The position numbers and the translations under genes were made by a program. A stretch of DNA of 64,000 nucleotides. Source: Oscillatoria sp. SIO1A7 (GTDB lineage: Bacteria > Cyanobacteriota > Cyanobacteriia > Cyanobacteriales > Laspinemataceae). Location: NCBI GenBank assembly GCA_010672965.1, contig JAAHFN010000017.1:1-64000 (forward strand), written 5' to 3'. Positions 1 through 64,000 of this stretch are shown here, piece by piece (position 1 is the stretch's first letter; each line of letters starts with the position of its first letter). A model generated the notes under the pieces. That model did no database searches and had not been told where the DNA came from. It was given only the letters and a program-made list of their open reading frames with translations.

Positions 1-180
1 CAACACCCTCACACCTTCCCCCACCCCCCACACCCCACCCCCAACACCCTCAACACCCCCCCCCCACCCCACACCCCCCCCCCCCCCCCCCCACCCCACA
101 CCCCCCCCCCCACACCCCACACCCCACACCCCACACCCCACACCCCACACCCCACACCCCACACCCTACACCCAATGCCC
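1..180. repeat. C-rich heptad low-complexity tract
   Basis: The tract is made almost entirely of CACACCC and CCCCACA heptads interrupted by long C runs. On the minus strand this is a G-rich series of the type GGGTGTG. The same heptads recur at about 18.2-18.4, 51.5 and 60.2-60.3 kb. No coding potential is seen. It lies just past the 3' end of cysC. The minus strand has the runs of G needed for quadruplex formation, which is an inference only. Confidence 0.85.
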
Positions 181-182
181 CT

Positions 183-719
183 TTAAATCTTGTCTATATA
201 GCCGGCGGCTACGAGCTTATCCAAAACTTTGGCAACGCTTTCTTCCTCGGTTTCTAGATCCGTGCGGCATTCCACATCTGGTTGTTGCGGGTCTTCGTAA
301 GGGTCGCTAATCCCGGTAAATTGCTTAATCTCTCCGGAACGAGCTTTTTTGTATAGTCCTTTAACATCGCGCTCTTCGCAGACTTCTACCGGGGCATTGA
401 CATAAACTTGAAGAAAGTCTCCAATTCGCTGGCGTACCTCTTCTCGGATTTCGCGGTAGGGCGAGATGGCGGAAACCAGGACTATCACTCCATTGCGGGT
501 CAATATATGAGAGACAAAACCAATACGGCGGATGTTCTCGTCTCGGTCTTCTTTGCTAAAACCCAATCCTTTGGTTAGGTTCTGACGCACAATATCGCCG
601 TCGAGAATTTCTAGCTTATATCCCTGCGATTTCAGTATCTCCCCTACCTTGCGGCTAATTGTGGTTTTGCCAGCACCGCTTAGTCCTGTAAACCAAACCG
701 TCACGCCACGCTGTTCCAT
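183..719 (-). CDS. cysC: Adenylylsulfate (APS) kinase
   Basis: This is a 178-residue cytoplasmic P-loop kinase that makes PAPS from adenosine 5'-phosphosulfate and ATP, in sulfate activation. The Walker A motif GLSGAGKTT lies at residues 12-20. It is followed by the family's LDGDIVRQNLTKGLGFSKEDR stretch near residues 39-59 and the VYVNAPVEVCEERDVKGLY region that lines the substrate site. Length is typical for bacterial CysC. An AAAGGAG ribosome-binding site sits about 9 bases before the ATG. The upstream minus-strand genes encode an SLC13-type anion permease and a Usp protein. This fits sulfate uptake and activation in one neighbourhood, but a repeat-filled gap of 500 bases separates them, so co-transcription is doubtful. 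Confidence 0.95.
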   Translation of the reverse strand: MEQRGVTVWFTGLSGAGKTTISRKVGEILKSQGYKLEILDGDIVRQNLTKGLGFSKEDRDENIRRIGFVSHILTRNGVIVLVSAISPYREIREEVRQRIGDFLQVYVNAPVEVCEERDVKGLYKKARSGEIKQFTGISDPYEDPQQPDVECRTDLETEEESVAKVLDKLVAAGYIDKI

Positions 720-754
720 CTTGATTTAACTCCTTTGAATTAACTGTATTTTTT

Positions 755-996
755 AGGACTTACGCATCTAGACTAGGGAGCATTTCACTTTTGCAGTCGG
801 TAGCCCGGAAGGGCGAGAGTTTGTGTAGCCGCGCCAGGCTCCGTCTAGGAGCGGCTAAGCCCAAGGGGCTGGCGGCAGGGTACGAAATTGAAATGCTCCC
901 TCTAGATACCAGTAGGGGCGATAGCTTCGCTCTCCGTTGCTGTGCGCGGGGGATTGCCCCTACAAATATAAGATTTGGATATTTTGCGTAAGTCCT
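755..996. repeat. Family A inverted-repeat element with a nested second element
   Basis: The element is bounded by AGGACTTACGCA at 755-766 and its inverted copy TGCGTAAGTCCT at 985-996. Inside, at about 778-903, is a second inverted repeat of the form GGAGCATTTCA ... TGAAATGCTCC. A relative of that inner element stands alone at about 28163-28256. This looks like one MITE inserted in another. The rest of the gap between cysC and the Usp gene holds a run of ten-base ATGCCCAATG-type repeats near 1087-1122 and no gene. Confidence 0.75.
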
Positions 997-1228
997 GCTT
1001 ATGTTCAAACACCCCGATAGAACCCTTCGATTATACTCCTCTAGTAGTCTGTCAAGGCAGTTTTGAAAATAAAACAATTTTTTCTAATGCCCAATGCCCA
1101 ATGCCCAATGCCCAATGCCCAATTCTGTATTGACAGAATACTAGGTCGCGAACCTCCCTCGGGGAGGGCCAGTTAAGAAGCGTCCCCAAGGGAGGTTCAA
1201 AAAATCTACGGTCATGCCTGCAACTTTT

Positions 1229-1663
1229 CTAATCTTCCTGAATCCACTTCAGCCCTGCGCTCATATTGGCGATCGCTGGGCTCACAGACTCGGAGCCACT
1301 GAGGCAGACTGTTCTTGTTTCCTGCTTTAAAAGGGCTTCAAGATAAGCCATCAGGGGTGCTTCTTTCACGTCAGTTTCCTCAACTTGGACCCCGGCGGCA
1401 GTACAGAGGGAAAGAACCTCTTCTAATATATCTGCAGCTAGAGCGCGGTAGCCTTCTAACATAGAAGCTTCGAGGCTCCGTCGCGGTCCTTGACCCAGCC
1501 AGCCTTTTTCTCCCAACTCGCGCACCATCGCAGCGACGGCATCTGAGTCGATCGCAAAGACCACCTTCAAGGCAGTATCGGTTTCCTTTGTTTGTTCTAT
1601 AGCCCAATCCAGTGCCTTGTGGTAGGCATAGGGGTTTGTCAAGACTAGCAAAACGCCTGTCAT
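1229..1663 (-). CDS. Universal stress protein (UspA)-like
   Basis: This is a 144-residue soluble protein with the UspA-type alpha/beta start (TGVLLVLTNPYAYHKALDWAI), in which a beta strand is followed by a helix. The C-terminal end carries a CLSGSES patch where nucleotide-binding Usp proteins have a G-x2-G-x9-G-S/T motif, but the motif is not canonical, so ATP binding is doubtful. The gene begins four bases after the stop of the SLC13-type permease gene on the same strand, which indicates a two-gene operon and suggests that the Usp domain modulates or senses the transporter's activity. That role is inference. Usp domains are often linked to transporters, either fused or as neighbours. Confidence 0.7.
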   Translation of the reverse strand: MTGVLLVLTNPYAYHKALDWAIEQTKETDTALKVVFAIDSDAVAAMVRELGEKGWLGQGPRRSLEASMLEGYRALAADILEEVLSLCTAAGVQVEETDVKEAPLMAYLEALLKQETRTVCLSGSESVSPAIANMSAGLKWIQED

Positions 1664-1667
1664 CCTA

Positions 1668-3092
1668 TCACCTCAATCCCACTAGCGGCCAATACAATTG
1701 ACTCATTGCTATAAAAAGCAAACCCGCCATTAAGTCTAACCAAACTCCCCAGCGCATTACGGATAGGGGACGAACGAAGCCGCTGCTAACGGCGATCGCC
1801 AGAGCCGGAGTGCTAACTGGCAGCATAAAGCCCAAGCCGGAAGGAACGACCACTCCCAGAGTCATAGCTCTAGAGTCTATACCATATTTCTCTGCCAAAG
1901 CCAGAGCCACGGGCAGAAGAACTGCAACCGCTGCGGCATTGCTCATAAACTCGGTCATGGCCATCGACATAAAGGCAATAGTACCCAAAATAAGCAGAGG
2001 CGAGTTTATGCCCGACCCCAAAAGCAACTTTGTCAGGGCAGAAGCGGCTCCCGTACTGCTCAGGGCAGCACTCAGAGCAATAGCACTACCATACATCAGC
2101 ACGATTCCCCAGTTGACATCTTCTTCCACTTCCCGCCAATCGGCCACCCCCAAGACAAAAGCCGAACAGGCTCCGAAAAAGGCAACGGTATCTAGACCCC
2201 AGGTATCTCCTTCCGTCACCCAGAGGCCAATGGTCACCACCATAATCCCAGCAGTCAATATCTCTCGCTTAGATATCTTGCCCAACCGTTTATTGCGAGC
2301 TTCTAGGAACCGGCGAGCTGCGGAGAGGGAAACTTTTTCTGCTTTTTCTCCCCCTTGCGCCATTGCTCGGATCAATAGATAAGCGATCGACAATAGTATT
2401 ACAACTAAAGGAAAACACCAGACCATCCATTGCACGAAACTAATTGACTGGCCGGTGACGTTTCTAAGAATGCCCAGGGCTAGCGGGCCTCTAGCCCCCC
2501 CCAGCAATGTGGTATTCGAGCCAATCACGACGCCCCAAGCCAAGGCGAGAAAAGCCGCTAAACCAAACCTTCCCCCGGGTTTGACTCCTGCGGCGCGAAC
2601 CACTTCTAGGACTATGGGGAAGAGCATGGCGGCGACAGCATGGGCGGTAATTACGCAGGACATCATAGCTGCCATGCCCAGAATAGAGGCGAGGAGCTTT
2701 TCTTGGGTTTTGCCAAAACGAGAGACTACGGCTAGGGCAATGCGGGTACTCAATCCCGAGCGAACGATAGGGCTCGACAGGATAAAGGCTCCTAGGATAA
2801 AAAATACGGCGCGATTGCCAAAGTAGGCGTAGGCGTCTTCGTGGGAAACCGCGCCGCTGGCGGGAAGCAGCAAGAGGACGATTATGCCCGTGACTGGCAG
2901 GGGCAGGATATTGGTGCCCCATAAGAAAACAGCTACGCCAAATACTGCTAGGGAGAGTCTGGCTTCCCACTCGACACCTGGCATGGGCAAGACGAGAACG
3001 AGTCCGTAAATGGCAGCGGCCGCCAGATAGCCAAACCAGGGTTTTCTAATAAAGCGAAAAGCGCGCAACCGAGAGCGAAGTAGATTCCACAT
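1668..3092 (-). CDS. SLC13/DASS-family anion permease
   Basis: This is a 474-residue inner-membrane protein with about 11-12 hydrophobic segments. Family marks include the N-terminal GTNILPLPVTGIIVLLLLP segment and the SNAAAVAVLLPVALA signature near residues 385-400. This signature holds the conserved Ser-Asn-(Thr/Ala) clamp of the divalent anion:Na+ symporter family. Members move sulfate or dicarboxylates. The substrate cannot be read from sequence, but the nearby APS kinase makes sulfate a reasonable guess. It has no TrkA-C insert between its two halves, unlike the larger SLC13 proteins of Synechocystis type. It is the first gene of a tight operon with the Usp gene, and its N terminus is rich in Arg, consistent with a cytoplasmic start. 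Confidence 0.85.
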   Translation of the reverse strand: MWNLLRSRLRAFRFIRKPWFGYLAAAAIYGLVLVLPMPGVEWEARLSLAVFGVAVFLWGTNILPLPVTGIIVLLLLPASGAVSHEDAYAYFGNRAVFFILGAFILSSPIVRSGLSTRIALAVVSRFGKTQEKLLASILGMAAMMSCVITAHAVAAMLFPIVLEVVRAAGVKPGGRFGLAAFLALAWGVVIGSNTTLLGGARGPLALGILRNVTGQSISFVQWMVWCFPLVVILLSIAYLLIRAMAQGGEKAEKVSLSAARRFLEARNKRLGKISKREILTAGIMVVTIGLWVTEGDTWGLDTVAFFGACSAFVLGVADWREVEEDVNWGIVLMYGSAIALSAALSSTGAASALTKLLLGSGINSPLLILGTIAFMSMAMTEFMSNAAAVAVLLPVALALAEKYGIDSRAMTLGVVVPSGLGFMLPVSTPALAIAVSSGFVRPLSVMRWGVWLDLMAGLLFIAMSQLYWPLVGLR

Positions 3093-3094
3093 TC

Positions 3095-3252
3095 AGGGGA
3101 GAGTTTTGAGTTTTGAGTTTTGAGTTTTTAATTTTAAATTTTGAGTTTTGAGTTTTGAGTTTGAGTTTGAGTTTTGAGTTGTTAGCTTGAGAATTTTTAA
3201 TTTTTAATTTTGAGTTGTTAGCTTGAGAATTTTTAATTTTTAATTTTGAGTT
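3095..3252. repeat. TTTTGAG heptad and GAGAATTTTTAA tandem repeats
   Basis: The tract upstream of the permease is made of TTTTGAG heptads followed by two longer direct repeats carrying GTTAGCTTGAG and TTTTTAATTTT. Open frames crossing it encode only repetitive Lys/Asn peptides. Related AATTTTGAATTT runs occur at about 12.3, 34.7 and 59.8 kb. No gene is seen between 3093 and 3882. Confidence 0.8.
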
Positions 3253-3366
3253 GTTACCCATACGAACATCGCCTCTGATTTCCCCTCCTGCGGGCGGTGT
3301 GGGTGGGTTCCGCAAGTTGAACTCGGGAACGAAACCCAACAAATGCCTGTTCGTTGGCCAACGCCC

Positions 3367-3440
3367 GATCCCCCCAACCCCCCTTAAAAAGGGGGGCTAT
3401 AGCCTTGAGCCCCCCTTTTTAAGGGGGGGTTGGGGGGATC
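3367..3440. repeat. Perfect GATCCCCCC inverted repeat
   Basis: A long inverted repeat runs from GATCCCCCCAACCCCCCTT to the complementary AAGGGGGGTTGGGGGGATC, with a short A/T loop. A second copy with the same ends lies at 30353-30434, so it is a dispersed element and not a local terminator. It could still stop transcription as a hairpin. Confidence 0.75.
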
Positions 3441-3708
3441 GTTCCCTACGATAAAATGGCGGAGGTATTGACGGAAGATTCCAAGTTCTGTGGATAATAG
3501 TGACCCAAAAGAAACTATAGTAGCATTTTATGACAGGGCAAGCGGCAGGAAGACGGCAGGGGAGGCAGCAGGGAGACGATCGCCGCCTCGATAAGCTGGA
3601 CCAGCTATAAAAGCACTCTATATAACTAAGGCTCAATATCCAGGAAATGCGATCGCGCGAGCGAGAATTAGCTATAATATTACCAAGGACTATATTTAGT
3701 GATACCCA

Positions 3709-3818
3709 ATATAACACTACGCACTCAGGTTAGGACAGTTCAAGTCTCGCTCCTGGCTAGTAACGGCAAGGCTTGTGCCGATCGCATGACTGCCGATCGC
3801 ATGATTGCTTACTGCTAT
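3709..3818. repeat. Family E interspersed repeat
   Basis: The repeat starts with a form of TATAGCACTACGCACTCAG and ends with GCTTACTGCTATA. The interior reads ...GCTCCTGGCTAGTAACGG..., then a GCCGATCGCATGA segment. Close copies lie at 40153-40262 and, inverted, within about 11937-12010. Diverged copies with GTCAGC repeats near the right end occur at about 5637, 20510, 21780, 30528, 36660, 39300, 45225 and 58690. It is non-coding. Confidence 0.7.
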
Positions 3819-3882
3819 ACCTCGTAGGTTTTGATGGGTGTTTTTAGCGAATTTAGTCTATTGCCACTGAAATATTGGGACA

Positions 3883-5214
3883 ATGAATCGCTTAAATAGA
3901 CGAGCCTTTAAAATTCTGCGTCGCGAAATTAATAACTGCGCGACTAAAGATCCCATTGGCGAAACCGAGCGCCAAATTGCCATGAAGCGGTTGAAGCTGC
4001 TCCGGGAGGATAAGGGGCCGCCAGCTTCTTTGGAAGAATTGCGCGAAACCTTCGCTACTATCTATCCTCAATTTAGCGAGCAAGCCCTCAAGCGTGCAGC
4101 TAATGCCAATCGTCCCCCCGGCCTATTTACTCATATTAAATGGGCAACTCTGTCTCTGGCAGGTATTGCCGGTGCGATCTGGGTGGCCAACCTGCCACAT
4201 CCGCTGATTCGCAGGCCGATCGCTAGCAAAGCTCCTATCTTGCTGCTGCCGACGACTATGCAAATGGACTATAACTACCGGCAAGCTATTTCTCTGGTGG
4301 AGCAGGCAGACCAACTTGTTAATAAAGCGAGCGGGCCGGCAGACCTGGATCTGGGGCAAAAGAAAGTCAGGCAAGCTCAAAAGCATCTCGACAAATTGCC
4401 CGCGTGGTTTTTGGACTATTATCCCCAGGGCTATTGTAGATATGTTGGCTGTAGCTGGCGGTTTACTTATGATGAGTTTCAGTCGGCTCGCAAAGCAACC
4501 GGGCGAATGGAAGCGAAAGTGTTTCAAGAAAAGAATGCTCGCTCTGAGCTGATACAGGCAGAAAATGCGATCGCTCGGGCAAAGGAAGAATTCGAGGGAG
4601 CCGAAAGCCCAACTGAAAAAAGTCAGGCGATCGCTGCATGGCGATCGGCAGTAGATCGCCTGGAACAAATTCCACCGGCTACTCTATCTGGCAGGATGGC
4701 TCGCCCGAAACTGGCAGCAGCTAAGCGAGACTTTCAAGCGGTTGCCGGTTCCGCCGCCAGCAGCCTGCGCAGCAGTAATTTAATCGAGGCAGCTAAAGTC
4801 TTTGCCATGCAGGCCGCCGTCCTCAGTCAAAGTCCGCCCCATCCAGTCAGCAAATGGGAGCAAGTGGTAGATCTTTGGGAAAATGCAGTTAACCGCTTGC
4901 AAAAAATTTCTGTTGACAATCCGGGCTATCTGGAGGCGCAAACCAAGCTGGCCGAGTATAAAACCAATCTGGGAATTGTCCGTACTCGCTTGGAATCCGA
5001 AAAACTATCTTCTAAGGCGATTTCCCGAGCAAAAAGTCTCATTGCGGATTGGCAAAGTATGCAGAGGGAGGCATACAGAAATCCAGATTACATGGTCAGC
5101 CGACTAGAGGAAATTATCAAGGAGCTAGAGAGCGTGCAACCCGGGACTACGGCTTACGCAGAATCTCAAGAATTGCTCCAATTTGCCAAGGAGGCTTTGA
5201 AAAAGTTGCAATAG
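3883..5214 (+). CDS. Membrane-anchored coiled-coil protein, unknown function
   Basis: This is a 443-residue protein that I cannot assign to a named family. The N-terminal 85 residues are soluble and charged. A single hydrophobic segment follows near residues 87-110 (HIKWATLSLAGIAGAIWVANLPHP). The rest is Ala/Glu/Lys/Gln-rich and strongly helical, with heptad-like stretches and repeats of the type QAENAIARAKEEFEGAES. This pattern fits a periplasmic or cytoplasmic helical domain tethered by one membrane helix. No enzyme motif is visible. The start lacks a clear ribosome-binding site. It stands alone between repeat-filled gaps. Similar proteins with TPR-like helices are common in cyanobacteria, which is a weak analogy. 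Confidence 0.7.
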   Translation: MNRLNRRAFKILRREINNCATKDPIGETERQIAMKRLKLLREDKGPPASLEELRETFATIYPQFSEQALKRAANANRPPGLFTHIKWATLSLAGIAGAIWVANLPHPLIRRPIASKAPILLLPTTMQMDYNYRQAISLVEQADQLVNKASGPADLDLGQKKVRQAQKHLDKLPAWFLDYYPQGYCRYVGCSWRFTYDEFQSARKATGRMEAKVFQEKNARSELIQAENAIARAKEEFEGAESPTEKSQAIAAWRSAVDRLEQIPPATLSGRMARPKLAAAKRDFQAVAGSAASSLRSSNLIEAAKVFAMQAAVLSQSPPHPVSKWEQVVDLWENAVNRLQKISVDNPGYLEAQTKLAEYKTNLGIVRTRLESEKLSSKAISRAKSLIADWQSMQREAYRNPDYMVSRLEEIIKELESVQPGTTAYAESQELLQFAKEALKKLQ

Positions 5215-5636
5215 GTGTAGGGTTTCTCAAATAATTTGAATTTACATCCCGTAGGGGCGACAGCATCCCTTAGACCATCTCTTAGCTCGGAACGCCAACC
5301 CCTTTACTGGGATGCTTCGCCCCAGAGAACCTGAGATCGAGCGCGAGAACCGCTATATTGGCATTTAGCAAAAGTAGCAAAAGCAACCGCAAGCCCGGAT
5401 GGTGGCTTTTCAGGAGAGTACAGGGGAGCGATCGCTAGATGAAGAAGAAGCGATCGCTCTTTGCTTATATCAAAATCTGGCGATCGCTCTAAAAATAATT
5501 CCTCCGTAGGACAGGCGTTTTAAATTGTGCGATCGTTTGACCGGATTTGATATCAGAAGCCCAGACGCTCTTGTGCGCGATCGCTCTAAAAATAATTCCT
5601 CCGTAGGACGGGCGTCTCGCCTGTCCTAGAAGGTTT

Positions 5637-5743
5637 ATAGCACTACCGGTTAAGGTTAGGACAGTTACAAACGCTCTATTGCAATGATTGCAGGACTTTT
5701 GCTGACTGCTGACTGCTGATAGCTGATAGCTTACTGCTATATC
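5637..5743. repeat. Family E repeat copy
   Basis: This is a diverged copy of the TATAGCACTAC ... GCTTACTGCTATA element. Its right half is dominated by GACTGCTGA direct repeats. It lies in the 750-base gap between two plus-strand genes, which also holds HIP1 octamers near 5430-5490 and one copy of the GCGACAGCATCCC/GGGATGCTTCGCC family at about 5253-5325. No gene is seen in this gap. Confidence 0.65.
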
Positions 5744-5820
5744 GGACAGGCAGGGGGCGGGCACGGGGGCGGTGCCCGCCCCCGTGCCCGCGTAGTTGCC
5801 GCACATAATTTGGAGTCGAC

Positions 5821-5880
5821 CGTAGGACAGGCGTCTCTCTTTCCCGCTCTAAGGGACAGGCGGGACGCCTGTCCTACGGG
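5821..5880. repeat. Family B inverted repeat (GTAGGACAGGCG)
   Basis: An inverted repeat of CGTAGGACAGGCGTC with GACGCCTGTCCTACG, separated by about 30 bases. It belongs to the same family as the copies at 10869, 14788, 25720, 42455 and about 46075. It lies 90 bases before the GNAT-PIN gene. Confidence 0.75.
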
Positions 5881-5970
5881 AAGCTCAATTTTTGAGCGAT
5901 TAAATGGATTGGATATTACGCAAGAGTGTAAAATACCCCAAACCCTCGAACATCAGGAGGAGGGACAAGT

Positions 5971-8166
5971 ATGAGCGAAGAAACTGCGAGGGAAGAAACG
6001 GCGCTGAGAATTGAACCGATTGATGAGAAATCTCCTCATCTGCCAGCGGTCATTGCTCTGGGTCGCGCTAACAAGCGGACTTTGGGGCTATTTCCAGATG
6101 AGGCTTTTGTCGATCGCGCTGCCGCAAGGGAAATTTTGGTGGCAATAGCTGCCGAAGAGGAAGTATCCGGGGAAGTATCCGAGGAAAAATGCGTCGGCTA
6201 TCTGCTCTACCGAAGCGTGCCCAGTGAAAAACATATAGTTATCGTCCATCTCTGCATCGATTTGTCTTGGCGAGGTCGCGGGCTGGCAAAAAAATTGGTA
6301 GATTTCCTCAGCGAGATTACCCAAGACTATTTTTATGGCATTAAGCTCAAATGCCGTCGGGACTATGGTTTGCAGAAGATGTGGGAAAGATTGGGCTTTT
6401 TCCCTGCTAATGAAAAGCCCGGACGGAGCCGAGATGGCAAAGAGCTGACAGTTTGGTGGCGAGACCACGGACATTCCGACCTGTTTTCTTTGCTCGCCGA
6501 ACAGAAACTGGAGTCAAAGCTAGGGGCGGTAATCGATGCGAGCGTTTTCTTCGATTTGGAGAGTTCGGAGTCGGATAATTCCGAGTCGGCATCTCTGCTG
6601 GCAGATTGGTTGGAGCCAAACCTAAACTTGTGCGTGACCGATGATATATTTTATGCGGTGGATAAGATTGAAGATTCTAAACAGAGAAAAAGCCAGCGCC
6701 TATTAGCGGAGACTTTCGATCGCTTGCGCTGTTCCCAGTGGGAGTTTGAAGCTAAATTGCAGGATATAGCCGATTTTTTTGTTTCAACTACGGATAGCCC
6801 TGTTGCTAAAGCAAATATTGGGGAAACAGCCCGACGCCAGTTAGCCAGGGCAATAGCTGTGGAGACTTCTGTTTTGGTGACCCGCGATCGCAATCTTTTG
6901 GCTATAGCCGAGGCGATCGCAGCAAAATTCCATCTATCAATACTCAGTCCCACGGAACTAATTGTTAAATTAGACGAGGTTAGCCGAAAAGCCAAATATC
7001 CTCCCCAGCGCTTGGCCGGGACAAATCTGAGAATCCAAAATATCCAAAGTATCGAATCGCTACAGCCTAGTTTTATAGAAAATTTTCGCTCTCGAAGCTG
7101 CGGCGAAACCATAAAGCAGTTTCGGCAACGGCTGCATTCTTTCCAAGATAAGGATAAATGCGATCGCTCTCTGGTTTTAAACGCGGAAAATCAACCCTTG
7201 GCTTTAATAGTTTGCGATCGCCGCCACTCCCAGGAACTACAAATACCGATGATGCGGGTCAAAGGCGGAAAACTTGCTGCCACCCTCGCTCGCCATTTAA
7301 TTTTTCGCTCTGTCTCCCAGGCAGCGGATGAAAACCGGCCGTTTGTCAGAATCTCCGACCCCTACCTAGACTCCACCTGTATTGAAGCCATCCAAGAAGA
7401 TGCTTTTATCCGAGTTTCCGAGCAATATTTAAAAGTAAACTTACCCGTTGCCGCCACTGCAGAAGAGTTAGCGGAGCGTCTGTTGGTCTTAGCTCGGTTG
7501 GACTCGGACTATAATTTTTGCCAGCAATATGCCGAAACTTTAACTAGCGATCGTAGAGAGACCGATTCGATAGTAGCTGCCGAGGTAGCTGCCGAGCTAG
7601 AGAATCGCCTCTGGCCTGCGAAAATTACTGACGCACCCCTGCTGACAGCTATTGTTCCAATTAAAGCTAGATGGGCGAAAGATTTATTTGACAAAGAGTT
7701 GGCCAACCAGTATTTATTCGCCTCCACCAATAATCTGCCTCTGAAACGGGAATTGGTATATTATCGCAGCAAGCGAGCTAATGCAGGGCTAAAGCCAGGA
7801 GCGATCGGCAGAATTCTCTGGTATGTCAGCAATGATAAGAATTATTTGGGAAGCAAAGCCCTGCGAGCTTGCTCTCGACTCGATGAGGTGATAGTTGACA
7901 AGCCAGAAACCCTACACCGACAATTTAGCAATTTTGGAGTTTATAAATTACAAGACTTATTAGACCTGGCCAAGAATCAACCGAAGCAAGATATAATGGC
8001 GCTGAGGTTCAGCGATACCAAGGTTTTTGTGCGGCCCATCGAATGGGATAGGCTCAAACAAATCCTAGGGCTCCAAGCGCCGATTCAAAGTCCGATTGCC
8101 ATTTCCCCCGCTCAGTTTGATATCATCTATAATCTAGGTATCCAAAGCGAGAGGAAACTCTATTAA
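5971..8166 (+). CDS. GNAT acetyltransferase-PIN nuclease-PUA/ASCH-like fusion
   Basis: This 731-residue multidomain protein begins at an ATG behind an AGGAGG site. Residues about 10-165 form a GNAT N-acetyltransferase domain with the acetyl-CoA loop RGRGLAKK at 101-108 and the C-terminal WERLGFFP strand. Residues about 185-335 form a PIN nuclease domain: an Asp in VIDASVFF (D189), acidic residues in TDDIFYAVD, and a final TRDRN with D306. Residues about 345-460 resemble a second, degenerate GNAT-like fold. The C-terminal part (about 560-710, with LKRELVYYRSKR and LGSKALRACSRLDEV) looks like a PUA/ASCH-type RNA-binding domain. The next gene encodes a free ASCH domain, and McrB follows. The domain set points to RNA, probably tRNA, as target. 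That function is inference. All key catalytic positions appear intact. Confidence 0.75.
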   Translation: MSEETAREETALRIEPIDEKSPHLPAVIALGRANKRTLGLFPDEAFVDRAAAREILVAIAAEEEVSGEVSEEKCVGYLLYRSVPSEKHIVIVHLCIDLSWRGRGLAKKLVDFLSEITQDYFYGIKLKCRRDYGLQKMWERLGFFPANEKPGRSRDGKELTVWWRDHGHSDLFSLLAEQKLESKLGAVIDASVFFDLESSESDNSESASLLADWLEPNLNLCVTDDIFYAVDKIEDSKQRKSQRLLAETFDRLRCSQWEFEAKLQDIADFFVSTTDSPVAKANIGETARRQLARAIAVETSVLVTRDRNLLAIAEAIAAKFHLSILSPTELIVKLDEVSRKAKYPPQRLAGTNLRIQNIQSIESLQPSFIENFRSRSCGETIKQFRQRLHSFQDKDKCDRSLVLNAENQPLALIVCDRRHSQELQIPMMRVKGGKLAATLARHLIFRSVSQAADENRPFVRISDPYLDSTCIEAIQEDAFIRVSEQYLKVNLPVAATAEELAERLLVLARLDSDYNFCQQYAETLTSDRRETDSIVAAEVAAELENRLWPAKITDAPLLTAIVPIKARWAKDLFDKELANQYLFASTNNLPLKRELVYYRSKRANAGLKPGAIGRILWYVSNDKNYLGSKALRACSRLDEVIVDKPETLHRQFSNFGVYKLQDLLDLAKNQPKQDIMALRFSDTKVFVRPIEWDRLKQILGLQAPIQSPIAISPAQFDIIYNLGIQSERKLY

Positions 8167-8345
8167 CTATAATGTCCAATACCGCGCCTAACACGCTTCC
8201 CCTCTTGGGAGGGGCTAGGGGTGGGGTGTAGGGTGTAGGGTGTAGGGTGTAGGGAAACTTCATGCTATTTTCCCGATTGCTTTCGGGAGTCGGAAGTCCC
8301 TACTCTTAAGCAACCAATATCGCAACCAATATCGCACCAAATATA

Positions 8346-8774
8346 GTGGCCAACACCATCTTATTGTCCGTTCGTCCCGAATACGCCCAAAAAATTTTGG
8401 CAGGAACCAAGAAAGTAGAGCTGCGTCGGGCTCGCCCTCGCTTGGAACCGGGCGATCGCGTTTTAGTATATGTCTCCTCTCCCCAAAAAGCAGTAGTAGG
8501 GTCGTTTCAGGTAGAAAAAATTGTAGAAGAACCGCTGCCCGCTCTTTGGGAAATGGTCGAAACCAAGGCCGGGATAAGCCCGGAAGAATTTTACAACTAT
8601 TATGAAGGGGTCTCAACAGGAGTGGGAATTTTCTTTAAGGAAATCCGGCCTTTTAATCAACCCGTTGCCCTAGGGTTGTTGAGAAAAAAATGGTCTTCTT
8701 GGCGGCCGCCACAGAGCTATCGCTACATGAGCAATACAGAGTACGAGCTGGTTAGGGAACTCGGACGAGGCTAA
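8346..8774 (+). CDS. ASCH-domain protein
   Basis: This is a 142-residue protein starting at GTG. The N-terminal LSVRPEYAQKILAGTKKVELRR motif is the hallmark of the ASCH domain, a PUA-like fold that binds RNA. Some ASCH proteins act on nucleosides; for example, E. coli YqfB hydrolyses N4-acetylcytidine. The LEPGDRVLVYVSSPQKAVVGSFQVEKI segment continues the beta barrel. The gene lies 180 bases after a GNAT-PIN-PUA-like fusion and points the same way, so the two probably work together. No ribosome-binding site is clear before the GTG, and the interval carries a TGTAGGG repeat run, so separate expression is possible. Confidence 0.8.
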   Translation: MANTILLSVRPEYAQKILAGTKKVELRRARPRLEPGDRVLVYVSSPQKAVVGSFQVEKIVEEPLPALWEMVETKAGISPEEFYNYYEGVSTGVGIFFKEIRPFNQPVALGLLRKKWSSWRPPQSYRYMSNTEYELVRELGRG

Positions 8775-8832
8775 AGACGTTTGACGATCTTGGTAGGGTC
8801 TTGATATAGCGGTTCTCAAATTGATGTGAGGT

Positions 8833-9020
8833 CGCCTGGGCGAAGCATCCCAATACAGAAATTACCTTTATATAGCAGAGATGGTCAAGGGGGATGCTGT
8901 CGCCCCTACCCGATCGCTTATTACACTTATTTGAGACATGCTATATACAGCCGAGATAGTCGCTCGGGATGCTGTCGCCCCTACGTTTTCATTCGTTACA
9001 CTTATTTGAGAAACGCCATA
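8833..9020. repeat. Family C repeats (GCGACAGCATCCC)
   Basis: Two copies of the family C motif lie here. One GGATGCTGTCGCCCC pairs with CGAAGCATCCC upstream, and a second TCGGGATGCTGTCGCCCCTACG follows before the mcrB-like gene. Copies elsewhere lie near 5253, 13050, 13220, 21505, 27830, 28020 and 41265, and six tandem copies run from 50600. Short open frames here are artefacts of the repeat. Confidence 0.65.
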
Positions 9021-9081
9021 GAAGTCTTGTGATAGTCTTGGTAGGTTATGGTAATTATCGATCGATCTCGGGCGGGCGGGC

Positions 9082-10830
9082 ATGCTTAAAGACAACGCAG
9101 AATTGATGGTGCTATTGGCAAAGTTTGCGCAATCTTATCCCGGGTCGCCAGAGGGAATTAGCCACCAAAAAGCATACAGGGAGCAGCGGAAGCAGGGAAA
9201 GCGAGTTTTTGAAGGAATTTCCGCTGCAACCAGCTCCGGCCAAGACATCGCGCCAGCAGCGGCGACGCGATTTTTGCCCGAGCTTTTGCCGCAGCTTTTG
9301 TTTGATGGGAGCTGGGAACAAGACCGCAAGCAATCTTCCTGGATTAGAATAAATCCGGGCATCGATACTGGTATAAGCGGGGCTAAGGGCGAGAGCAAAG
9401 GCGAGGGCAAAGGCGAAGATATAAAAGAATGGTTAAAAAAGTCGGGCTGGAACGAGCGGCGCAATTGGCGACAAATTGCCGGAGCCATTCTCGGCTTTCT
9501 GCACCAATGTAACGAAGACCCGAGTCAGTTGCCAGGAGCTTGCGCTTGGTTATTGCAACTGCCCTACTTCCAAAAATGTCCGGCGGGAATGCTGGTGCCT
9601 ATTCTTAATGCTTTGCAACCCGATCGCTTTTTGCTGCTGAACCATAAATCCCTCTCTGCTATCAACTATTTTACCAATAAAAACTATAGCTCGGAGCTGG
9701 CCGACTATCCCCCAGCCAATGCTAGCGGGCAAATTTTTATGTCAGCATTGGCGGTAGCAATTCAGGAGTTTACGGCAGAAGCGCTGGCAGAGTGGGAGCT
9801 ATTCGAGTTGTTCTGTCATTGGCTGGTTAGTATAGAAAAATATAACTTGGTCAGGGAATTGCCAGATGAAAGGGAATTGCCAGATGAAGGCGAAAGAAGA
9901 AGCTATTGGCAGACTTACCCGGGAGAAAATGCCAAAGATTGGGAAGATATAAGGCAGCAAAATCCCAACTATTCACTAACTGATTTGGCAGCAGAAACTG
10001 GGTTTGAGGAAGCAACCTTAGCTCGCTGGGTTCGAGGCATAGAACGTAAAAAACAAGCTATCTTATACGGCCCGCCGGGAACTGGCAAAACTTTTCTCGC
10101 CGAACGCCTCGCCCGACATTTAATCGGCGGCGGCGAAGGCTTCTGGGAATTGGTGCAGTTTCATCCCGGCTATGCTTACGAAGATTTCATCCAAGGCATC
10201 CGCCCAGCAACCAGACCCGATGGCAAGCTGGATTATCCCCTGGTTCCCGGTCGCTTTCTGGAATTTTGTGCCAAAGCGCGCTTCGCTCTTACAGATGAAA
10301 AGCCAGATGAAAAGCGCCCCAGTCTCTGCGTCTTGATTATCGACGAGATTAATAGAGCAAATCTTTCTAGCGTTTTTGGAGAGTTATTTTATTTGCTGGA
10401 ATATCGAGACAAAGAAATTGCCTTGGCTGGAGGGAGCGATAGTTTTAGCATCCCCGGCAACGTCCGCATCATTGGCACGATGAATACCGCCGACAAGTCC
10501 ATAGCTCTGGTCGATAATGCCCTGCGTCGCCGGTTTGCTTTTCTAGAGCTGTCGCCGAACTACGATATTTTGCGCCGCTATCACGCAAGAGAGCAAACGG
10601 GTTTTGCAGTGGAAGGGTTGATTGCAGCATTGCAGGCAGTGAATCGGGGGATAAGCGATCGCAACTACGAGCTGGGCATTTCTTTTTTTCTGGTTCCAGA
10701 CCTGACCGAGCAAATCGAAGATATTTGGCGAATGGAAATAGAGCCCTATTTAGAGGAGTATTTTTTCGGCAGTTACGATCGATTTAAGGAGTTTCGCTGG
10801 GATCGAGTTGGCAAAAGTATCTTGCCATAA
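9082..10830 (+). CDS. mcrB: McrB-type AAA+ GTPase of a McrBC restriction system
   Basis: This is a 582-residue protein. The C-terminal half is a McrB-like AAA+ motor: Walker A GPPGTGKTF near residue 330, Walker B LCVLIIDEINRANLSSVFGE near 415-430, and the McrB signature GTMNTADKSIALVDNALRRRFAF near 463-485, including the arginine finger region. McrB uses GTP to translocate DNA and works with the nuclease McrC in type IV restriction of modified DNA. The N-terminal 300 residues do not look like the known E. coli DUF3578 methylcytosine reader. They probably form a different specificity domain, partly helical, with an Asp/Glu/Gly-rich linker. McrC lies 2.6 kb downstream on the same strand instead of directly adjacent. 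The gap holds a structured RNA and repeats. Confidence 0.9.
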   Translation: MLKDNAELMVLLAKFAQSYPGSPEGISHQKAYREQRKQGKRVFEGISAATSSGQDIAPAAATRFLPELLPQLLFDGSWEQDRKQSSWIRINPGIDTGISGAKGESKGEGKGEDIKEWLKKSGWNERRNWRQIAGAILGFLHQCNEDPSQLPGACAWLLQLPYFQKCPAGMLVPILNALQPDRFLLLNHKSLSAINYFTNKNYSSELADYPPANASGQIFMSALAVAIQEFTAEALAEWELFELFCHWLVSIEKYNLVRELPDERELPDEGERRSYWQTYPGENAKDWEDIRQQNPNYSLTDLAAETGFEEATLARWVRGIERKKQAILYGPPGTGKTFLAERLARHLIGGGEGFWELVQFHPGYAYEDFIQGIRPATRPDGKLDYPLVPGRFLEFCAKARFALTDEKPDEKRPSLCVLIIDEINRANLSSVFGELFYLLEYRDKEIALAGGSDSFSIPGNVRIIGTMNTADKSIALVDNALRRRFAFLELSPNYDILRRYHAREQTGFAVEGLIAALQAVNRGISDRNYELGISFFLVPDLTEQIEDIWRMEIEPYLEEYFFGSYDRFKEFRWDRVGKSILP

Positions 10831-10868
10831 GGTTCCGACAGGCGGGACGTTTCGCTGGTAATTCACAA

Positions 10869-11031
10869 AATCAAATCCGGTTTGCTCGCAGAACAAATTT
10901 GGAGTCCCGTAGGACGGGCGTCTCGCCTGTCCCTCCCCGACCCAAGCGGATGGTATGGCGGACAGGCGCTCCGCCCGTCCTACGCAAGAATAATTAACTT
11001 TTTTTTGAGGCTAATAACCGGATTTGTATTA
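10869..11031. repeat. Family B element
   Basis: The outer ends are ATCAAATCCGGTT at about 10870 and its inverse AACCGGATTTG near 11018-11030. Inside, CCCGTAGGACGGGCG at 10906-10920 is matched by CGCCCGTCCTACG ending near 10984. The layout equals that at 25720 and 42455: TIR, spacer, inner inverted repeat, T-rich run, TIR. It lies just 3' of mcrB. Confidence 0.7.
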
Positions 11032-11136
11032 ATATCAAATCCCTATGTAGTAGGGGCGTTGGCGGAGCCTGCCCAAAGAGCGCATACGGCCGGAAAGCCC
11101 CTACGTCTGTTATTTGAATCAACTATATAAGTTATT

Positions 11137-11226
11137 AGGACTTACGCAAATTGTAGAGATGTGCCCTAAGTGTAGGGGTCAACGGCCGTTGACCCCTACC
11201 AGGTATAGAGGTAATGCGTAAGTCCT
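11137..11226. repeat. Family A inverted-repeat element (90 bp)
   Basis: The element has terminal repeats AGGACTTACGCA at 11137 and TGCGTAAGTCCT ending at 11226. The centre is a palindrome built on GGGGTCAACGGCCGTTGACCCC. It closely resembles the copies at 19833-19924 and 53825-53912. Confidence 0.8.
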
Positions 11227-11391
11227 GGTTATGTTACTGCTATAGCAGGAATTTTCCCCAGACCGATCGCAGCCCATCGCAGGCCCACAAGTCATGCAGG
11301 CTTGGCGAGCTACCTACTGTAACATTAGCCTATACAAAAATCCAGAGGGTGCAGAAGGAGCAGAAATTTTCTGAAATTTCTGCTTCCAATG

Positions 11392-11420
11392 TTGGAATTC
11401 GAGCAAAACTGTGCTAAGAT
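11392..11420 (+). promoter_or_regulatory. Sigma-70-type promoter for the structured RNA
   Basis: A -35 box TTGGAA (11392-11397) is separated by exactly 17 bases from a -10 box TAAGAT (11415-11420). A TG lies two to four bases before the -10 box in TGTGCTAAGAT. The predicted start is about 11427. No open reading frame with a ribosome-binding site follows, which points to a non-coding transcript. Confidence 0.65.
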
Positions 11421-11426
11421 GCGTTT

Positions 11427-11691
11427 ATAGCTCCTTAGAAGGGGGCAAAAGTAAAGGCCACGGCTAGCCGTGACCCGTTGTAACACAGTGAGCAAACTTT
11501 CGCAGGGAGGTATTTTTCAGTCAAAACACCCTTGAAAACCCTGGTTGCTAGAGGCGCATAGCCCTTGGACTGTGAGGATTTAGGGCAAGCAGTCCTTTGC
11601 CATATTCCAATAGCTAGCCCGGGTGGGGAAGATAGCCCACCCCAAGACCCCCGCTGACGAAAGTCTGGAATTGCGGCAGCGGGTGGGTTTT
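11427..11691 (+). ncRNA. Structured ncRNA, 6S-like by eye
   Basis: The region follows a well-spaced promoter and ends in a hairpin with a T run. By eye the first 190 bases fold into one long interrupted hairpin. TAGCT near 11430 pairs with AGCTA near 11615, and GGCAAA near 11447 pairs with TTTGCC near 11600. An inner arm pairs AGCAA-CAGGG with CCCTG-TTGCT. Small side hairpins (CACGGCTAGCCGTG; GGACTG with CAGTCC) sit in the open middle. Size and layout are like bacterial 6S RNA, but I cannot confirm homology. A further GGGTGGG/CCCACCC hairpin and a terminator follow. It does not match tmRNA, RNase P RNA, SRP RNA or the cobalamin riboswitch core. It lies between mcrB and mcrC. Confidence 0.55.
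11648..11691 (+). terminator. Probable intrinsic terminator of the ncRNA
   Basis: The stem CCCGCTG (11650-11656) pairs with CAGCGGG (11677-11683), with a 20-base loop that may itself pair. GTGGGTTTTC follows. The T run is short, so termination strength is uncertain. Confidence 0.5.
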
Positions 11692-11858
11692 CATTGGGGA
11701 AAATTCGCGGTTAGTTGCGATCGCTGACCTTTAATAAGTCAAAAGTTAAAAGTCAAAAGTCAAAGGTTAGGGACAAGCGACTGCAAATTTAGTCACCACC
11801 GTTCGGGCGATCGCCCTATGCCCTAGGCGAGGGCAGGTACAAAGGCATTATTGCCTTT

Positions 11859-12033
11859 AGGACTTACGCAAAATATCCAGGTGTGGTGTTTTGTAGGGGC
11901 AATCCCCCCGCGCACCGCCAGGGAGAGCGAAGCTATAGCAGTAAGCAGTCAGCAAGAGAGCAGTCATGCGATCGGCACAAGCCTTGCCGTTACTAGCCAG
12001 GAGCGAGATTTGAGCCGTTAATGCGTAAGTCCT
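11859..12033. repeat. Family A element with an inverted family E copy inside
   Basis: AGGACTTACGCA at 11859-11870 is matched by TGCGTAAGTCCT at 12022-12033. The interior from about 11937 holds the inverse of the family E sequence (AGCAGTAAGC ... CTAGCCAGGAGCGA), so two repeat families are nested here. Confidence 0.7.
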
Positions 12034-12225
12034 AACCTTGAGACTTCCGCGCAGGGGCACTAGGTTTGTGACCTTTTTACTTATTACCTTGAGACTTTTG
12101 ACTTATTACCTTGAGACTTTTGACTTTTCCCTCGGACCTCCTTGCCTCTTCTAGATTCTACAACGACTTGCCAAGCCTGCGGATGCGATCGCTCCCTTGG
12201 CCGAGGCTAGAAAAGCCAAAGCATA

Positions 12226-12341
12226 TAGTGCAGGGCGGCAGAAGTAATAAGCGATCGCCCTCTTATGGCCGGGAGCCAGACTCCTTTGGAGTTTTTAATT
12301 TTAAATTTTAAATTTTGAATTTTGAATTCCGCACAGTGGCA
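12226..12341. repeat. Family D MITE-like element
   Basis: The element begins TAGTGCAGGGCGGCAGAAG and ends TTTTGAATTCCGCACAGTGGCA, with AATTTT repeats before the right end. The same layout appears at 59752-59864, where the termini CTAGTGC and GCACTAG are exact inverted repeats and the element splits a toxin-antitoxin operon. A lone right end (CCGCGCAGGGGCACTAG) lies at about 12047-12063. Confidence 0.65.
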
Positions 12342-12640
12342 ATTGACTGTAAAGCTGTTATTGCAATTTCGCTTATTTTTTGGTAGTTCGTCTATATCCT
12401 ACACCCCACAGTCACACCCGACACCCTAGCTGTAGTCTGCAAGTACAATTACTATAAAATAAAGCTTATGGTAACCATAGACTGGAGGCAGGGATAGTTC
12501 GGCAAATGCCCTTTCATAAGCACTGCTTATAGCAATAAAAAATAATTCAAATCATTACCCCGTGCCACTTTCAGGATTTTACTGCTATAGTCAATATTAA
12601 TTAAAAATACAAGATTGAAAATTATCAAGGGGTGACACCT

Positions 12641-12763
12641 ATGCTAACTACATGGTGGGGAATGACTTTACTAATCCTCTTCAATGCGACTGTCTGCATT
12701 GTCCTGCCGAGGGTCCTGACTATAGACTGGCAAAAGCGATCGCTCAGTTCTTCAATAAAGTAA
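12641..12763 (+). CDS. 40-residue single-pass membrane peptide, unknown
   Basis: A small open frame of 40 codons (ATG to TAA) follows an AAGGGG site about 9 bases upstream. The product starts MLTTWWGMTLLILFNATVCI and continues VLPRVLTIDWQKRS, giving one strongly hydrophobic helix (residues about 5-28) and a basic tail. Codons look normal for the genome and include a HIP1 site. An intrinsic terminator lies 135 bases downstream. The size and layout are like the small subunits of photosynthetic complexes, but it does not match PsbX, PsbY, PsaM, PetM, PetG or Ycf12 as I remember them. It lies in the gap between mcrB and mcrC, with no evidence that it belongs to that system. Confidence 0.6.
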   Translation: MLTTWWGMTLLILFNATVCIVLPRVLTIDWQKRSLSSSIK

Positions 12764-12897
12764 AAGCCCAAGGCCAACTCGCAACTGGCGTATTGCCCAA
12801 TAGTAAATGCCTGGCCAAGCTTTGAATTTTGAATTTTCAAGTTTGAACTTTGAGCTTATACCAAATTCAGTTTTCTAAAATTTTATCAAATTATCAG

Positions 12898-12922
12898 AGC
12901 CCGCTTCTGCGGGCTTTGTTCG
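12898..12922 (+). terminator. Intrinsic terminator
   Basis: A perfect seven-base-pair stem AGCCCGC/GCGGGCT (12898-12904 and 12909-12915) with a TTCT loop is followed by TTGTTCGTT. It would end a transcript from the small membrane peptide gene. Confidence 0.7.
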
Positions 12923-13049
12923 TTATAGTCAGCGGAAGAGGTAGGGGAGCAGGGAGCAGGGAGCGGGGGAGCAGGGGAGCAGGGGAGCGCTTTCAAGGGT
13001 ATGTTTTTGAGATTTGGCATTTTTGAGAGGGTATCAAGAACGCGACCCT

Positions 13050-13310
13050 GGATGTAGGGGCGACAGCATTCCCGAGACAGCTTGTGCTATTAAATAAAAA
13101 ATTATTATATTGGAATGCTTCGCCCCAGAAACCCATGCAGCCCACCAATCGCCTCAAAAAAGAAGATTATAAAACTACCCACACTTCCCACATTTGGAGT
13201 TGCCGGCGAGCAGCATAAATTTCTGGGGCGAAGCATTCCATTTTATAAATTTAGTCTAAAGCACAAGCTGTCTCGGAAATGCTGTCGCCCCTACGCCTTA
13301 TTTCGAGGGT
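13050..13310. repeat. Two family C repeats flanking a CCCTCTGC run
   Basis: GGGGCGACAGCATTCCCGAGACAGC pairs with GGAATGCTTCGCCCC, first at about 13058-13125. The arrangement occurs again inverted at about 13222-13295, where CTGTCTCGGAAATGCTGTCGCC reappears. A nearly identical two-copy layout lies at 27826-28060. From 13355 a run of CTGCCCCTCTGCTCC repeats extends to the mcrC start and can mislead start-site calls. Confidence 0.65.
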
Positions 13311-13431
13311 CGGTCGTGGCCAAAAAACATCATCAAATATAAAAAACATACCTCTACTCCCTGCCCCTCTGCCCCTCTGCTCCCTGCCCCTGCCCCTCTG
13401 CTCCCTGCCCCTCTGCTCCCTGCCTCTTCCC

Positions 13432-14682
13432 ATGCCCAATTCTCAATTAAAAATCATCGAACTCGTTGAGCATCAACCCCAGACGATCGCCCGGGAAGAA
13501 ATGCCCCAAGGGGTGGTGGAGGAGCTGAGGGCAAAGTATGGCAGTGCGGTGAAGGTGGAGCTAAAAGATAGTAAAACTGGCGATCGCTGGCAATTGCTGA
13601 ATCGAGGCTGGGCGGGCTATATCCCTTTAACTCCAGAACTGGGGCTAAGACTCCAACCCAAAGTGCCCCTCAAAAATATTTTTGGGATGCTGGAGTATGC
13701 CTATCAGCTCAAAAGTTTTCAAATTCTCCAAGGGTTGATGGATTGCCAATCTCTAGAGGAATACTGCGATCGCCTCGCCGGTATTCTCGCCCGCAATGTT
13801 TCCGATCGCCTTGCTAAGGGACTCTATCAAGCCTATCTGCCCAAAACAGACAAGCTGGCAGGAGTTCGCGGACGCCTAGACTTGCAACAAGCAATTCGGG
13901 AACCTTGGCAAGTGAAGCTAAAGTGCTATTATAATGAGAGAACTGGAGATATTGAAGAAAACCAAATATTGGCCTGGACGTTGCATTGCATTGCTCGCGC
14001 CGGTTTGGGTCGAGAAGAAACGCGCTTGGCAGTATTAAAAAGCGATCGCGCTTTACAAGGGTTCGTCACCTTGCGTCCTTTTAGCCCTAAAGATTGCAGC
14101 GGACGGCAATACCATAGGCTCAATTACGATTACCAGCCGTTGCATGCCTTGTGCCGATTTTTTTTGGAGCATCTCGGGCCGAGTCACGAAATTGGCGATC
14201 GCGAGATTTTTCCCTTTCTCGTTGACATGGCCAAACTCTACGAACGCTTTGTGGCTGAATGGCTAAAAACGCACTTGCCCCCGAGCTACTATCTCAAATT
14301 TCAGGAGCGAGTAGATATTGGAGCTAGCAAAGCCGTTCGGTTTCGCATCGACTTAGTTATCTATCATAATTCTAATGCTGGTTATCCTACTCGCGATCGT
14401 AATTCTTTTCGCAATACTCCTTATTGTATTGTAGATACAAAATACAAACTGCAACTTTCTGCGAGCGACGTGACTCAGGCGATCGCCTATGCAGTTTCTA
14501 AAACTTCTCCCTTAGCGGTCTTGGCCTACCCAGCGCCTTCAAGGCAACCTCTAGACGAATGGGTTGGCAATATTCGGATTCGCAGTATAGTTTTTTCTTT
14601 AGATGGAGACTTGGAAAAAGCGGGGCAAGCTTTTTTATCAGATTTGTTAGATCGAATCCGGTTAAACAGTTACAGTTTGTAG
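13432..14682 (+). CDS. mcrC: McrC-type PD-(D/E)XK nuclease of a McrBC system
   Basis: This is a 416-residue protein, counting from the ATG at 13432 (MPNSQLKIIELVEHQPQTI). The open frame extends further upstream, but only through low-complexity CCCTCTGC repeats. McrC binds the McrB ring and cuts DNA. The N-terminal region matches the McrC beta domain (TGDRWQLLNRGWAGYIPLTPELGLRLQPKVPLKNIFGMLEYAY). The nuclease core carries RFRIDLVIY near residue 305 and YCIVDTKYK near 333, which give the D...DxK of the PD-(D/E)XK fold. Both are intact. Its partner McrB is encoded 2.6 kb upstream on the same strand. The separation suggests either independent expression or insertion of repeats and an RNA gene into an older operon. 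Confidence 0.9.
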   Translation: MPNSQLKIIELVEHQPQTIAREEMPQGVVEELRAKYGSAVKVELKDSKTGDRWQLLNRGWAGYIPLTPELGLRLQPKVPLKNIFGMLEYAYQLKSFQILQGLMDCQSLEEYCDRLAGILARNVSDRLAKGLYQAYLPKTDKLAGVRGRLDLQQAIREPWQVKLKCYYNERTGDIEENQILAWTLHCIARAGLGREETRLAVLKSDRALQGFVTLRPFSPKDCSGRQYHRLNYDYQPLHALCRFFLEHLGPSHEIGDREIFPFLVDMAKLYERFVAEWLKTHLPPSYYLKFQERVDIGASKAVRFRIDLVIYHNSNAGYPTRDRNSFRNTPYCIVDTKYKLQLSASDVTQAIAYAVSKTSPLAVLAYPAPSRQPLDEWVGNIRIRSIVFSLDGDLEKAGQAFLSDLLDRIRLNSYSL

Positions 14683-14787
14683 GGGTTCCTCGTGCCCGCC
14701 CCGGTTGGTCTGGAGCGGCCGGGGCGGGCACGGGGAACCCCTACGGGATTTATTTATGGGTAATTAACCGGATTTGAATTTATATAA

Positions 14788-14863
14788 CCTTCCCGTAGGA
14801 CGGGCGTCCCGCCTGTCCGCCATAGCAGTGAGGGACAGGCGGGACGCCCGTCCTACGGGAAGG
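14788..14863. terminator. Perfect 31-bp inverted repeat (family B), likely two-way terminator
   Basis: Bases 14788-14818 and 14833-14863 are exact inverted copies around a 14-base loop and carry the GTAGGACGGGCG core of family B. A CTTTTTTT run follows on the plus strand. It lies between the convergent mcrC and ubiB-type genes, so it could end both transcripts, although its origin is a dispersed repeat. A second, unpaired GGACAGGCGGGACGCCCG copy lies at about 14944-14966. Confidence 0.65.
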
Positions 14864-14973
14864 CTTTTTTTATAGTGATTAACAGGATTTGATATTATCT
14901 GGGACAAGGGGACATGGGGACTGGGGGACATGGGGGATGTGTGAGGGACAGGCGGGACGCCCGTCCTACTCAG

Positions 14974-17013
14974 CTATTTTCGACTTGCAACAGGAAGCGA
15001 TCGCCGCTCCGGCTTATGGCCATTTTTCCCATTGCTATGGTTTCCCACTGTCAGAGATCCGGCTTTTGAATCGGAGGATTCTTCGGCTAGCAATAACTGC
15101 CGAATCAGACGAGCTGCAGCGCGCTGAGCCAGACCGCCCACTACTTGCTGGCCGAGCTGCTGCATTTCCGGTTTCATCAACAAGCCCGGAACCTGCTGCG
15201 CCACTTGCATCGGGTCAAAGTCCCGAGTTTCTCGCAGCAATCCCCAAATCCGCTGTATCCGCTCCAAATTTTCGCGATCGCTTTGAGAAACCGGAGGCGA
15301 CTGAGCATTATTATCCGTCAAGCCAAACCACTCGCCGACAATCGATCGCGCATTGTACAAAGCATCTTGCGACAGCATATCGACGCTTTTAACAATCTCC
15401 TTGACCAAATAATCCCGAATAAAATCTCCTCGCTCTGAAAACAAAAACTCTAGAGCTTGGTTTATATTCTTGCTCAGATCGTAATCGTCGCTATTTTGAG
15501 CATTGTTCAACAAATTTTCCAGTCTGTTCCAGCGGAAACTGCCATCCTTAAACAGCAAATCTCGCAGAGAAGAGCGCAATTCCGTTGCCTGGTCGGTTAG
15601 CAAGCGCTTGGCCACATAAGGATAAGCCTTACTCAAAACCTTAAAGTCTGGATCGACATTAATAGCGATTCCTTCCAAAGTCACCAAAGACCGAATAATC
15701 AAAGCATAGTAAGCTGGCACTCGAAAAGGATATTCATACATCACATCCGAGAGCTGGTCGGTAATCTTTTTAAAATTTAGCTCCGCCACGCTAGAGCCCA
15801 GAGCAGCACTAAATACGTCAGCTAAAGCAGGAATAATTGGGGTTAGGTCTGTATCCGGGGTCAAAAACTCCAGTTTCACATAGTCATTGGCCAAACCTTC
15901 AAAGTCGCGATTGACCAGATGAACCACAGCCTCTATCAATCCGTAGCGCTGGTAGGGCTTGACCTGGCTCATCATGCCAAAATCTAGATAAGCTAACTTG
16001 CCATTTTCAGTGGCCAACAAATTGCCGGGGTGCGGGTCGGCATGGAAGAAACCATGTTCTAGCAATTGTCTCAGAGAACATTGCACTCCTATTTCGATTA
16101 AATAGCTGGCGTTTATCCCTTGTTCTTGTAGTTCTTCGAGCTTGGTAAGCTTGGTGCCGGTTATCCATTCCATTGTCAGGACTTCGCGGCCGGTGTATTG
16201 CCAGTAAATCTTGGGTACATAAATATCCTTTAGGTGGCCGTAGAGTTCGCGAAACTTGTCAGCATTGCGCCCCTCTTGCTGATAGTCCATTTCTTCATAG
16301 ATGCGAGCCCCAAATTCCTCCATAATGCCAACGAGGTCGCTTTTGATGCGTTTTTTAAACTTTTTGACAGCCCAGATAGCTAGCTCGCGCAGGATATAAA
16401 CGTCGAGACCCATACTTTCTTTGAGGCCGGGACGCTGAACTTTGACGGCAACAGTTTCGCCAGTTTTGAGCTTGCCTTTATAAACTTGTCCCAGGGAAGC
16501 CGCCGCCACGGGGGTTTCCGAAAGTTCGGCAAAAAGGTTTTCCGGTCGATCGCCGAGTTCTTCTTCTATAAACCCATAGGCAATTTCATTGTCAAAGGGA
16601 GGTAGCTGGTCTTGGAGTTTGGTCAGCTCCTCCAAAAACAGGGGAGGAACCAAGTCGGGGCGAGTGGAGAGGGCTTGACCGATTTTAATAAAAGCCGGTC
16701 CGAGCTTCGTGAGGGTTTTACGCAGTTGCGCAGCTCGCTTCTGCTGATGTTTGTCGCTTTGTCCTGTTTTCTTGTCCCACCACAGGCTAAATGCAAATGA
16801 AATCAAGGGCCAGATAATGCTCAACCGGCGCATAAAAACCTGTAAGGGTCGCTGGCTATAGTAGGAGGCGATCGCAAGAGGGTCGTAGCGCACTGCCTCT
16901 GGATCTACTGGCCCGATTTGTTCCTCTGACGGCGGCACCTCACCTGCCTCTACCGTCAAAGTAGGTTTAACTCCATTTTTTATATCTGCTTGCTCTGCTA
17001 TCTTGACCGTCAT
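14974..17013 (-). CDS. UbiB/ABC1/ADCK-family atypical kinase
   Basis: The protein is about 679 residues from the ATG at 17013 (MTVKIAEQADIKN); the frame stays open upstream to 17202. A TTACAAT box before an alternative ATG at 17046 looks like a promoter element, which favours the shorter form. Family motifs are all present: KxGQ in FIKIGQALSTRPDLVPP, the Ala-rich loop VAAASLGQVYKG, the Lys of VAVKVQRPG, and HADPHPGNLLA followed by YLDFGMMSQV. These proteins are ATPases or kinases that support isoprenoid quinone metabolism; in cyanobacteria and plastids, relatives affect plastoquinone and tocopherol pathways. The C-terminal tail is membrane-associated in relatives, but here it is mostly polar with a QVVGGLAQRAAARLIRQLL helix. 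It is convergent with mcrC. Confidence 0.85.
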   Translation of the reverse strand: MTVKIAEQADIKNGVKPTLTVEAGEVPPSEEQIGPVDPEAVRYDPLAIASYYSQRPLQVFMRRLSIIWPLISFAFSLWWDKKTGQSDKHQQKRAAQLRKTLTKLGPAFIKIGQALSTRPDLVPPLFLEELTKLQDQLPPFDNEIAYGFIEEELGDRPENLFAELSETPVAAASLGQVYKGKLKTGETVAVKVQRPGLKESMGLDVYILRELAIWAVKKFKKRIKSDLVGIMEEFGARIYEEMDYQQEGRNADKFRELYGHLKDIYVPKIYWQYTGREVLTMEWITGTKLTKLEELQEQGINASYLIEIGVQCSLRQLLEHGFFHADPHPGNLLATENGKLAYLDFGMMSQVKPYQRYGLIEAVVHLVNRDFEGLANDYVKLEFLTPDTDLTPIIPALADVFSAALGSSVAELNFKKITDQLSDVMYEYPFRVPAYYALIIRSLVTLEGIAINVDPDFKVLSKAYPYVAKRLLTDQATELRSSLRDLLFKDGSFRWNRLENLLNNAQNSDDYDLSKNINQALEFLFSERGDFIRDYLVKEIVKSVDMLSQDALYNARSIVGEWFGLTDNNAQSPPVSQSDRENLERIQRIWGLLRETRDFDPMQVAQQVPGLLMKPEMQQLGQQVVGGLAQRAAARLIRQLLLAEESSDSKAGSLTVGNHSNGKNGHKPERRSLPVASRK

Positions 17014-17217
17014 GCATTTAACACCAAGTAGGGGACGACTTAACATATTGTAACAATTAATGCTTACAAGGTTAAGTCGGGTTGAGTCGGGCTCACCGAA
17101 CCCCCGCCCCCTAGCAGCGCCCTTAGCAGCCAAGTAAATAATCCACCGGGGAGGTACTGCCGCTCTAAAAAACTTACCCAAAGTTGGACAAATCCATCTC
17201 ATTGCTGAACGTGACCC

Positions 17218-17853
17218 TCATTTGGCGTTCTTTTCCTGCTTCGACGTATCCGACCCACCGAGGCAGGACGTTGGTTTGATGCTCCACAGGCTGACACGGG
17301 AGAGCTTCCCGCCTTCGCGCTTATTAATCGCTGCGTTCCAATCGCGGTCTAGGAAAAATCCACAGTTAGGACAGATAAACGTTCTATCTCGCAACTTCAA
17401 TTCTTTATGGATATGACCGCAATGGGAACAAGTTTTAGATGACGGATAGAACCTGTCAACTATCGTTAATTTGCTGCCGTACCACTGGCACTTGTACTCT
17501 AACTGGCGGCGAAACTCGTAAAAACCGCCATCCGCTATAGCTTGTGCCAAGCGATGATTTTTCATCATGCCGCTAACATTCAAGTCTTCAATTACTACCT
17601 CGCTGTGGTTTTTAGCAAGGTAGGTAGTTAGTTTGTGCGTGGCATCGTTTCTGATACAAGCAACGCGGTAGTGCGCCTTTTGCAGCCTCAAGAGCGCCTT
17701 TCTACGATTATTAGATCCTTTGACCTTCCGACTAACAGACCGCTGCAACCGAGCGATTTTTCGTTTGGCTTTGCGGTATGCCTTTACTGCTGGGAAGGTC
17801 TTGCCATTACTTACGGTCGCCAGGGTTTTTATTATAATTTTTGCAATAATCAA
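17218..17853 (-). pseudogene. N-terminally truncated TnpB (IS200/IS605 family)
   Basis: The frame keeps about 211 residues of a protein normally near 400. It begins inside the RuvC-I segment: IKTLATVSNGKTF is present, but the catalytic Asp of the preceding GIDLG is lost. It retains the RuvC-II block VVIEDLNVSGMMKN, the zinc ribbon CSHCG...CPNCG, and RuvC-III DRDWNAAIN. It therefore cannot cut DNA as written. No tnpA neighbour and no clear element end hairpin is seen on either side. The apparent start is a TTG with no ribosome-binding site. It sits between ubiB and the tRNA-Ser/RNA ligase block and marks an old insertion point there. Confidence 0.85.
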
Positions 17854-18083
17854 GACGAATGGCCTGAGTAGATACTCCTAAAACTCCGCTGGCTCAAAAT
17901 GCAGTTAAACTCAGACACCAACAGCACAAGTATGCCGGCTTGTAGGGACATGTCTCGGCCTTGTAGGGGCGTTTCATGTCGCCCTTACAAGGCCGCGCTT
18001 TTAATTGGCCTAACCAAATATGCGTAATCCTATAGTGGCGATCGCAATTAGCATTTAGCCATGTTTTTGATAGACGGGATAAA

Positions 18084-18169
18084 TGGCGGAAGATGGAGGA
18101 ATCGAACCCCTACGGTCGCCCGTACCCTGGCTTTCGAGACCAGTTGCCATCCATTTAGCAGCATCTTCC
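18084..18169 (-). tRNA. tRNA-Ser (anticodon CGA)
   Basis: The acceptor stem GGAAGAT/ATCTTCC is perfect. The anticodon loop is CTCGAAA, giving CGA for UCG codons. The variable arm is long, as expected for Ser, the T loop is TTCGATT, and a G discriminator is followed by an encoded CCA. It looks fully normal. It lies downstream of the RNA ligase gene, apart from the main tRNA array. Confidence 0.9.
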
Positions 18170-18172
18170 ATA

Positions 18173-18441
18173 AAAATTAGGGTGTGGGGTGTGGGGTGTA
18201 GAGTGTAGGGTATGGGGTGTAGGGTGTGGGGTGTAGGGAAACAGAGAGGGGGAAGACAAGGGAGATGGGGAATACAAGGGAGATGGGGAATACAAGGGAG
18301 ATGGGGAAGCAAGAAGAAAAGAGAAAAACTATTAATTTTCTGCACCCTAATTTCTCCCCACACCCTACACCCCACCCCCTACACTCTACACCCCACACCC
18401 TACACCCCACACCCTACACCCTACACCCTACACCCTAATTA
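18173..18441. repeat. G-rich heptad hairpin element
   Basis: The left part reads AATTAGGGTGTGGGGTGTGG and continues in GGGTGTA heptads. The right part is the complementary CACCCTACACCCC series ending CACCCTAATT, so the ends are inverted copies. The loop holds GGGAGATGGGGAATACAA in three direct copies. A similar heptad hairpin lies at 60189-60313. It separates tRNA-Ser from the RNA ligase gene. Confidence 0.7.
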
Positions 18442-18446
18442 AAACC

Positions 18447-19730
18447 CTAACTAATGGCTTTTTGCTGATACCATTGTTTTGCCTCCTTGGAGATAGCTTT
18501 ACTTACCTGCCTCCAGGTTAAGTTAGAGCTTTCTAGCTCTGCAGAGCTTTCTTTTTGAATATCAATAGCAATCCATTTCAAAAAGTCGCCTATTTTTTTG
18601 ATGTCAAAGTCTCCATTGCAGGTTTCTGTGGCCGCCTGTTCTAAGCGAGCTGGAGTCAGAAATAAATTGACAAACTCTTCAATACTGTTGGCGGTCTCGG
18701 GGTCTATTTGCACCGGCTGCTTTATTTTGACAACCCGATGCTTTTCGCCTTTGACTTTAAAGAGCAGTTCGGAATAGGCCAGCCGTTCCACTAGGCCGTC
18801 GGCTTCCGGGTACATTACTAAACCTTCTCCCAAACCGGCAATGCCAAAGTTTTCTTTAACCCAAGGGTCGCTTTTTTCTACATCCTCAATGATTTGATTG
18901 AGGGTAGCCGCAGATTCTTGTAATTGGTCGGTGTCCCCAAAGTCGAGAGCGATCGCTTCGCCGTAAAAAGGCAGGACAAAAATATCTGGATGTTCCGGGA
19001 GAAACTGGCGAATTTGCTCTGGCCTGATTTCCAGGTTGGCAATCTTGCCCTCGGTTCCCCCGAATTGGATGGCAAAAATAACGAATATTCTGCGGTCTAT
19101 TTGGGAGATTGCCGTGCGTTTTTGAATCCCTTGACCGCACCATTCGCCAAATAAGGTAATATGTTCTGCGATCGCCAGGTTGGCAAAATAATCTATATTT
19201 TGACTGACCCAACCGGCAAATCCGGCGTTGTCGCTTTGGGGAGTAATTATCTGAGTTCGGCTTTGGACGGCAACTCGGCGATCGCTAAAAATCTGTACCC
19301 CACCATTAGTTCCGTCTAGTTTAATCTTGGCACGATAGGTTACTTTAGGCGTTTCTCCCAACTGTTCCAAGCTGCGCCGCACGTTATGCAACAGTTCTAT
19401 ACTCGGCCAGCTTTGGAGCTTTACGGATTTTTGTACCTGTTTTTGGCAATAACCTTCCGACAAATCGGTGCCAACGGATTCGTCAACTTTTCCCAAAGCC
19501 ATACCAAAGGATTGAATGCCGCGAATTTTAGCAGGCTTGATTTTGGTGCCATCTTTGAGAAGGGAATCAGCTAAGGCGATCGCTACCGTATCCCCTACTT
19601 CATAAACATTCTCTAGGTTGGCAACAATTGGCACCCGCTCGTAACCGGGAGCCTCCATACTATAAAAGCGCAAGGCATCGGCATTGGGATGTTTTTCTGC
19701 GCTTTCGACTTTCATCGCAATTACAGGCAT
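18447..19730 (-). CDS. RNA ligase with N-terminal tRNA-binding-like (EMAP/OB) domain
   Basis: This is a 427-residue protein behind a strong AAAGGAGG site. Residues about 1-100 resemble the EMAP-type tRNA-binding OB domain (VESAEKHPNADALRF and IRGIQSFGMAL). Residues about 130-345 carry the covalent nucleotidyltransferase motifs of RNA ligases: motif I KLDG with catalytic Lys137, a motif III-like LFGEWCGQGIQ, motif IV EGLVMYP and motif V LLFKVKGEKH. Such enzymes use ATP to join 3'-OH and 5'-phosphate RNA ends; relatives include T4 Rnl2 and mitochondrial editing ligases. The C-terminal 80 residues are helical and unassigned. The gene lies directly downstream of an eleven-gene tRNA array on the same strand and just upstream of tRNA-Ser. 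This makes tRNA a likely substrate, but that is inference. Confidence 0.85.
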   Translation of the reverse strand: MPVIAMKVESAEKHPNADALRFYSMEAPGYERVPIVANLENVYEVGDTVAIALADSLLKDGTKIKPAKIRGIQSFGMALGKVDESVGTDLSEGYCQKQVQKSVKLQSWPSIELLHNVRRSLEQLGETPKVTYRAKIKLDGTNGGVQIFSDRRVAVQSRTQIITPQSDNAGFAGWVSQNIDYFANLAIAEHITLFGEWCGQGIQKRTAISQIDRRIFVIFAIQFGGTEGKIANLEIRPEQIRQFLPEHPDIFVLPFYGEAIALDFGDTDQLQESAATLNQIIEDVEKSDPWVKENFGIAGLGEGLVMYPEADGLVERLAYSELLFKVKGEKHRVVKIKQPVQIDPETANSIEEFVNLFLTPARLEQAATETCNGDFDIKKIGDFLKWIAIDIQKESSAELESSNLTWRQVSKAISKEAKQWYQQKAIS

Positions 19731-19832
19731 GGTTAAACTCCTCCTTTAACGAGAAATGGGAATTGGGAATTGGGCATTGGGCATTGGGAATAGGTTGAAT
19801 TTTTAAGTTGATATTTTTAAAGCTTCAATTCC

Positions 19833-19924
19833 AGGACTTACGCATTAGACCTATATCTGGTAGGGGTCAACGGCCGTTGACCCCAAAACTTAGGGCGCAC
19901 CTCTACAAGCCGCGCGTAAGTCCT
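19833..19924. repeat. Family A element (92 bp)
   Basis: AGGACTTACGCA at 19833 and GCGTAAGTCCT ending at 19924 bound a centre with the GGGGTCAACGGCCGTTGACCCC palindrome. It lies between the RNA ligase gene and the tRNA array. Confidence 0.75.
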
Positions 19925-20016
19925 AAATTCAAAACTCAAAACTTAAAATTCAAAATTAAAAACTTAAAAGCCCTCGCGTACAAGTTGCCGGAGCGATCGC
20001 GTTCTTGACTGTAAAA

Positions 20017-20086
20017 CGGGAGTGGTAGGAATCGAACCCACAAGGAGGTAGAAGCTCCGTACTCTATCCAGTTGAGTTACACTCCC
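20017..20086 (-). tRNA. tRNA-Arg (TCT), short
   Basis: Acceptor GGGAGTG/CACTCCC, D arm ACTC...GAGT, anticodon loop CTTCTAC (UCU, for AGA), T loop TTCGATT, discriminator G. The gene is only about 70 bases, because the variable loop is reduced to about one base between the anticodon stem and the T stem. One end pair of the anticodon stem is mismatched. CCA is not encoded. It is the last gene of the array. Confidence 0.75.
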
Positions 20087-20247
20087 AATTCCATTGGGCA
20101 TCGGGCATCGGGAATGGGGCATTGGAAGTGTGGGGAGTGTGGGAAGTGTGGGGAGATAGGGGAGAAGGGAGAGTTTTCACTTCTAGTCCTTCCCACACCT
20201 CCCACACCTCCGACACCTCCCACACTCCCATGTCTCCTTGTCTCCAT

Positions 20248-20322
20248 TGGTAGCGGGGGTAGGAGTCGAACCTACGAAAATCAGCTTATGAGACTGACAA
20301 GCCACCGTGGCTTATCCCCGCT
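20248..20322 (-). tRNA. tRNA with CAT anticodon (Met or Ile2)
   Basis: Acceptor AGCGGGG/CCCCGCT, anticodon loop CTCATAA, T loop TTCGACT, discriminator A and encoded CCA. The first base pair is A-U, so it is not a normal initiator by that criterion alone. It could be elongator Met, or Ile if C34 is modified to lysidine; the sequence does not decide. Confidence 0.8.
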
Positions 20323-20347
20323 TCGTAACCAATAACCCTGACACCAA

Positions 20348-20422
20348 TACCCCTGGCAGGACTTGAACCTGCAACCTCCAAATTCTAAGTTTGGCGCCTC
20401 GTTCCTATTGGGCTACAGGGGC
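20348..20422 (-). tRNA. tRNA with TAG anticodon (Leu) lacking a long variable arm
   Basis: Acceptor GCCCCTG with CAGGGGT (the end pair is G-U), anticodon stem CCAAA/TTTGG, loop CTTAGAA giving UAG for CUA Leu codons, T loop TTCAAGT, discriminator A, no encoded CCA. The variable loop is only five bases (AGGTT). Bacterial tRNA-Leu normally has a long variable arm, so its charging identity is uncertain. Confidence 0.7.
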
Positions 20423-20432
20423 AAATTTTCGA

Positions 20433-20508
20433 TACTCCTGGCGGGAGTCGAACCCGCAATAAAAATCGATTTTAAGTCGACCGCGTCTGCCAATTCCGCC
20501 ACAGGAGC
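20433..20508 (-). tRNA. tRNA-Leu (TAA) with a shortened variable arm
   Basis: Acceptor GCTCCTG/CAGGAGT, a Leu-type D arm (TGGCGGAATTGGCAGACGC), anticodon loop CTTAAAA (UAA), T loop TTCGACT, discriminator A, no encoded CCA. The variable region is only TTTTATT. It has no group I intron, unlike the usual cyanobacterial trnL(UAA). This is therefore probably an accessory copy. Confidence 0.75.
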
Positions 20509-20638
20509 TAGTTATAGCAGTAAGCTATTAGCTGTCAGCAGTCAGCTAAAGTCCTGCCATACGCACTATTTGCCTTTTGTAACTGTCAAACAGCTTAATT
20601 GCTAGTGCTATAAGATTTGGCCGCTACATAAGATAAAA

Positions 20639-20713
20639 CTGAGGAGGCAGGAGTCGAACCTGCATTGTTCCGCTGTCAAAGAGCGGTGCCATACCCAATT
20701 AGGCGACTCCTCA
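20639..20713 (-). tRNA. tRNA-Gln (TTG)
   Basis: Acceptor TGAGGAG/CTCCTCA with the U1-A72 pair typical of Gln, anticodon loop CTTTGAC (UUG), T loop TTCGACT and discriminator G. It looks functional. A family E repeat separates it from the next tRNA downstream. Confidence 0.85.
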
Positions 20714-20734
20714 ATGAAAATCTATGACGGTTAA

Positions 20735-20780
20735 AATATGGATGCCGGGACAGGGTTAAACCTGACGCGCTAACCACAGC
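20735..20780 (-). pseudogene. Possible tRNA remnant
   Basis: On the minus strand, directly 3' of tRNA-Phe, is a D-arm-like GTGGTTAGCGCG joined to a T-arm-like CAGGTTTAACCCTG with no anticodon arm between. It reads like a tRNA that lost its middle. It may also be chance. Confidence 0.35.
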
Positions 20781-20854
20781 CCCCCAAGGTCGGAATCGAA
20801 CCGACGACCTCCTGTGCTTCAAACAGGCGCTACTACCAACTGAGCTACTGGGGG
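20781..20854 (-). tRNA. tRNA-Phe (GAA)
   Basis: Anticodon stem CCTGT/ACAGG with loop TTGAAGC gives GAA. The D arm GCTCAGTTGGTAGTAGC and T arm GTCGG-TTCGATT-CCGAC are good. The acceptor pairs CCCCCAG with CTTGGGG and so contains a mismatch at the fifth pair unless a bulge is allowed. G37 in place of the usual A37 is unusual for Phe. Confidence 0.75.
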
Positions 20855-20919
20855 AAGATTTGCATAGCAAATTGTGTTGCAACAGCTAAATATTCCTCAT
20901 TTATAGGACAAAATATTGA

Positions 20920-21004
20920 CGGAGAGGACAGGATTTGAACCTGCGTCGATTAAAACCGATCGGCCTTTCCAAGACCGCGCCTTAAACCACTCGGCCACCT
21001 CTCC
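20920..21004 (-). tRNA. tRNA-Ser (GGA)
   Basis: Acceptor GGAGAGG/CCTCTCC, anticodon loop TTGGAAA (GGA), a long variable arm of about 16 bases, T loop TTCAAAT and discriminator G. It looks fully functional. Confidence 0.88.
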
Positions 21005-21011
21005 CAATTGA

Positions 21012-21107
21012 CGAGAGCGGAGGGATTTGTTGGCGGAGCCTTCAAGGGAGAGTACCCCCAACCTCGGTTTTGGAGACCGAGATGTTAGCCAATTACACCA
21101 CGCTCCC
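21012..21107 (-). tRNA. tRNA-Trp (CCA) with an expanded T loop
   Basis: Acceptor GGGAGCG/CGCTCTC, D arm, and anticodon loop CTCCAAA (CCA) are intact, and the discriminator is G as expected for Trp. The T stem strands GGGGG and CCCTC are separated by about 30 bases instead of 7. The usual T loop begins with T and ends with AAT, but about 23 extra bases lie between (starting ACTCTCCC and containing GGCTCCGCC). It is either a pseudogene or needs removal of the insert to work. Confidence 0.65.
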
Positions 21108-21151
21108 AAAATTTAATTCATAATCCAATATCTCCAATTAAACTAACTTAA

Positions 21152-21234
21152 TAGGCCGGGCAGGATTCGCACCTGCAATGCAATAAAGCGGGGGTTTTAC
21201 AGACCCTTGCCTGCACTAATAGGCGAGCCGACCC
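21152..21234 (-). tRNA. tRNA-Tyr (GTA)
   Basis: The anticodon loop is CTGTAAA (GTA). It has a long variable arm as in bacterial Tyr tRNA, discriminator A, and acceptor GGGTCGG with CCGGCCT. The T loop is TGCGAAT, with G in place of the nearly universal pseudouridine-55 position. The D loop is also slightly unusual. Confidence 0.78.
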
Positions 21235-21378
21235 AAGCAACAAGGGAAATTTGAGAATAGAAAAGATCTAGAACTATAGTTCCAAAACGCTATGAATGCT
21301 AAATTGGCAGGACTTTGACTGAAAGCTGAAAGCTGAAAGCTGAAAGCTGAAAGCTATATCTATTCTCAATTTCCATAA

Positions 21379-21465
21379 CGGAGAGGGAGGGATTCGAACC
21401 CTCGACGGCTTTTAAACCGCTCTTTCTTAGCAGGAAAGTGCCTTCAACCGCTCGGCCACCTCTCC
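21379..21465 (-). tRNA. tRNA-Ser (GCT)
   Basis: Acceptor GGAGAGG/CCTCTCC, anticodon loop CTGCTAA (GCT), long variable arm, T loop TTCGAAT, discriminator G. It looks fully functional. A family E repeat lies between it and tRNA-Tyr, and a family C repeat lies upstream at about 21505-21590. Confidence 0.88.
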
Positions 21466-21697
21466 ATATAGCATTTCTCAAATAAACGTACCGAAGGAAA
21501 CGTAGGGGCGACAGCATCCCCCTTGACCATCTCGGCCGTAGAACGGTAACCCCCGTAATGGGATGCGCGGGCCCCAGAGACCTCACATCAATTTGAGAAA
21601 CGCTATAGATAGATATTTCGCAAATGAATTGCGGTCTATGCAGCCCGGATGTTGATTTATAGGTTTAATGCGATTTGCATTAAACCTATCAACCAAA

Positions 21698-21769
21698 TAG
21701 CCCCAGAGAGATTTGAACTCTCGTTTCCGCCTTGAGGGGGCGGCGTCCTAACCCCTAGACGATGAGGCT
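21698..21769 (-). tRNA. tRNA-Glu (CTC) with C33
   Basis: Acceptor AGCCTCA/TGGGGCT (with wobble pairs), anticodon stem CCGCC/GGCGG, loop CCCTCAA. With the stem fixed, the anticodon is CUC (GAG) and position 33 is C, where U is nearly universal. T loop TTCAAAT, discriminator A. It resembles Glu in the D arm (TCTAGGGGTTAGGAC). It is the first gene of the array. Confidence 0.72.
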
Positions 21770-22502
21770 TTATCGGTTATAGCAGTAAGCACTCAGCGGA
21801 GCATAAGCTGACCTCTGACCGCTGAGAGCTGACCGCTATATGGGTGCGATCGGGGATAAGCCAAGGGGCCATACCCACGCAGACATCCAACAATCAATCG
21901 TTAAATGGCCAATTACCTATTCAGTTATCAAGGTTCGCTCAGCAGGTTTGGAGAAAAGCCTTTTTGGTTTTCCCGTTCCCTCCTATATTTATATACTACA
22001 CGCATACTACAAAACTGTCAAGGGGTTTGAGAAATTTTTTTATTTTTTCCTGGAGAAGGGGGGATAATGCCGTAAAAAGTATTGCTATATATAGCTTTAG
22101 GCCATTAAAATATTTTTAGCAAGCTCAGGAGCGAGCCACGGAAAGACTGTACTACAAAAAGGCCCTTAAATGATGAGTTTTTTGCATCGAAACCATCGAA
22201 ATAAAGAAATCATTAAATTCAGTAGAGAAAAGTCCAGATCTTATCGGTAAAAAACGTTTATTATGAGGGGTATCATACCACATAGCGAAGGACCAGAAAA
22301 ATAGTCCTCAATACTAGAGCGCTCGTTTCCTAAGATGCAATGCTTATATTTTGGCTTGACCGATACTGCCAGAGATGGTTGTATTACTGATATTGCTAGG
22401 GATGGCGGCCTTATAAAAAGAATTGGGAAGGGACGAACCGAAGCTTTGGGATAGAGCGACAATGAGGTCCGTTTGAAAGATTAGCTCTAAGAGGTTTAGA
22501 TC
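21770..22502. other. Intergenic region upstream of the tRNA array
   Basis: It begins with a family E repeat at about 21780-21838. Beyond that I see no convincing open frame, tRNA or terminator. The part from about 22080 to 22500 is AT-rich, unique-looking sequence. It could hold the promoter of the array on the minus strand and that of the next plus-strand gene. Confidence 0.4.
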
Positions 22503-22709
22503 ATGGAAGTTCAACTTAACTCTCGATCGGGAAATAATATCGGAGAAATCGTCGAAAGAATTCTGGCCTATGGCAGAATTACTCCGACTGATAGATATTG
22601 TTTGCATCGGGCGATGTTATCGAACAATCTGTTTAGTCCCGAGGAGCAAAAGCAAATAAAACGAGTTTGCGATCGCCTACATAGTGGGTTATTAAGAATC
22701 GTGGATTAA
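22503..22709 (+). CDS. Small conserved cyanobacterial protein, unknown
   Basis: This is a 68-residue soluble, helical protein preceded by an AAGAGG site. Sequence features include IGEIVERILAYGRITPTDRYCLHRAMLS and a C-terminal QIKRVCDRLHSGLLRIVD. The layout (two helical hairpins with a conserved-looking RLHSGLLRIVD end) matches a family of short hypothetical proteins I associate with cyanobacteria. No function is known to me. It stands alone and diverges from the tRNA array. Confidence 0.75.
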   Translation: MEVQLNSRSGNNIGEIVERILAYGRITPTDRYCLHRAMLSNNLFSPEEQKQIKRVCDRLHSGLLRIVD

Positions 22710-22997
22710 GTCGAAGGCGAGTTTTAGTTAAGTTGAGTAGTTGTTAGTAAGAGAGGGGGCAGCAGACTTGCTTCCTAAAACAGGGGAGCGATCGCTTGCG
22801 ATCGCCCCCCTGCTATTGTCTTGATAAATCGGAAATCCAGATTAAATAACCCCTAGCTAATGCACTGACGGACGGTTTGGGGGGAGCTTATATAAAATCC
22901 GCTTAATCAATACCACTATTTATATTGTAGGGGCAGCCCCCCGTGGCTGCCCGGGAGCGCCCCTACAAATACTGTAATTGTTTAACAGAATTTGATA

Positions 22998-23393
22998 TTA
23001 ATCGACTTCCTCAAGTAGAGAGACTCCGGAGCGAGCTTCTTGCCAGCATTTGAGGATGTAGAATTCAGCGCGATCGCGCAGAGAAGTTACAAAGACTCCT
23101 TCATCAGCCTCAGAATCTGCTGCCAGCCAAGTACCTCGCAGACTGACTTCAACATACTCCGCATCAGCGATACAGACGGCGATGGTCTCGCTTTCATCCC
23201 GAAGAGCCTCGGCCTCCAGATTTTCTAGACCGGGCAAATTTGCAGGCAGCAAAAACGATGCCTGGGTTGGTTCTACGACAAGCCTTTGTCCAACTCGCAT
23301 AGCCACTATTGTTCGCCCGGTCACCAGCTCCTCAAGGGAGCGAGCCAGATGCTCTAGGTTAAAACTGTTTTCGGTATATGTGAACTTCAGCAT
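22998..23393 (-). CDS. Conserved cyanobacterial protein, possibly alr0857 family
   Basis: This is a 131-residue acidic soluble protein with a GGAGG site before the ATG. It starts MLKFTYTENSFNLEHLARSLEELV and contains RTIVAMRVGQRLVVEPTQASFLLP, then a mostly beta C-terminal half ending in a Trp/Cys-rich YILKCWQEARSG segment. I associate this pattern with a cyanobacteria-only family without known function. The family name is from memory and uncertain. It follows the HNH endonuclease gene on the same strand after an 84-base gap, so the two may be co-transcribed. Confidence 0.7.
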   Translation of the reverse strand: MLKFTYTENSFNLEHLARSLEELVTGRTIVAMRVGQRLVVEPTQASFLLPANLPGLENLEAEALRDESETIAVCIADAEYVEVSLRGTWLAADSEADEGVFVTSLRDRAEFYILKCWQEARSGVSLLEEVD

Positions 23394-23476
23394 TGCCGGT
23401 AGCCTCCTTTGAGTGCTGAGTGCTGAGCGATGGGCGCAATGAACCGCGCTCCTCAGTCCTCAGTCCTCCCTTGTGA

Positions 23477-24004
23477 TTACTTTTGTTGTCCTTGCTGTTC
23501 TTGCCAAAACTGTTCTGCGAAGGCAACCGCCGGATGAATTGGTGCCCGTGGTTTGATCTGCAGTGGCATTCCAGCTTCTTCAGGAGTGCGATCGCCTTTG
23601 CGGGAGTTGCAATTGTTGCAAGCAATGACGACGTTATCCCAGGTGTGAGTGCCACCTCTTGATTTGGGCAGGACGTGATCCAGAGTTAGATTTTTGGTAG
23701 CGCCGCAGTATTGGCATTTATTGCGATCGCGCCGCAATACTTCTCGTCGATTCACCGGGGGAACCCTCCAAATCCGCTCCGTACCTGTCATGGTGAGGCG
23801 AATATGTTCTGGCACCTGGAGAACCAGACTGGCAGAGCGAATTTTCCATCCGGTCTCGCTTCCGAGGCCGACCAAATCTATAGGTTCTGCTTTGCCGGTT
23901 ACCAGCAGCGCGATCGCTCGCTTGATATTTACCCGACTAATCGGCAGGTAATTTTTAGAAAAAACCACCACCGATTTCCTTAGTACGTCAGTTACGCTTG
24001 TCAC
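23477..24004 (-). CDS. HNH endonuclease
   Basis: The protein is about 175 residues from the GTG at 24004, which has an AAAGGAG site 8 bases upstream; the longer frame to 24163 lacks such support. The C-terminal HNH domain has CQYCG, then the LTLDHVLPKSRGG block with the catalytic Asp-His, the N of WDNVVIACNNCNSRKGDRTPEEAGM, and two CxxC zinc knuckles. The N-terminal part (VFSKNYLPISRVNIKRAIALLVTGKAEPID) is standard for the cyanobacterial HNH proteins of this type, which are widespread and not clearly mobile. The probable role is a DNA nuclease of unknown target. A hairpin lies in its leader. Confidence 0.88.
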   Translation of the reverse strand: MTSVTDVLRKSVVVFSKNYLPISRVNIKRAIALLVTGKAEPIDLVGLGSETGWKIRSASLVLQVPEHIRLTMTGTERIWRVPPVNRREVLRRDRNKCQYCGATKNLTLDHVLPKSRGGTHTWDNVVIACNNCNSRKGDRTPEEAGMPLQIKPRAPIHPAVAFAEQFWQEQQGQQK

Positions 24005-24026
24005 GACCTTGACTCCTTTATAAAAT

Positions 24027-24059
24027 AGCCCCCACTTCCGTCGGTCAGAAGCGGGGGTC
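24027..24059 (-). promoter_or_regulatory. Leader hairpin before the HNH gene
   Basis: AGCCCCCACTTC and GAAGCGGGGGT form an interrupted stem around CGTCGGTCA, about 10 bases upstream of the HNH ribosome-binding site. On the minus strand TATTTTATAAAGG follows. It could attenuate transcription, or it could be the end of a vanished IS605-type element. Confidence 0.4.
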
Positions 24060-24463
24060 CCTAAAATCTGATTAGGCTCTTTTCGTCCTATGTCGGTACA
24101 GCAGCAGCACCCTGTACCTCCCGCTTCTTTTATTTTTTTGTGGCCGTTCCTCGGGAAGACCACCGGCTGATTCCAAGTTATTTTTAATTTCTCTGGCTCT
24201 AAAGTCTCCAGAGCTGTAGCATCCTAAGCCTTTGTACCCATGCCAAAACCATCTCACCAGGTCCGCATTTGAATGATGGACGCGATAAGTCATATCCGCC
24301 ATCGCATTGGTACAACTGGCGGTATATCTGGCGCAAAGCCGTCTTAGGGACGAGATGGGTGAAAAGCTCACGGGTATCCTCTTTGAAGGCCGCTACTTGA
24401 ATCCTACAAAAAACATACTACACTAATATTACAGATATGTCTACCCATTTGAGGAAAAAAGTT

Positions 24464-24799
24464 ATGCGCGCAATCACTCGAATCCCAACCACTGAAATGG
24501 AAGTGACCAGCATCAGGTTAGAGAGGACCCTCAAAGAGCAGCTCAAAACCCTCGCAGGCAATCAAGGATATCAAGCGCTAATTCGAGACGTTCTATGGAA
24601 ATACGTCCAGCATCAGTCAAATGATTATCGACCTCAGTTTTCGCGATCTGATATTCGAGCAAGTATGGAGGCGATAGCTCAGCAAGAGGAACAGTGCGTC
24701 CTGACAGGCAAGTTAATTCGACCACGGGAACCGATGTTATTGGGATTGACAATTAGCGGCGAGATGGTGCCCATCAGTCTCGGGAGTATGGCTGGTTAG
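24464..24799 (+). CDS. Small ribbon-helix-helix-like protein
   Basis: The protein is about 111 residues from the ATG at 24464, which has GAGG nine bases upstream; an ATG at 24437 is in frame but unsupported. The start MRAITRIPTTEMEVTSIRLERTLKEQLKTLAG has the strand-helix pattern of ribbon-helix-helix DNA-binding proteins (VTSIRLERTLKEQLK). After a helix (YQALIRDVLWKYVQH), the C-terminal third contains CVLTGKLIRPREPMLLGL, of unknown role. I take it for a conserved cyanobacterial small regulator or structural protein. It is divergent from the HNH gene. Confidence 0.65.
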   Translation: MRAITRIPTTEMEVTSIRLERTLKEQLKTLAGNQGYQALIRDVLWKYVQHQSNDYRPQFSRSDIRASMEAIAQQEEQCVLTGKLIRPREPMLLGLTISGEMVPISLGSMAG

Positions 24800-24834
24800 G
24801 GCAAAAACAGGTCCCCATAATAGGCTTCGGGGGC

Positions 24835-24925
24835 AGGACTTACGCCCGCTTAGACGCCCGCTTGGAGAGTATGCGGCGTCGAAATAGGGGATAAAAAGCG
24901 CCTGTATTGAGGATGCGTAAGTCCT
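24835..24925. repeat. Family A element (91 bp)
   Basis: AGGACTTACGC at 24835 is matched by TGCGTAAGTCCT ending at 24925. The interior carries a repeated CGCCCGCTT and no GGCCGTT palindrome. Confidence 0.75.
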
Positions 24926-25008
24926 TAAAGGGAAACAAATACACGAAAGAAGACGAAAGAAAACGCCCCAAAGAAAATAAACCCTATAGTGCGGGCTAAT
25001 CAGATTTT

Positions 25009-25257
25009 CTAGCCCGCCACCTCTGAAGCCCCATTTGCACAAGAGAAAGAGCGATTGTGCGATCGCTCTTTCTCTTGCAGATTACTCATGCCAAAAAAAG
25101 TCAGCCAGGAGCTGCCGATTTCCAATGCCCAATGCGAACATGCCCAATGCCCAATGCCATTCCCGGCTTCTTTGCTCGTGAGGACACCGTGACCCATCGC
25201 TCGAAGAAATTCTATAACTGGACGAGGAAAGTTTTCATCGGTATAAAAACGTGCCAT
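25009..25257 (-). pseudogene. Truncated DUF5615-type (PIN-like) toxin
   Basis: The first 33 residues, MARFYTDENFPRPVIEFLRAMGHGVLTSKEAGN, match the start of DUF5615/Mut7-C-type PIN-like proteins, including the TDENF catalytic Asp. The frame then runs into GGCATTGGGCATTGGGCAT-type repeats and reads GIGHWACSHWALEIG, which is not family sequence. The rest of the domain, including the LTxNRRDF part, is absent from all frames nearby. The ATG overlaps the stop of the DUF433 gene (TAATG). The toxin half of the pair is therefore broken by repeat insertion with deletion. Confidence 0.8.
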
Positions 25258-25604
25258 TAAGCTATCTCGCCTTCCTGCATAACTTCGTCGTTTTCGCGAA
25301 TGGCTTGTTCGATTTCCTCTGGATATGCCTCAGCATAAGCCCAGGCATTTACTACATCTGCTGCAGTAAGATGCGGAAAAGCTTCTAAAATCTGGGCATC
25401 GCTTGCACCTATACGACGGTAATTCACTAAAGACCAAACGGGTATGCGGGTTTTGGCAATACAAGCATCGCCACCCACAACCCCAGGAGTTTTGCTAATA
25501 CCTCGCGAGTTGTGAATAAAGCTTTCGATTAAAATCTGAATTACTTCCACCTTCTCGGCCTTAGTCAAGGCTAGGATTTCGTTTTCTAATTGTTTGACAG
25601 TCAT
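25257..25604 (-). CDS. DUF433-domain antitoxin
   Basis: This is a 115-residue protein behind a GAGG site. Residues about 35-95 form a DUF433 domain (TPGVVGGDACIAKTRIPVWSLVNYRRIGASDAQILEAFPHLTAADVVNAWAYAEAYPEEIE), a winged-helix-like fold that serves as antitoxin and autorepressor partner of DUF5615 PIN-like toxins. The N-terminal 30 residues (KQLENEILALTKAEKVEVIQILIES) are helical. The gene is intact. Its partner, which overlaps its stop codon, is truncated. It now has no toxin to neutralise unless one is encoded elsewhere. Confidence 0.85.
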   Translation of the reverse strand: MTVKQLENEILALTKAEKVEVIQILIESFIHNSRGISKTPGVVGGDACIAKTRIPVWSLVNYRRIGASDAQILEAFPHLTAADVVNAWAYAEAYPEEIEQAIRENDEVMQEGEIA

Positions 25605-25719
25605 TTTTTCCTCGCTTTTAGGCTGCGATAATAATATCTAGAGTGTGAGTTCGGTAAAATTGACAGCAAGGAGAGGCATTGGGGCGATTTCGCGCTCTCG
25701 CCCCTACCCCAAAATAATA

Positions 25720-25886
25720 TCAAATCCATCAAATCCAGCAAATCCAGTTAAAGACCCACTGAAAAAATTCGTAATTTCGCGTAGGACGGGCTTCCGAAAA
25801 GTCCCTATCCAGGTTGGCGGACAGGCGGGACGCCCGTCCTACGCAGGACTTGACTTTTTTTAAGGGCGATTAACCGGATTTGATAT
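25720..25886. repeat. Family B element
   Basis: Outer ends ATATCAAATCC (about 25719) and GGATTTGATATC (ending near 25886) are inverted. Within lies CGCGTAGGACGGG...CGCCCGTCCTACG, followed by CAGGACTTGACTTTTTTT. The same arrangement occurs at 42455. It lies between the DUF433 gene and flv1. Confidence 0.7.
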
Positions 25887-25914
25887 CAAAACTCAAAACT
25901 CAAAACTCAGAACT

Positions 25915-27645
25915 TTAATAATAATTGCCGGTTTTGCGGAAGTGGACGGCAGTAACGCTCTCTGTATCTAGGACTTGGCCTTGTTCGGCTACGGCATACA
26001 CTATCCAGTGATCGCCGCATTCCATGCGATTTTTAATCGTACATTCCAAGTAAGCGAGAGCATCGCTCAGGATAACGCAACCGTTTTGCGCTTCTTCGGT
26101 ATTGACATTGACAAAGCGGTCTTCCCCCGGGTCGAAGCGCTTCATAAAATGTTTGTGGAGCTGGGTGCCTTCGGCGAGGATATTTAAAACAAATTTATCG
26201 CCGCTGTGGGTGAGGGATTCTAGGGCGCGGTCTTTGGCTACGGCAACCGTGAGGCCGGGGGGATTGAAGGTGGCTTGGGAAACCCACGAAGCTAGCATCC
26301 CGCTAGCAACATCTCCTCGTTTGGCAGCTACGACGCAAAGAGAACCAACCAGACGGCCGACAGCTTGTGCGGTGCGATCGCTCCCCGAAGCAGCAATCGA
26401 AGGACGGGGGGCGCGACGTTTCTGAGATTTTTTCAAAGCTTGGGCAAAATCAATAGCCGCTTCTTTCACCTGTTGCAGGACAACATCCGTCGGTTTGAAC
26501 TTAACGCGAATGGGTTCAAAGCCAAACTTATAGCCAGTATCTTTGAGTTTATTTTCTAGCAGATCGATGGCTTCCCCGCTCCAGCCAAAGGAACCAAAGA
26601 CTCCGGCAAGCTTGCTGGTCGGTACGGTATTGAGGATAATGCCCAAAGCAGTTTGGATTTGGGTGGGAGCGTGACCGCCCAAAGTCGGAGAACCGATAAT
26701 AAAAGCATCGCATTTTTCCAAAGCTTCTTCGATTTCCGAAGCCGAGTTAACTTCGCAGTTGATAGATTCTACAGCAACTCCCGATTTAGTCAGACCTTTG
26801 GCGATCGCCTGCGCTACGGTTGCAGTATTCCCATAAGCCGACGCATATAGTAGCGCTACTTTTAAATCTAGAGAGTTCTGTTTCTCGCTCCACTTCCGAT
26901 ACAATCCGGTTAACTCGGTCATCCCATAGCGCACCAACGGACCGTGTCCCGATGCGTAGAATTTCACCTCCAAGTCAGCAATTTTATCTAGAGCGCTCAA
27001 GACTTGCTTCGGCTGCGAGGCATGCAAGCAATCGTAATAAAAGCGTCGGTCTTCGCTATAAACTGCCCAGCCTTCATCAAAAATCTGGTCGCCGCAAACA
27101 TGAGCGCCAAAAAATTTATCGGCAAACAGGATTTTACTCAGAGGATCGTAGGTTACAAGACTATCAGGCCATTTTGGCGTCGGCGTGGTAATGAATTGCA
27201 AATGATGTCCCCGGCCGAGATCCAGAGACTCTTTGCCCCGCACGACGATAAGATTTAATTCTTCTGTCTCTTCTTTGAAATACTCTTGCAGAGCGATCGC
27301 TGCTGTATTAGAACAAACAAACTTTGCCTGGGGCGCTAAAGCTAGGATTGCTTTAAGGGTTGCTGCCCGGTTGCCATTAAAATGCTGAATTACTATATAG
27401 TCCAGACCGGCTACATCCAGCCGTTCCTGCAAAGATGCCAAATAATTTTCGGTAAAGGATTCCCCGGGAGGGTCGATTAGAGCAGTCTTGTCCCCTTGGA
27501 TAAGATAAGAATTAGCAGTCGTCCCTTTTTGGAGCGAATATTCGACTTCAAATTTTAATCTATCCCAAGTCCGAGACCTGAATACTTTAGTATCTGCGCC
27601 AATCGGAGCAATCTGAACGTCGCGTGGTTTGGTAATTGTTAACAT
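25915..27645 (-). CDS. flv1: Diflavin flavoprotein, Flv1 type
   Basis: This is a 576-residue cytoplasmic protein with three domains: a metallo-beta-lactamase-like domain (about 30-260), flavodoxin (about 265-405, VALLYASAYGNTATVAQAIAKGL) and an NAD(P)H:flavin reductase domain (about 425-570, GSLCVVAAKRGD...SWVSQATFNPPG). At the diiron site it has IVIQHFNGNRAATL in place of the canonical HxExDH, as in the Flv1/Flv2 group. Together with Flv3 it forms the Mehler-like oxygen photoreduction enzyme, moving electrons from photosystem I to O2 to make water. The Flv3-type gene lies 0.74 kb upstream on the same strand. The intervening repeats make it unclear whether one promoter serves both. Confidence 0.9.
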   Translation of the reverse strand: MLTITKPRDVQIAPIGADTKVFRSRTWDRLKFEVEYSLQKGTTANSYLIQGDKTALIDPPGESFTENYLASLQERLDVAGLDYIVIQHFNGNRAATLKAILALAPQAKFVCSNTAAIALQEYFKEETEELNLIVVRGKESLDLGRGHHLQFITTPTPKWPDSLVTYDPLSKILFADKFFGAHVCGDQIFDEGWAVYSEDRRFYYDCLHASQPKQVLSALDKIADLEVKFYASGHGPLVRYGMTELTGLYRKWSEKQNSLDLKVALLYASAYGNTATVAQAIAKGLTKSGVAVESINCEVNSASEIEEALEKCDAFIIGSPTLGGHAPTQIQTALGIILNTVPTSKLAGVFGSFGWSGEAIDLLENKLKDTGYKFGFEPIRVKFKPTDVVLQQVKEAAIDFAQALKKSQKRRAPRPSIAASGSDRTAQAVGRLVGSLCVVAAKRGDVASGMLASWVSQATFNPPGLTVAVAKDRALESLTHSGDKFVLNILAEGTQLHKHFMKRFDPGEDRFVNVNTEEAQNGCVILSDALAYLECTIKNRMECGDHWIVYAVAEQGQVLDTESVTAVHFRKTGNYY

Positions 27646-27825
27646 GGGTTTTTGTCTTTAATGTGGGGATTGGGAATGGGGAATCGGGCATGGGGCATGG
27701 GGCATGGGGCATGGGGGCATTGGAAGAGGCAGGGGAGCAGGGGAGTGGTAAGGGAGCAGGGGAGTGCAATCTACGGGTATGTTTTTAGATTTGACGTCTG
27801 AGTTGGCATATAGACCCTCGCAATA

Positions 27826-28060
27826 AGGTGTAGGGGCGACAGCATTCCCGAGATAACCGTGGGTTATAAGAGAAATGTATTATACTGGAATGCTTCGCCC
27901 TTGCCCCCCGCCCCCTTCTTTCAAGGGTATATTTTTTATAATTACCCTTTTTGGAGTTGCTAGTGGGTAGCAGAGGTTTTTGGGGCGAAGCATTCCAATA
28001 CAATATTTTTCTTTTAATAGCACAAGCTGTCTCGGGAATGCTGTCGCCCCTACGCCCTCA
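27826..28060. repeat. Two family C repeats
   Basis: GGGGCGACAGCATTCCCGAGA ... GGAATGCTTCGCCC is followed by GGGGCGAAGCATTCC ... TCGGGAATGCTGTCGCCCC. The layout is nearly the same as at 13050-13310, including the GGAGTTGC(C/T) middle. Before it, at 27663-27770, is a run of GGGGCATGGGGCATT-type repeats. Confidence 0.65.
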
Positions 28061-28162
28061 ATTGATATTCGATACCTCTGCTGAATGCCAAATATAAAAA
28101 ACATACCCCGAGGTAAGCCCGCCCCCTTACCCTATGCTTCTTTGGGCATTGGGAGAGTTCTT

Positions 28163-28256
28163 AGAGAGCATTTCACTTTTGTAAAGAACAGCCCTTAAGG
28201 CTTTTTCTCTAGCCGCGCCTATAGGCTAGGCACGGCTCCGTTTAAAATTGAAATGC
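28163..28256. repeat. GAGCATTTCA inverted-repeat element
   Basis: GAGAGCATTTCACTTTTG near the left end and AAAATTGAAATGCT at the right are inverted. The interior holds TAGCCGCGCC and CACGGCTCCG. A relative is nested inside the family A element at 755-996. Confidence 0.65.
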
Positions 28257-28386
28257 TACCTATTTCTTAGCTCGATAGCTTTGAGCTTTGAGTTAATATT
28301 TTAAATTTAAAACTTAAACTTCAAACCTCAAAACTCAAAACTTTCCCCAATGCCCAATGCGAACATGCCCAATGCCCAATGTCCCT

Positions 28387-30114
28387 TTAGTAATGATTGC
28401 CGACTTTGCGGTGATGTATGGCTGGCAAGGAATCGGTATTGCTGACTCGTCCGCTGGTCACGGTGGAGTAAACAATCCAGTGATCGCTTAGTTCCATGCG
28501 GCTGGCAACTTCACATTCTAGATAGGCGAGGGCTTCGGTAAGAATAGGGCTGCCATTGCTAGAGGCTTGGGTCTTTACCCCAGCAAAGCGATCGGCTCCG
28601 GGGGGGAAGCGCTTGAGGAAATGCTTCATTAGCCCTTGATAGTTATCTTCTTCGAGGACATTGAGAACGAAAGTATCCCCCACTTGCAGGAAAGCTTCTA
28701 TAGCCCGGTCTTTAGCCACTGCAATGCTGAATCCCAAAGGCTCAAAACTGGCCTGGGATACCCAGGATGCCAGCATCGCGCTGCCAATATCGCCTTTTTT
28801 CGCGGTGATAATATATAGACCGCCGCTAATGCGTCCCAAAGCCTTGTCTAGGTCGCTATCCAGGGATTTCATCTTCTTGATTGCTGTTTTGAGGCTTAGC
28901 AGTTGCCCCATGTCCGTTCCCGCTTCGTCGCAAATCTGATAAGTTGCTTCCGAGGGGGTTTCTTCAATTTTAATATTTGGGAATCCCTGCTTGAGACCTA
29001 AATCCTTGAACTTGCTTTGCAAAGGATAAATAGGTAAGTCATTGCCGCCGCCGGATTCAAATAGACCAAAGGCTTGCTTTTTATTAGTAGAGGGGAGGAT
29101 GGTATTAATAGCTGCTTCGGCGATTTCTGCCCCCGGACCGTCGATGGGAGGAGCGCCAATGACGATACCGCTAGCGTGACTGGCCAGTTCCCGAACTTCC
29201 TGGGTATCTGCTGTTTTTAGATCCATCATTTCTACGGCCACCCCAGTTTTGGTTATGCCGTGGGCGATCGCTTGAGAAAGGCGATCGCTATAGCCATAGT
29301 CCGAGAAATAAAATACCGCAACATTCGTCGTCCCTTTGGTTTGTTCCTTGCTCCAAGTTTCATAGCGCCCGGTCAGCTCTCCGACGTTATAACGCAGTAG
29401 GGGGCCGTGACCAGTAGCGATCGTGCTAATCTCACCCAGAGCTTTCATCCGCTTGATAGCACCGAGTACCGATCGCGCATTCGGAGCCATCAAGCATTCA
29501 TAATAAAAACGATAGTCTGGTTCGATTTCGCTTAAGTTTTCGTCGAAAGTGCGATCGGAGCAGTAGTGCATCCCAAAAGCATCGCAAGTAAATAGAGTCT
29601 GCGTCAATGCGTCGTAGCTGAAAATCGTATCGGGCCAGTGCAGATTCGGTGCCGATACAAATTCGATTTCGTGACCGTTGCCCAAATCTAGCTTGCTGCC
29701 GCTTTTGACTATAGTCCGCTCGAAGGGACGATGAACCAAATTTTCCAGAAACTGGATGGCGACCTTAGCCCCGACTATGGTTACTTGGGGCGCTAGTTCC
29801 AGGAAATCTTTAACCAAGCCGCTGTGGTCCGGTTCGGTGTGGCTGATAATCAGGTAGTCAATCTCGGTTGGGTCGATTAATCCTTTGAGAGTGTTGAGAT
29901 ATTGCTCGCGAAACTTGGCGTGGGAGGTATCCACTAGGGCTGTTTTCTCGCCCCGAATCAAGAATGAGTTGTAGGTGGTCCCATTTTGCAGGCCAAATTC
30001 AATATCAAAGCGATCGCGATCCCAATCGAGAGAGCGAATCGCCGTTGTGTCAGGGGCGATCTCGCTGGTCTCTATCGTCAATCTATTTTCGACTTTCTCA
30101 GCAACCGCTACCAT
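28387..30114 (-). CDS. flv3: Diflavin flavoprotein, Flv3 type
   Basis: The protein is 575 residues from the ATG at 30114, which has a strong AAAGGAGGT six bases upstream; the open frame begins earlier but without support. Three domains: beta-lactamase-like (about 25-265), flavodoxin (about 265-405, VAVFYFSDYGYSDRLSQAIAHGI) and flavin reductase (about 430-575). The canonical diiron ligand motif SHTEPDHSG is present. The segment SLDWDRDRFDIEFGLQNGTTYNSF is very like cyanobacterial Flv3. It acts with Flv1 in light-dependent reduction of O2 to water, protecting photosystem I under fluctuating light. It is transcribed toward flv1. Confidence 0.93.
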   Translation of the reverse strand: MVAVAEKVENRLTIETSEIAPDTTAIRSLDWDRDRFDIEFGLQNGTTYNSFLIRGEKTALVDTSHAKFREQYLNTLKGLIDPTEIDYLIISHTEPDHSGLVKDFLELAPQVTIVGAKVAIQFLENLVHRPFERTIVKSGSKLDLGNGHEIEFVSAPNLHWPDTIFSYDALTQTLFTCDAFGMHYCSDRTFDENLSEIEPDYRFYYECLMAPNARSVLGAIKRMKALGEISTIATGHGPLLRYNVGELTGRYETWSKEQTKGTTNVAVFYFSDYGYSDRLSQAIAHGITKTGVAVEMMDLKTADTQEVRELASHASGIVIGAPPIDGPGAEIAEAAINTILPSTNKKQAFGLFESGGGNDLPIYPLQSKFKDLGLKQGFPNIKIEETPSEATYQICDEAGTDMGQLLSLKTAIKKMKSLDSDLDKALGRISGGLYIITAKKGDIGSAMLASWVSQASFEPLGFSIAVAKDRAIEAFLQVGDTFVLNVLEEDNYQGLMKHFLKRFPPGADRFAGVKTQASSNGSPILTEALAYLECEVASRMELSDHWIVYSTVTSGRVSNTDSLPAIHHRKVGNHY

Positions 30115-30352
30115 AACTGACCTCCTTTTGAGCAAATTATTGCTTTCTTCACATATTGTTACATAATTTTAAGATTGGTAACTATTGTTTTTTTAATGGT
30201 TGAGAATAAGGTACGCGCCTAAAAACCCATTTATCGGCGGACCAGAAACCCGGTTTTTTGGACAATACCTTCGCCAAAACGCAAATGCCTCAATCTTGTA
30301 GGTTGGGTTTCGTGCCTCAACCCAACAAATACTTGTTTGTTTCCCAACGCCA

Positions 30353-30434
30353 GATCCCCCCAACCCCCCTTAAAAAGGGGGGCTTCAGAGCTTAGCCCCC
30401 CTTTTTAAGCTTTTTAAGGGGGGTTGGGGGGATC
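30353..30434. repeat. GATCCCCCC inverted repeat, second copy
   Basis: GATCCCCCCAACCCCCCTT and AAGGGGGGTTGGGGGGATC are the exact inverted ends, as at 3367-3440, here with a short duplicated AAGCTTTTT segment. It is preceded by GGTTGGGTTTCGTGCCTCAA, which also precedes the first copy in diverged form. A family E repeat follows at about 30528-30637, just downstream of the next gene's stop. Confidence 0.7.
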
Positions 30435-30651
30435 CAACCTACGGGTAAATAGGCGTTGGTATTGCGAAGAATCGCAGGACTTTAGCTGACTGCTGAATGC
30501 AGCAGAGCTGACCGCTTACTGCTATATATAGCACTACACAGGCTTGGTTAGGACGGTTACAAATCGCGCCTTTTGCTTAGATGGCAAGACTTTGACGCGC
30601 CAGGCTGACTGCTGATAGCTGACTGCTTACTGCTATATAAAGACAAATGGC

Positions 30652-32922
30652 CTAAGTGCTTCGACTAGCGGCAGTGCTATCGGTGAGAACTTCTTCAAAA
30701 GCAAAGTCTGGAGCGGCGAGGACAAAGGCAGTGGAGGGCAATCCGGCGGCGCGAGCCTGTAAGCTTTCGTAATAGCTAGTAAAGTTAAAGTTCTCCTTGG
30801 GTTTGGCCATGCCCAGAAATACTAAATCCGCGCCTACCGAAGACTCGTGGAGAATTTCGTCAAAGGGTTGTCCGCCAGATATTAAAACCTGCGGCAAAGC
30901 TCCGATTCTGAGCTGTTGCACCATTTTTTCTAGATTCGCTCCAGCAGCTTGGGCGGCAGTCTCATTGGGCACTACAAGTTTTAGATGTACCTTGGCATTG
31001 CGCCATTCGTGGCTAGTGCGGAGTAGATAAGCCAGCAAAAGCATTAGACCGCCATTGGCTTGCAGGCCGCCCCACCAAACGTCAATGCGCTTGCGCAGGC
31101 CAAAACCGCGATAGCGATCGTCGCGCAGGATAATAACGTTGCGCTTGGCACGGTGGAAATTAGCAATCATCTGGCAGTAGCGAGAGCGGTGAGTTGGTTC
31201 TTCGCTATCTCCGAGCAGAATACTGTTCGGCACCAACGGTCCGAGTCCATATACCTCCACCAATCTTTCCGCACCGGCAAAAGGATCTGGCGCTGTGACC
31301 AGCCGCACCAACCCCTGCACCCCCCGCTTATCGAGATACTCGCGAATTTTTGACTCCAGTCCTGCTTGGCGAGAGGCATCGCGGGAGTTCTCGGGCAAGA
31401 CGCTAGAGACGGTAATCAAACCTCGATGGTGAGTGAAAGCAGCAGCTAATTCAATCAGAGGCCAGCGGCGCATTGGGGCACCAGAAAGCACCAATAGGTG
31501 CGGCCGCCAGTTTTTGGTATCCGGCTCGTCGCCGATCTGAAAAATACCCGCTCGCACCAGTTCCATCCACAGTCCCCGGCGCACGTCTCCCCAAGCACTT
31601 TCTAATTCCCGGCGTTCTAACCAAAAATAAACTCCCAGCACGATAGTTGCCGCAACAACAGTGGCAACTGGATTAATCAAGAACATGACAGCGATGCAGC
31701 CAATTGCCCCAAGAAGGGATAAAGACCAATGAATTCGGAAGGCGGGGCGAAATGAAGGACTTTGCAAAAATCCTTCTACTGCTGCAGCTACATTAAGCAC
31801 CAAATAGGTGGTTAGAAAGAACATCGACAACACGGGGGCGATTAGGTTCAGGTCGCCCAAGACTACTGCTACGCTGGCGATCGCCAGAGTGACAAAAGTA
31901 GCGGTGCGGGGTTCGTCGTCCGGACCGCTCCCAGAACCGAGCGACCTCATCCAGCGGGGTAAAATACCATCTCGCGCCAGAGCTTGCAGGACGCGGGGAG
32001 CGCCGAGAATGCTGCCCAGGGCGCTGGATAGGGTAGCGCCCCAGACCCCCAAGAGTATTGCTGGCCCCCATAGAGCCATTTTCTCCATAATCAGGGGGTC
32101 TGCTATCAGGGCTTCGGGGCCAGCACGCATGGCTAGGACGACGGGAAGTGACATATATACGAGATATCCCGTGCCCACCGCCGCTAGGGTGCCGGTGGGG
32201 ATAGACTTGGCCGGGTCGCGCAGGTCGCCGGACATGCTCACTCCCGCCATGATGCCGGTGACGGCGGGAAAGAATACGGCAAAGACTACCCAGAATTCTT
32301 CTGGATTTTCCGGCTTGGCTCCCAAGATTTCAATGGTGCTATTTTCTATGGGATGTCCCAAGGTAAACGAAAGCAGGGACAAGGCGATCGCCGCCATAAT
32401 AAAATACTGAGCCCGAATAGCAGTGCGAGCCGAGACTAGGGCTAATATGGCGACGGCAAAAGTGGTGCCGAGGGCTATGATTTTTTGTACGGATTCTAGG
32501 GCTGGAAATGCCTCAATAATGCTTTCGGTGAAGCCAATAGTATAGAGAGCAACTGAGATAGCTTGGGCAAAGTATAAGGGAATGCCTACGGCTCCGCCAG
32601 TTTCTATGCCAAGGGAACGGCTAATCATGTAATAGGCCCCGCCCGTGCGGACTGTTCGGTCGGTGGCGATCGCCGAAACCGACAGGGAGGTCAAAAACGT
32701 AATTGATGTGGCCAGGGTAACTATAACCAGGGTTCCGAGCAAACCTACGTTACCGACTACCCACCCGAAGCGCAGATACATAATGACCCCCAAGATGGTC
32801 AGGATGGAGGGAGTATATACGCCGCCAAACGTACCCAAACCAGCACCGCTGGCGGCAGTTGGCAGTTCTGAATTTTGCGAGTTTTGCGGCTTTTGACCAA
32901 ACGGTAAGGAGAAGCGAGGCAT
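30652..32922 (-). CDS. SLC12 (cation-chloride cotransporter)-type permease
   Basis: This is a 756-residue membrane protein. The N-terminal 450 residues carry about 12 helices of the APC superfamily, starting GTFGGVYTPSILTILGVIMYLRFGWVVGN, the hallmark of the SLC12/NKCC family. The remaining 300 residues form a soluble cytoplasmic domain (HLLVLSGAPMRRWPLIELAAAFTHHRG...), also typical, with USP-like alpha/beta layout. Bacterial members are thought to move cations with chloride or amino acids; the substrate cannot be told from sequence. A paralogue of the same layout lies at 54157-56394. It is followed downstream by a repeat region and then flv3. Confidence 0.85.
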   Translation of the reverse strand: MPRFSLPFGQKPQNSQNSELPTAASGAGLGTFGGVYTPSILTILGVIMYLRFGWVVGNVGLLGTLVIVTLATSITFLTSLSVSAIATDRTVRTGGAYYMISRSLGIETGGAVGIPLYFAQAISVALYTIGFTESIIEAFPALESVQKIIALGTTFAVAILALVSARTAIRAQYFIMAAIALSLLSFTLGHPIENSTIEILGAKPENPEEFWVVFAVFFPAVTGIMAGVSMSGDLRDPAKSIPTGTLAAVGTGYLVYMSLPVVLAMRAGPEALIADPLIMEKMALWGPAILLGVWGATLSSALGSILGAPRVLQALARDGILPRWMRSLGSGSGPDDEPRTATFVTLAIASVAVVLGDLNLIAPVLSMFFLTTYLVLNVAAAVEGFLQSPSFRPAFRIHWSLSLLGAIGCIAVMFLINPVATVVAATIVLGVYFWLERRELESAWGDVRRGLWMELVRAGIFQIGDEPDTKNWRPHLLVLSGAPMRRWPLIELAAAFTHHRGLITVSSVLPENSRDASRQAGLESKIREYLDKRGVQGLVRLVTAPDPFAGAERLVEVYGLGPLVPNSILLGDSEEPTHRSRYCQMIANFHRAKRNVIILRDDRYRGFGLRKRIDVWWGGLQANGGLMLLLAYLLRTSHEWRNAKVHLKLVVPNETAAQAAGANLEKMVQQLRIGALPQVLISGGQPFDEILHESSVGADLVFLGMAKPKENFNFTSYYESLQARAAGLPSTAFVLAAPDFAFEEVLTDSTAASRST

Positions 32923-33225
32923 AGGCGATCGAGATTCCTTGACAGCTAAATGACTAGGCAGAACGACGCTAAAAACAGCAACCCTAGACCCCAGACAAGC
33001 GGGTGTGGGGTGTGGGGAAAATTCTGGCTATTTTCCGCGAAGCGCTTCGGGGGCTCGAAAGTAACTGTAGGGAGCGGCCCGGGAACGAAACAAGGGCGCA
33101 ACGACTGGCATAGTTGGGTTTCGTTCCTCAACCCTTCCCTACAATTTTAGGGCAGACTGTTGACTTACCCCACACCTGACAACCTACAGCCTACCCTAAG
33201 ACCCAGATTTCCCTAAAACATAGAT

Positions 33226-33340
33226 AGGACTTACGCAACGGCACTACGGGGAGAGGCGATCGCGAAGCGTCTCCGCCCCTGAGAATCGCTCTTGGGATTG
33301 CCCCTACAAATACTAGATATGGACAGTTTGCGTAAGTCCT
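33226..33340. repeat. Family A element (115 bp)
   Basis: AGGACTTACGCA at 33226-33237 and TTGCGTAAGTCCT ending at 33340 bound an interior with GGAGAGGCGATCGCGAAG. It is followed by five direct copies of a GGCAGATTTA unit that run into the stop region of the Hpt gene. Confidence 0.75.
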
Positions 33341-33415
33341 GATAGATTTAGGGAAGCAGACTTAGGGAGGCAGATTTAGGGAAGCAGATTTAAGAGGCAG
33401 ATTTAAGAGGCAGAT

Positions 33416-34303
33416 TTAAGAGGCAGATTTGACAGCTTTGGCAAGTAACTTAACCAAAACAGTCAGTTCTTTTTTATCAAAAGCCTCTGTAATTATTTTC
33501 GCTGCAGCCTTGGGTTCTACGGGAATGGCAATATACTTTTGTCCGGCAGCAGAGCGAGCCAAGCTTTGCAATGCTTCGCTCGGGGCAACGTCCTCTGCTT
33601 GCCCCAAAAGCAACCAATCGGTTGCTTGTTTGAGTTCTTTGATAACCACTGGTGCTAGAGTGGCATAGGAGTGGTTGGTATTGGCGATCGCCTCGCTAAC
33701 GGTTGCGACGATAGCTTGCCAAGTCTCTATGTCTGGGGCGAGTTCCTGGAGCTGCTTGCATATTCCCCGCATTTTTTTTCTTACGGAGGCATTGTCCTTT
33801 TGCTTAAACAACTGCAACAGCTCTCGCAGCTTCTCGATTGCGTTGCTGCCAAACTCCGCAGGCAAGCCGCTCGCCCCTTCGCCCCCTTCACCGCTGAGCA
33901 AGCGATTGAGATAATTCTGTAACTCCTCAAATACTGGCTCTGCTCCTTTTACGACTTTTTCTCCCTCTTTGTCGTCGAGTCCCGATGGACTTTGCAGCCG
34001 TTGCAGCAAATCCTGGAGAATATCCAAACTTTTTAAAAATAACGATTCCAGTTTTTCATCAACCGCTACTTTATTTTCTTTGAGAACTTTAAAAGAATCT
34101 TCGAGGCGGTGGGCTGTTTTCTGAATGCTGCCAAAGCCAAGCATTGCCGCACCGCCTTTGACAGAGTGAGCAGCTCGAAATAATTCATTAACGCTTTCTT
34201 GGTCGGAAGCGGTGGTCTGCAAGTCCAACAGTCCTTTTTCTAAAGTATCGAGGTGTTCTTTAGCTTCCTCGATGAAATAATATAGAATTTTGTCGTCTGC
34301 CAC
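33416..34303 (-). CDS. Hpt-domain phosphotransfer protein
   Basis: The protein is 295 residues from a GTG at 34303 with GAGGAAA six bases upstream; a TTG slightly upstream overlaps that site. Residues about 5-105 are a histidine phosphotransfer domain with the phospho-acceptor motif AAHSVKGGAAMLGFG, as in CheA P1. The rest is helical: residues about 150-290 hold a Leu-rich region (LRELLQLFKQKDNASVRKKMRG) with no CheA kinase domain. It would pass phosphate between a sensor kinase and a response regulator. The PAS-containing histidine kinase gene 0.5 kb upstream on the same strand is a candidate partner. The C-terminal direct repeats GGCAGATTT overlap the stop codon. Confidence 0.82.
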   Translation of the reverse strand: MADDKILYYFIEEAKEHLDTLEKGLLDLQTTASDQESVNELFRAAHSVKGGAAMLGFGSIQKTAHRLEDSFKVLKENKVAVDEKLESLFLKSLDILQDLLQRLQSPSGLDDKEGEKVVKGAEPVFEELQNYLNRLLSGEGGEGASGLPAEFGSNAIEKLRELLQLFKQKDNASVRKKMRGICKQLQELAPDIETWQAIVATVSEAIANTNHSYATLAPVVIKELKQATDWLLLGQAEDVAPSEALQSLARSAAGQKYIAIPVEPKAAAKIITEAFDKKELTVLVKLLAKAVKSAS

Positions 34304-34828
34304 GGCTAGTTTCCTCAATCAGATTTTTGTCTCTACAGGGTAAGCGAGCAGCAATATTTTTGCTGCCTCCTGAGACTGGGTAAGGCTCCCACAACCTCTT
34401 TGGGGTAGCTGGGTCTAAGTTTCCCCCCAAATAGCGCTCCGGCAAAGGAGCGTTTTCTGGAATCGCTTGGCGGACGGTCAATAAGGGTCGGCCATTAGAG
34501 TCGGGTCTTACCCTTGCTTGGTTTTGGCTATAAACGATCGCAACAAAGAGAGGGTTTGACCTACTACCACTTTACTCTTGATTCTCAGAAAAGCGCGATC
34601 GCACCTTGGGACAGCTTCACTCGCCTCAAGCGGAGCATTGTTCCGGCTCGGCCTATATCCTTGTTTTCAAGGCCGACCAAAACCACTTCTATTTTAGCCC
34701 CATACTTTTTTGGCAAGTTTTAAATTTAAGTTTTAAGTTTTAAGTTTTAAGTTTTAAGTTGCAAATCAAATACTCGCAACTAACTCTGCTCCCACAGTCC
34801 CCACACTCCCCACACTCCGAAGGCCCAA
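34304..34828. other. Gap between Hpt and histidine kinase genes
   Basis: No credible gene is seen in this gap. It contains AAGTTTTAAGTTTTAAG tandem repeats near 34715-34760, some CCACACTCCC repeats, and HIP1 octamers. Confidence 0.5.
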
Positions 34829-36586
34829 CTACTGCGGCGATATCGGAATGGCGATCGCAAACTCAGTCCCGCATCCCGGCGTTGAAAGGCATCGCAAGCT
34901 TCCCCCATGCTTTTCCACAACAATCTGATAGCTCATCGTCAACCCCAGACCAGTACCAGAACCGACGGGTTTAGTAGTAAAGAACGGGTCGAAGATCCGC
35001 TTTTGTACCTCCTCACTTATTCCTGGCCCGTTGTCAAAAATGATAATCTCAACCAATAGGGAATTCCTCACTCTTGTGCTAATTGCGATCGTGCGGGGCG
35101 GCGGTTGAGTTGCCAGAACGTCTATTGCATTAGAGAGAATATTCATAAATACCTGATTTAGTTCGCTCGGATAGCACTCGACTATTGGCAAATTGCCATA
35201 ATCTTTAATAACCCGTATTTCTTCAGCATATTCCTCCTTTCCTGCTTGGGCTTGCTGTCCTGCTTTGACGGGATTATGCAAGCGATGCTGCAACAAAAGT
35301 AGGGTGCTATTAATTCCCGCATGAATATCGACTCTTTTTTTATCTGACTCATCCAAGCGGGCAAAGTTGCGTAGAGATGAAATCATCTCTCTAATCCTCT
35401 CTGCCCCAGCCGTCATCGATCGCAACAGCTTGGGCAGGTCTTCCATAAGAAATTCTAAATCTAATTTATCGGTCTCTTCAGCAATTTCATCTACTGGATT
35501 TGGATAGTGCTTTTGGTATAGTTTTATTAAATGCAGCAGTTCCTCTATATAGGCATCTGCGTGCAGAATATTTCCATATATGAAGCTGACGGGATTATTA
35601 ATCTCGTGGGCTAGACCAGCCACTATCTCACCCAAAACGAATATTTTTTCGCTCTGAACCAACTGAGCTTGGGTTCGTTTTAAATTCTCTAAGGCTTCTT
35701 GCAGTTCCTCAGTTTGTTCTTTTAATTTTTCCCTTGACCCTCGCAAGGCTTCCTCTATCAGTTTGCGGTTGGTAACATCAAAGCGAATCGCCAAATATTG
35801 AAATGGTTTTCTCTTGCTATCCACAAAAGGTATAATAGTCGTATCTACCCAATAATAGCTGCCGTCCTTGGCCTTGTTCTTTATTTCTCCTTTCCATACT
35901 TCGCCTTTAGAGATTTGTCTCCATAAGGTTTCAAAAAATTCCTGCTTATGATACCCGGAATTTACAACTCGGTGAGTTTTTCCGATTAGCTCTTCTCGCG
36001 AATATTGTGATAATTTGCAGAATTTATCGTTAATATCGATTATTCTTCCTCTATCGTCAGTAATAACAAGGATCGCGGACTGTTCTAGAGCAAATTTCAA
36101 ATCAGAAAGTTCTTCGAGCGAGTCGTTCAAGCGCTTTTCGTATTCTCTTTTTTTGGTAATGTCGCTAAAGGTCCAAACTCTACCAACAATCTGCTCGCCT
36201 ATGATAGAGGGAAACGAATGGCACTCGAAGGCGCGATGCGAGCCCGGTTTTAGCTCCCAAGTATTGCTATATTCAGCATCGACCCCGGCCAGCAATTCCT
36301 GAATATCGAGCGATATTTTTTCTGGGTCTTGTAATTGGTCGAGAAAAAAAGCCATAACCGTACCGCAATCGCCCCCAGACACGAGTCTTTCTGGTATGGC
36401 CCACATCTCTAAAAACTTGCGATTAAAGTGAGTTATGCGGCCCGATAAATCGACTGCCATAATACCGTCAGCAGTTGATTCCAATGTGGCGCGCAGTAGC
36501 GCCAGAGATGTCTCTAGCTCCGACTCATTAGAAAGATAATCGCTGCTTGAGTTGCGTCGAAGTCTGTTAAGTCTTTCTATATGCAT
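34829..36586 (-). CDS. PAS-domain sensor histidine kinase
   Basis: This is a 585-residue soluble kinase without membrane segments. PAS domain 1 is near residues 32-150 (ADGIMAVDLSGRITHFNRKFLEMW), and PAS domain 2 near 160-285 (VITDDRGRIIDINDKFCKLSQYSREELIGK), ending in a PAC motif. A coiled coil at 280-315 leads to HisKA with the H box GLAHEINNPVSF (His327). The catalytic domain has an N box (NQVFMNILSNAIDVL), G1 (FDNGPGISEE), and G2 GTGLGLTMSYQIV. It lacks a receiver domain. It phosphorylates itself and probably a separate regulator or Hpt protein; the Hpt protein encoded 0.5 kb downstream is the obvious candidate. Confidence 0.9.
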   Translation of the reverse strand: MHIERLNRLRRNSSSDYLSNESELETSLALLRATLESTADGIMAVDLSGRITHFNRKFLEMWAIPERLVSGGDCGTVMAFFLDQLQDPEKISLDIQELLAGVDAEYSNTWELKPGSHRAFECHSFPSIIGEQIVGRVWTFSDITKKREYEKRLNDSLEELSDLKFALEQSAILVITDDRGRIIDINDKFCKLSQYSREELIGKTHRVVNSGYHKQEFFETLWRQISKGEVWKGEIKNKAKDGSYYWVDTTIIPFVDSKRKPFQYLAIRFDVTNRKLIEEALRGSREKLKEQTEELQEALENLKRTQAQLVQSEKIFVLGEIVAGLAHEINNPVSFIYGNILHADAYIEELLHLIKLYQKHYPNPVDEIAEETDKLDLEFLMEDLPKLLRSMTAGAERIREMISSLRNFARLDESDKKRVDIHAGINSTLLLLQHRLHNPVKAGQQAQAGKEEYAEEIRVIKDYGNLPIVECYPSELNQVFMNILSNAIDVLATQPPPRTIAISTRVRNSLLVEIIIFDNGPGISEEVQKRIFDPFFTTKPVGSGTGLGLTMSYQIVVEKHGGSLRCLSTPGCGTEFAIAIPISPQ

Positions 36587-37098
36587 GGTTATCCGATGAG
36601 AGCGATTTCCTTAAGAATAAAGCCTTCCCTCTACCCTGACTGCTTTTCTCCTTTTTGCAATCATATAGCAGGTAAGCAGTCAGCTATCGGCAGTCAGCTT
36701 TTAGCACAAGCCTTGCCGTTAATAGCAAGGAGCGAATTTTGAATTATCCGCTCCTTGCCTGCTTAGTGCTATAATATCAAGTCGATCTAATGCCATCATA
36801 AGATAGAGTCAATCTAATACCCTAAAATTAAAATTTTTTCTACAGTCCATCCTTAGCAAAGATAGCCCGACTCCGTATAGTCCGAAGTCTAGGGGCAGCA
36901 CCTTCATTGATATAGCAGTACGCAAATCAGTTAGGACATTTATAAATGCTCGCTCCTTAGTCAGTTCCTACTTTTGACTTATTACCTTGAGACTTTTAAC
37001 TTGCGCGTAGCGCTATAAAACCCCACAGGTCGATATCCTACTCAGGCGATCGAATAGAACAACACGAACAAAAAGACGCACCGAGCGTCTCAATCTCG
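36587..37098. other. Gap with family E repeat copies
   Basis: This is a divergent intergenic region. A family E copy lies at about 36665-36775 and part of another near 36910-37015, the latter with TTATTACCTTGAGACTTTT. No RNA gene or open frame of note is seen. Direct CCGAGCGTCTC-like sequence precedes the next gene's GTG. Confidence 0.5.
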
Positions 37099-39210
37099 GT
37101 GTCAGAAGCGAATAAATTTACTATGCCGCAAAGGATGCCGCAAAAAATGCCGCAAGAGATACCGCAAGAGATTGCTGCGCAAAAAGTTATGCCAAAAGGG
37201 CGCATTTTATTGGGCCTGAGCCTATGCTGGAGCTTATTTTCTTTAGTTTTTGCCCCTGGGGCGGGTCAAGCTACCCCACCGAGAGCGCCAGATAAAGAAG
37301 AAACTTGCGATGTTTTAGTGGTGGGCGGTGGATTGGCAGGAGCTGCCGCCGCTTACGAAGCATTGTATGCTGGCCGCACTGTCTGCGTAACTGAAATTAC
37401 CGATTGGGTAGGGGGCCAAATTTCCGCTCAGGGCACCTCTGCTTTAGACGAACGACCGACTCAGCGAGAGTTGCTATACTATCCTCGCGGCTATCTGGAA
37501 TTTCGCGATCGCATTAAAAGCTACTATAAAAAGCTCAATCCCGGCCAATGTTGGGTGAGCGAGTCTTGTTTTCTCCCTTATGACGGTCACAAGCTGCTGA
37601 TGGAAATTTTGCAAGAAGCAGCCAAAAAAGGTAAGGGAACTCTGAAATGGTATCCCAACACGATTATTAAAGATTTAAAGATTTCCGACAGGCAGATAAA
37701 TAGCGCGATCGCCATTCAGCATACAAGTGCCCCGGACGCGCCTCCTATCAATACTTTCCCTCTATCTCAAACTATAGAAGATGCCTATAGCTACGAAAAC
37801 TCATCTCGGTTTGAGAAAACTATTATCAACTTTGTACCAAACCCCGCTGCCACCGCAGAAAAGCCCCAGGCTTCTTGGTACGTTATTGATGCCAGCGAAA
37901 CCGGAGAATTGGTTGGTTTGGCAGATGTTCCCTATCGGCTCGGAGTAGATCCGCGATCGCATCTAGAACCCTCATCCTCTAGCGAAAACGGCAATCCCTA
38001 CTGCACCCAAGGCTTTACCTATACCTTTGCCATGCAGGCCACCGAGGAACCCCAAGACCACGAATTTCCCTCCTTTTACGATCGCCACGCCCCTTACTAC
38101 AGCTACGAACTAGAACGATTGGCCAATTTTAATTTGGTTTACACCTATAGGCGCATCTGGGTTGATAAAATAAGTAAAAATCTGCCTGGAAATGTCAGGG
38201 AATGGCCGATTAATCCAGGGGATATTTCTATGCAAAACTGGACTTGGGGCAATGACTACCGACCCGGAAACTCTAACGATAATTTTATCTACACCCGGGA
38301 GCAGCTAGCAGAAATGGGTCAGCTCGAACCCGGAGCCTGGCTGGGTGGATTGCGAACGGAAACTTTGGCCGCTGGCGAGCAACATGCCAAAGGCTTTTTT
38401 TACTGGCTCGTCGCTGGAACTACTGACTCCCGGCTCGGAGATGGAGTCAAAAAACCGCATCCCAACCACCGCTTTATGAGCGGGCTAGATTCGCCAATGG
38501 GTACCGCACATGGCTTGTCGAAATATCCTTATATCCGCGAGGGCAGGCGAATTATCGGCCGCGAAAGTTGGGCTCATGCCGACGGCTTTACAGTTTGGGA
38601 AATCGACATCTCTCGCCGAGACTATACAGACGAATACTATAGCTCGACTCTTTTGCCAGAAGATTATCGCTACTTGTGGCAATCTCTGGCGGGTTTGGAG
38701 GCAGCAACCGCAGTTCGCAATAACCAATCTGTCGAAGAAATCCAGAAGCGATCGCGCTCTACAGTTTTTCCCGATACTGTCGGCATCGGTCACTATGCCA
38801 TTGACTTCCATCCCTGCATGACCCTGAGCCCCCCAGAAGCACCGGGCAATACCGAGAAAGAAGGGGAGCGAATCGGTCAAGGCACCGCTTATCCATTCCA
38901 GATTCCCCTGCGAGCCATGATTCCCCAGAAAATTGATAACTTCCTCGTCGCCGGTAAAAGCATTGCTACCAGCCATGTTGCTGCTGCAGCCTATCGGGTA
39001 CATTCCTTTGAATGGTCTTCTGGCGCTGCGGCCGGCACTACTGCAGCCTTTGCTCTAGAAAAAAACATCATGCCTTACCAGATGGTGGACGAACTTCCCC
39101 GGCAAGAAGCAGATTTAGAATTGCTGCAAAAGCGCCTCGTTCGGGATAAAAATCCTATTTCTTTTCCCGATACCTCTATTTTTAATAACTCCTGGGAAGA
39201 TTGGCGCTAA
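37099..39210 (+). CDS. Exported FAD-dependent oxidoreductase
   Basis: This is a protein of up to 703 residues. The N terminus carries a run of MPQ repeats (residues 9-25), then MPKGRILLGLSLCWSLFSLVFAPGAGQA, a signal peptide or anchor. The FAD-binding Rossmann motif DVLVVGGGLAG lies at residues 71-81, and the ETGELVGLADVPYRLG and LRAMIPQKIDNFLVAGKSIATSHVA segments match the FAD_oxidored (PF12831-like) family. It probably works in the periplasm or on the membrane. Its substrate is unknown. The GTG at 37099 has no ribosome-binding site; in-frame ATGs at 37123 and later, including one directly before the signal sequence (37189), are equally possible starts. Confidence 0.85.
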   Translation: MSEANKFTMPQRMPQKMPQEIPQEIAAQKVMPKGRILLGLSLCWSLFSLVFAPGAGQATPPRAPDKEETCDVLVVGGGLAGAAAAYEALYAGRTVCVTEITDWVGGQISAQGTSALDERPTQRELLYYPRGYLEFRDRIKSYYKKLNPGQCWVSESCFLPYDGHKLLMEILQEAAKKGKGTLKWYPNTIIKDLKISDRQINSAIAIQHTSAPDAPPINTFPLSQTIEDAYSYENSSRFEKTIINFVPNPAATAEKPQASWYVIDASETGELVGLADVPYRLGVDPRSHLEPSSSSENGNPYCTQGFTYTFAMQATEEPQDHEFPSFYDRHAPYYSYELERLANFNLVYTYRRIWVDKISKNLPGNVREWPINPGDISMQNWTWGNDYRPGNSNDNFIYTREQLAEMGQLEPGAWLGGLRTETLAAGEQHAKGFFYWLVAGTTDSRLGDGVKKPHPNHRFMSGLDSPMGTAHGLSKYPYIREGRRIIGRESWAHADGFTVWEIDISRRDYTDEYYSSTLLPEDYRYLWQSLAGLEAATAVRNNQSVEEIQKRSRSTVFPDTVGIGHYAIDFHPCMTLSPPEAPGNTEKEGERIGQGTAYPFQIPLRAMIPQKIDNFLVAGKSIATSHVAAAAYRVHSFEWSSGAAAGTTAAFALEKNIMPYQMVDELPRQEADLELLQKRLVRDKNPISFPDTSIFNNSWEDWR

Positions 39211-39336
39211 GCAATAGTTTTTAGGCAATCTTGTTGTTTGCCCGTAGGGGGGATTCGCGAATCCCCCCCTACCCACCCGGCAATGCTGCGATCGAGCTGA
39301 CTGCTGACCGCTGACAGCTAATAGCTTACTGCTATA

Positions 39337-39975
39337 TTACCCATCGCTAATGGCAATTTGACTCAGGCGTTTGAAAACCCGCAGCACGTCATAGAGTTCG
39401 TTGCCGGGATTGCGGGTGAGAAATCCCTTAGACAAGGCATAGCGCGGTGGATTTCCCATAACTAATTTAACAAAAACAAAACTGCCCCCAGTCGCAATAG
39501 TCCCATAGCTCGGTTTATCTGGGTTGGGGTTGCCCAGCATATAAGCCAGAATTTGTGCCAGACCTTCCTCAGTGGAAAAAGAAGCTTTTTTGGACTCGAT
39601 GACCATAACCCAAAGTTGCTCTTTTAAAACTAAAGTATCTATTCTTCCCCGGACGATCGCTCCTTCTTCATCTTCCGTAGCAACTTCCACCGACTCTTCG
39701 GTTCGCACATAAAAGGGAGAGAGGTAAAAATTACCTATAAACAGAATAGGACTAAGTACCGACATTACCATCGCTCCTTCTAGCAACGGCGGGTAATTGA
39801 GTAAATTTATATAACCTGCCTTCACTTTGTCTAAGAGCTGTTTATCCGAATCCGAGATATCCGGCAAATTCTCTTTCCACTCGCAGAAAAAAGCCTCATC
39901 CTCAACAAGCTCTATTCCAAATCGATCGATTAAAAAGCGCAGGTCAATGTCTTTTGTTTGAATTGTTTTGCTCAT
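39337..39975 (-). CDS. PD-(D/E)XK nuclease-fold protein, type I R-subunit-like
   Basis: This is a 212-residue protein. The core GRIDTLVLKEQLWVMVIESKK contains the D...ExK pattern of the restriction-endonuclease fold. The neighbouring EEGLAQILAYMLGNP helix with Gln is like the N-terminal nuclease domain of type I restriction R subunits, but no helicase or HsdM/HsdS genes are near. Solitary forms of this kind are common in cyanobacteria. They may be nucleases or inactive binding proteins. All catalytic-like residues are kept here. The neighbours are repeats and cobA, so there is no operon context. Confidence 0.72.
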   Translation of the reverse strand: MSKTIQTKDIDLRFLIDRFGIELVEDEAFFCEWKENLPDISDSDKQLLDKVKAGYINLLNYPPLLEGAMVMSVLSPILFIGNFYLSPFYVRTEESVEVATEDEEGAIVRGRIDTLVLKEQLWVMVIESKKASFSTEEGLAQILAYMLGNPNPDKPSYGTIATGGSFVFVKLVMGNPPRYALSKGFLTRNPGNELYDVLRVFKRLSQIAISDG

Positions 39976-40152
39976 AACCGTCTCGCTTGTCGAAAATTTT
40001 AAATTTTTATTCTCAATTATTATGAGTCTAATGGCAAATTCACCAGTTCCAAAGCCCTTGGCTATTCTAATTCTTTATGAAGCTGCACGCAATGACGACC
40101 TTTATCGACCGTTCGGCGAATTTGTTGCATCTTCATATAGAAATGGTATTGT

Positions 40153-40262
40153 ATAGCACTACGCACTCAGGGAACGGACAGTTCAAATATCGCTCCTGGC
40201 TAGTAACGGCAAGGCTTGTGCCGATCGCATGACTGCTCTCTTGCTGATTGCTTACTGCTATA
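40153..40262. repeat. Family E repeat, well-conserved copy
   Basis: TATAGCACTACGCACTCAGG at the left and TTGCTTACTGCTATA at the right are the ends. The interior is nearly the same as at 3709-3818 (CTCCTGGCTAGTAACGGCAA). Confidence 0.75.
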
Positions 40263-40355
40263 TAGCAATTTTCTTTTCATTCGCGATAGGCGAGAAACCC
40301 GTTCGTAGGGGGGATTCGCGAATCCCCCCTACAATTGCATCCTACGTTTTGGCAA

Positions 40356-41171
40356 TTAAGGAAATACCACCGGACGACTGCTTGCTAAAACTTGCTGCAA
40401 GTTAACGACTTGGCCGATAACCACCACTGCCGGCGCTTCAAAACCAGTTGCCTCGACTCGTTCTACTATCGTGCCTAGGGTGCCCAGCAATTCTTCTTGG
40501 TCCGGTCGAGTGCCCCAGCGAATTAAAGCCACTGGCATGTCCGGGCTCAGACCCGCATCCAGGATTTCGCTGACAATATGAGACAAATTGTGGACGCCCA
40601 TATATACGACTATCGTTTCCGAACCGCACGCGATCGCCTGCCAATTCACCTTCGGTCGGTACTTGCCCGCTGCTTCGTGACCCGTTACAAAAGTCACCGA
40701 AGAGCTAAACCCCCGGTGAGTCAGGGGAATTCCCGCATAAGCTGGCGCTGCAATTCCCGCCGTTACCCCGGGCACCACTTCCACCGAAACCCCAGCGGCG
40801 ATTAAATCCTCCATTTCCTCGCCGCCGCGACCGAAAATAAAAGGGTCTCCCCCTTTCAGCCTTACTACCACAGCATGTTCGTGGGCTTTTTCTATCAGCA
40901 GCTTTGTGGTTTCTGACTGTGCTAGAGAATGGCGTCCACGGCGTTTGCCCGCATGAATCTTTTCTGCATTGGGATTAATCGCGGCCAGAATTTGCGGGCT
41001 AACGAGGGCATCGTAAATCACGACATCGGCAGATTCCAGCAGGCTTTTACCCTTGAGGGTAAATAAGCCCGGGTCTCCCGGCCCCGCACCCACTAAATAG
41101 ACTTTCCCCAAACATCTCTCGCCCAAACATCCATTTTCTTTCTCGGTTACAAGGGATGAATTGTTAGTCAT
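40356..41171 (-). CDS. cobA: Uroporphyrinogen-III C-methyltransferase
   Basis: The protein is 271 residues from the ATG at 41171 (MTNNSSLVTEKENG); the frame opens earlier, but relatives begin near the VYLVGAGPGDPG motif. It methylates uroporphyrinogen III at C2 and C7 with SAM to make precorrin-2 for siroheme and cobalamin. Signatures are GKVYLVGAGPGDPGLFTLKG, the DALVSP motif, VVRLKGGDPFIFGRGGEE, and AAPAYAGIPLTHRG. It is the single-domain SUMT form without the CysG N-terminal part. It stands alone here. Confidence 0.94.
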   Translation of the reverse strand: MTNNSSLVTEKENGCLGERCLGKVYLVGAGPGDPGLFTLKGKSLLESADVVIYDALVSPQILAAINPNAEKIHAGKRRGRHSLAQSETTKLLIEKAHEHAVVVRLKGGDPFIFGRGGEEMEDLIAAGVSVEVVPGVTAGIAAPAYAGIPLTHRGFSSSVTFVTGHEAAGKYRPKVNWQAIACGSETIVVYMGVHNLSHIVSEILDAGLSPDMPVALIRWGTRPDQEELLGTLGTIVERVEATGFEAPAVVVIGQVVNLQQVLASSRPVVFP

Positions 41172-41264
41172 TTTTCCGGTAGATACAATGATTGAGTAAT
41201 CGATAAACTTCAATCCCCGATAATATAGCGTTTCTTAAATTGTAATAAACGATCGGGATGGGAA

Positions 41265-41345
41265 GTGTAGGGGCGACAGCATGCCCCTTGACCATCTCTG
41301 CCGTAAAACGGGGATTCTCATATTGGGATGCTTCGCCCCAGACAC
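41265..41345. repeat. Family C repeat
   Basis: GTAGGGGCGACAGCATGCCCC and TTGGGATGCTTCGCCCCAGAC are inverted, with TTGACCATCTCTGCCGTA between. It is closely related to the copy at 21505-21590. The rest of the gap 41172-41899 shows a family E trace near 41370-41410 and no gene. Confidence 0.65.
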
Positions 41346-41899
41346 CTCCATCAATTTGAGAAACGCGCATAAGCTGACCGCTGACAGCTAACAGCTTACC
41401 CGCTATATATTGTCTCGGGGCTCGATCGCAGTAGCTTACTTTAGCATTTAATTTATGAATTGACTCTTAGCCCGTTATTTTCCAATTCAGCTTGACTCCG
41501 GTTTATCTGGCGATACTCGCTCTATTTTTATCTTCACTCGATCGCTTTTATTGCTGCTTCGATCGCCACTAATCTAGCTGGGTTTTCCAATTCGATTTTA
41601 ACTTAAGCCGATGGCTTGTAGAAATTGGTATTTTGAGTTACAATTCTCTGAATAACTGTTAATTAAGGGCATTTATTTTATGCTCTGACTGCATCTTAAA
41701 GTTATCTTAACTACAAAAAACAACCGACATCTGTATATTAGGATACATTAACAAGGGAATTGGGAATTGGGAATTGGGAAGTAGAGTTTGGATTAGTATA
41801 TAATGGTATTGTTGGGCCTAGATAATTCCGTCCTACCCCTAGCAGGCACCGATAGGCAGAAACAGCAGGCACCGATAGCAGGCACCGACAATAAAAACT

Positions 41900-42121
41900 A
41901 TGCTCCCAAAAGAAATTTCCCAAATAATCCCCGGTACTGGGGACGCATCCGAAGTCTTGGAAATCTACGAAGTCAGCCGCGAGTTTTATCGGGAAGTTGA
42001 ATATCGGGAAGAGTTCGAGCGTTATTGCCAATGGTATTATGAAACCGCCGATCGCCACCAGCAAGAGCTAAAAAAAATGCGCGGCGATATCAATATCTTC
42101 GGTTGGTTTTCTCGCAAATAG
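41900..42121 (+). CDS. Small hypothetical protein
   Basis: This is a 73-residue, very acidic and Tyr-rich helical protein: after MLPKEISQIIPGTGDASEVLE it contains FYREVEYREEFERYCQWYYETADRHQQELKKMR and ends FGWFSRK. It contains a Trp/Tyr-rich core of the sort found in small conserved cyanobacterial proteins. I do not recognise a named family. The ribosome-binding site is weak. It is preceded by three direct copies of a CAGGCACCGATAG-type repeat. It could be real or chance, but codon composition and residue pattern favour real. Confidence 0.55.
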   Translation: MLPKEISQIIPGTGDASEVLEIYEVSREFYREVEYREEFERYCQWYYETADRHQQELKKMRGDINIFGWFSRK

Positions 42122-42454
42122 CCAATAGACAAGAGTGCATCAATCCAAAAAGCCCCCCTTTCAAAGCAGGGATTATTCGTTCTAGATAAATTTATGTTGG
42201 CCTTCAATCTTCAACCCACCCCTAACCCCTCCCAGGAGGGAACCCACCCCAAGCGTCCCCTCCTGGGAGGGGACGCTTGGGGTGGGTCTCTTACAGATAA
42301 TTTCTCAAGAACGAATAGTCCCTGCCCCTTTGAAAGGGGGGTTGGGGGGATTTTTCGTGAGTTATGCAAGAAGTCTAATAACTTCTTTCTTGACTTATGC
42401 GAATTATCTCAAATCCGTGGTTATCGCCCTAAAGAGCCCGTCCTACGGGAGGTT

Positions 42455-42602
42455 ATATCAAGTCAGGTTAAATACCCACAGAAAAAATTTAGCATCTCCC
42501 GTAGGACGGGCGTCCCGCCTGTCCTACGGGCGGGGGGGACAGGCGGGACGCCCGTCCTACGCAGAACTTGACTTTTTTTGGGGCATTCAAACCGACATGA
42601 TA
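42455..42602. repeat. Family B element
   Basis: Outer ends are ATATCAAGTCAGGTTAAA and (inverted, diverged) GACATGATATT. Within lies CCCGTAGGACGGGCGTCCCG and its inverted match ending at about 42571, then a CTTGACTTTTTTT tail. It parallels 25720-25886. Just upstream, at about 42215-42350, is another inverted repeat built on TCCCAGGAGGGAACCCACCCC and its complement. Confidence 0.7.
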
Positions 42603-42713
42603 TTACAATTTTTTTTCGGGTATTTCGAGCGGGAAGATAGCATGAAGTTTCCCTACACAAGAGCACCCCACACCCCACACCCTAGTCAGAACCCTTGTTT
42701 ATAAGGGTCTAAA

Positions 42714-42941
42714 TTATTCCTCCACTATTTCTAGCTCTTGTTCTTTTAAGTGTACTTTAAACTTTTTGTCAAATTGGACTAGAACGGGCAGGTTGGCACT
42801 AACTGGTCGGCCTTCCCACTCGGTCACGAAAGCGATTATTTCGCCTTCTAGGCCCTCGATGTCAAAGGGCTGATTCCGTTTTTGGGGATTGTGGTAAACA
42901 GTAATAGACTTTTTAACGCGAACGCGATCGCCAACTTTCAT
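42714..42941 (-). CDS. ftrV: Ferredoxin-thioredoxin reductase variable chain
   Basis: The protein is 75 residues from the ATG at 42941 (MKVGDRVRVKKSITVYHNP), with AGGAAG upstream; a longer frame to 43001 is less likely because the family begins here. It is the small SH3-like subunit of ferredoxin-thioredoxin reductase, which pairs with the catalytic 4Fe-4S subunit FtrC to pass electrons from ferredoxin to thioredoxin in the light. The motifs DIEGLEGEIIAF and PVLVQFDKKFKVHLKEQEL match the family. FtrC is not in the window. Confidence 0.93.
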   Translation of the reverse strand: MKVGDRVRVKKSITVYHNPQKRNQPFDIEGLEGEIIAFVTEWEGRPVSANLPVLVQFDKKFKVHLKEQELEIVEE

Positions 42942-43215
42942 AAACAACTTCCTAGTATTCCCTCTCGGCCTACTCGCACCGAAGACAAGCCCCCGGAGCA
43001 AGTCCTGGCAACAGACAGTTTTCCCATATTCTCATATCGGCACCCCAGTTTAACAAAGTGCTTTTTTGTAATCAGCAGTTTAGCCAGAGAGATTTATTAG
43101 CATTTCCTGCTGCGATCGCCTTCCCCAGGCATTTTCAGCCTTCAGAGATTGTATATGGAGCCCCGATCGCAGCCAACTAATAGTAAGTATTTATACTCGC
43201 TCTTTTGTGGCATCT

Positions 43216-45186
43216 TTACAAATCTTTGGGCTCCTCCTCATACCCAGTTGGAGCGAAAAAGCGATCGCGCAAGCCATCTATCCTTCCTGGGGCCAGTTGC
43301 GATAAGGTAATGAAACCAACTGTACCGCTAACCAAAGCTACAGCCAGCAACTTCAGAGCAGTAACCCATCGAGGTGTTTTGCGGCGACGGGGGGTTTGCT
43401 TCTGCTTTCCCGAATCCCGATGAGAATCCGGGCGAGGCAATTGCTCTGGATTTTCGCTTTCTTCTAGATCTTCATCTCCATATAATAAAGACGCAGACGC
43501 CTCGGACATTTCTTCTTCTAAAAGCCCGATTTCCGGTAATTGGTTGGGATCGAACAGTACCAGCTTTTCGGGAGAGACTCGACAGCGCATAAGCACAGCA
43601 GATATATTGTCGTGGCCGTTCTTTTCATTGGCCAAGTCAATCAATCCCTGCACGGCTTCCTCTAGAGATATTTCTTCCGCCAGTACCGCCGGCGCAAAGT
43701 CTTGCCAAGATTTCTCTACTAAATCGTTATCGCTCAAACCGTCAGAACATAGGAGCAGCAGACCATCTTCTTCGATAATCAAGCGCTGGATATTGACTCG
43801 GAGAAATTCGCCATCTTTTGTACCTAGGGCTCTGGTTAGGGCTCCAGCATCCTGCCGCTGTAAGGCTTTGCGATAGAAGCTTCGCCCCAAGTACGTCTCC
43901 CGCGTTGCTATGTCATCATCTATCGTCAACTGCTGGCAGCAATCTGCGCTCAGCCAGTAGGCGCGACTATCGCCGACATTAACTAGATAGAGTTCGTGGC
44001 TGTTAGGGATTTCTTGAGTTTTTTGGGACAACTGTAGCGCCATGACTAGGGTCGTGCCCATGCGCTGTCGGGAGGATCTTCCTTGAGAGTCGTTTTGCTG
44101 GGCAATAGTATTGTTGGCTATTCTGGCGATCGCCGCCAGTTGTTCTATCACATCTTTTGGCGGGCTAATTTCCGACTGATAGGCGAATTCATTCACCAGG
44201 GCTTTTACTGCCAGCTTTATAGTTTGAAGCGCCAGCCGACTGGCCACCTCCCCCCCTTCATGGCCTCCCACTCCATCGCAAACGATCGCCAAGCGTCCTA
44301 TCAAGGGGTCTTGGTTTCTCCGTCCCGGTTTCGGTATGTCTTCTGCGGTGGGATAGCAGGCATCTTCATTGTGAGCCCGCGTACCCGCATCCGTAGCCCC
44401 AGCTACCCGCAAGTTCAAAGGCATTCGAGCCGCAACCTCTAGCAAAACTTGATTTACCCGCTCGGCGATCGCTTCTATATTCGCATCCGGCCGGCGCATT
44501 TGTTTGCCTATTTCCTGGAGGCGATCGCTAGCCGACCCGCTCCCCCTACCCGTCCAAGTCAACCAGTTATATCCCAAGTCCTGCAAGTCCGGCTGGGCAA
44601 TCAAACCAGCATCTCCATATAATTCCCGCAGCCAGACTCGCCATCCTTGCACCCGAATGTTATCTGCCTTCAGCAAGCTCGAAGCTACTCCCATCTGTGC
44701 TAAAGGCGTCCATAAAGAAAGTATCTGCCAAAGCCAATAGACTTGGCGCGCCGGACTTGCCGTCGGCCATACTTCTAGCATTGCCGGATAGAGCTGGCCA
44801 GTTCTCGCATCCACCGGCACGTTTTCTAGCAACAGCAATTGGTCTTGATTCGGCTCTTCTCCTATGGCGCAAAATCCGTAAGCTTGGGGCAGGTGTAGTT
44901 TTTGGGGATGCAATCGCAAATACGGTGCGATTTCTTCCCCAGGCTCTTCGGGAGCTAGGGGCGGCTCTCCAGGTTTGGTATCCAGCCAAATTTGTGGGGC
45001 AACCGTCCAGTAGCGATCGCCTATATACTGACCCGCAGGAATCCCCGCCGCCGCCGACCCCACTGCCCACAAATGGCGATAGAGCAGGGGAGTTTGGCAA
45101 CTAGCACAAAATCTTTCTCCCAAAGGATTAACGGGATCTGGACAGTTGGGATTGGTGCAATAAATTGTCGCCCTGGAACTGCTCAT
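43216..45186 (-). CDS. PP2C-type protein phosphatase with zinc-ribbon N terminus
   Basis: This is a 656-residue protein. The N terminus has a CTNPNCPDPVNPLGERFCASC ribbon followed by a PLLYRHLW segment that cyanobacterial Ser/Thr kinases and phosphatases share. A kinase-like inactive domain probably spans residues 40-240. The PP2C domain (about 258-515) has GATDAGTRAHNEDA, the metal-binding IVCDGVGGHEGGEVAS, GDSRAYWL, and LLLCSDGLSDNDLVE, with metal ligands intact. The C-terminal 140 residues hold an acidic linker, a KQKQTPRRRKTPRW basic run and one membrane helix (TALKLLAVALVSGTVGFITL). It removes phosphate from Ser/Thr proteins at the membrane. Confidence 0.88.
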   Translation of the reverse strand: MSSSRATIYCTNPNCPDPVNPLGERFCASCQTPLLYRHLWAVGSAAAGIPAGQYIGDRYWTVAPQIWLDTKPGEPPLAPEEPGEEIAPYLRLHPQKLHLPQAYGFCAIGEEPNQDQLLLLENVPVDARTGQLYPAMLEVWPTASPARQVYWLWQILSLWTPLAQMGVASSLLKADNIRVQGWRVWLRELYGDAGLIAQPDLQDLGYNWLTWTGRGSGSASDRLQEIGKQMRRPDANIEAIAERVNQVLLEVAARMPLNLRVAGATDAGTRAHNEDACYPTAEDIPKPGRRNQDPLIGRLAIVCDGVGGHEGGEVASRLALQTIKLAVKALVNEFAYQSEISPPKDVIEQLAAIARIANNTIAQQNDSQGRSSRQRMGTTLVMALQLSQKTQEIPNSHELYLVNVGDSRAYWLSADCCQQLTIDDDIATRETYLGRSFYRKALQRQDAGALTRALGTKDGEFLRVNIQRLIIEEDGLLLLCSDGLSDNDLVEKSWQDFAPAVLAEEISLEEAVQGLIDLANEKNGHDNISAVLMRCRVSPEKLVLFDPNQLPEIGLLEEEMSEASASLLYGDEDLEESENPEQLPRPDSHRDSGKQKQTPRRRKTPRWVTALKLLAVALVSGTVGFITLSQLAPGRIDGLRDRFFAPTGYEEEPKDL

Positions 45187-45659
45187 AAAGCTTAATCGTT
45201 TCTTTACCGGGAATCTCCCTACAATATAGCAGTAAGCTATCAGCAGTCAGCAGTCAGCTAAAGTCCTGTCATACGCACACATGAGCGCTGTGTGACTGTC
45301 CGCTCCCAAGGTCGGTAGTGCAATAGAAGCAGGTTTAACCAATTTTAGCAATCGTTATCCGCCACGGCGCGCTACCTGGATTCGCTAAAGCAACGATTGC
45401 TAATTGCTCACTTGTATTAAACTGCTCTATTACCAGAATCTCTCTTACCCGATTTGTAAGATTTGCAAGGGGCGATCGCGCTTCTTAGAAACCCGGTTTT
45501 TCCCAACAAACGGGTTTCTGACCCACTGGCTTCTTATAAAATCCCCACACTCCCCCCTCTCCCCGCACTCCCCCCTCTCCCCAGACTCTATAAGCAGGCA
45601 ATCGGGCCTCTTGAATTATGGGGCATATCAAAAAAATAAAAAAAATTTTTGAAAAAGGG

Positions 45660-45687
45660 TTGACAATTTAAAAAATGGTGTTATAGT
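45660..45687 (+). promoter_or_regulatory. Sigma-70-type promoter
   Basis: A consensus -35 TTGACA (45660-45665) and -10 TATAGT (45682-45687) are separated by 16 bases. It lies 68 bases before a small open frame at 45755. AT-rich sequence upstream (AAAAAATAAAAAAAATTTTT) resembles an UP element. Confidence 0.7.
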
Positions 45688-45754
45688 AAAAATGTGCTAG
45701 AAAAAGCAAGACAAGATACGTCCCCCTATCTAACCAAAAATTGGGATTAAGTAG

Positions 45755-45985
45755 ATGAGCGAATACCAAGGGTCCTTAGATGACCTGAAGATTAATACTT
45801 ACAGAGATCCGCGCGATCGCAAATGGTCTTGTACGCGCCATGAAGCTTTCGTCCTGGGCTGTACCTACAAAAACACCGAAGGACGAACCTACTATAAGAT
45901 GATGCAGGATTGCCCCCTGACTCTCTCTGCAATGCCAGAGAGCGGTGGAAAGATTATTGAAATCAATATGCTCATATCGCCCTAG
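45755..45985 (+). CDS. Small hypothetical protein
   Basis: This is a 76-residue soluble protein (MSEYQGSLDDLKINTYRDP...) with Cys residues at SCTRHEAFVLGCTYKN and a DCPLTLSAMPESGGKIIE tail. I do not recognise a family. A consensus promoter lies upstream, which supports real expression. The ribosome-binding site is weak (GGATTAAGTAG). A family B inverted repeat follows at about 46077-46110. It precedes the triplicated nuclease genes but may be unrelated. Confidence 0.6.
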   Translation: MSEYQGSLDDLKINTYRDPRDRKWSCTRHEAFVLGCTYKNTEGRTYYKMMQDCPLTLSAMPESGGKIIEINMLISP

Positions 45986-46159
45986 GCTCTGTTGGGACAG
46001 GCATCTCGCTTGTCCCCAGGGCTTTATTTGAATGTAGAAGAGACTTTTCTTTGAGTGAGAACAGTCTCCGGTGTCCCCCGTAGGACAGGCAAGATGCCTA
46101 TCCTACGGCCGGGACGCCTATCTTATACCACCTAGTTATAGTGAGTTTAGGAGCATCTA

Positions 46160-47158
46160 ATGACCCCTAAAAAAAAGAAAAAGACCAATGCCGATTTCGA
46201 CAATACCTGGAAAGAAGCCCTACGGCTCTATTTCCAAGCCTTCTTGCTTTTCTTCTTTCCCAAAGCCCACGATATAATCGACTGGAGTCGGCAGCATATC
46301 TCCCTAGAAAGCGAAATGCAGCAAATGACCGGAGAATCCGAAGCAGCCAAGCGCATTACCGACAAACTCTTCCAAGTTTGGCTCCTTGATGGCGAGGAGG
46401 CTTGGATTTTGATTCATATCGAAATCCAGAGCCAATACGAGGCCGATTTTGTCGATCGCATTCACTACTACAATTGTCTGGCAAGGGGGCAATACGAGCG
46501 TCGGGTAATAAGTTTAGTTATCTTGGGAGATGAGAGCAAATCTTGGCGACCGCGTAACTATAAAGATACTGAGTTTGACGGGGAACACGAATTCACCATG
46601 AAATTTCCCATCGCCAAGCTGGTGGATTACGAATCTCGCTGGGAGGAGCTAGAGGCCAGCACCAATCCATTTGCAATAATGGTAATGGCGCATCTGAAGA
46701 CTAAGGCCACCCAGGGGCTACCCCAAGAGCGCCTTCGTTGGAAGCGCATATTGGCCCGCAGCTTGTTTGAAAAGGGCTATTCTGCCGAAGAAATACGGCG
46801 GCAGTTTCAGTTAATCGACCGGATGATGGCTCTGCCAAAGCCAATTCAGCGGAATTTTAAAACAGAGATGGAACGCTACCAGGAGGAAAAAGAAATGCGT
46901 TTTATGAGTCAGATAGAATTAATGGCTATGGAGGATGGCATAGAAGAAGGTAAAAAGCAAGGATTCTTGGAGGCTCTCCGAGAGAATGCGCTAGATATTC
47001 TGCAGAAGCGCTTTTCCGAGGTTCCGCCGGAGCTGACTTCAAAACTTAACAGCTTGTCCGATGCCAGTTCTTTGAAAGAGCTAATGCTTCAAGCCGTTGA
47101 TATTAGTTCCTTGGCGGAGTTCGAGCAATTACTCGAATCCGACGAAGAGGCTAATTAA
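46160..47158 (+). CDS. Rpn/DUF4351-type PD-(D/E)XK nuclease, copy 1
   Basis: This is a 332-residue protein of the Rpn-like group of transposase-related nucleases. The N terminus is a basic MTPKKKKKTN run. The nuclease core DKLFQVWLLDGEEAWILIHIEIQSQYEADF gives the D...ExQ pattern. The C-terminal 60 residues (LRENALDILQKRFSEVPPELTSKLNSLSD...) form the DUF4351 helical domain that often ends cyanobacterial members. Rpn relatives promote recombination, and some are linked to defence. Copies 2 and 3 follow at a period of 1,233 bases. This copy differs from the others in the middle (residues about 75-150: LLDGEEAW, ARGQYERRVISLVIL) and shares its C-terminal half with copy 2 exactly. It may be the ancestral left copy. 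Confidence 0.85.
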   Translation: MTPKKKKKTNADFDNTWKEALRLYFQAFLLFFFPKAHDIIDWSRQHISLESEMQQMTGESEAAKRITDKLFQVWLLDGEEAWILIHIEIQSQYEADFVDRIHYYNCLARGQYERRVISLVILGDESKSWRPRNYKDTEFDGEHEFTMKFPIAKLVDYESRWEELEASTNPFAIMVMAHLKTKATQGLPQERLRWKRILARSLFEKGYSAEEIRRQFQLIDRMMALPKPIQRNFKTEMERYQEEKEMRFMSQIELMAMEDGIEEGKKQGFLEALRENALDILQKRFSEVPPELTSKLNSLSDASSLKELMLQAVDISSLAEFEQLLESDEEAN

Positions 47159-47392
47159 TTAATAGCAGTTAGCGGTCAGCGGTCAGCGGTCAGCTTGTAG
47201 GGGCGCTTCGCGAAGCGCCCCTACCTCGGCAGCAGATGGGTAGCGATCGCAGCTCTCTTATGTATTAGAAACCCGGGGTTCCAAAAACCCGGGTTTCTGG
47301 AAACAAATTAAACTCAAAAAAATATTTTTAAATATTGCAATATTTAAAAATATTTGCTGCCAACTTGCTAGAATAGTTTTTAGAAGCATCTA

Positions 47393-48391
47393 ATGACCCC
47401 TAAGAAAAAGAAAAAGACCAATGCCGACTTCGACAATACCTGGAAAGAAGCCCTACGACTCTATTTCCAAGCCTTCCTACTTTTCTTCTTTCCCACAGTC
47501 CACGATATAATCGACTGGAATCGGCAGCATATCTCCCTAGAAAGCGAAATGCAGCAAATGACCGGAGAATCCGAAGCAGCCAAGCGCATTACCGATAAGT
47601 TGTTCCAAGTTTGGCTTCGTAGCGGTGAACCGGCTTGGATTTTGATTCATATCGAAATTCAGAGCCAATACGAGGCCGATTTTGCCGATCGCATTTACTA
47701 CTACAACTGCTTGGCGGTGGGGCAATACGGGCGGCCGGTTATCAGCGTAGCTATCCTGGGAGATGAGATCGAGTCTTGGCGACCGCGTAACTATCAATAT
47801 ACTGAGGCTCAGGGGGATTACGAAATGAAGATGAAATTTCCCATCGCCAAGCTGGTGGATTACGAATCTCGCTGGGAGGAGCTAGAGGCCAGCACCAATC
47901 CATTTGCAATAATGGTAATGGCGCATCTGAAGACTAAGGCCACCCAGGGGCTACCCCAAGAGCGCCTTCGTTGGAAGCGCATATTGGCCCGCAGCTTGTT
48001 TGAAAAGGGCTATTCTGCCGAAGAAATACGGCGGCAGTTTCAGTTAATCGACCGGATGATGGCTCTGCCAAAGCCAATTCAGCGGAATTTTAAAACAGAG
48101 ATGGAACGCTACCAGGAGGAAAAAGAAATGCGTTTTATGAGTCAGATAGAATTAATGGCTATGGAGGATGGCATAGAAGAAGGTAAAAAGCAAGGATTCT
48201 TGGAGGCTCTCCGAGAGAATGCGCTAGATATTCTGCAGAAGCGCTTTTCCGAGGTTCCGCCGGAGCTGACTTCAAAACTTAACAGCTTGTCCGATGCCAG
48301 TTCTTTGAAAGAGCTAATGCTTCAAGCCGTTGATATTAGTTCCTTGGCGGAGTTCGAGCAATTACTCGAATCCGACGAAGAGGCTAATTAA
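47393..48391 (+). CDS. Rpn/DUF4351-type PD-(D/E)XK nuclease, copy 2 (recombinant)
   Basis: This 332-residue protein has the same domain order as copy 1. Its first half equals copy 3 and its second half equals copy 1. Copy 1 and copy 2 are identical from 47831 on, while copy 2 and copy 3 stay identical until a single T/G difference at 47968 (copy 3: 49201). The crossover therefore lies within 47831-47967. The spacer after it (48392-48625) is identical to the spacer after copy 1. The upstream spacer holds an AAATATTTTTAAATATTG palindrome and GAAACCCGG inverted repeats. All nuclease residues are kept. Confidence 0.85.
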   Translation: MTPKKKKKTNADFDNTWKEALRLYFQAFLLFFFPTVHDIIDWNRQHISLESEMQQMTGESEAAKRITDKLFQVWLRSGEPAWILIHIEIQSQYEADFADRIYYYNCLAVGQYGRPVISVAILGDEIESWRPRNYQYTEAQGDYEMKMKFPIAKLVDYESRWEELEASTNPFAIMVMAHLKTKATQGLPQERLRWKRILARSLFEKGYSAEEIRRQFQLIDRMMALPKPIQRNFKTEMERYQEEKEMRFMSQIELMAMEDGIEEGKKQGFLEALRENALDILQKRFSEVPPELTSKLNSLSDASSLKELMLQAVDISSLAEFEQLLESDEEAN

Positions 48392-48625
48392 TTAATAGCA
48401 GTTAGCGGTCAGCGGTCAGCGGTCAGCTTGTAGGGGCGCTTCGCGAAGCGCCCCTACCTCGGCAGCAGATGGGTAGCGATCGCAGCTCTCTTATGTATTA
48501 GAAACCCGGGGTTCCAAAAACCCGGGTTTCTGGAAACAAATTAAACTCAAAAAAATATTTTTAAATATTGCAATATTTAAAAATATTTGCTGCCAACTTG
48601 CTAGAATAGTTTTTAGAAGCATCTA

Positions 48626-49624
48626 ATGACCCCTAAGAAAAAGAAAAAGACCAATGCCGACTTCGACAATACCTGGAAAGAAGCCCTACGACTCTATTTC
48701 CAAGCCTTCCTACTTTTCTTCTTTCCCACAGTCCACGATATAATCGACTGGAATCGGCAGCATATCTCCCTAGAAAGCGAAATGCAGCAAATGACCGGAG
48801 AATCCGAAGCAGCCAAGCGCATTACCGATAAGTTGTTCCAAGTTTGGCTTCGTAGCGGTGAACCGGCTTGGATTTTGATTCATATCGAAATTCAGAGCCA
48901 ATACGAGGCCGATTTTGCCGATCGCATTTACTACTACAACTGCTTGGCGGTGGGGCAATACGGGCGGCCGGTTATCAGCGTAGCTATCCTGGGAGATGAG
49001 ATCGAGTCTTGGCGACCGCGTAACTATCAATATACTGAGGCTCAGGGGGATTACGAAATGAAGATGAAATTTCCCATCGCCAAGCTGGTGGATTACGAAT
49101 CTCGCTGGGAGGAGCTAGAGGCCAGCACCAATCCATTTGCAATAATGGTAATGGCGCATCTGAAGACTAAGGCCACCCAGGGGCTACCCCAAGAGCGCCT
49201 GCGTTGGAAGCGCATATTGGCCCGCAGCTTGTTTGAAAAGGGCTATTCTGCCGAAGAAATACGGCGGCAGTTTCAGTTAATCGACCGGATGATGGCTCTG
49301 CCAAAGCCAGTTCAGCGGAATTTTAAAACAGAAATGGAACGCTACCAGGAGGAAAAAGAAATGCGTTTTATGAGTCAGATCGAATTAATGGCTATGGAGG
49401 ATGGCATTGAGGAAGGAATTCAGCGAGGAATCCTGCAAACTCTCCGAGAGAATGCGCTAGATATTCTGCAGAAGCGCTTTTCCGAAGTTCCGCCCGAGCT
49501 GACTTCAAAACTTAATAGCTTGTCCGATGCCAGTTCTTTGAAAGAGCTAATGCTTCAAGCCATTGATATTAGTTCCTTGGCGGAGTTCGAGCAACTACTC
49601 GAATCGGGCGAAGAGGCTAATTAA
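48626..49624 (+). CDS. Rpn/DUF4351-type PD-(D/E)XK nuclease, copy 3
   Basis: This is a 332-residue protein of the same family. It is identical to copy 2 up to about residue 190 and then diverges slightly in the C-terminal half (KPVQRN for KPIQRN; EEGIQRGILQTLREN for EEGKKQGFLEALREN; QAIDISS; ESGEEAN). The nuclease pattern ExQ is intact. It is the right-hand parent of the unequal crossover. It is followed by tandem copies of a 28-base palindrome. Confidence 0.85.
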   Translation: MTPKKKKKTNADFDNTWKEALRLYFQAFLLFFFPTVHDIIDWNRQHISLESEMQQMTGESEAAKRITDKLFQVWLRSGEPAWILIHIEIQSQYEADFADRIYYYNCLAVGQYGRPVISVAILGDEIESWRPRNYQYTEAQGDYEMKMKFPIAKLVDYESRWEELEASTNPFAIMVMAHLKTKATQGLPQERLRWKRILARSLFEKGYSAEEIRRQFQLIDRMMALPKPVQRNFKTEMERYQEEKEMRFMSQIELMAMEDGIEEGIQRGILQTLRENALDILQKRFSEVPPELTSKLNSLSDASSLKELMLQAIDISSLAEFEQLLESGEEAN

Positions 49625-49660
49625 TTAATAGCAGTCAGCGGTCAGCGGTCAGCGGTCAGC

Positions 49661-49885
49661 TTGTAGGGGCGCTTCGCGAAGCGCCCCTACCTCGGTAGCA
49701 GACAAGTAGCGATCGCAACCTGTAGCAGATAAACAGCGATCGCCCTTCGCCAGTTAGCTTGTAGGGGCGCTTCGCGAAGCGCCCCTACCTCGGTAGCAGA
49801 CAAGTAGCGATCGCCCTTCGCCAGTTAGCTTGTAGGGGCGCTTCGCGAAGCGCCCCTACCTCGGTAGCAGACAAGTAGCGATCGC
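49661..49885. repeat. Tandem perfect 28-base palindromes
   Basis: A perfect palindrome (GTAGGGGCGCTTCG and its complement) occurs at 49663, 49761 and 49832, separated by AGCAGACAAGTAGCGATCGC units. Single copies follow nuclease copies 1 and 2 at about 47199 and 48432. The units have clearly been amplified only after copy 3. They may act as terminators. Confidence 0.75.
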
Positions 49886-49943
49886 AGTCTTCCTACACAT
49901 ATTAGAACCCCGGTAATTTCTGCAAAACCGGGGTTCTCGCCCA

Positions 49944-50225
49944 CTAATAAACCTCATCGTGCGTTCCGATAGATTCTAAAAGAATTGCTTCTGCATTGTC
50001 ATATTCAACAAACTTGAAAATAATTCGTAAATCATATTCAACGCTACAAGCCCACGACTCCTTAAGCTCTCCTTTCAATTTATGGGTTCGTAATTGTGGG
50101 TGAAATGGGTTCTCATGCAATAATTATAAAGTTTTTTGGATTTTTTCTGCTACTTGGGGATATTTTTTAACGTTTTTTCTGGCCTCCCTAATAAAAGCAT
50201 TGGAACGCAATAATGTAAATGTCAT
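49944..50225 (-). pseudogene. RelE/YafQ-type toxin with in-frame stop
   Basis: A 93-codon frame starts at an ATG that overlaps the antitoxin stop (ATGA). It reads MTFTLLRSNAFIREARKNVK up front and, after codon 34, LLHENPFHPQLRTHKLKG, then SVEYDLRIIFKFVEYD and a C-terminal SIGTHDEVY. These are marks of the RelE/StbE/YafQ mRNA interferase group. Codon 34 is TAA (50124-50126) where relatives have Gln or similar before LLHENP. A single C-to-T change from CAA would explain it. The rest of the frame is undamaged, so the mutation is recent, or a sequencing error. Confidence 0.85.
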
Positions 50226-50437
50226 AAAAGAATTTCCTCCATCAGTTGTTGGGGAGTAGCGGGGTGACATTTACCTTCTGCAAACTCGTTTTGAGCTTCT
50301 CGAACATCTCGAACTCGATCTGCTCTGCGACGATCTCGAAGACGATTTTGTAAAATGCTAATTAAGTCTTCTTGCTCTTCAATAGACAAGCGATCGGCAG
50401 AATCTAAAACTTCTGCAAAGTTTTTTGGCGTCGTCAT
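50222..50437 (-). CDS. Antitoxin of a RelE-type toxin-antitoxin pair
   Basis: This is a 71-residue acidic/basic helical protein (MTTPKNFAEVLDSADRLSIEEQEDLISILQNRLRDRRRADRVRDV...) behind an AAAGGA site. Short proteins with this LSxEEQEDLxxILQNRL pattern are the usual partners of cyanobacterial RelE/YafQ-type toxins. Its stop codon overlaps the toxin start by the ATGA arrangement, which shows translational coupling. The antitoxin frame is intact, while the toxin has a nonsense codon. Confidence 0.82.
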   Translation of the reverse strand: MTTPKNFAEVLDSADRLSIEEQEDLISILQNRLRDRRRADRVRDVREAQNEFAEGKCHPATPQQLMEEILL

Positions 50438-50599
50438 CTTTTTCCTTTCAGCTTAATAAGCGCCAACTCCATTATACCCTCAAGGGGACTTGGGGACTTG
50501 GGGACTTGGGGACAAGCGATCGCACCTCTTCGCCGATCTGAAAAGCTCCTGCTAGGGGGATGTAGGGGATGTAGGGGATGTAGGGAGATGTAGCGCGAT

Positions 50600-51441
50600 G
50601 TAGGGACGTAGGGGCGACAGCATCCCGAGCGACAATCTTTGCTATAAAGTCAACCTATTGTCTTGGGATGCTTCGCCCAAACACCTATGCTTCCCCGAGA
50701 CAACCTTTGTCATAAGGCTACACAACCCAGGGCGAAGCAGGAAAATGTAGGGACGTAGGGGCGACAGCATCCCGAGCGACAATCTTTGCTATAAAGTCAA
50801 CCTATTGTCTTGGGATGCTTCGCCCAAACACCTATGCTTCCCCGAGACAATCTTTGTCATAAGGCTACACAACCCAGGGCGAAGCAGGAAAATGTAGGGA
50901 CGTAGGGGCGACAGCATCCCGAGCGACAATCTTTGCTATAAAGTCAACCTATTGTCTTGGGATGCTTCGCCCAGACACCTATGCTTCCCCGAGACAACCT
51001 TTGTCATAAGGCTACACAACCCAGGGCGAAGCAGGAAAATGTAGGGACGTAGGGGCGACAGCATCCCGAGCGACAATCTTTGCTATAAAGTCAACTTATT
51101 GTCTTGGGATGCTTCGCCCAAACACCTATGCTTCCCCGAGACAACCTTTGTCATAAGGCTACACAACCCAGGGCGAAGCAGGAAAATGTAGGGACGTAGG
51201 GGCGACAGCATCCCAAGCGACAATCTTTGCTATAAAGTCAACTTATTGTCTTGGGATGCAACGCCGAGACCCGCCATGCTTCCCCGAGACAATCTTTGTC
51301 ATAAGGCTACATAACCCAGGGCGAAGCAGGAAAATGTAGGGACGTAGGGGCGACAGCATCCCGAGCGACAATCTTTGCTATAAAGTCAACCTATTGTCTT
51401 GGGATGCTTCGCCCAAACACCTATGCTTCCCCGAGACAACC
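50600..51441. repeat. Tandem array of a 147-bp family C unit, about six copies
   Basis: The unit begins GTAGGGACGTAGGGGCGACAG at 50600, 50747, 50894, 51041, 51188 and 51336, so the period is 147 (once 148). Each unit contains GGGGCGACAGCATCCC, CAATCTTTGCTATAAAGTCA, GGGATGCTTCGCCC, and CATAAGGCTACACAACCC. Copies differ at a few sites (CCTATT or CTTATT; CCCAAACACC or CGCCGAGACCC in unit 5). The sixth unit is cut short at the C-rich tract. The first motif and GGGATGCTTCGCCC make an inverted pair like the dispersed family C. It is non-coding. Confidence 0.9.
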
Positions 51442-51467
51442 GACCTTTGCTCTTCCGACCCCCCACT

Positions 51468-51595
51468 CCCCACACCCCCCACCCCCCCCCCCCCCCCCCC
51501 CACACCCCACACCCCTCCCCCCACACCCCACACCCCACACCCCACACCCCACACCCCACACCCCACACCCCACACCCTACACCCCACACCCTAGC
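51468..51595. repeat. C-rich heptad tract
   Basis: CCCACACC heptads with long C runs, as at 1-180, end 10 bases before the stop of the mscS-type gene. Open frames in it are artefacts. Confidence 0.85.
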
Positions 51596-51604
51596 CCAGC
51601 CAGT

Positions 51605-53707
51605 TTAACTGGACGATCGTTTATTTAGCGATTCGGATTTTTTAGATCGCTTCCGCCGGCTGGCCTCTATACCAACTCCTTCAGAGGATTTTTCGAGGTC
51701 ATTATCTCCACTTAGAAGATCCTCCTCTAGATCGTTCCCTTGTAATAAGGTTTCGGATTCATTGTCTGAGTTCGGCTTATAGTTCTCTAGATCGTCTAGT
51801 TCGGGGAATTCCGGATTATTGCCTCTGTTTGGCTTCTCTTCCTCTATGGCATACTCTGGTAAAAATGTTTCGAGTTTGTCAGCTTCATTGGACTTATCCT
51901 CTTCTAGGGTTTTCCCTTCCAAGATTGCTTCGGAGGCATTAGCTCCATTCTGCATATCTGCCTGCGGATTCAAGAAGTTATTGATAGTCTCAACTCGAAA
52001 TGCTGGAGGAGTATAGTCCTCGGGGAGGTAATTTTCTGGTATGGTAATTTGATGTCCGTCTCGCACTGCTGAGTAGTGGGGAGAGAGGATTTCGATATCT
52101 GCTTCGTTGCAGCGATCTTGGATATTCTGGAATAGCTCCGAGTATATGGATGGCATCAGGTCGGGGCGATCGGTGTAGGCATTCAACTCATAGCTTACAT
52201 AAAAATCATCCAGGCTGGTTTGCAGAACGAAGGTTTCCGGTTCTTCCATAATATGTTCCGTAGCGCGGGCTGCTTCATTTAAGACTCGATACACCTTGCG
52301 CCAGGGTACGTCGTAGCCAAGAGTAACCGCAGCATGCAGAACCAGGGGAGGAATTGCTTCGTCCCGACTGGTCGAGCTGTAGTTGACTATATTACTGCCG
52401 ATAACCGTGGAATTGGGGATAGTAATCACCACATTTTTGGGAGTACAGACGCGAGTGACTAAGAGAGTTTCTTCTACGATAGTTCCGCTAGCATCGCCAA
52501 TATTGACAAAATCGCCTTTTTTGAAAGCGCGGGTGTAGATTAGAATAATACCAGAAACAATGTTAGAGGCAGCACCGCTAGAGCCCAAGGAAACGAGAAT
52601 ACCTACAAAAATAGAGATTCCTTGAAAGGCGGGAGATCCATATCCAGGTAGGTAGGGAAATATAACGATCGTTGACAGAACCATGATGAAGAACTTCACC
52701 AGCTTGTAGGTTGGTTCGGCCCACTCTGCATGAAATCCAGCAAATGACATGGTTCCTCGGCCTAGTTCTGCAAAGACGACTCTAAGGACAATTAAGGTGT
52801 AGTAGGTGATTAATAGAACCAGGCCAATAGTCAGAACTTGTCCAGTATTAATATAGGCAAGGATCTCCCCCGCCATATCTTGCGTCGAAGGAAAGAAATT
52901 GAGGACGGCGGTTATATAGGCAACGGGGATAGCAACCAGAAGAATCAATCCCCCTATCTTAATCAAGCTAACGAAAATATTAGCCAGAAAACCAAGTGCT
53001 AAATTTAATGGGGCGGCGGGCAGCAGGGTAATATTGTTTACTCTCAGGGGGCGAACGGGCTCGCTTCTCAAATAATCTACACTGCCAAAAATCTTAGGTA
53101 TTATGTAAGTCAAAATTCCGAATACAAGCATTAAAGCTAAGGTTGCTAAGAAAGTCAAAGCAATACCTTTTAGCAGTCTATAGGGGCTGTTTTCTCGCTT
53201 GTATTTTTTGATGCTATTTTTTATTATATCTAGATGTGAATTAGCCAGATCTTGCCTGGTTGTCTCGGCTGCTTTCGCATCGTCATCGGTAATAGTAAGA
53301 ATAGTTTTGTCTGCCCGAATAATAGTGGTATTATCCCGTTCTTGAATTCTGAGATCGTCAACCTTAAAGTTTGAGTCTTTGGCTCTCTCTTCAAGCCTTG
53401 TGGAGATCGCCTTTACTCGCTCTTCTGCAGAAAAGTCGCTAACGGGCATTTGAATTATGAAAAGTTCCTCGTCTGCGAGCATGACGGGAAATCCATCGAT
53501 TTTATTGCCAGGAAGTTCGCTAGGCTCTGGGGAATTGTCCTGGGCATAAACCAGGGATGCTGTTGTGGCGACAAAAAATACTGTAACCGCGAGGATGGCG
53601 AATTTTTTAAACCAGGGGCGACTGCCCTGGCGGGGAGCGATTCTCTGTAGGAGATGCTTTGCTATCGCTGCCCAGAACTTTGAGATGGCCCCGATCGCTT
53701 CGTTCAT
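51605..53707 (-). CDS. MscS-family mechanosensitive channel
   Basis: This is a 700-residue membrane protein. It has an N-terminal signal-like helix (FAILAVTVFFVATTASLVYAQ), a periplasmic domain of about 120 residues rich in charged residues, and then about five membrane helices. The last, IFVGILVSLGSSGAASNIVSGIILIYTRAF, is the pore-lining TM3 of MscS, followed by the beta domain FKKGDFVNIGDASGTIVEETLLVTRV...VVITIPNSTVIGSNIVNYS. The C-terminal 130 residues are an acidic, repetitive tail with EGKTLEEDKSNEADK and similar units. It releases solutes under osmotic downshock. The tail is unusual and may bind partners. Confidence 0.9.
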   Translation of the reverse strand: MNEAIGAISKFWAAIAKHLLQRIAPRQGSRPWFKKFAILAVTVFFVATTASLVYAQDNSPEPSELPGNKIDGFPVMLADEELFIIQMPVSDFSAEERVKAISTRLEERAKDSNFKVDDLRIQERDNTTIIRADKTILTITDDDAKAAETTRQDLANSHLDIIKNSIKKYKRENSPYRLLKGIALTFLATLALMLVFGILTYIIPKIFGSVDYLRSEPVRPLRVNNITLLPAAPLNLALGFLANIFVSLIKIGGLILLVAIPVAYITAVLNFFPSTQDMAGEILAYINTGQVLTIGLVLLITYYTLIVLRVVFAELGRGTMSFAGFHAEWAEPTYKLVKFFIMVLSTIVIFPYLPGYGSPAFQGISIFVGILVSLGSSGAASNIVSGIILIYTRAFKKGDFVNIGDASGTIVEETLLVTRVCTPKNVVITIPNSTVIGSNIVNYSSTSRDEAIPPLVLHAAVTLGYDVPWRKVYRVLNEAARATEHIMEEPETFVLQTSLDDFYVSYELNAYTDRPDLMPSIYSELFQNIQDRCNEADIEILSPHYSAVRDGHQITIPENYLPEDYTPPAFRVETINNFLNPQADMQNGANASEAILEGKTLEEDKSNEADKLETFLPEYAIEEEKPNRGNNPEFPELDDLENYKPNSDNESETLLQGNDLEEDLLSGDNDLEKSSEGVGIEASRRKRSKKSESLNKRSSS

Positions 53708-53824
53708 GCTAGATACCTATATTGCACTCCAATGCAAGGGTATTTTATCACATAGCCGGAGCAATATAGGAATTGGGAATTGGGCATTGGGAATTGGGCA
53801 TAGGGCATGGGGCATTGGGCATTG

Positions 53825-53912
53825 GGACTTACGCATACCCGGAAAGCCAATACCACTCTGTAGGGGTCAACGGCCGTTGACCCCTACCACATATAGAGCT
53901 AACACATAAGTC
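53825..53912. repeat. Family A element, decayed right end
   Basis: GGACTTACGCA at 53825 and a degenerate ACACATAAGTC near 53912 bound an interior with GGGGTCAACGGCCGTTGACCCC, as at 11137 and 19833. Runs of TTGGGCATTGGGAATTGGG precede it (53768-53825), and a CAATGCC heptad run lies at 54084-54156, past the end of the next gene. Confidence 0.7.
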
Positions 53913-54156
53913 AATAAATATAAATAATGTCTTTTACAGAAAGTCGCAGGGTAGGGGCAGCCTCGGAGGGAACTGACCCCACAAATTGGGAGACTTGGGG
54001 AAAGTGAAAAGTGAATAGTGAAAAGTGAATAGTGAATAATTCACTTTCTTAACTTTTCACTCTTCACTTTTAACCTTTCATTCCAATGCCCAATGCCCAA
54101 TGCCCAATGCCCAATGCCCAATGCCCAATGCCCTATGCCCTATGCCCTATGCCCTA

Positions 54157-56394
54157 TTATGCTAAAGCACTCTCGCTACCGGAGTCGCTCATAAACATAC
54201 AGGAAGATCCGGTTAATTCTACGACTTGATGGACAAAATCGAAGTCGGGAACGGTTTGCAAGCCCATGAAGTCCATGTCCGCTTGAGGAGCCCGAGTAAT
54301 GCAATCTTTAAAATCTCCTACTAAAACAATCGTTATTGCGGTTTTGGGAATGCGACAAAGATCGCGCAATTCGTCTATATAGCGTCTGGTTGCATGAACT
54401 TCTTCTTCTCGGGAGACGACCGATAGTAGATTAAACTCTGCTTTCCATGCCCGGACGAGTCTTAAGGCCATGAGGATGCCAAGATTAATGCTGCCTTTTT
54501 CTAGGCGTTCGGACATGGGCAAGTCATCAAGTTGCGGACGAAGCCAAAGGTTTACTACTTCTGCGCGCCCCAAACCAGCGACGGGATGGCGGCTGAAGAG
54601 CATTACTCCTACATTGAGGCGTCTGGCTTCTTGGAATACGGGAATCATCGGCTCCCAGCGGGTTCGGTTTTCGGGAAAGCGCAAAAACAATACGTTAGGT
54701 CGGAAAAAAGCGCTTTGTAGAGATTGCAAGGCGGCGATAATTCCAGAGGCATCGGTCTGAACGTCCATTACGGAGAAGTTGGTAAAGATGCGCCGCTTGC
54801 GAATAGCGCCGCTAAGTTCTCGAATCCGCCGGGATAGTTCGGGAACGGTTTCTTTGTTGGCTAGACCTAATAGTTTGATGGCTCCTTCGGGCTGGCAGAA
54901 GTCGATGAGTAGGCGAAACTCGCCGAGCAGTTGGGATTTGCCTTCTACGGGGACGAGTAGGGTTGGTTTCCAGGCACGGAAGCTAGCAACGTCTAGTTCG
55001 ATTACTTTGATGGCAGCCCATTCGGCGATCGCTACAAATATGCCGCTACGAGCATCGGCCGGACGCCGTTCCCGGGGCTGACTGGCAAGCCGCAAATAAA
55101 TTGCTGCTACGACGGCGATCGCTCCAGCGCTGAAAAGGGGATTAATCACGAACATGGCAAAAAAGCAACCGGCTGCACCAAAGAAAGGAACTGTTGCTGG
55201 CAGCCGGAAGGTGGGGCGAAAATTCATCAGACCCAGGCTGGATTCTACCAACACCACTACGTTAATCGTGGCGTAGGTAATTAAGAAAAACATAGTAATA
55301 AGAGGAGCGATCGCATTTAGGTCTCGCATCAAAAGAGCTACGAATGCGATCGCGCCGCTGACCAATAGCGCCCGACGGGGTTCGCCATTGGACGAGAGCT
55401 TTGCAACCCATTTTCCTCCGGGCAATACTCCATCCTTGCCCAAGGCCATCAAAATCCTTGGCGCGCCGACAAGAGACGAGAGCGCTGCAGAAAAAGTCGC
55501 TGCCTGCAAGCCTCCCAGAACTGCCGGTGCCCATAAGGAGCGATCGACCATAATAGTGTAGTTTTCCACCAGTTCCTCGGGAGTTCCGGCGCGAGAAACC
55601 CACCAGGACAGTGCCAGATAAATCGCAGCACTTACGCCTATGGCCGAGAGCGTTCCCACCGGAATGCTTTGGCGGCTATTTTTCAATTCTCCCGACATAT
55701 TCACTCCGGACATAATTCCCGTTGCGGCTGGAAAAAATACTGCGAATACTCCCCAAAAGCCGTTGCCGGAACCGGCAAAATCTCCCCACCAGACTATCTG
55801 CCCGGCTCCTTCCCAGGAAACGCTACTGCCAAAAATGGATACTAGGGAAGCTCCGATTAAGACCATGACGAGATATTGGATGCGAAAAGCGAGGCTGGCG
55901 CTGATGTAAGCAACGAGAAATACTAAGCCGAAGGCGGCCATATCGACGGCCAGTGCGGGATGGTTGGGAAAGATGCTCTGCCATCCTTCGCGGAAACCAA
56001 AAATATACATGGCGACAGCTAGAGCCTGGGAAAGAAATAGGGGCACGCCGACGCTCCCGCCAATTTCCACCCCGAGAGATTTGGAAATCATCGCATAGGG
56101 CCCGCCAGCTTTTAGGCGCGTATTTGAGGCGATCGAGGATACAGACAATCCCGTTGCTAGGGTGATGCTTACTGCTAGGAGTACGACCAATAGCCCCCCC
56201 AACAATCCGGCATTACCGACCACCCAGCCCATGCGCAGGTACATGATCACCCCGAGAATGGTGAGCAATGTAGGTTTGAATACTCCTTCAAAAGAGCCGT
56301 AGAGTTTTGGAGTTGGGGCACCTGCTCTTTTCTCGCGCTTACCCTGCGCCGGTTCCAGCTTGCTCGTCAACATTACTTCCTGCTTGCTCGTCAA
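54157..56394 (-). CDS. SLC12-type permease, second paralogue
   Basis: This is a 745-residue membrane protein with the same layout as the gene at 30652: APC-superfamily helices starting FKPTLLTILGVIMYLRMGWVVGN, then a cytoplasmic alpha/beta domain of about 290 residues. Segments such as SITLATGLSVSSIASNTRLKAGGPYAMISKSLGVE correspond closely between the two. The substrate is unknown. The TTG at 56394 has AAAGGAGG nine bases upstream; an ATG eight codons later follows a second copy of the same TTGACGAGCAAGCAGGAAG-type start sequence, so the start region holds a short direct repeat. Confidence 0.83.
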   Translation of the reverse strand: MTSKQEVMLTSKLEPAQGKREKRAGAPTPKLYGSFEGVFKPTLLTILGVIMYLRMGWVVGNAGLLGGLLVVLLAVSITLATGLSVSSIASNTRLKAGGPYAMISKSLGVEIGGSVGVPLFLSQALAVAMYIFGFREGWQSIFPNHPALAVDMAAFGLVFLVAYISASLAFRIQYLVMVLIGASLVSIFGSSVSWEGAGQIVWWGDFAGSGNGFWGVFAVFFPAATGIMSGVNMSGELKNSRQSIPVGTLSAIGVSAAIYLALSWWVSRAGTPEELVENYTIMVDRSLWAPAVLGGLQAATFSAALSSLVGAPRILMALGKDGVLPGGKWVAKLSSNGEPRRALLVSGAIAFVALLMRDLNAIAPLITMFFLITYATINVVVLVESSLGLMNFRPTFRLPATVPFFGAAGCFFAMFVINPLFSAGAIAVVAAIYLRLASQPRERRPADARSGIFVAIAEWAAIKVIELDVASFRAWKPTLLVPVEGKSQLLGEFRLLIDFCQPEGAIKLLGLANKETVPELSRRIRELSGAIRKRRIFTNFSVMDVQTDASGIIAALQSLQSAFFRPNVLFLRFPENRTRWEPMIPVFQEARRLNVGVMLFSRHPVAGLGRAEVVNLWLRPQLDDLPMSERLEKGSINLGILMALRLVRAWKAEFNLLSVVSREEEVHATRRYIDELRDLCRIPKTAITIVLVGDFKDCITRAPQADMDFMGLQTVPDFDFVHQVVELTGSSCMFMSDSGSESALA

Positions 56395-56524
56395 CGTTAG
56401 AATCCTCCTTTGGCCAGTTTCAATTAAATGAAAGTTAGAGTAGAGTGAATTAGATTGCGGCCAGAATGCACGGGTCGCCGTTTCTTAGCAAGTTACGGCA
56501 ATCGCCGCTTCCGTTCCGGAACGC

Positions 56525-56702
56525 GAGCCAGAAACCCGGTTTTGCAGGAAAAACCTGGTTTCTTAAGCTGGTGCGTTATTGGCGAGCCAGAAACCTGGTT
56601 TTTTTTGAAAAACCGGGTTTCTTAGGTTTCTTAAGCTGGTGCGGTATTGGGTGCGATCGCCCGATCGAGAAACCCGGTTTTTTGCAAAAACCGGGTTTCT
56701 TA
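56525..56702. repeat. GAAACCCGG/CCGGGTTTC inverted repeats
   Basis: At least three pairs of AGAAACC(C/T)GGTTTTT with AAAAACCGGGTTTCT lie in this gap. Other copies occur at about 45488, 47269, 48502, 49906 and 59298. They form strong hairpins with small loops, and some may end transcripts. Confidence 0.7.
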
Positions 56703-56731
56703 AGTCAACTCAAAACTCAAAACTCAAAACT

Positions 56732-58633
56732 TTAACTAAGTGTCGTCGTTCCCAAGGCCGGGTTCGCCGTTATGGAGAGTGTCGTAATCCCTTCAACGAC
56801 GCCAATCAAGTCGCCAGCAGCGGTTGAGATGTTTACATTTCCGCCAGCGGCATCAAAACGATACTCGGCTTGGGCTCCGGCTAGTTGGATTCTATCTCTG
56901 AGCGGCTCGAAGTTCTGAATAATGGCAAAATCAACGTTGCCGCCACCTTCATAAAACTTTTGAGGGCTGGGATTTGCGGGGCTAACGCCAGTTCCCAGAA
57001 TAAAAGCATCCGAGCCAGCATTGCCAATGAGGGTATCGATTTCGCCTCTTCCTAGAGAGGTGGAGCCAATGTCCGCTTGAGTTCCTCCGGTGATAATATC
57101 TACGTCAACCCCTGCCAGCAAGGTTGCCGCGCCAAAGCCAGAAACTATATCGTTACCTCTGCTGCCATTGAAAAGAGCTTCTCGCCCTTCAAATTGGCCG
57201 AGATTTTGATAATGTTCCAATCCAGAGCCGATCGCTCCCGATGCCACGGCCACAGCAATATCGGCATTATCTTGCAAATAAAATAGTTCGTTGAAACCGG
57301 CGGCGGTTCCTGGGGCAGGAACTCCTGGGGCAGCAGCTCCTGGGGTAGCCGTTCCCAAGGGACGAAGCTCGAATTGGCCGAATGCAAGATAATGTTCCAA
57401 ACCAGAACTGAGGGTACGAGCGGCAACTGCTTGGGCGATATCTGCGTTAGCGGCTAAATAGGCTTGTTCGTTGTAGTTAATGCCGACCCCGGGAGCGGAA
57501 GTTATGTGGAGCTGCCGACCTTCAAATATTCCCGAATCGCGGTAATGCTGCCAGCCGGATGCGATCGCTCTTCCAGTAACTGCAGCGCTGACATCTGGAT
57601 TAGCGTTTAAATAGCCTTGTTCGTCGAAGCCAGCCGGGATAGCCGCAGTAGGAGCGATCGCTTCCGTTCCCAAAGCACGACGCTCGAATTGGCCAGATTG
57701 CAGGTAATGGGATAGACCAGAAGTAACTATACCCGCTAAAACTGCGGTTCGTACATCCGGGTTAGCGTCTAAATAAGCTTGTTCTCGGAAATTAATTCCT
57801 ACTCCAGGACTGTTAAAAGTCCAGAGCAGTCGCCCTTCAAAGCGTCCAAAATCCAGATAGTGGTCTAACCCAGAAAAGAAACTTCCCGAACTAACCGCTA
57901 GCGCTATATCTGGGTTGGCATTTAAGTACGATCGCTCGTCAAAGAAATTGCGCAGGGTATCAAACTCGCTATTTGCCAATCCGCTATTAAACCCACGATC
58001 GAAGTCATCGTCGAAATCGTCGTCGAAATCATCGTCGAAATCGTCGTCGAAATCGTCGTCGAAGTCATCGTCGAAGTCATTATCGAAGTCATTATCGAAC
58101 TCATTGTCGAAATCGTCGTCGAAATTGTTGTCAAAATCGTTGTCAAAATCATCGTCATCGTCGAAATCGTCGTCGAAGTCATCGTCTTCAGTAAAAAGAT
58201 TGGCCACTAAATCTAGCAAACTGTTTTGTTCCACTTGTCCTACCTCTATAAAGTTATTATCGAGCCTAAACTCATCTAAGTCTTCCGCTAAGAGATCGTT
58301 GTCATCCTCGATTTCTGAGAATAAATCGGTTTCTGTCAAAAAATTCCTGTTTGCTTCTGAGACAGAGCCCAGAGGGTTGAAGTTTTCAAAATCAATATCG
58401 TTAAACGAGATTTCTAGATTACCGAGATCTATAGCTTCCAGATCCTCGCTATTTTCCCGATCGCCCCGATCGTCTCTATCGCTCCTCGGGCTATTGCTGT
58501 CGTTCGCATCGCTCCGGTCGCCGTTAGTAGAATTTTCAGTTTCATTGCGATCGCTCGCATCGTTCTGGTCGCCGTTAGTAGAATCTTCAGTCTCCTCATC
58601 TGCAAACAAATTAACCGCAAACTCATCCATCAT
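56732..58633 (-). CDS. Acidic repeat protein with five NANPD repeats and RTX-like end
   Basis: The protein is about 633 residues from the ATG at 58633, five bases after GGAGG. The first 150 residues are very acidic and Ser/Asn-rich. Residues about 150-215 are DFDD repeats encoded by short tandem DNA repeats. The middle holds five copies of a 50-60 residue unit with YL(N/D/A)ANPD...SGLxHYxxxGxFExR, each probably a helical hairpin. The last 150 residues contain GSRGNDIVSGFGAATLLAGVD and IDTLIGNAGSDAFILG, like calcium-binding RTX modules. No signal peptide is seen, but RTX-type proteins use a C-terminal export signal. It is probably a cell-surface or secreted calcium-binding protein. Confidence 0.75.
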   Translation of the reverse strand: MMDEFAVNLFADEETEDSTNGDQNDASDRNETENSTNGDRSDANDSNSPRSDRDDRGDRENSEDLEAIDLGNLEISFNDIDFENFNPLGSVSEANRNFLTETDLFSEIEDDNDLLAEDLDEFRLDNNFIEVGQVEQNSLLDLVANLFTEDDDFDDDFDDDDDFDNDFDNNFDDDFDNEFDNDFDNDFDDDFDDDFDDDFDDDFDDDFDDDFDRGFNSGLANSEFDTLRNFFDERSYLNANPDIALAVSSGSFFSGLDHYLDFGRFEGRLLWTFNSPGVGINFREQAYLDANPDVRTAVLAGIVTSGLSHYLQSGQFERRALGTEAIAPTAAIPAGFDEQGYLNANPDVSAAVTGRAIASGWQHYRDSGIFEGRQLHITSAPGVGINYNEQAYLAANADIAQAVAARTLSSGLEHYLAFGQFELRPLGTATPGAAAPGVPAPGTAAGFNELFYLQDNADIAVAVASGAIGSGLEHYQNLGQFEGREALFNGSRGNDIVSGFGAATLLAGVDVDIITGGTQADIGSTSLGRGEIDTLIGNAGSDAFILGTGVSPANPSPQKFYEGGGNVDFAIIQNFEPLRDRIQLAGAQAEYRFDAAGGNVNISTAAGDLIGVVEGITTLSITANPALGTTTLS

Positions 58634-59329
58634 CAATTCCTCCTTTTGCGATCGCCCTACTGCACAAACGCTCCACTTTAAAAAATCGCTAATATAGCAG
58701 TAAGCAGTAAGCTGTCAGCTGTCAGCCCTATGCGCTATGCCCCGGAGGGCAGGCTTCGCCAACGCGCAGGCGAAGCCTACGACTTCGCTCAGAACATGCT
58801 TTCAGTCAAAGCCTTGCCAATTCAAGATGTTGGCGTTTTGCAACTGTCCTAACCCGAATCCTATGTGCTATAACAGACTATCCATTGCATGTGGATTGCC
58901 TGGGAGATAAAAGTCGTTAATTAATGACAACAGTAGGCCAGAGGAGTTTTCCGGTTTTGTTTGCGATCGCTTGATCCAGGGTGTGGGGTGTCGGGTGTGG
59001 GGTGTCGGGTGTGGGGTAAAACCCCTCACAAAACTCGACCGTGCCATTTGCCCTTACTGCCGGTCAAAAGTCTCAAGGTAATAAGTCAAAAGTCCCCTTG
59101 TCCCCAAGTCTCCTTGTCCCCAAGTCTCCTTGAGAGCTGACTGCTGTATTTGGCTTTTTGCCGATCGCGATCGCAACCAATTATCCAGAGTCGCTGAATT
59201 TCTTGAAAGTTCCGTATAACCTCCCCTTGTACCCCATTTTTCTGGTCCCATTTTTACCTTGTCCCCTTGTTGCGGGGCTGCATGGGCTCCAATATACGAG
59301 AAACCGGGTTTCTCAAATCAAAGAAACAA
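58634..59329. other. Intergenic region with repeats
   Basis: A family E copy lies at about 58690-58870. It includes an ACGCGCAGGCGAAGCC segment that may be an insert. GGGTGTGGGGTGTCGGG heptads lie at 58980-59020, and TCCTTGTCCCCAAGTC direct repeats at 59095-59135. No credible gene is seen. Confidence 0.5.
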
Positions 59330-59397
59330 GGGTTTGCCCTTGGCGTAACGTTGGATTTTAGCGATCGCTTCTAAAATATCTTCTGTATAGGTAGGGT
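59330..59397 (-). pseudogene. Relic of a second HepT/DUF86 N terminus
   Basis: The minus strand reads YTEDILEAIAKIQRYAKG, the typical first helix of HepT (DUF86) proteins. It has no start codon and runs into repeat sequence. It lies just downstream of the hepT-type gene and is not part of that frame. Confidence 0.6.
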
Positions 59398-59420
59398 GCT
59401 AGGAGCGCACCACAAGTTGC

Positions 59421-59751
59421 TTATTCTTCGTCCAGCAACTTGCGCAGAGATAACGCCAATGGAGTTAGGTCTTCTTGGATGGCTTGCCAGACAATCTCTA
59501 AATCTACTTGAAAATATTCGTGTATTACCACATTGCGCATACCGCGAACGTCAATCCAAGGAATTTCTGGATAGCGCTCTGTAACTTCAGGCGGTAGATG
59601 TCGAGCTGCTTCGCCTATAATCGCGATATTGTATAGCACCGATTTCACTGTCTGCTCCGCAGGCTGAAAATCATCGAAATTCATGCTACAAGTGAATCTC
59701 TCAATTTCATCAATAGCTTTTAAAATATCTCCAATTCGGTCTCTTAAGCGT
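59421..59751 (-). pseudogene. HepT-type RNase toxin, start lost to a MITE
   Basis: The frame from the MITE edge reads LRDRIGDILKAIDEIERF then TCSMNFDDFQPAEQTVKSVLYNI and so on to the stop. This is the HepT (DUF86) fold with the catalytic RNVVIH (RX4-6H) motif intact in the C-terminal half. No ATG or GTG exists before LRDRIGD; upstream codons belong to the inserted element. The first usable ATG is at 59684 and would make an 87-residue protein lacking the first helix. HepT is an RNase or AMPylated toxin paired with MntA. This copy is probably inactive or altered. Confidence 0.75.
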
Positions 59752-59864
59752 CTAGTGCAGCGCGGCAGAAATAACCCAGAACGCCGGATAGTGGCTCAAA
59801 ACCAGGGTACTTTGGCACTTTGAATTTTGAATTTTGAATTTTGAATTCCGCGCAGCGGCACTAG
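59752..59864. repeat. Family D MITE-like insertion in the MntA/HepT operon
   Basis: The 113-base element has exact terminal inverted repeats CTAGTGC and GCACTAG and imperfect subterminal AGCGCGG/CCGCGCAGC repeats. The right half carries AATTTTG repeats. The right-end CTAG supplies the stop codon of mntA, and the left end replaces the start of the hepT-type gene. A sister copy lies at 12226-12341. Confidence 0.75.
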
Positions 59865-60151
59865 ATGGCACGGACGGCCTCCTCGATAACAGATTCTCGT
59901 AAGTATGGCCTGAGAGAGTTCGGCGTACCTAAATCTACCGAACAATCCAGAATTGCTTCCAAATATCGCTGAAGTCGCATAAATGTAAACAAACCCACTG
60001 GCGTCTCGAATTCCACTAATAAATCCACATCGCTGTCTGACCCTGCTTCGTCTCGCGCCACCGAGCCAAACAGGGATAGAGATTTTACTCTAAATTTTTT
60101 GATTTCCTCCTGATGTGCGTTCAAAATTGCTATAGCTTCCTCTCGCCTCAT
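59861..60151 (-). CDS. mntA: MntA-type nucleotidyltransferase antitoxin
   Basis: This is a 96-residue protein behind an AGGAGG site. It carries the minimal nucleotidyltransferase motif LFGSVARDEAGSDSDVDLLVEF (GS-x10-DxD), which AMPylates and silences HepT in known MNT/HepT pairs. The C-terminal DLGTPNSLRPYLRESVIEEA matches the family. Its stop codon TAG lies at the end of an inserted MITE, so a few natural last residues may be lost. The domain is otherwise intact. Its partner downstream has lost its start. Confidence 0.87.
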   Translation of the reverse strand: MRREEAIAILNAHQEEIKKFRVKSLSLFGSVARDEAGSDSDVDLLVEFETPVGLFTFMRLQRYLEAILDCSVDLGTPNSLRPYLRESVIEEAVRAI

Positions 60152-60188
60152 ATTTTTTCCTCCTAACTAGACTTTAAATTCGCTGCAA

Positions 60189-60313
60189 AATAGTTAGGGT
60201 GTGGGGTGTGGGGTTTAGGGTGTAGGGAAGGGCAGAAGATTTGACAATCGCTTCCCTACACCCTACACCCCACACCCCACACCCCACACCCCACACCCCA
60301 CACCCTAACTATT
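60189..60313. repeat. G-rich heptad hairpin element
   Basis: The left arm AATAGTTAGGGTGTGGGG is the inverse of the right arm CCCCACACCCTAACTATT. Between are GGGTGTG/CACACCC heptads and a short GCAGAAGATTTGACAATCG loop. It is analogous to 18173-18441. It lies between mntA and the Uma2-family gene. Confidence 0.75.
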
Positions 60314-60325
60314 GATTCCCAATAC

Positions 60326-60913
60326 CTAATCTTCAAATAGGGTCTGGAAATCCAAGACAAAACCGGGCAGCAGGGGCTCCCCCGAGACAACCGTAGGATT
60401 ATCGAGTATTTCTACTTCTCCGTTGGGATAGTAAACCTCCACTTGCCTAGTCTTTGGAATAATGAGCCATCCCAGCCGCATATTGTTGGATCGGTATTCT
60501 CTCATCTTCGCTTGCAACTCTTCTAGATCGTCAGTAGCGGAAAGTAGCTCTACTATAAAGTCAGGGCAAAGTGGGGGTAACTTTCGCCTTTGCTGGGGAG
60601 TCAAAGCATCCCATCTATCTCGCTGCACCCAGGCCGCATCGGGAGAACGAGTCGATCCATTGGGAAGCTTAAATCCAGTCGAAGAATCGAAGACTATGCC
60701 CAGCTTATTCTGACGACTCCAGGCTTGTAGTTGAAACCCCAGTTCGGCATTTCGCTTGCCCGTTTCTCCTCCGGTTAGGGACGCGATTAATATTTCTCCT
60801 CGTTCGTTTCTCTCAAATTTTAAATCTCGATTGGCCTGACAAAGCTCAAAAAATTGCTCGTCAGAGAGACTGAGACTTAGGATCGGGCGTAGGTTTAAGG
60901 TGACGGCTGTCAT
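60326..60913 (-). CDS. Uma2-family (DUF820) PD-(D/E)XK endonuclease
   Basis: This is a 195-residue protein. Family marks are LTGGETGKRNAELGFQL, RSPDAAWVQRDRWD, and DFIVELLSATDDLEELQAKMREYRSNNMRLGWLI, which give the PD...ELLS core (the second acidic residue with Leu-Leu-Ser), then PGFVLDFQTLF. These solitary nucleases are abundant in cyanobacteria and often spread. The true role is unknown. It is complete. A broken relative lies directly upstream at 60953-61147. Confidence 0.88.
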   Translation of the reverse strand: MTAVTLNLRPILSLSLSDEQFFELCQANRDLKFERNERGEILIASLTGGETGKRNAELGFQLQAWSRQNKLGIVFDSSTGFKLPNGSTRSPDAAWVQRDRWDALTPQQRRKLPPLCPDFIVELLSATDDLEELQAKMREYRSNNMRLGWLIIPKTRQVEVYYPNGEVEILDNPTVVSGEPLLPGFVLDFQTLFED

Positions 60914-60952
60914 AGATATTTCTCGGCTATATAGCTTCTAAGCGTGTTATAC

Positions 60953-61147
60953 CTACAATCTTATTATAAACCATTTATATATAAATTTAAACCCATCAAA
61001 AACATAAGGCTTAGCTGGCAAAGCCGGGAATCTATCGATAAAGACCCGCACTAGGGCATCGTATTGCTCCCAACTCACTCCGTCGAGGACAACGCAGGGC
61101 TCTTCTGTGGCGAGGGTTGTTGTTTGTGGTAGGACTTGAGTATTCAT
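60953..61147 (-). pseudogene. N-terminal fragment of a second Uma2-family protein
   Basis: From the ATG at 61147 the frame reads MNTQVLPQTTTLATEEPCVV followed by LDGVSWEQYDALVRVFIDRFPALP, the usual Uma2 start. It then ends after about 64 residues with a hydrophobic YKWFIIRL tail that is not family sequence. The nuclease core is missing. Confidence 0.72.
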
Positions 61148-61503
61148 AATTGATTTATTTAGATTTAGAGAGCGATCGCTATCCAAAAATAAAATAGTCG
61201 TCGATTACCGAGCCATTTGCGCGATCGCCTCCCATCCAAAAATAAAATAGACCTCCATAAGCCATCCGTCCCGTCCGTTCCATCCGCTGCCATTCCATCC
61301 GTTCCATCCCTTACCCATCCGCTGCCGCCTCCGGCCTCTGTCCCTGAATATACCTCCTGACCCCTTCCCTAACTCACTTCAGCCCTCGAAATCACGTCTA
61401 CTTACTTAGGCATTCCAATTTCAATCCACCGTCGGAATAGTCTGGTCATATCTTGCGTCCAGCGCTTCGATTTCACCTGGCTCAAGTTCGAGAAAATGAT
61501 AGT

Positions 61504-61635
61504 GGCTCTCCTGGATCTATGGGGATCTATGGTGGAAAAGTTACCAAAGATACCAAACAACTGAGATGGGGGCCACAAAAATACTGAATTATCGTTGATG
61601 CTGTGCCGTCTCTACGCCATAGATCCAAGAGAGCC
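61504..61635. repeat. Long-loop inverted repeat in a gene-free stretch
   Basis: Bases 61504-61522 (GGCTCTCCTGGATCTATGG) and 61617-61635 are inverted copies with one mismatch and a 94-base loop. They may be the ends of a small element. The gene-free stretch 61148-61751 also carries CCATCCGTTCCATCCG tandem repeats near 61260-61330. Confidence 0.65.
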
Positions 61636-61751
61636 GAAAATAACTATTGGTGGCTTCTCCGAAGTCGTTATATAGCAAGCCTAAACTCATTGTGTAATGT
61701 AGGAGCGGTGCCCCTACAAGTTTTTTACAGGAATGATTTAGACGCGCTATA

Positions 61752-63293
61752 TTAACCAAGCAATGCTTTCAAATTGATTGGCACTTTATTGAGCTGTTGG
61801 GACGCAGCTTCAAGACCTAGGTTTCCACCCTTCTTGACGGCGCTATCAAACTCATTATCCCAGCTATCCCAATTTTCAAGTCCACGCGAGTTCATCTCAA
61901 TGGCTATGGCATTGACAACGCCGCCGAAAACGGTTGTCGAAAGCGCCTCGAGCGTCGCGGCCTCAACTAGGTTGTGGACACCCTCGAAGCGATCGCGTCG
62001 CGCCATGTTGATTGCGCCTTCTGGAAAGAACTGCGAGACGATTTCGGAAAACCATGCGGCTGACTGGCACGGCGATGCAATCTTGCCAAGTGCCTTGCGT
62101 GCTTCCAACCCGAGGGAGTAGAAGTCATCGGGACGGAAGTCGTTCATTTTCAATAGGACTTCGACCCTCGATGGGATGAGCCAAATAATCCGCAGCGCCC
62201 CTCGACGCATAGCAAATTGTTTTAATTTGGGCGCAATCCAGCTTGCGACATTACGAAAATAGGCAAGGATATCGTTATAATTGTCGCCGCCTTGATCTCG
62301 CAGCCCTTTCAAGTTCAAATTGAACCAGTGATGCCAGGTAGAATCGACAACAACACGCCCTTGGTTGGCTGCAGGTTTATGACCGTCCCAGACCCCAATC
62401 AGTCCAAATTCGCGAGGGTCACAAATTGTGTATCCCCCCTTGTGTCGACCGATAACGTTGCGCCCTTGTGCGACGATTTCGACCGGAACATTGCCAGGGT
62501 ATTCGGAAGCAAACTTAGCGTTAGGAATGATGCAGTCCCCTTCGTGTGCATGGTCGGGCAGTACAGTTATCGTGCCGCGCGGCCCGCTAAGAATCTGGTG
62601 CGGGTACTTTCGGCATTGCCACCAAGGTTGCCAAAATGGATAGGCACAGTAATATTTCGGATAAATGGGCTGCGGTATTGCATCGTCTTGAGTACCACTC
62701 GGTGGGCATTGTACCGTATCGTTTCGGGTCAGATTCGTACTATCTGGCGCTTTTTCCATACCTTGAGGTATTTTACCGTCGTGCCACCATTTGCGCATGG
62801 AGCGGACGCGCTTGATTCCTGCGCAAAGCCCCAAGCCCAGATCTTCATGGTCGCCCATTGCCAGAACACCGCCGCCAGCATCCATGAAGTTATGAATGAC
62901 CTCGACTTCATCATCTGAAAGATAAGTGTTTTGCCTGTCCCCAGCTTCAACACCAAATAGCCAAAGCTCATCAAAATCGTCCAGCGAATTAGCATTGAAT
63001 CGGAAATTATCATAGCCCGCTGTTACCCCTTCGACACCATTATGCCGATGCGCTTTCGTAAATTCAAACCGAGCATAGCGAGGATGCTCGTCGTGCGAGA
63101 TATCAAAGGCATCCTGAAGCGCAACCCCAATGGAGAAACCGTAGGGGTCAGTTGAATAGGAAATGCCCCCATCGCAGACAACCAGGACCTTGACAAACTC
63201 TGGTTCCAATGTTATGCGGGGCCAGATGGGAAATTCCCACTTGAATGGGGGATTAAGCTTGGGGTTGGGAGTATCAAATCCAAAAGCTTGCAT
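61752..63293 (-). CDS. Orphan protein with ThuA/GATase-like N-terminal half, unknown
   Basis: The protein is 513 residues from an ATG at 63293 behind GGAGAG; the frame opens further upstream. Residues about 35-170 have alternating strands and helices (FVKVLVVCDGGISYSTDPYG; DELWLFGVEAG; IHNFMDAGGGVLAMGDHEDLG) that recall ThuA-like or class I amidotransferase folds. No catalytic Cys is visible at the usual place. The middle is rich in Trp, Pro, His and Cys. The C-terminal part (about 400-513) is helical. HIP1 sites are almost absent over 1.5 kb, unlike its neighbours, which suggests transfer from elsewhere. I do not recognise a family. Confidence 0.6.
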   Translation of the reverse strand: MQAFGFDTPNPKLNPPFKWEFPIWPRITLEPEFVKVLVVCDGGISYSTDPYGFSIGVALQDAFDISHDEHPRYARFEFTKAHRHNGVEGVTAGYDNFRFNANSLDDFDELWLFGVEAGDRQNTYLSDDEVEVIHNFMDAGGGVLAMGDHEDLGLGLCAGIKRVRSMRKWWHDGKIPQGMEKAPDSTNLTRNDTVQCPPSGTQDDAIPQPIYPKYYCAYPFWQPWWQCRKYPHQILSGPRGTITVLPDHAHEGDCIIPNAKFASEYPGNVPVEIVAQGRNVIGRHKGGYTICDPREFGLIGVWDGHKPAANQGRVVVDSTWHHWFNLNLKGLRDQGGDNYNDILAYFRNVASWIAPKLKQFAMRRGALRIIWLIPSRVEVLLKMNDFRPDDFYSLGLEARKALGKIASPCQSAAWFSEIVSQFFPEGAINMARRDRFEGVHNLVEAATLEALSTTVFGGVVNAIAIEMNSRGLENWDSWDNEFDSAVKKGGNLGLEAASQQLNKVPINLKALLG

Positions 63294-64000
63294 ATCTATC
63301 ACTCTCCAAAAAAACAACAATCTCGACACTATCTCGCTAAACTCCCGCCGTCGGGCTTTGGCTCCTTCTTTGGGGTCTCGCCTTCTCTGCTTATTCTTGT
63401 TTATAAGACCACTTAAGCAGTTTTACGTTAGACGATTACATTTTATCTAACTTCCCTTAGCTTCTCTTGTTTGGAACTTTTAAGGCCATGTGAGTAAAAT
63501 GTCGAATTTTAAATACCTTACTTGGCTACAGACAACGGAGAATAGGTAATTGAGCATACCGAGCCAGATATAGCGGCCCGATATGGCCATTACTTGCTTT
63601 TTCTCTTCTAGTATACGGTTTTACTGCCCCTTTTCTGACACCTCTACAGAAAAAAAATAAATGCGAGGGCCATAATGCCTTTCTTGACTACGTTATAATC
63701 CCCCCCATCTCTCCCCATCCCTCCCATCTCTCCCATCCCTCCCCATCTCTCCCCATCCCCCCCATCCCCCCCATCCCCCCCATCTCTCCCCACCTCTCCC
63801 CACACTCCCCCCAGTCGGTCCTCAATAATGTTAAGAACTTATTGAGCCGTCTATTGAGCGATTGGTAAAGAAATGTAAACAAAAAGGCGTTGTTTTTTAT
63901 CGAATTGTTTCGGATTCATTGCAAAGCCCCCACTGGGGGTACGTTTTCTGGTACAAAACCGATGTTAGTAACAAGGATAAAAAAAATAACTAGCATCTAT
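63294..64000. other. Terminal intergenic region
   Basis: It contains CCCATCTCTCCC-type tandem repeats at about 63700-63800 and otherwise AT-rich unique sequence. No open frame, RNA gene or terminator is convincing. A gene may begin beyond the window edge. Confidence 0.5.

Follow-up and report, generated by a model that had tools for sequence, protein, structure and literature searches.

A predicted TrcR-repressed tRNA array with a tRNA-binding-type RNA ligase in Oscillatoria sp. SIO1A7

In this study, we analysed a 64,000-nucleotide window (contig JAAHFN010000017.1) from the cyanobacterium Oscillatoria sp. SIO1A7. The genes present, the intact catalytic motifs of the ligase, its conserved linkage to tRNA genes and a conserved predicted TrcR operator, all read from sequence, make it likely that this locus is an L-array, a supernumerary tRNA operon under TrcR repression, and that an RNA-repair ligase is part of it. 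The L-array is a known kind of stress-induced locus; the ligase as its recurrent component is the addition, which we provisionally regard as new. What large bacterial tRNA arrays do is still under debate.

The original prediction of eleven tRNA genes and a twelfth, Ser-CGA, on one strand held up by ARAGORN, Rfam and reading: the locus contains 12 minus-strand tRNA genes, 11 of which fill 1753 bp (20017–21769) (Table 1). ARAGORN detected 10 of the 12, all on the minus strand, and Rfam added tRNA-Arg and a weak Trp-like element (21013–21107), whose anticodons (UCU and CCA) were assigned by reading the sequence. Rfam scores were good for Leu-UAG (62.8 bits), Ser-GCU (61.1 bits) and Glu (58 bits). 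Because those of Met (33.7 bits), Tyr (29.5 bits) and the Trp-like element (28.3 bits) were poor, some of the array tRNAs may be decayed. Approximately 45 more tRNA or tRNA-like genes lie outside the array in the genome (9.08 Mb, 182 contigs), and housekeeping counterparts exist for all array isoacceptors except Glu-CTC, with only 44–76% identity. Leu-UAA is duplicated, with a group I intron in the housekeeping gene and an intronless copy in the array. The suggestion that the array is not the main housekeeping set is therefore supported, and its dense, codirectional and additional tRNA genes are those of an L-array. In the same way, the trn operon of Anabaena sp. PCC 7120, a TrcR-repressed L-array of 26 tRNAs, is codirectional and supernumerary, diverges from its housekeeping set and has a TrcR operator over the −10 box (PMC10272220). 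Unlike the Anabaena operon, this is a shorter array that contains an RNA ligase and lies beside trcR, on the same contig. It has 12 tRNAs versus 19–37 in most well-assembled relatives and looks partly decayed.

Table 1 Features of the tRNA array locus and its surroundings (window positions).
Feature	Position	Strand	Basis or remark
GNAT-containing protein	5971–8166	opposite to array	
ASCH protein	8346–8774	opposite to array	
McrB-like	9082–10830	opposite to array	
McrC	13279–14682	opposite to array	
tRNA-Ser(CGA), CCA encoded	18084–18169	-	ARAGORN
Predicted ATP-dependent RNA ligase, 427 aa	18447–19730	-	Pfam, profile, fold, motif conservation
Ligase C-terminal helical domain	18453–18701	-	
Ligase nucleotidyltransferase domain	18798–19331	-	
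Ligase OB/tRNA_bind domain	19485–19712	-	
Shine-Dalgarno ahead of ligase, AAAGGAGGAG	19738–19747	-	sequence
tRNA-Arg(TCT)	20017–20086	-	Rfam, 46 bits
tRNA-Met/Ile(CAT), weak	20248–20322	-	ARAGORN; 33.7 bits
tRNA-Leu(TAG), short variable arm	20347–20423	-	ARAGORN
tRNA-Leu(TAA), short variable arm, without intron	20433–20508	-	ARAGORN
tRNA-Gln(TTG)	20638–20714	-	ARAGORN, Rfam
tRNA-Phe(GAA)	20779–20855	-	ARAGORN, Rfam
tRNA-Ser(GGA)	20920–21004	-	ARAGORN, Rfam
tRNA-Trp(CCA)-like, degenerate T arm	21031–21107 (by reading)	-	Rfam tRNA-Sec model, 28.3 bits
tRNA-Tyr(GTA), weak	21151–21235	-	ARAGORN; 29.5 bits
tRNA-Ser(GCT)	21378–21466	-	ARAGORN, Rfam
tRNA-Glu(CTC)	21698–21769	-	ARAGORN, Rfam
Predicted array promoter TTGACA-N17-TAGTAT with two TrcR half-sites (operator 21993–22010)	21993–22021	-	sequence
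alr0857 family protein	22998–23393	-	NCBIfam NF045647, 166.7 bits (cut-off 75)
HNH endonuclease, divergent from trcR; Anabaena alr0856 equivalent	23477–24163	-	Pfam HNH
Predicted TrcR operator at trcR promoter, GTAATATTAGTGTAGTAT	24415–24432	-	2 mismatches to published motif
TrcR-like ribbon-helix-helix repressor	24464–24799	+	ORF listed from 24437; start 24464 preferred

Between tRNA-Arg and tRNA-Ser(CGA) lies the open frame of the ligase, for which an EMAP-like N-terminal domain had rightly been proposed. Pfam assigns tRNA_bind to residues 7–82 (1.6e-7) and RNA_ligase to residues 134–311 (2.3e-11), and the architecture comprises a PheRS/EMAP-type tRNA-binding OB fold, an Rnl2-like nucleotidyltransferase and a C-terminal helical domain (helices at 344–426 in the model). 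Motifs I (KxDG), III, IV (EG) and V (KxKG) are intact, and Lys137 (active site, KLDG), Glu302, Lys325 and Lys327 are invariant in 36 homologues. The profile matched T4 RNA ligase 2 (2hvq, E 1.4e-17) over T4 Rnl2 residues 3–301 of 335 and phrog_548 at 1.2e-48, while a fold search with the model returned Naegleria RNA ligase as the best hit and also T4 Rnl2 and a PheRS domain. The nucleotidyltransferase motifs and C-terminal helical domain are thus like those of T4 Rnl2, which differs in having no counterpart of the additional N-terminal OB domain. Rnl5 enzymes (Deinococcus DRB0094 and Naegleria RNA ligase) share an OB domain N-terminal to the nucleotidyltransferase, but the ligase scored 15.8 bits against TIGR02306 (cut-off 151.15) and has the Rnl2-like C-terminal domain in addition. 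Sequence searches alone left Rnl2 and Rnl5 undecided; profile and fold searches helped. No PADLOC model matched the ligase at 1e-3, and PLSDB plasmid records gave no full-length similarity, with a weak partial match only. Maturation or circularisation of array transcripts, instead of damage repair, would suit a ligase co-located with tRNA precursors, and an RNA ligase that circularises small RNAs has been described in an archaeon (PMC12153264). However, ARAGORN found no introns in the array tRNAs, the profile matches a nick-sealing enzyme and no circular product is known here, so that we consider this role very improbable.

We found 29 ligase homologues in 28 cyanobacterial genomes, and 16 of them are inside tRNA arrays (of up to 37 tRNAs) at a minimum of eight different tRNA–tRNA junctions, although one cluster of related genomes supplies about half of the array-borne ligases, so that neither these linkage counts nor the operator counts below are independent. 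In two array ligases (G230 and G588), the tRNA-binding domain is absent from the matched part. The remaining 13 homologues are away from tRNAs, including a second copy in the same genome, which has no TrcR box. The original prediction would have been contradicted by array tRNAs that were sole genomic copies and by ligase homologues unlinked to tRNA genes; given the duplicated isoacceptors and the 16/29 linkage, neither is the case. Repeats flank the ligase on both sides at the locus, and terminators could be present there.

Genes for PARG (2), macro (5) and NADAR (4) proteins are present in 8 of the 16 ligase-bearing arrays, and the Anabaena TrcR regulon also includes the PARG-like TIGR02452 family. 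Arrays hold other genes too (HNH, TnpB, a PIN-domain gene and unrelated ORFs), as would be expected if tRNA arrays were recombination hot spots that collect cargo and the ligase were functionally unconnected. The second copy, in another element, is 97.3% identical over the gene plus 36 bp, the ligase gene alone being common to the two places, which also favours hitch-hiking. Nevertheless, the ligase follows the orientation of the tRNAs in 16/16 arrays, whereas TnpB, some HNH genes and one macro family are antisense, and the TrcR operator recurs independently at stand-alone ligases. We therefore regard mere hitch-hiking as improbable.

The regulatory evidence points to the translation-stress repressor TrcR. 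The TrcR-like protein has no Pfam match of its own; start 24464 places the helix-B Leu at residue 44, the position changed by the L44P mutation of Anabaena TrcR, and the predicted operator at −49 to −32, compared with the Anabaena footprint at −53 to −28. The trcR neighbours agree with the Anabaena locus, and the HNH gene is positioned relative to trcR as described for alr0856 (PMC10272220). The operator at the trcR promoter has a chance expectation of 0.01 per window. At the array promoter, 2.4 kb from trcR on the same contig, tandem half-sites overlie the predicted −10 box. TTGACA together with TrcR half-sites (GTAGTAT) is present at 12 of the 13 readable promoters of ligase-bearing arrays (half-sites counted if exact and no more than 600 bp upstream; background 6.6%; genomes from at least two orders), and 5 of 12 solo ligases have a half-site close upstream (about 0.3 expected in all). 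The 9 Mb genome has only six perfect TrcR boxes, which include those at trcR, the array, rtcB and the Ro60 locus, where the Ro60-like gene has tRNA-like RNAs alongside. We did not retain a wider claim that Ro60 loci of many species have TrcR boxes: many of the GTAGTAT copies at those loci precede a tRNA-like unit by approximately 39 bp and may belong to the repeat; tandem half-sites at Ro60 loci occur only in this genome and in L255. In Anabaena, TrcR represses the trn operon and rtcB, and translation-targeting antibiotics induce the trn operon (PMC10272220).

The original prediction also placed the locus in a defence setting. GNAT, ASCH and McrBC genes are indeed present, but on the opposite strand and 3.4–12 kb away, and they have no apparent connection to the ligase; they look unrelated, and we rejected a defence island. 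An ABC1/UbiB-like ORF, assigned by reading, separates them from the array. A different link to defence would make the array and ligase phage- or plasmid-derived cargo against host anticodon nucleases, domesticated or still selfish. The tRNA-binding–ligase fusion occurs in large phage contigs (L084–L088, 44–49% identity), the cyanobacterial ligases fall as one clade inside the diversity of the phage enzymes, and tRNAs lie within 3 kb of the EMAP-ligase L084 (3) and of the more distant phage ligases L109 (12) and L135 (14). For phages, both tRNAs and RNA ligases have been proposed to act as counter-defences (PMC10264068; PMC7824862). Against this origin, the operator is that of a host repressor whose gene neighbours the array on a contig that looks chromosomal, the same operator is found at stand-alone ligases, and no phage genes were recognised next to the array. 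Overall, we consider anti-defence cargo unlikely.

We propose a pathway for the TrcR-repressed array. TrcR, encoded next door, would occupy the tandem GTAGTAT operator, which overlaps the −10 box, and keep the operon, presumably co-transcribed with its ligase, silent. Translation failure would lift repression and spare tRNAs would be made. The ligase, guided by its OB domain, would reseal broken tRNAs, its presumed substrate, or other RNAs with 3'-OH/5'-phosphate ends. The same regulon would contain rtcB, whose product joins RNA ends of the other chemistry, and probably also Ro60 and its Y-like RNAs, together constituting a dispersed RNA-damage response. The idea that the locus could supply and repair tRNAs is well supported, with activity, substrate and expression as predictions and the anticodon nuclease of the original prediction as a hypothetical trigger. 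The Salmonella rsr-yrlBA-rtcBA operon (RtcR) likewise unites an RNA ligase, Ro60 and tRNA-like RNA in one regulon (PMC7790460), but here the loci are dispersed under a TrcR box instead of a single RtcR operon, and the set is extended by replacement tRNAs and by a ligase of a second class.

That the arrays contain a ligase, and that one predicted operator is common to it, the tRNAs and rtcB, suggests that RNA breakage is part of the stress answered, which makes this reading of tRNA arrays directly testable through the array-borne ligase. The ligase itself is a natural RNA ligase whose target is probably tRNA and whose OB–nucleotidyltransferase–helical layout is unusual. The pairing repeated in many cyanobacteria suggests a portable kit that replaces and repairs damaged tRNAs. 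More tentatively, and with slightly less than even confidence, cyanobacteria may possess a dispersed TrcR-controlled RNA-damage response made up of replacement tRNAs, a pair of ligases whose end chemistries complement each other (RtcB and the tRNA-binding Rnl2-like enzyme), a Ro60–Y RNA particle and ADP-ribose removal (PARG, macro and NADAR), of which mobile tRNA arrays would be the portable kits.

The original prediction set twelve tRNAs around the ligase, and its list is correct: ARAGORN found 10, and Rfam contributed two more, tRNA-Arg at 46 bits, with its anticodon read as UCU, and a low-scoring Trp-like element. The window, contig C79, belongs to a 9.08-Mb genome that reads as cyanobacterial from its gene content and TrcR locus and was searched here among members of a cyanobacterial class. 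Outside the array it has about 45 tRNA or tRNA-like genes, one of them a Leu-UAA gene interrupted by a group I intron. The suspicion that the array is not the main housekeeping set was borne out by the genome-wide listing, in which all array isoacceptors but Glu-CTC occur again in the housekeeping set. Since the paired sequences share only 44–76% identity, the array did not arise by recent duplication. In the array Leu tRNAs, short variable loops replace the long arm of normal bacterial tRNA-Leu, which is missing from most Leu tRNAs of the window and related arrays; Leu genes in the latter are mostly 74–78 nt. The window array may be partly decayed.

The ligase gene is intact (427 codons), codirectional with the array tRNAs and preceded by a strong Shine-Dalgarno sequence. 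Residues 7–82 match the PheRS/EMAP tRNA-binding domain and residues 134–311 the RNA_ligase family, and a profile built from 36 homologues found T4 RNA ligase 2 at 1.4e-17. The AlphaFold2 model (pLDDT 90) matches the Naegleria RNA ligase, T4 Rnl2 and, in its N-terminal part, PheRS; its pTM is 0.62, and the domain placement is therefore uncertain. The N-terminal part of Rnl5 and the C-terminal part of Rnl2 recur in its OB-nucleotidyltransferase-helical layout, and the sequence did not place it in Rnl5. Short GGGTGTAGGGTGTG-type repeats on both sides of the gene yield spurious microRNA matches in Rfam. A second ligase copy in the same genome shares 97.3% DNA identity, confined to the gene and another 36 bp. 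Neither an adjoining tRNA array nor a TrcR box was found at this copy; it lies close to tRNA-Lys(CTT), in a region with HTH genes, a DNA methylase gene and a putative integrase-like ORF, the last identified by reading and without a family match.

Linkage between ligase and tRNA genes, which the prediction named as a check, recurs across the class. Scanning several hundred genomes recovered 29 ligase copies in 28 genomes, 16 of them inside tRNA arrays, in fragmented assemblies and not as independent cases, about half of the array copies being one cluster of close relatives. The surrounding tRNAs are codirectional with the ligase in all 16 arrays, which span eight families and at least two orders. 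Their tRNA order is broadly common, and the ligase occupies at least eight different junctions (e.g., Lys/Met, Gly/Val, Arg/Arg, Arg/Ala, Ala/His, and Thr/Ser). The other 13 copies stand alone, nine of them forming one clade, mostly of one family. In the tree, all these ligases form one clade (98/94) among phage sequences; this placement and the family spread are consistent with horizontal transfer. Phage RNA ligases of the same superfamily also lie near codirectional tRNAs (12 at L109, 14 at L135 on a 402 kb phage contig, and three at L084, 316 kb).

TrcR, an RHH protein, is the Anabaena repressor of the 26-tRNA trn operon, rtcB, and others, acting through a motif that overlaps or lies near the −10 box (PMC10272220). 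The window contains an equivalent of the trcR locus, with an RHH-like ORF, an HNH gene divergent from it, and a member of the alr0857 family; the putative RHH ORF was identified by reading, with no Pfam match, and its Leu44 and operator position fit published TrcR. The array promoter carries tandem GTAGTAT half-sites. At least one exact half-site follows a TTGACA-like box in 12 of the 13 ligase-bearing arrays whose upstream DNA could be read, against a background in which even one half-site occurs in 6.6% of random 600-bp stretches. A half-site also lies within about 60 bp upstream of five of 12 stand-alone ligases (0.3 expected in all). Only six perfect GTARTAYNNNNGTAGTAT boxes exist in the genome, at rtcB, the array, trcR, the tRNA-like RNA/Ro60-like locus, a small ORF, and a putative SDR-like ORF (by reading). 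With one mismatch allowed, 15 sites matched versus five for the reversed control pattern, and such sites were therefore not relied on. TrcR-like promoters (TTGACAGTTTTGTAGTAT...) at two loci, L211 and L213, precede a small ORF without a family match and a stretch without an obvious gene.

Coordinates of features in the window and elsewhere in the genome
Feature	Location	Remark
GNAT-containing and ASCH proteins	window 5971-8774	resembles PADLOC candidate PDC-M11
McrB-like, then McrC genes	window 9082-14682	after GNAT/ASCH pair
TnpB/OrfB-type transposase fragment	window 17218-17853	just downstream of tRNA-Ser(CGA)
tRNA-Ser(CGA)	window 18084-18169 (-)	
GGGTGTAGGGTGTG-type repeats	window 18176-18440, 20124-20236	
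RNA ligase	window 18447-19730 (-)	
Eleven tRNAs	window 20017-21769 (-)	
Leu tRNAs	window 20347-20508	
Array promoter	window 22021-21993 (-)	TTGACA-N17-TAGTAT
DUF433-DUF5615	window 25009-25604	likely toxin-antitoxin pair, short PIN-like partner
Second ligase	L062:5135-6418 (contig C6)	
rtcB box	C1:190136-190153 (L207; also L222)	perfect; 28 bp before ORF
Ro60-like locus (L068)	C172:105000-116000	box 4599, tRNA-like 5737-7066, ORF 7460-8896
TrcR-like promoter (L211)	C124:20655	
TrcR-like promoter (L213)	C1:179262	

The identity of RtcB behind its box was confirmed at 2.8e-127. At the Ro60-like locus, the perfect box lies upstream of four tRNA-like elements and the protein gene. The predicted structure of this protein matches Ro60/Rsr, which fills the first 13 PDB hits (lowest E 3.6e-13), a likeness that Pfam and PDB sequence searches miss. 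Of 59 relatives, 30 have homologues, about 25 of them preceded by one to five tRNA-like elements. These elements, candidate tandem Y RNAs, often have unusual anticodons and a spacing of about 166 bp.

The gaps of other ligase-bearing arrays hold PARG-type (two arrays), macro (five), and NADAR (four) genes, together in eight of 16 arrays (L063, L065, L195, L223, L225, L228, L229, and L231), some macro genes being antisense to the tRNAs; all three are absent from the window array. Four of 24 NADAR genes in 16 genomes are located in arrays, which make up an estimated 0.1% or so of the DNA. Such domains have been tied to RNA repair and ADP-ribosylation conflicts (PMC9503650). HNH, TnpB, and a PIN-domain gene are further array cargo. 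The defence setting proposed for the window fared less well: the genes at 5971-14682 are real but show no sign of coupling to the array or ligase.

L-arrays (TrcR-type supernumerary tRNA operons), TrcR control, and Rnl2 ligases are each already known, separately; we found no published link between an Rnl2-like ligase and L-arrays, a provisional result from a search that excludes the key L-array paper. No kinase was recognised in ligase-bearing arrays. ATP-dependent ligases of this kind need 3′-OH ends, and VapC-type PIN toxins are, besides AriB, a candidate source of suitable ends. A 5′-phosphate is also required (PMC7824862); AriB leaves such 5′-phosphate/3′-OH ends (PMC12409363), and RtcB deals with 3′-phosphate and cyclic-phosphate ends (PMC7824862). 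The best reading of these sequence data is that damaged translation would induce an operon supplying spare tRNAs together with a ligase.
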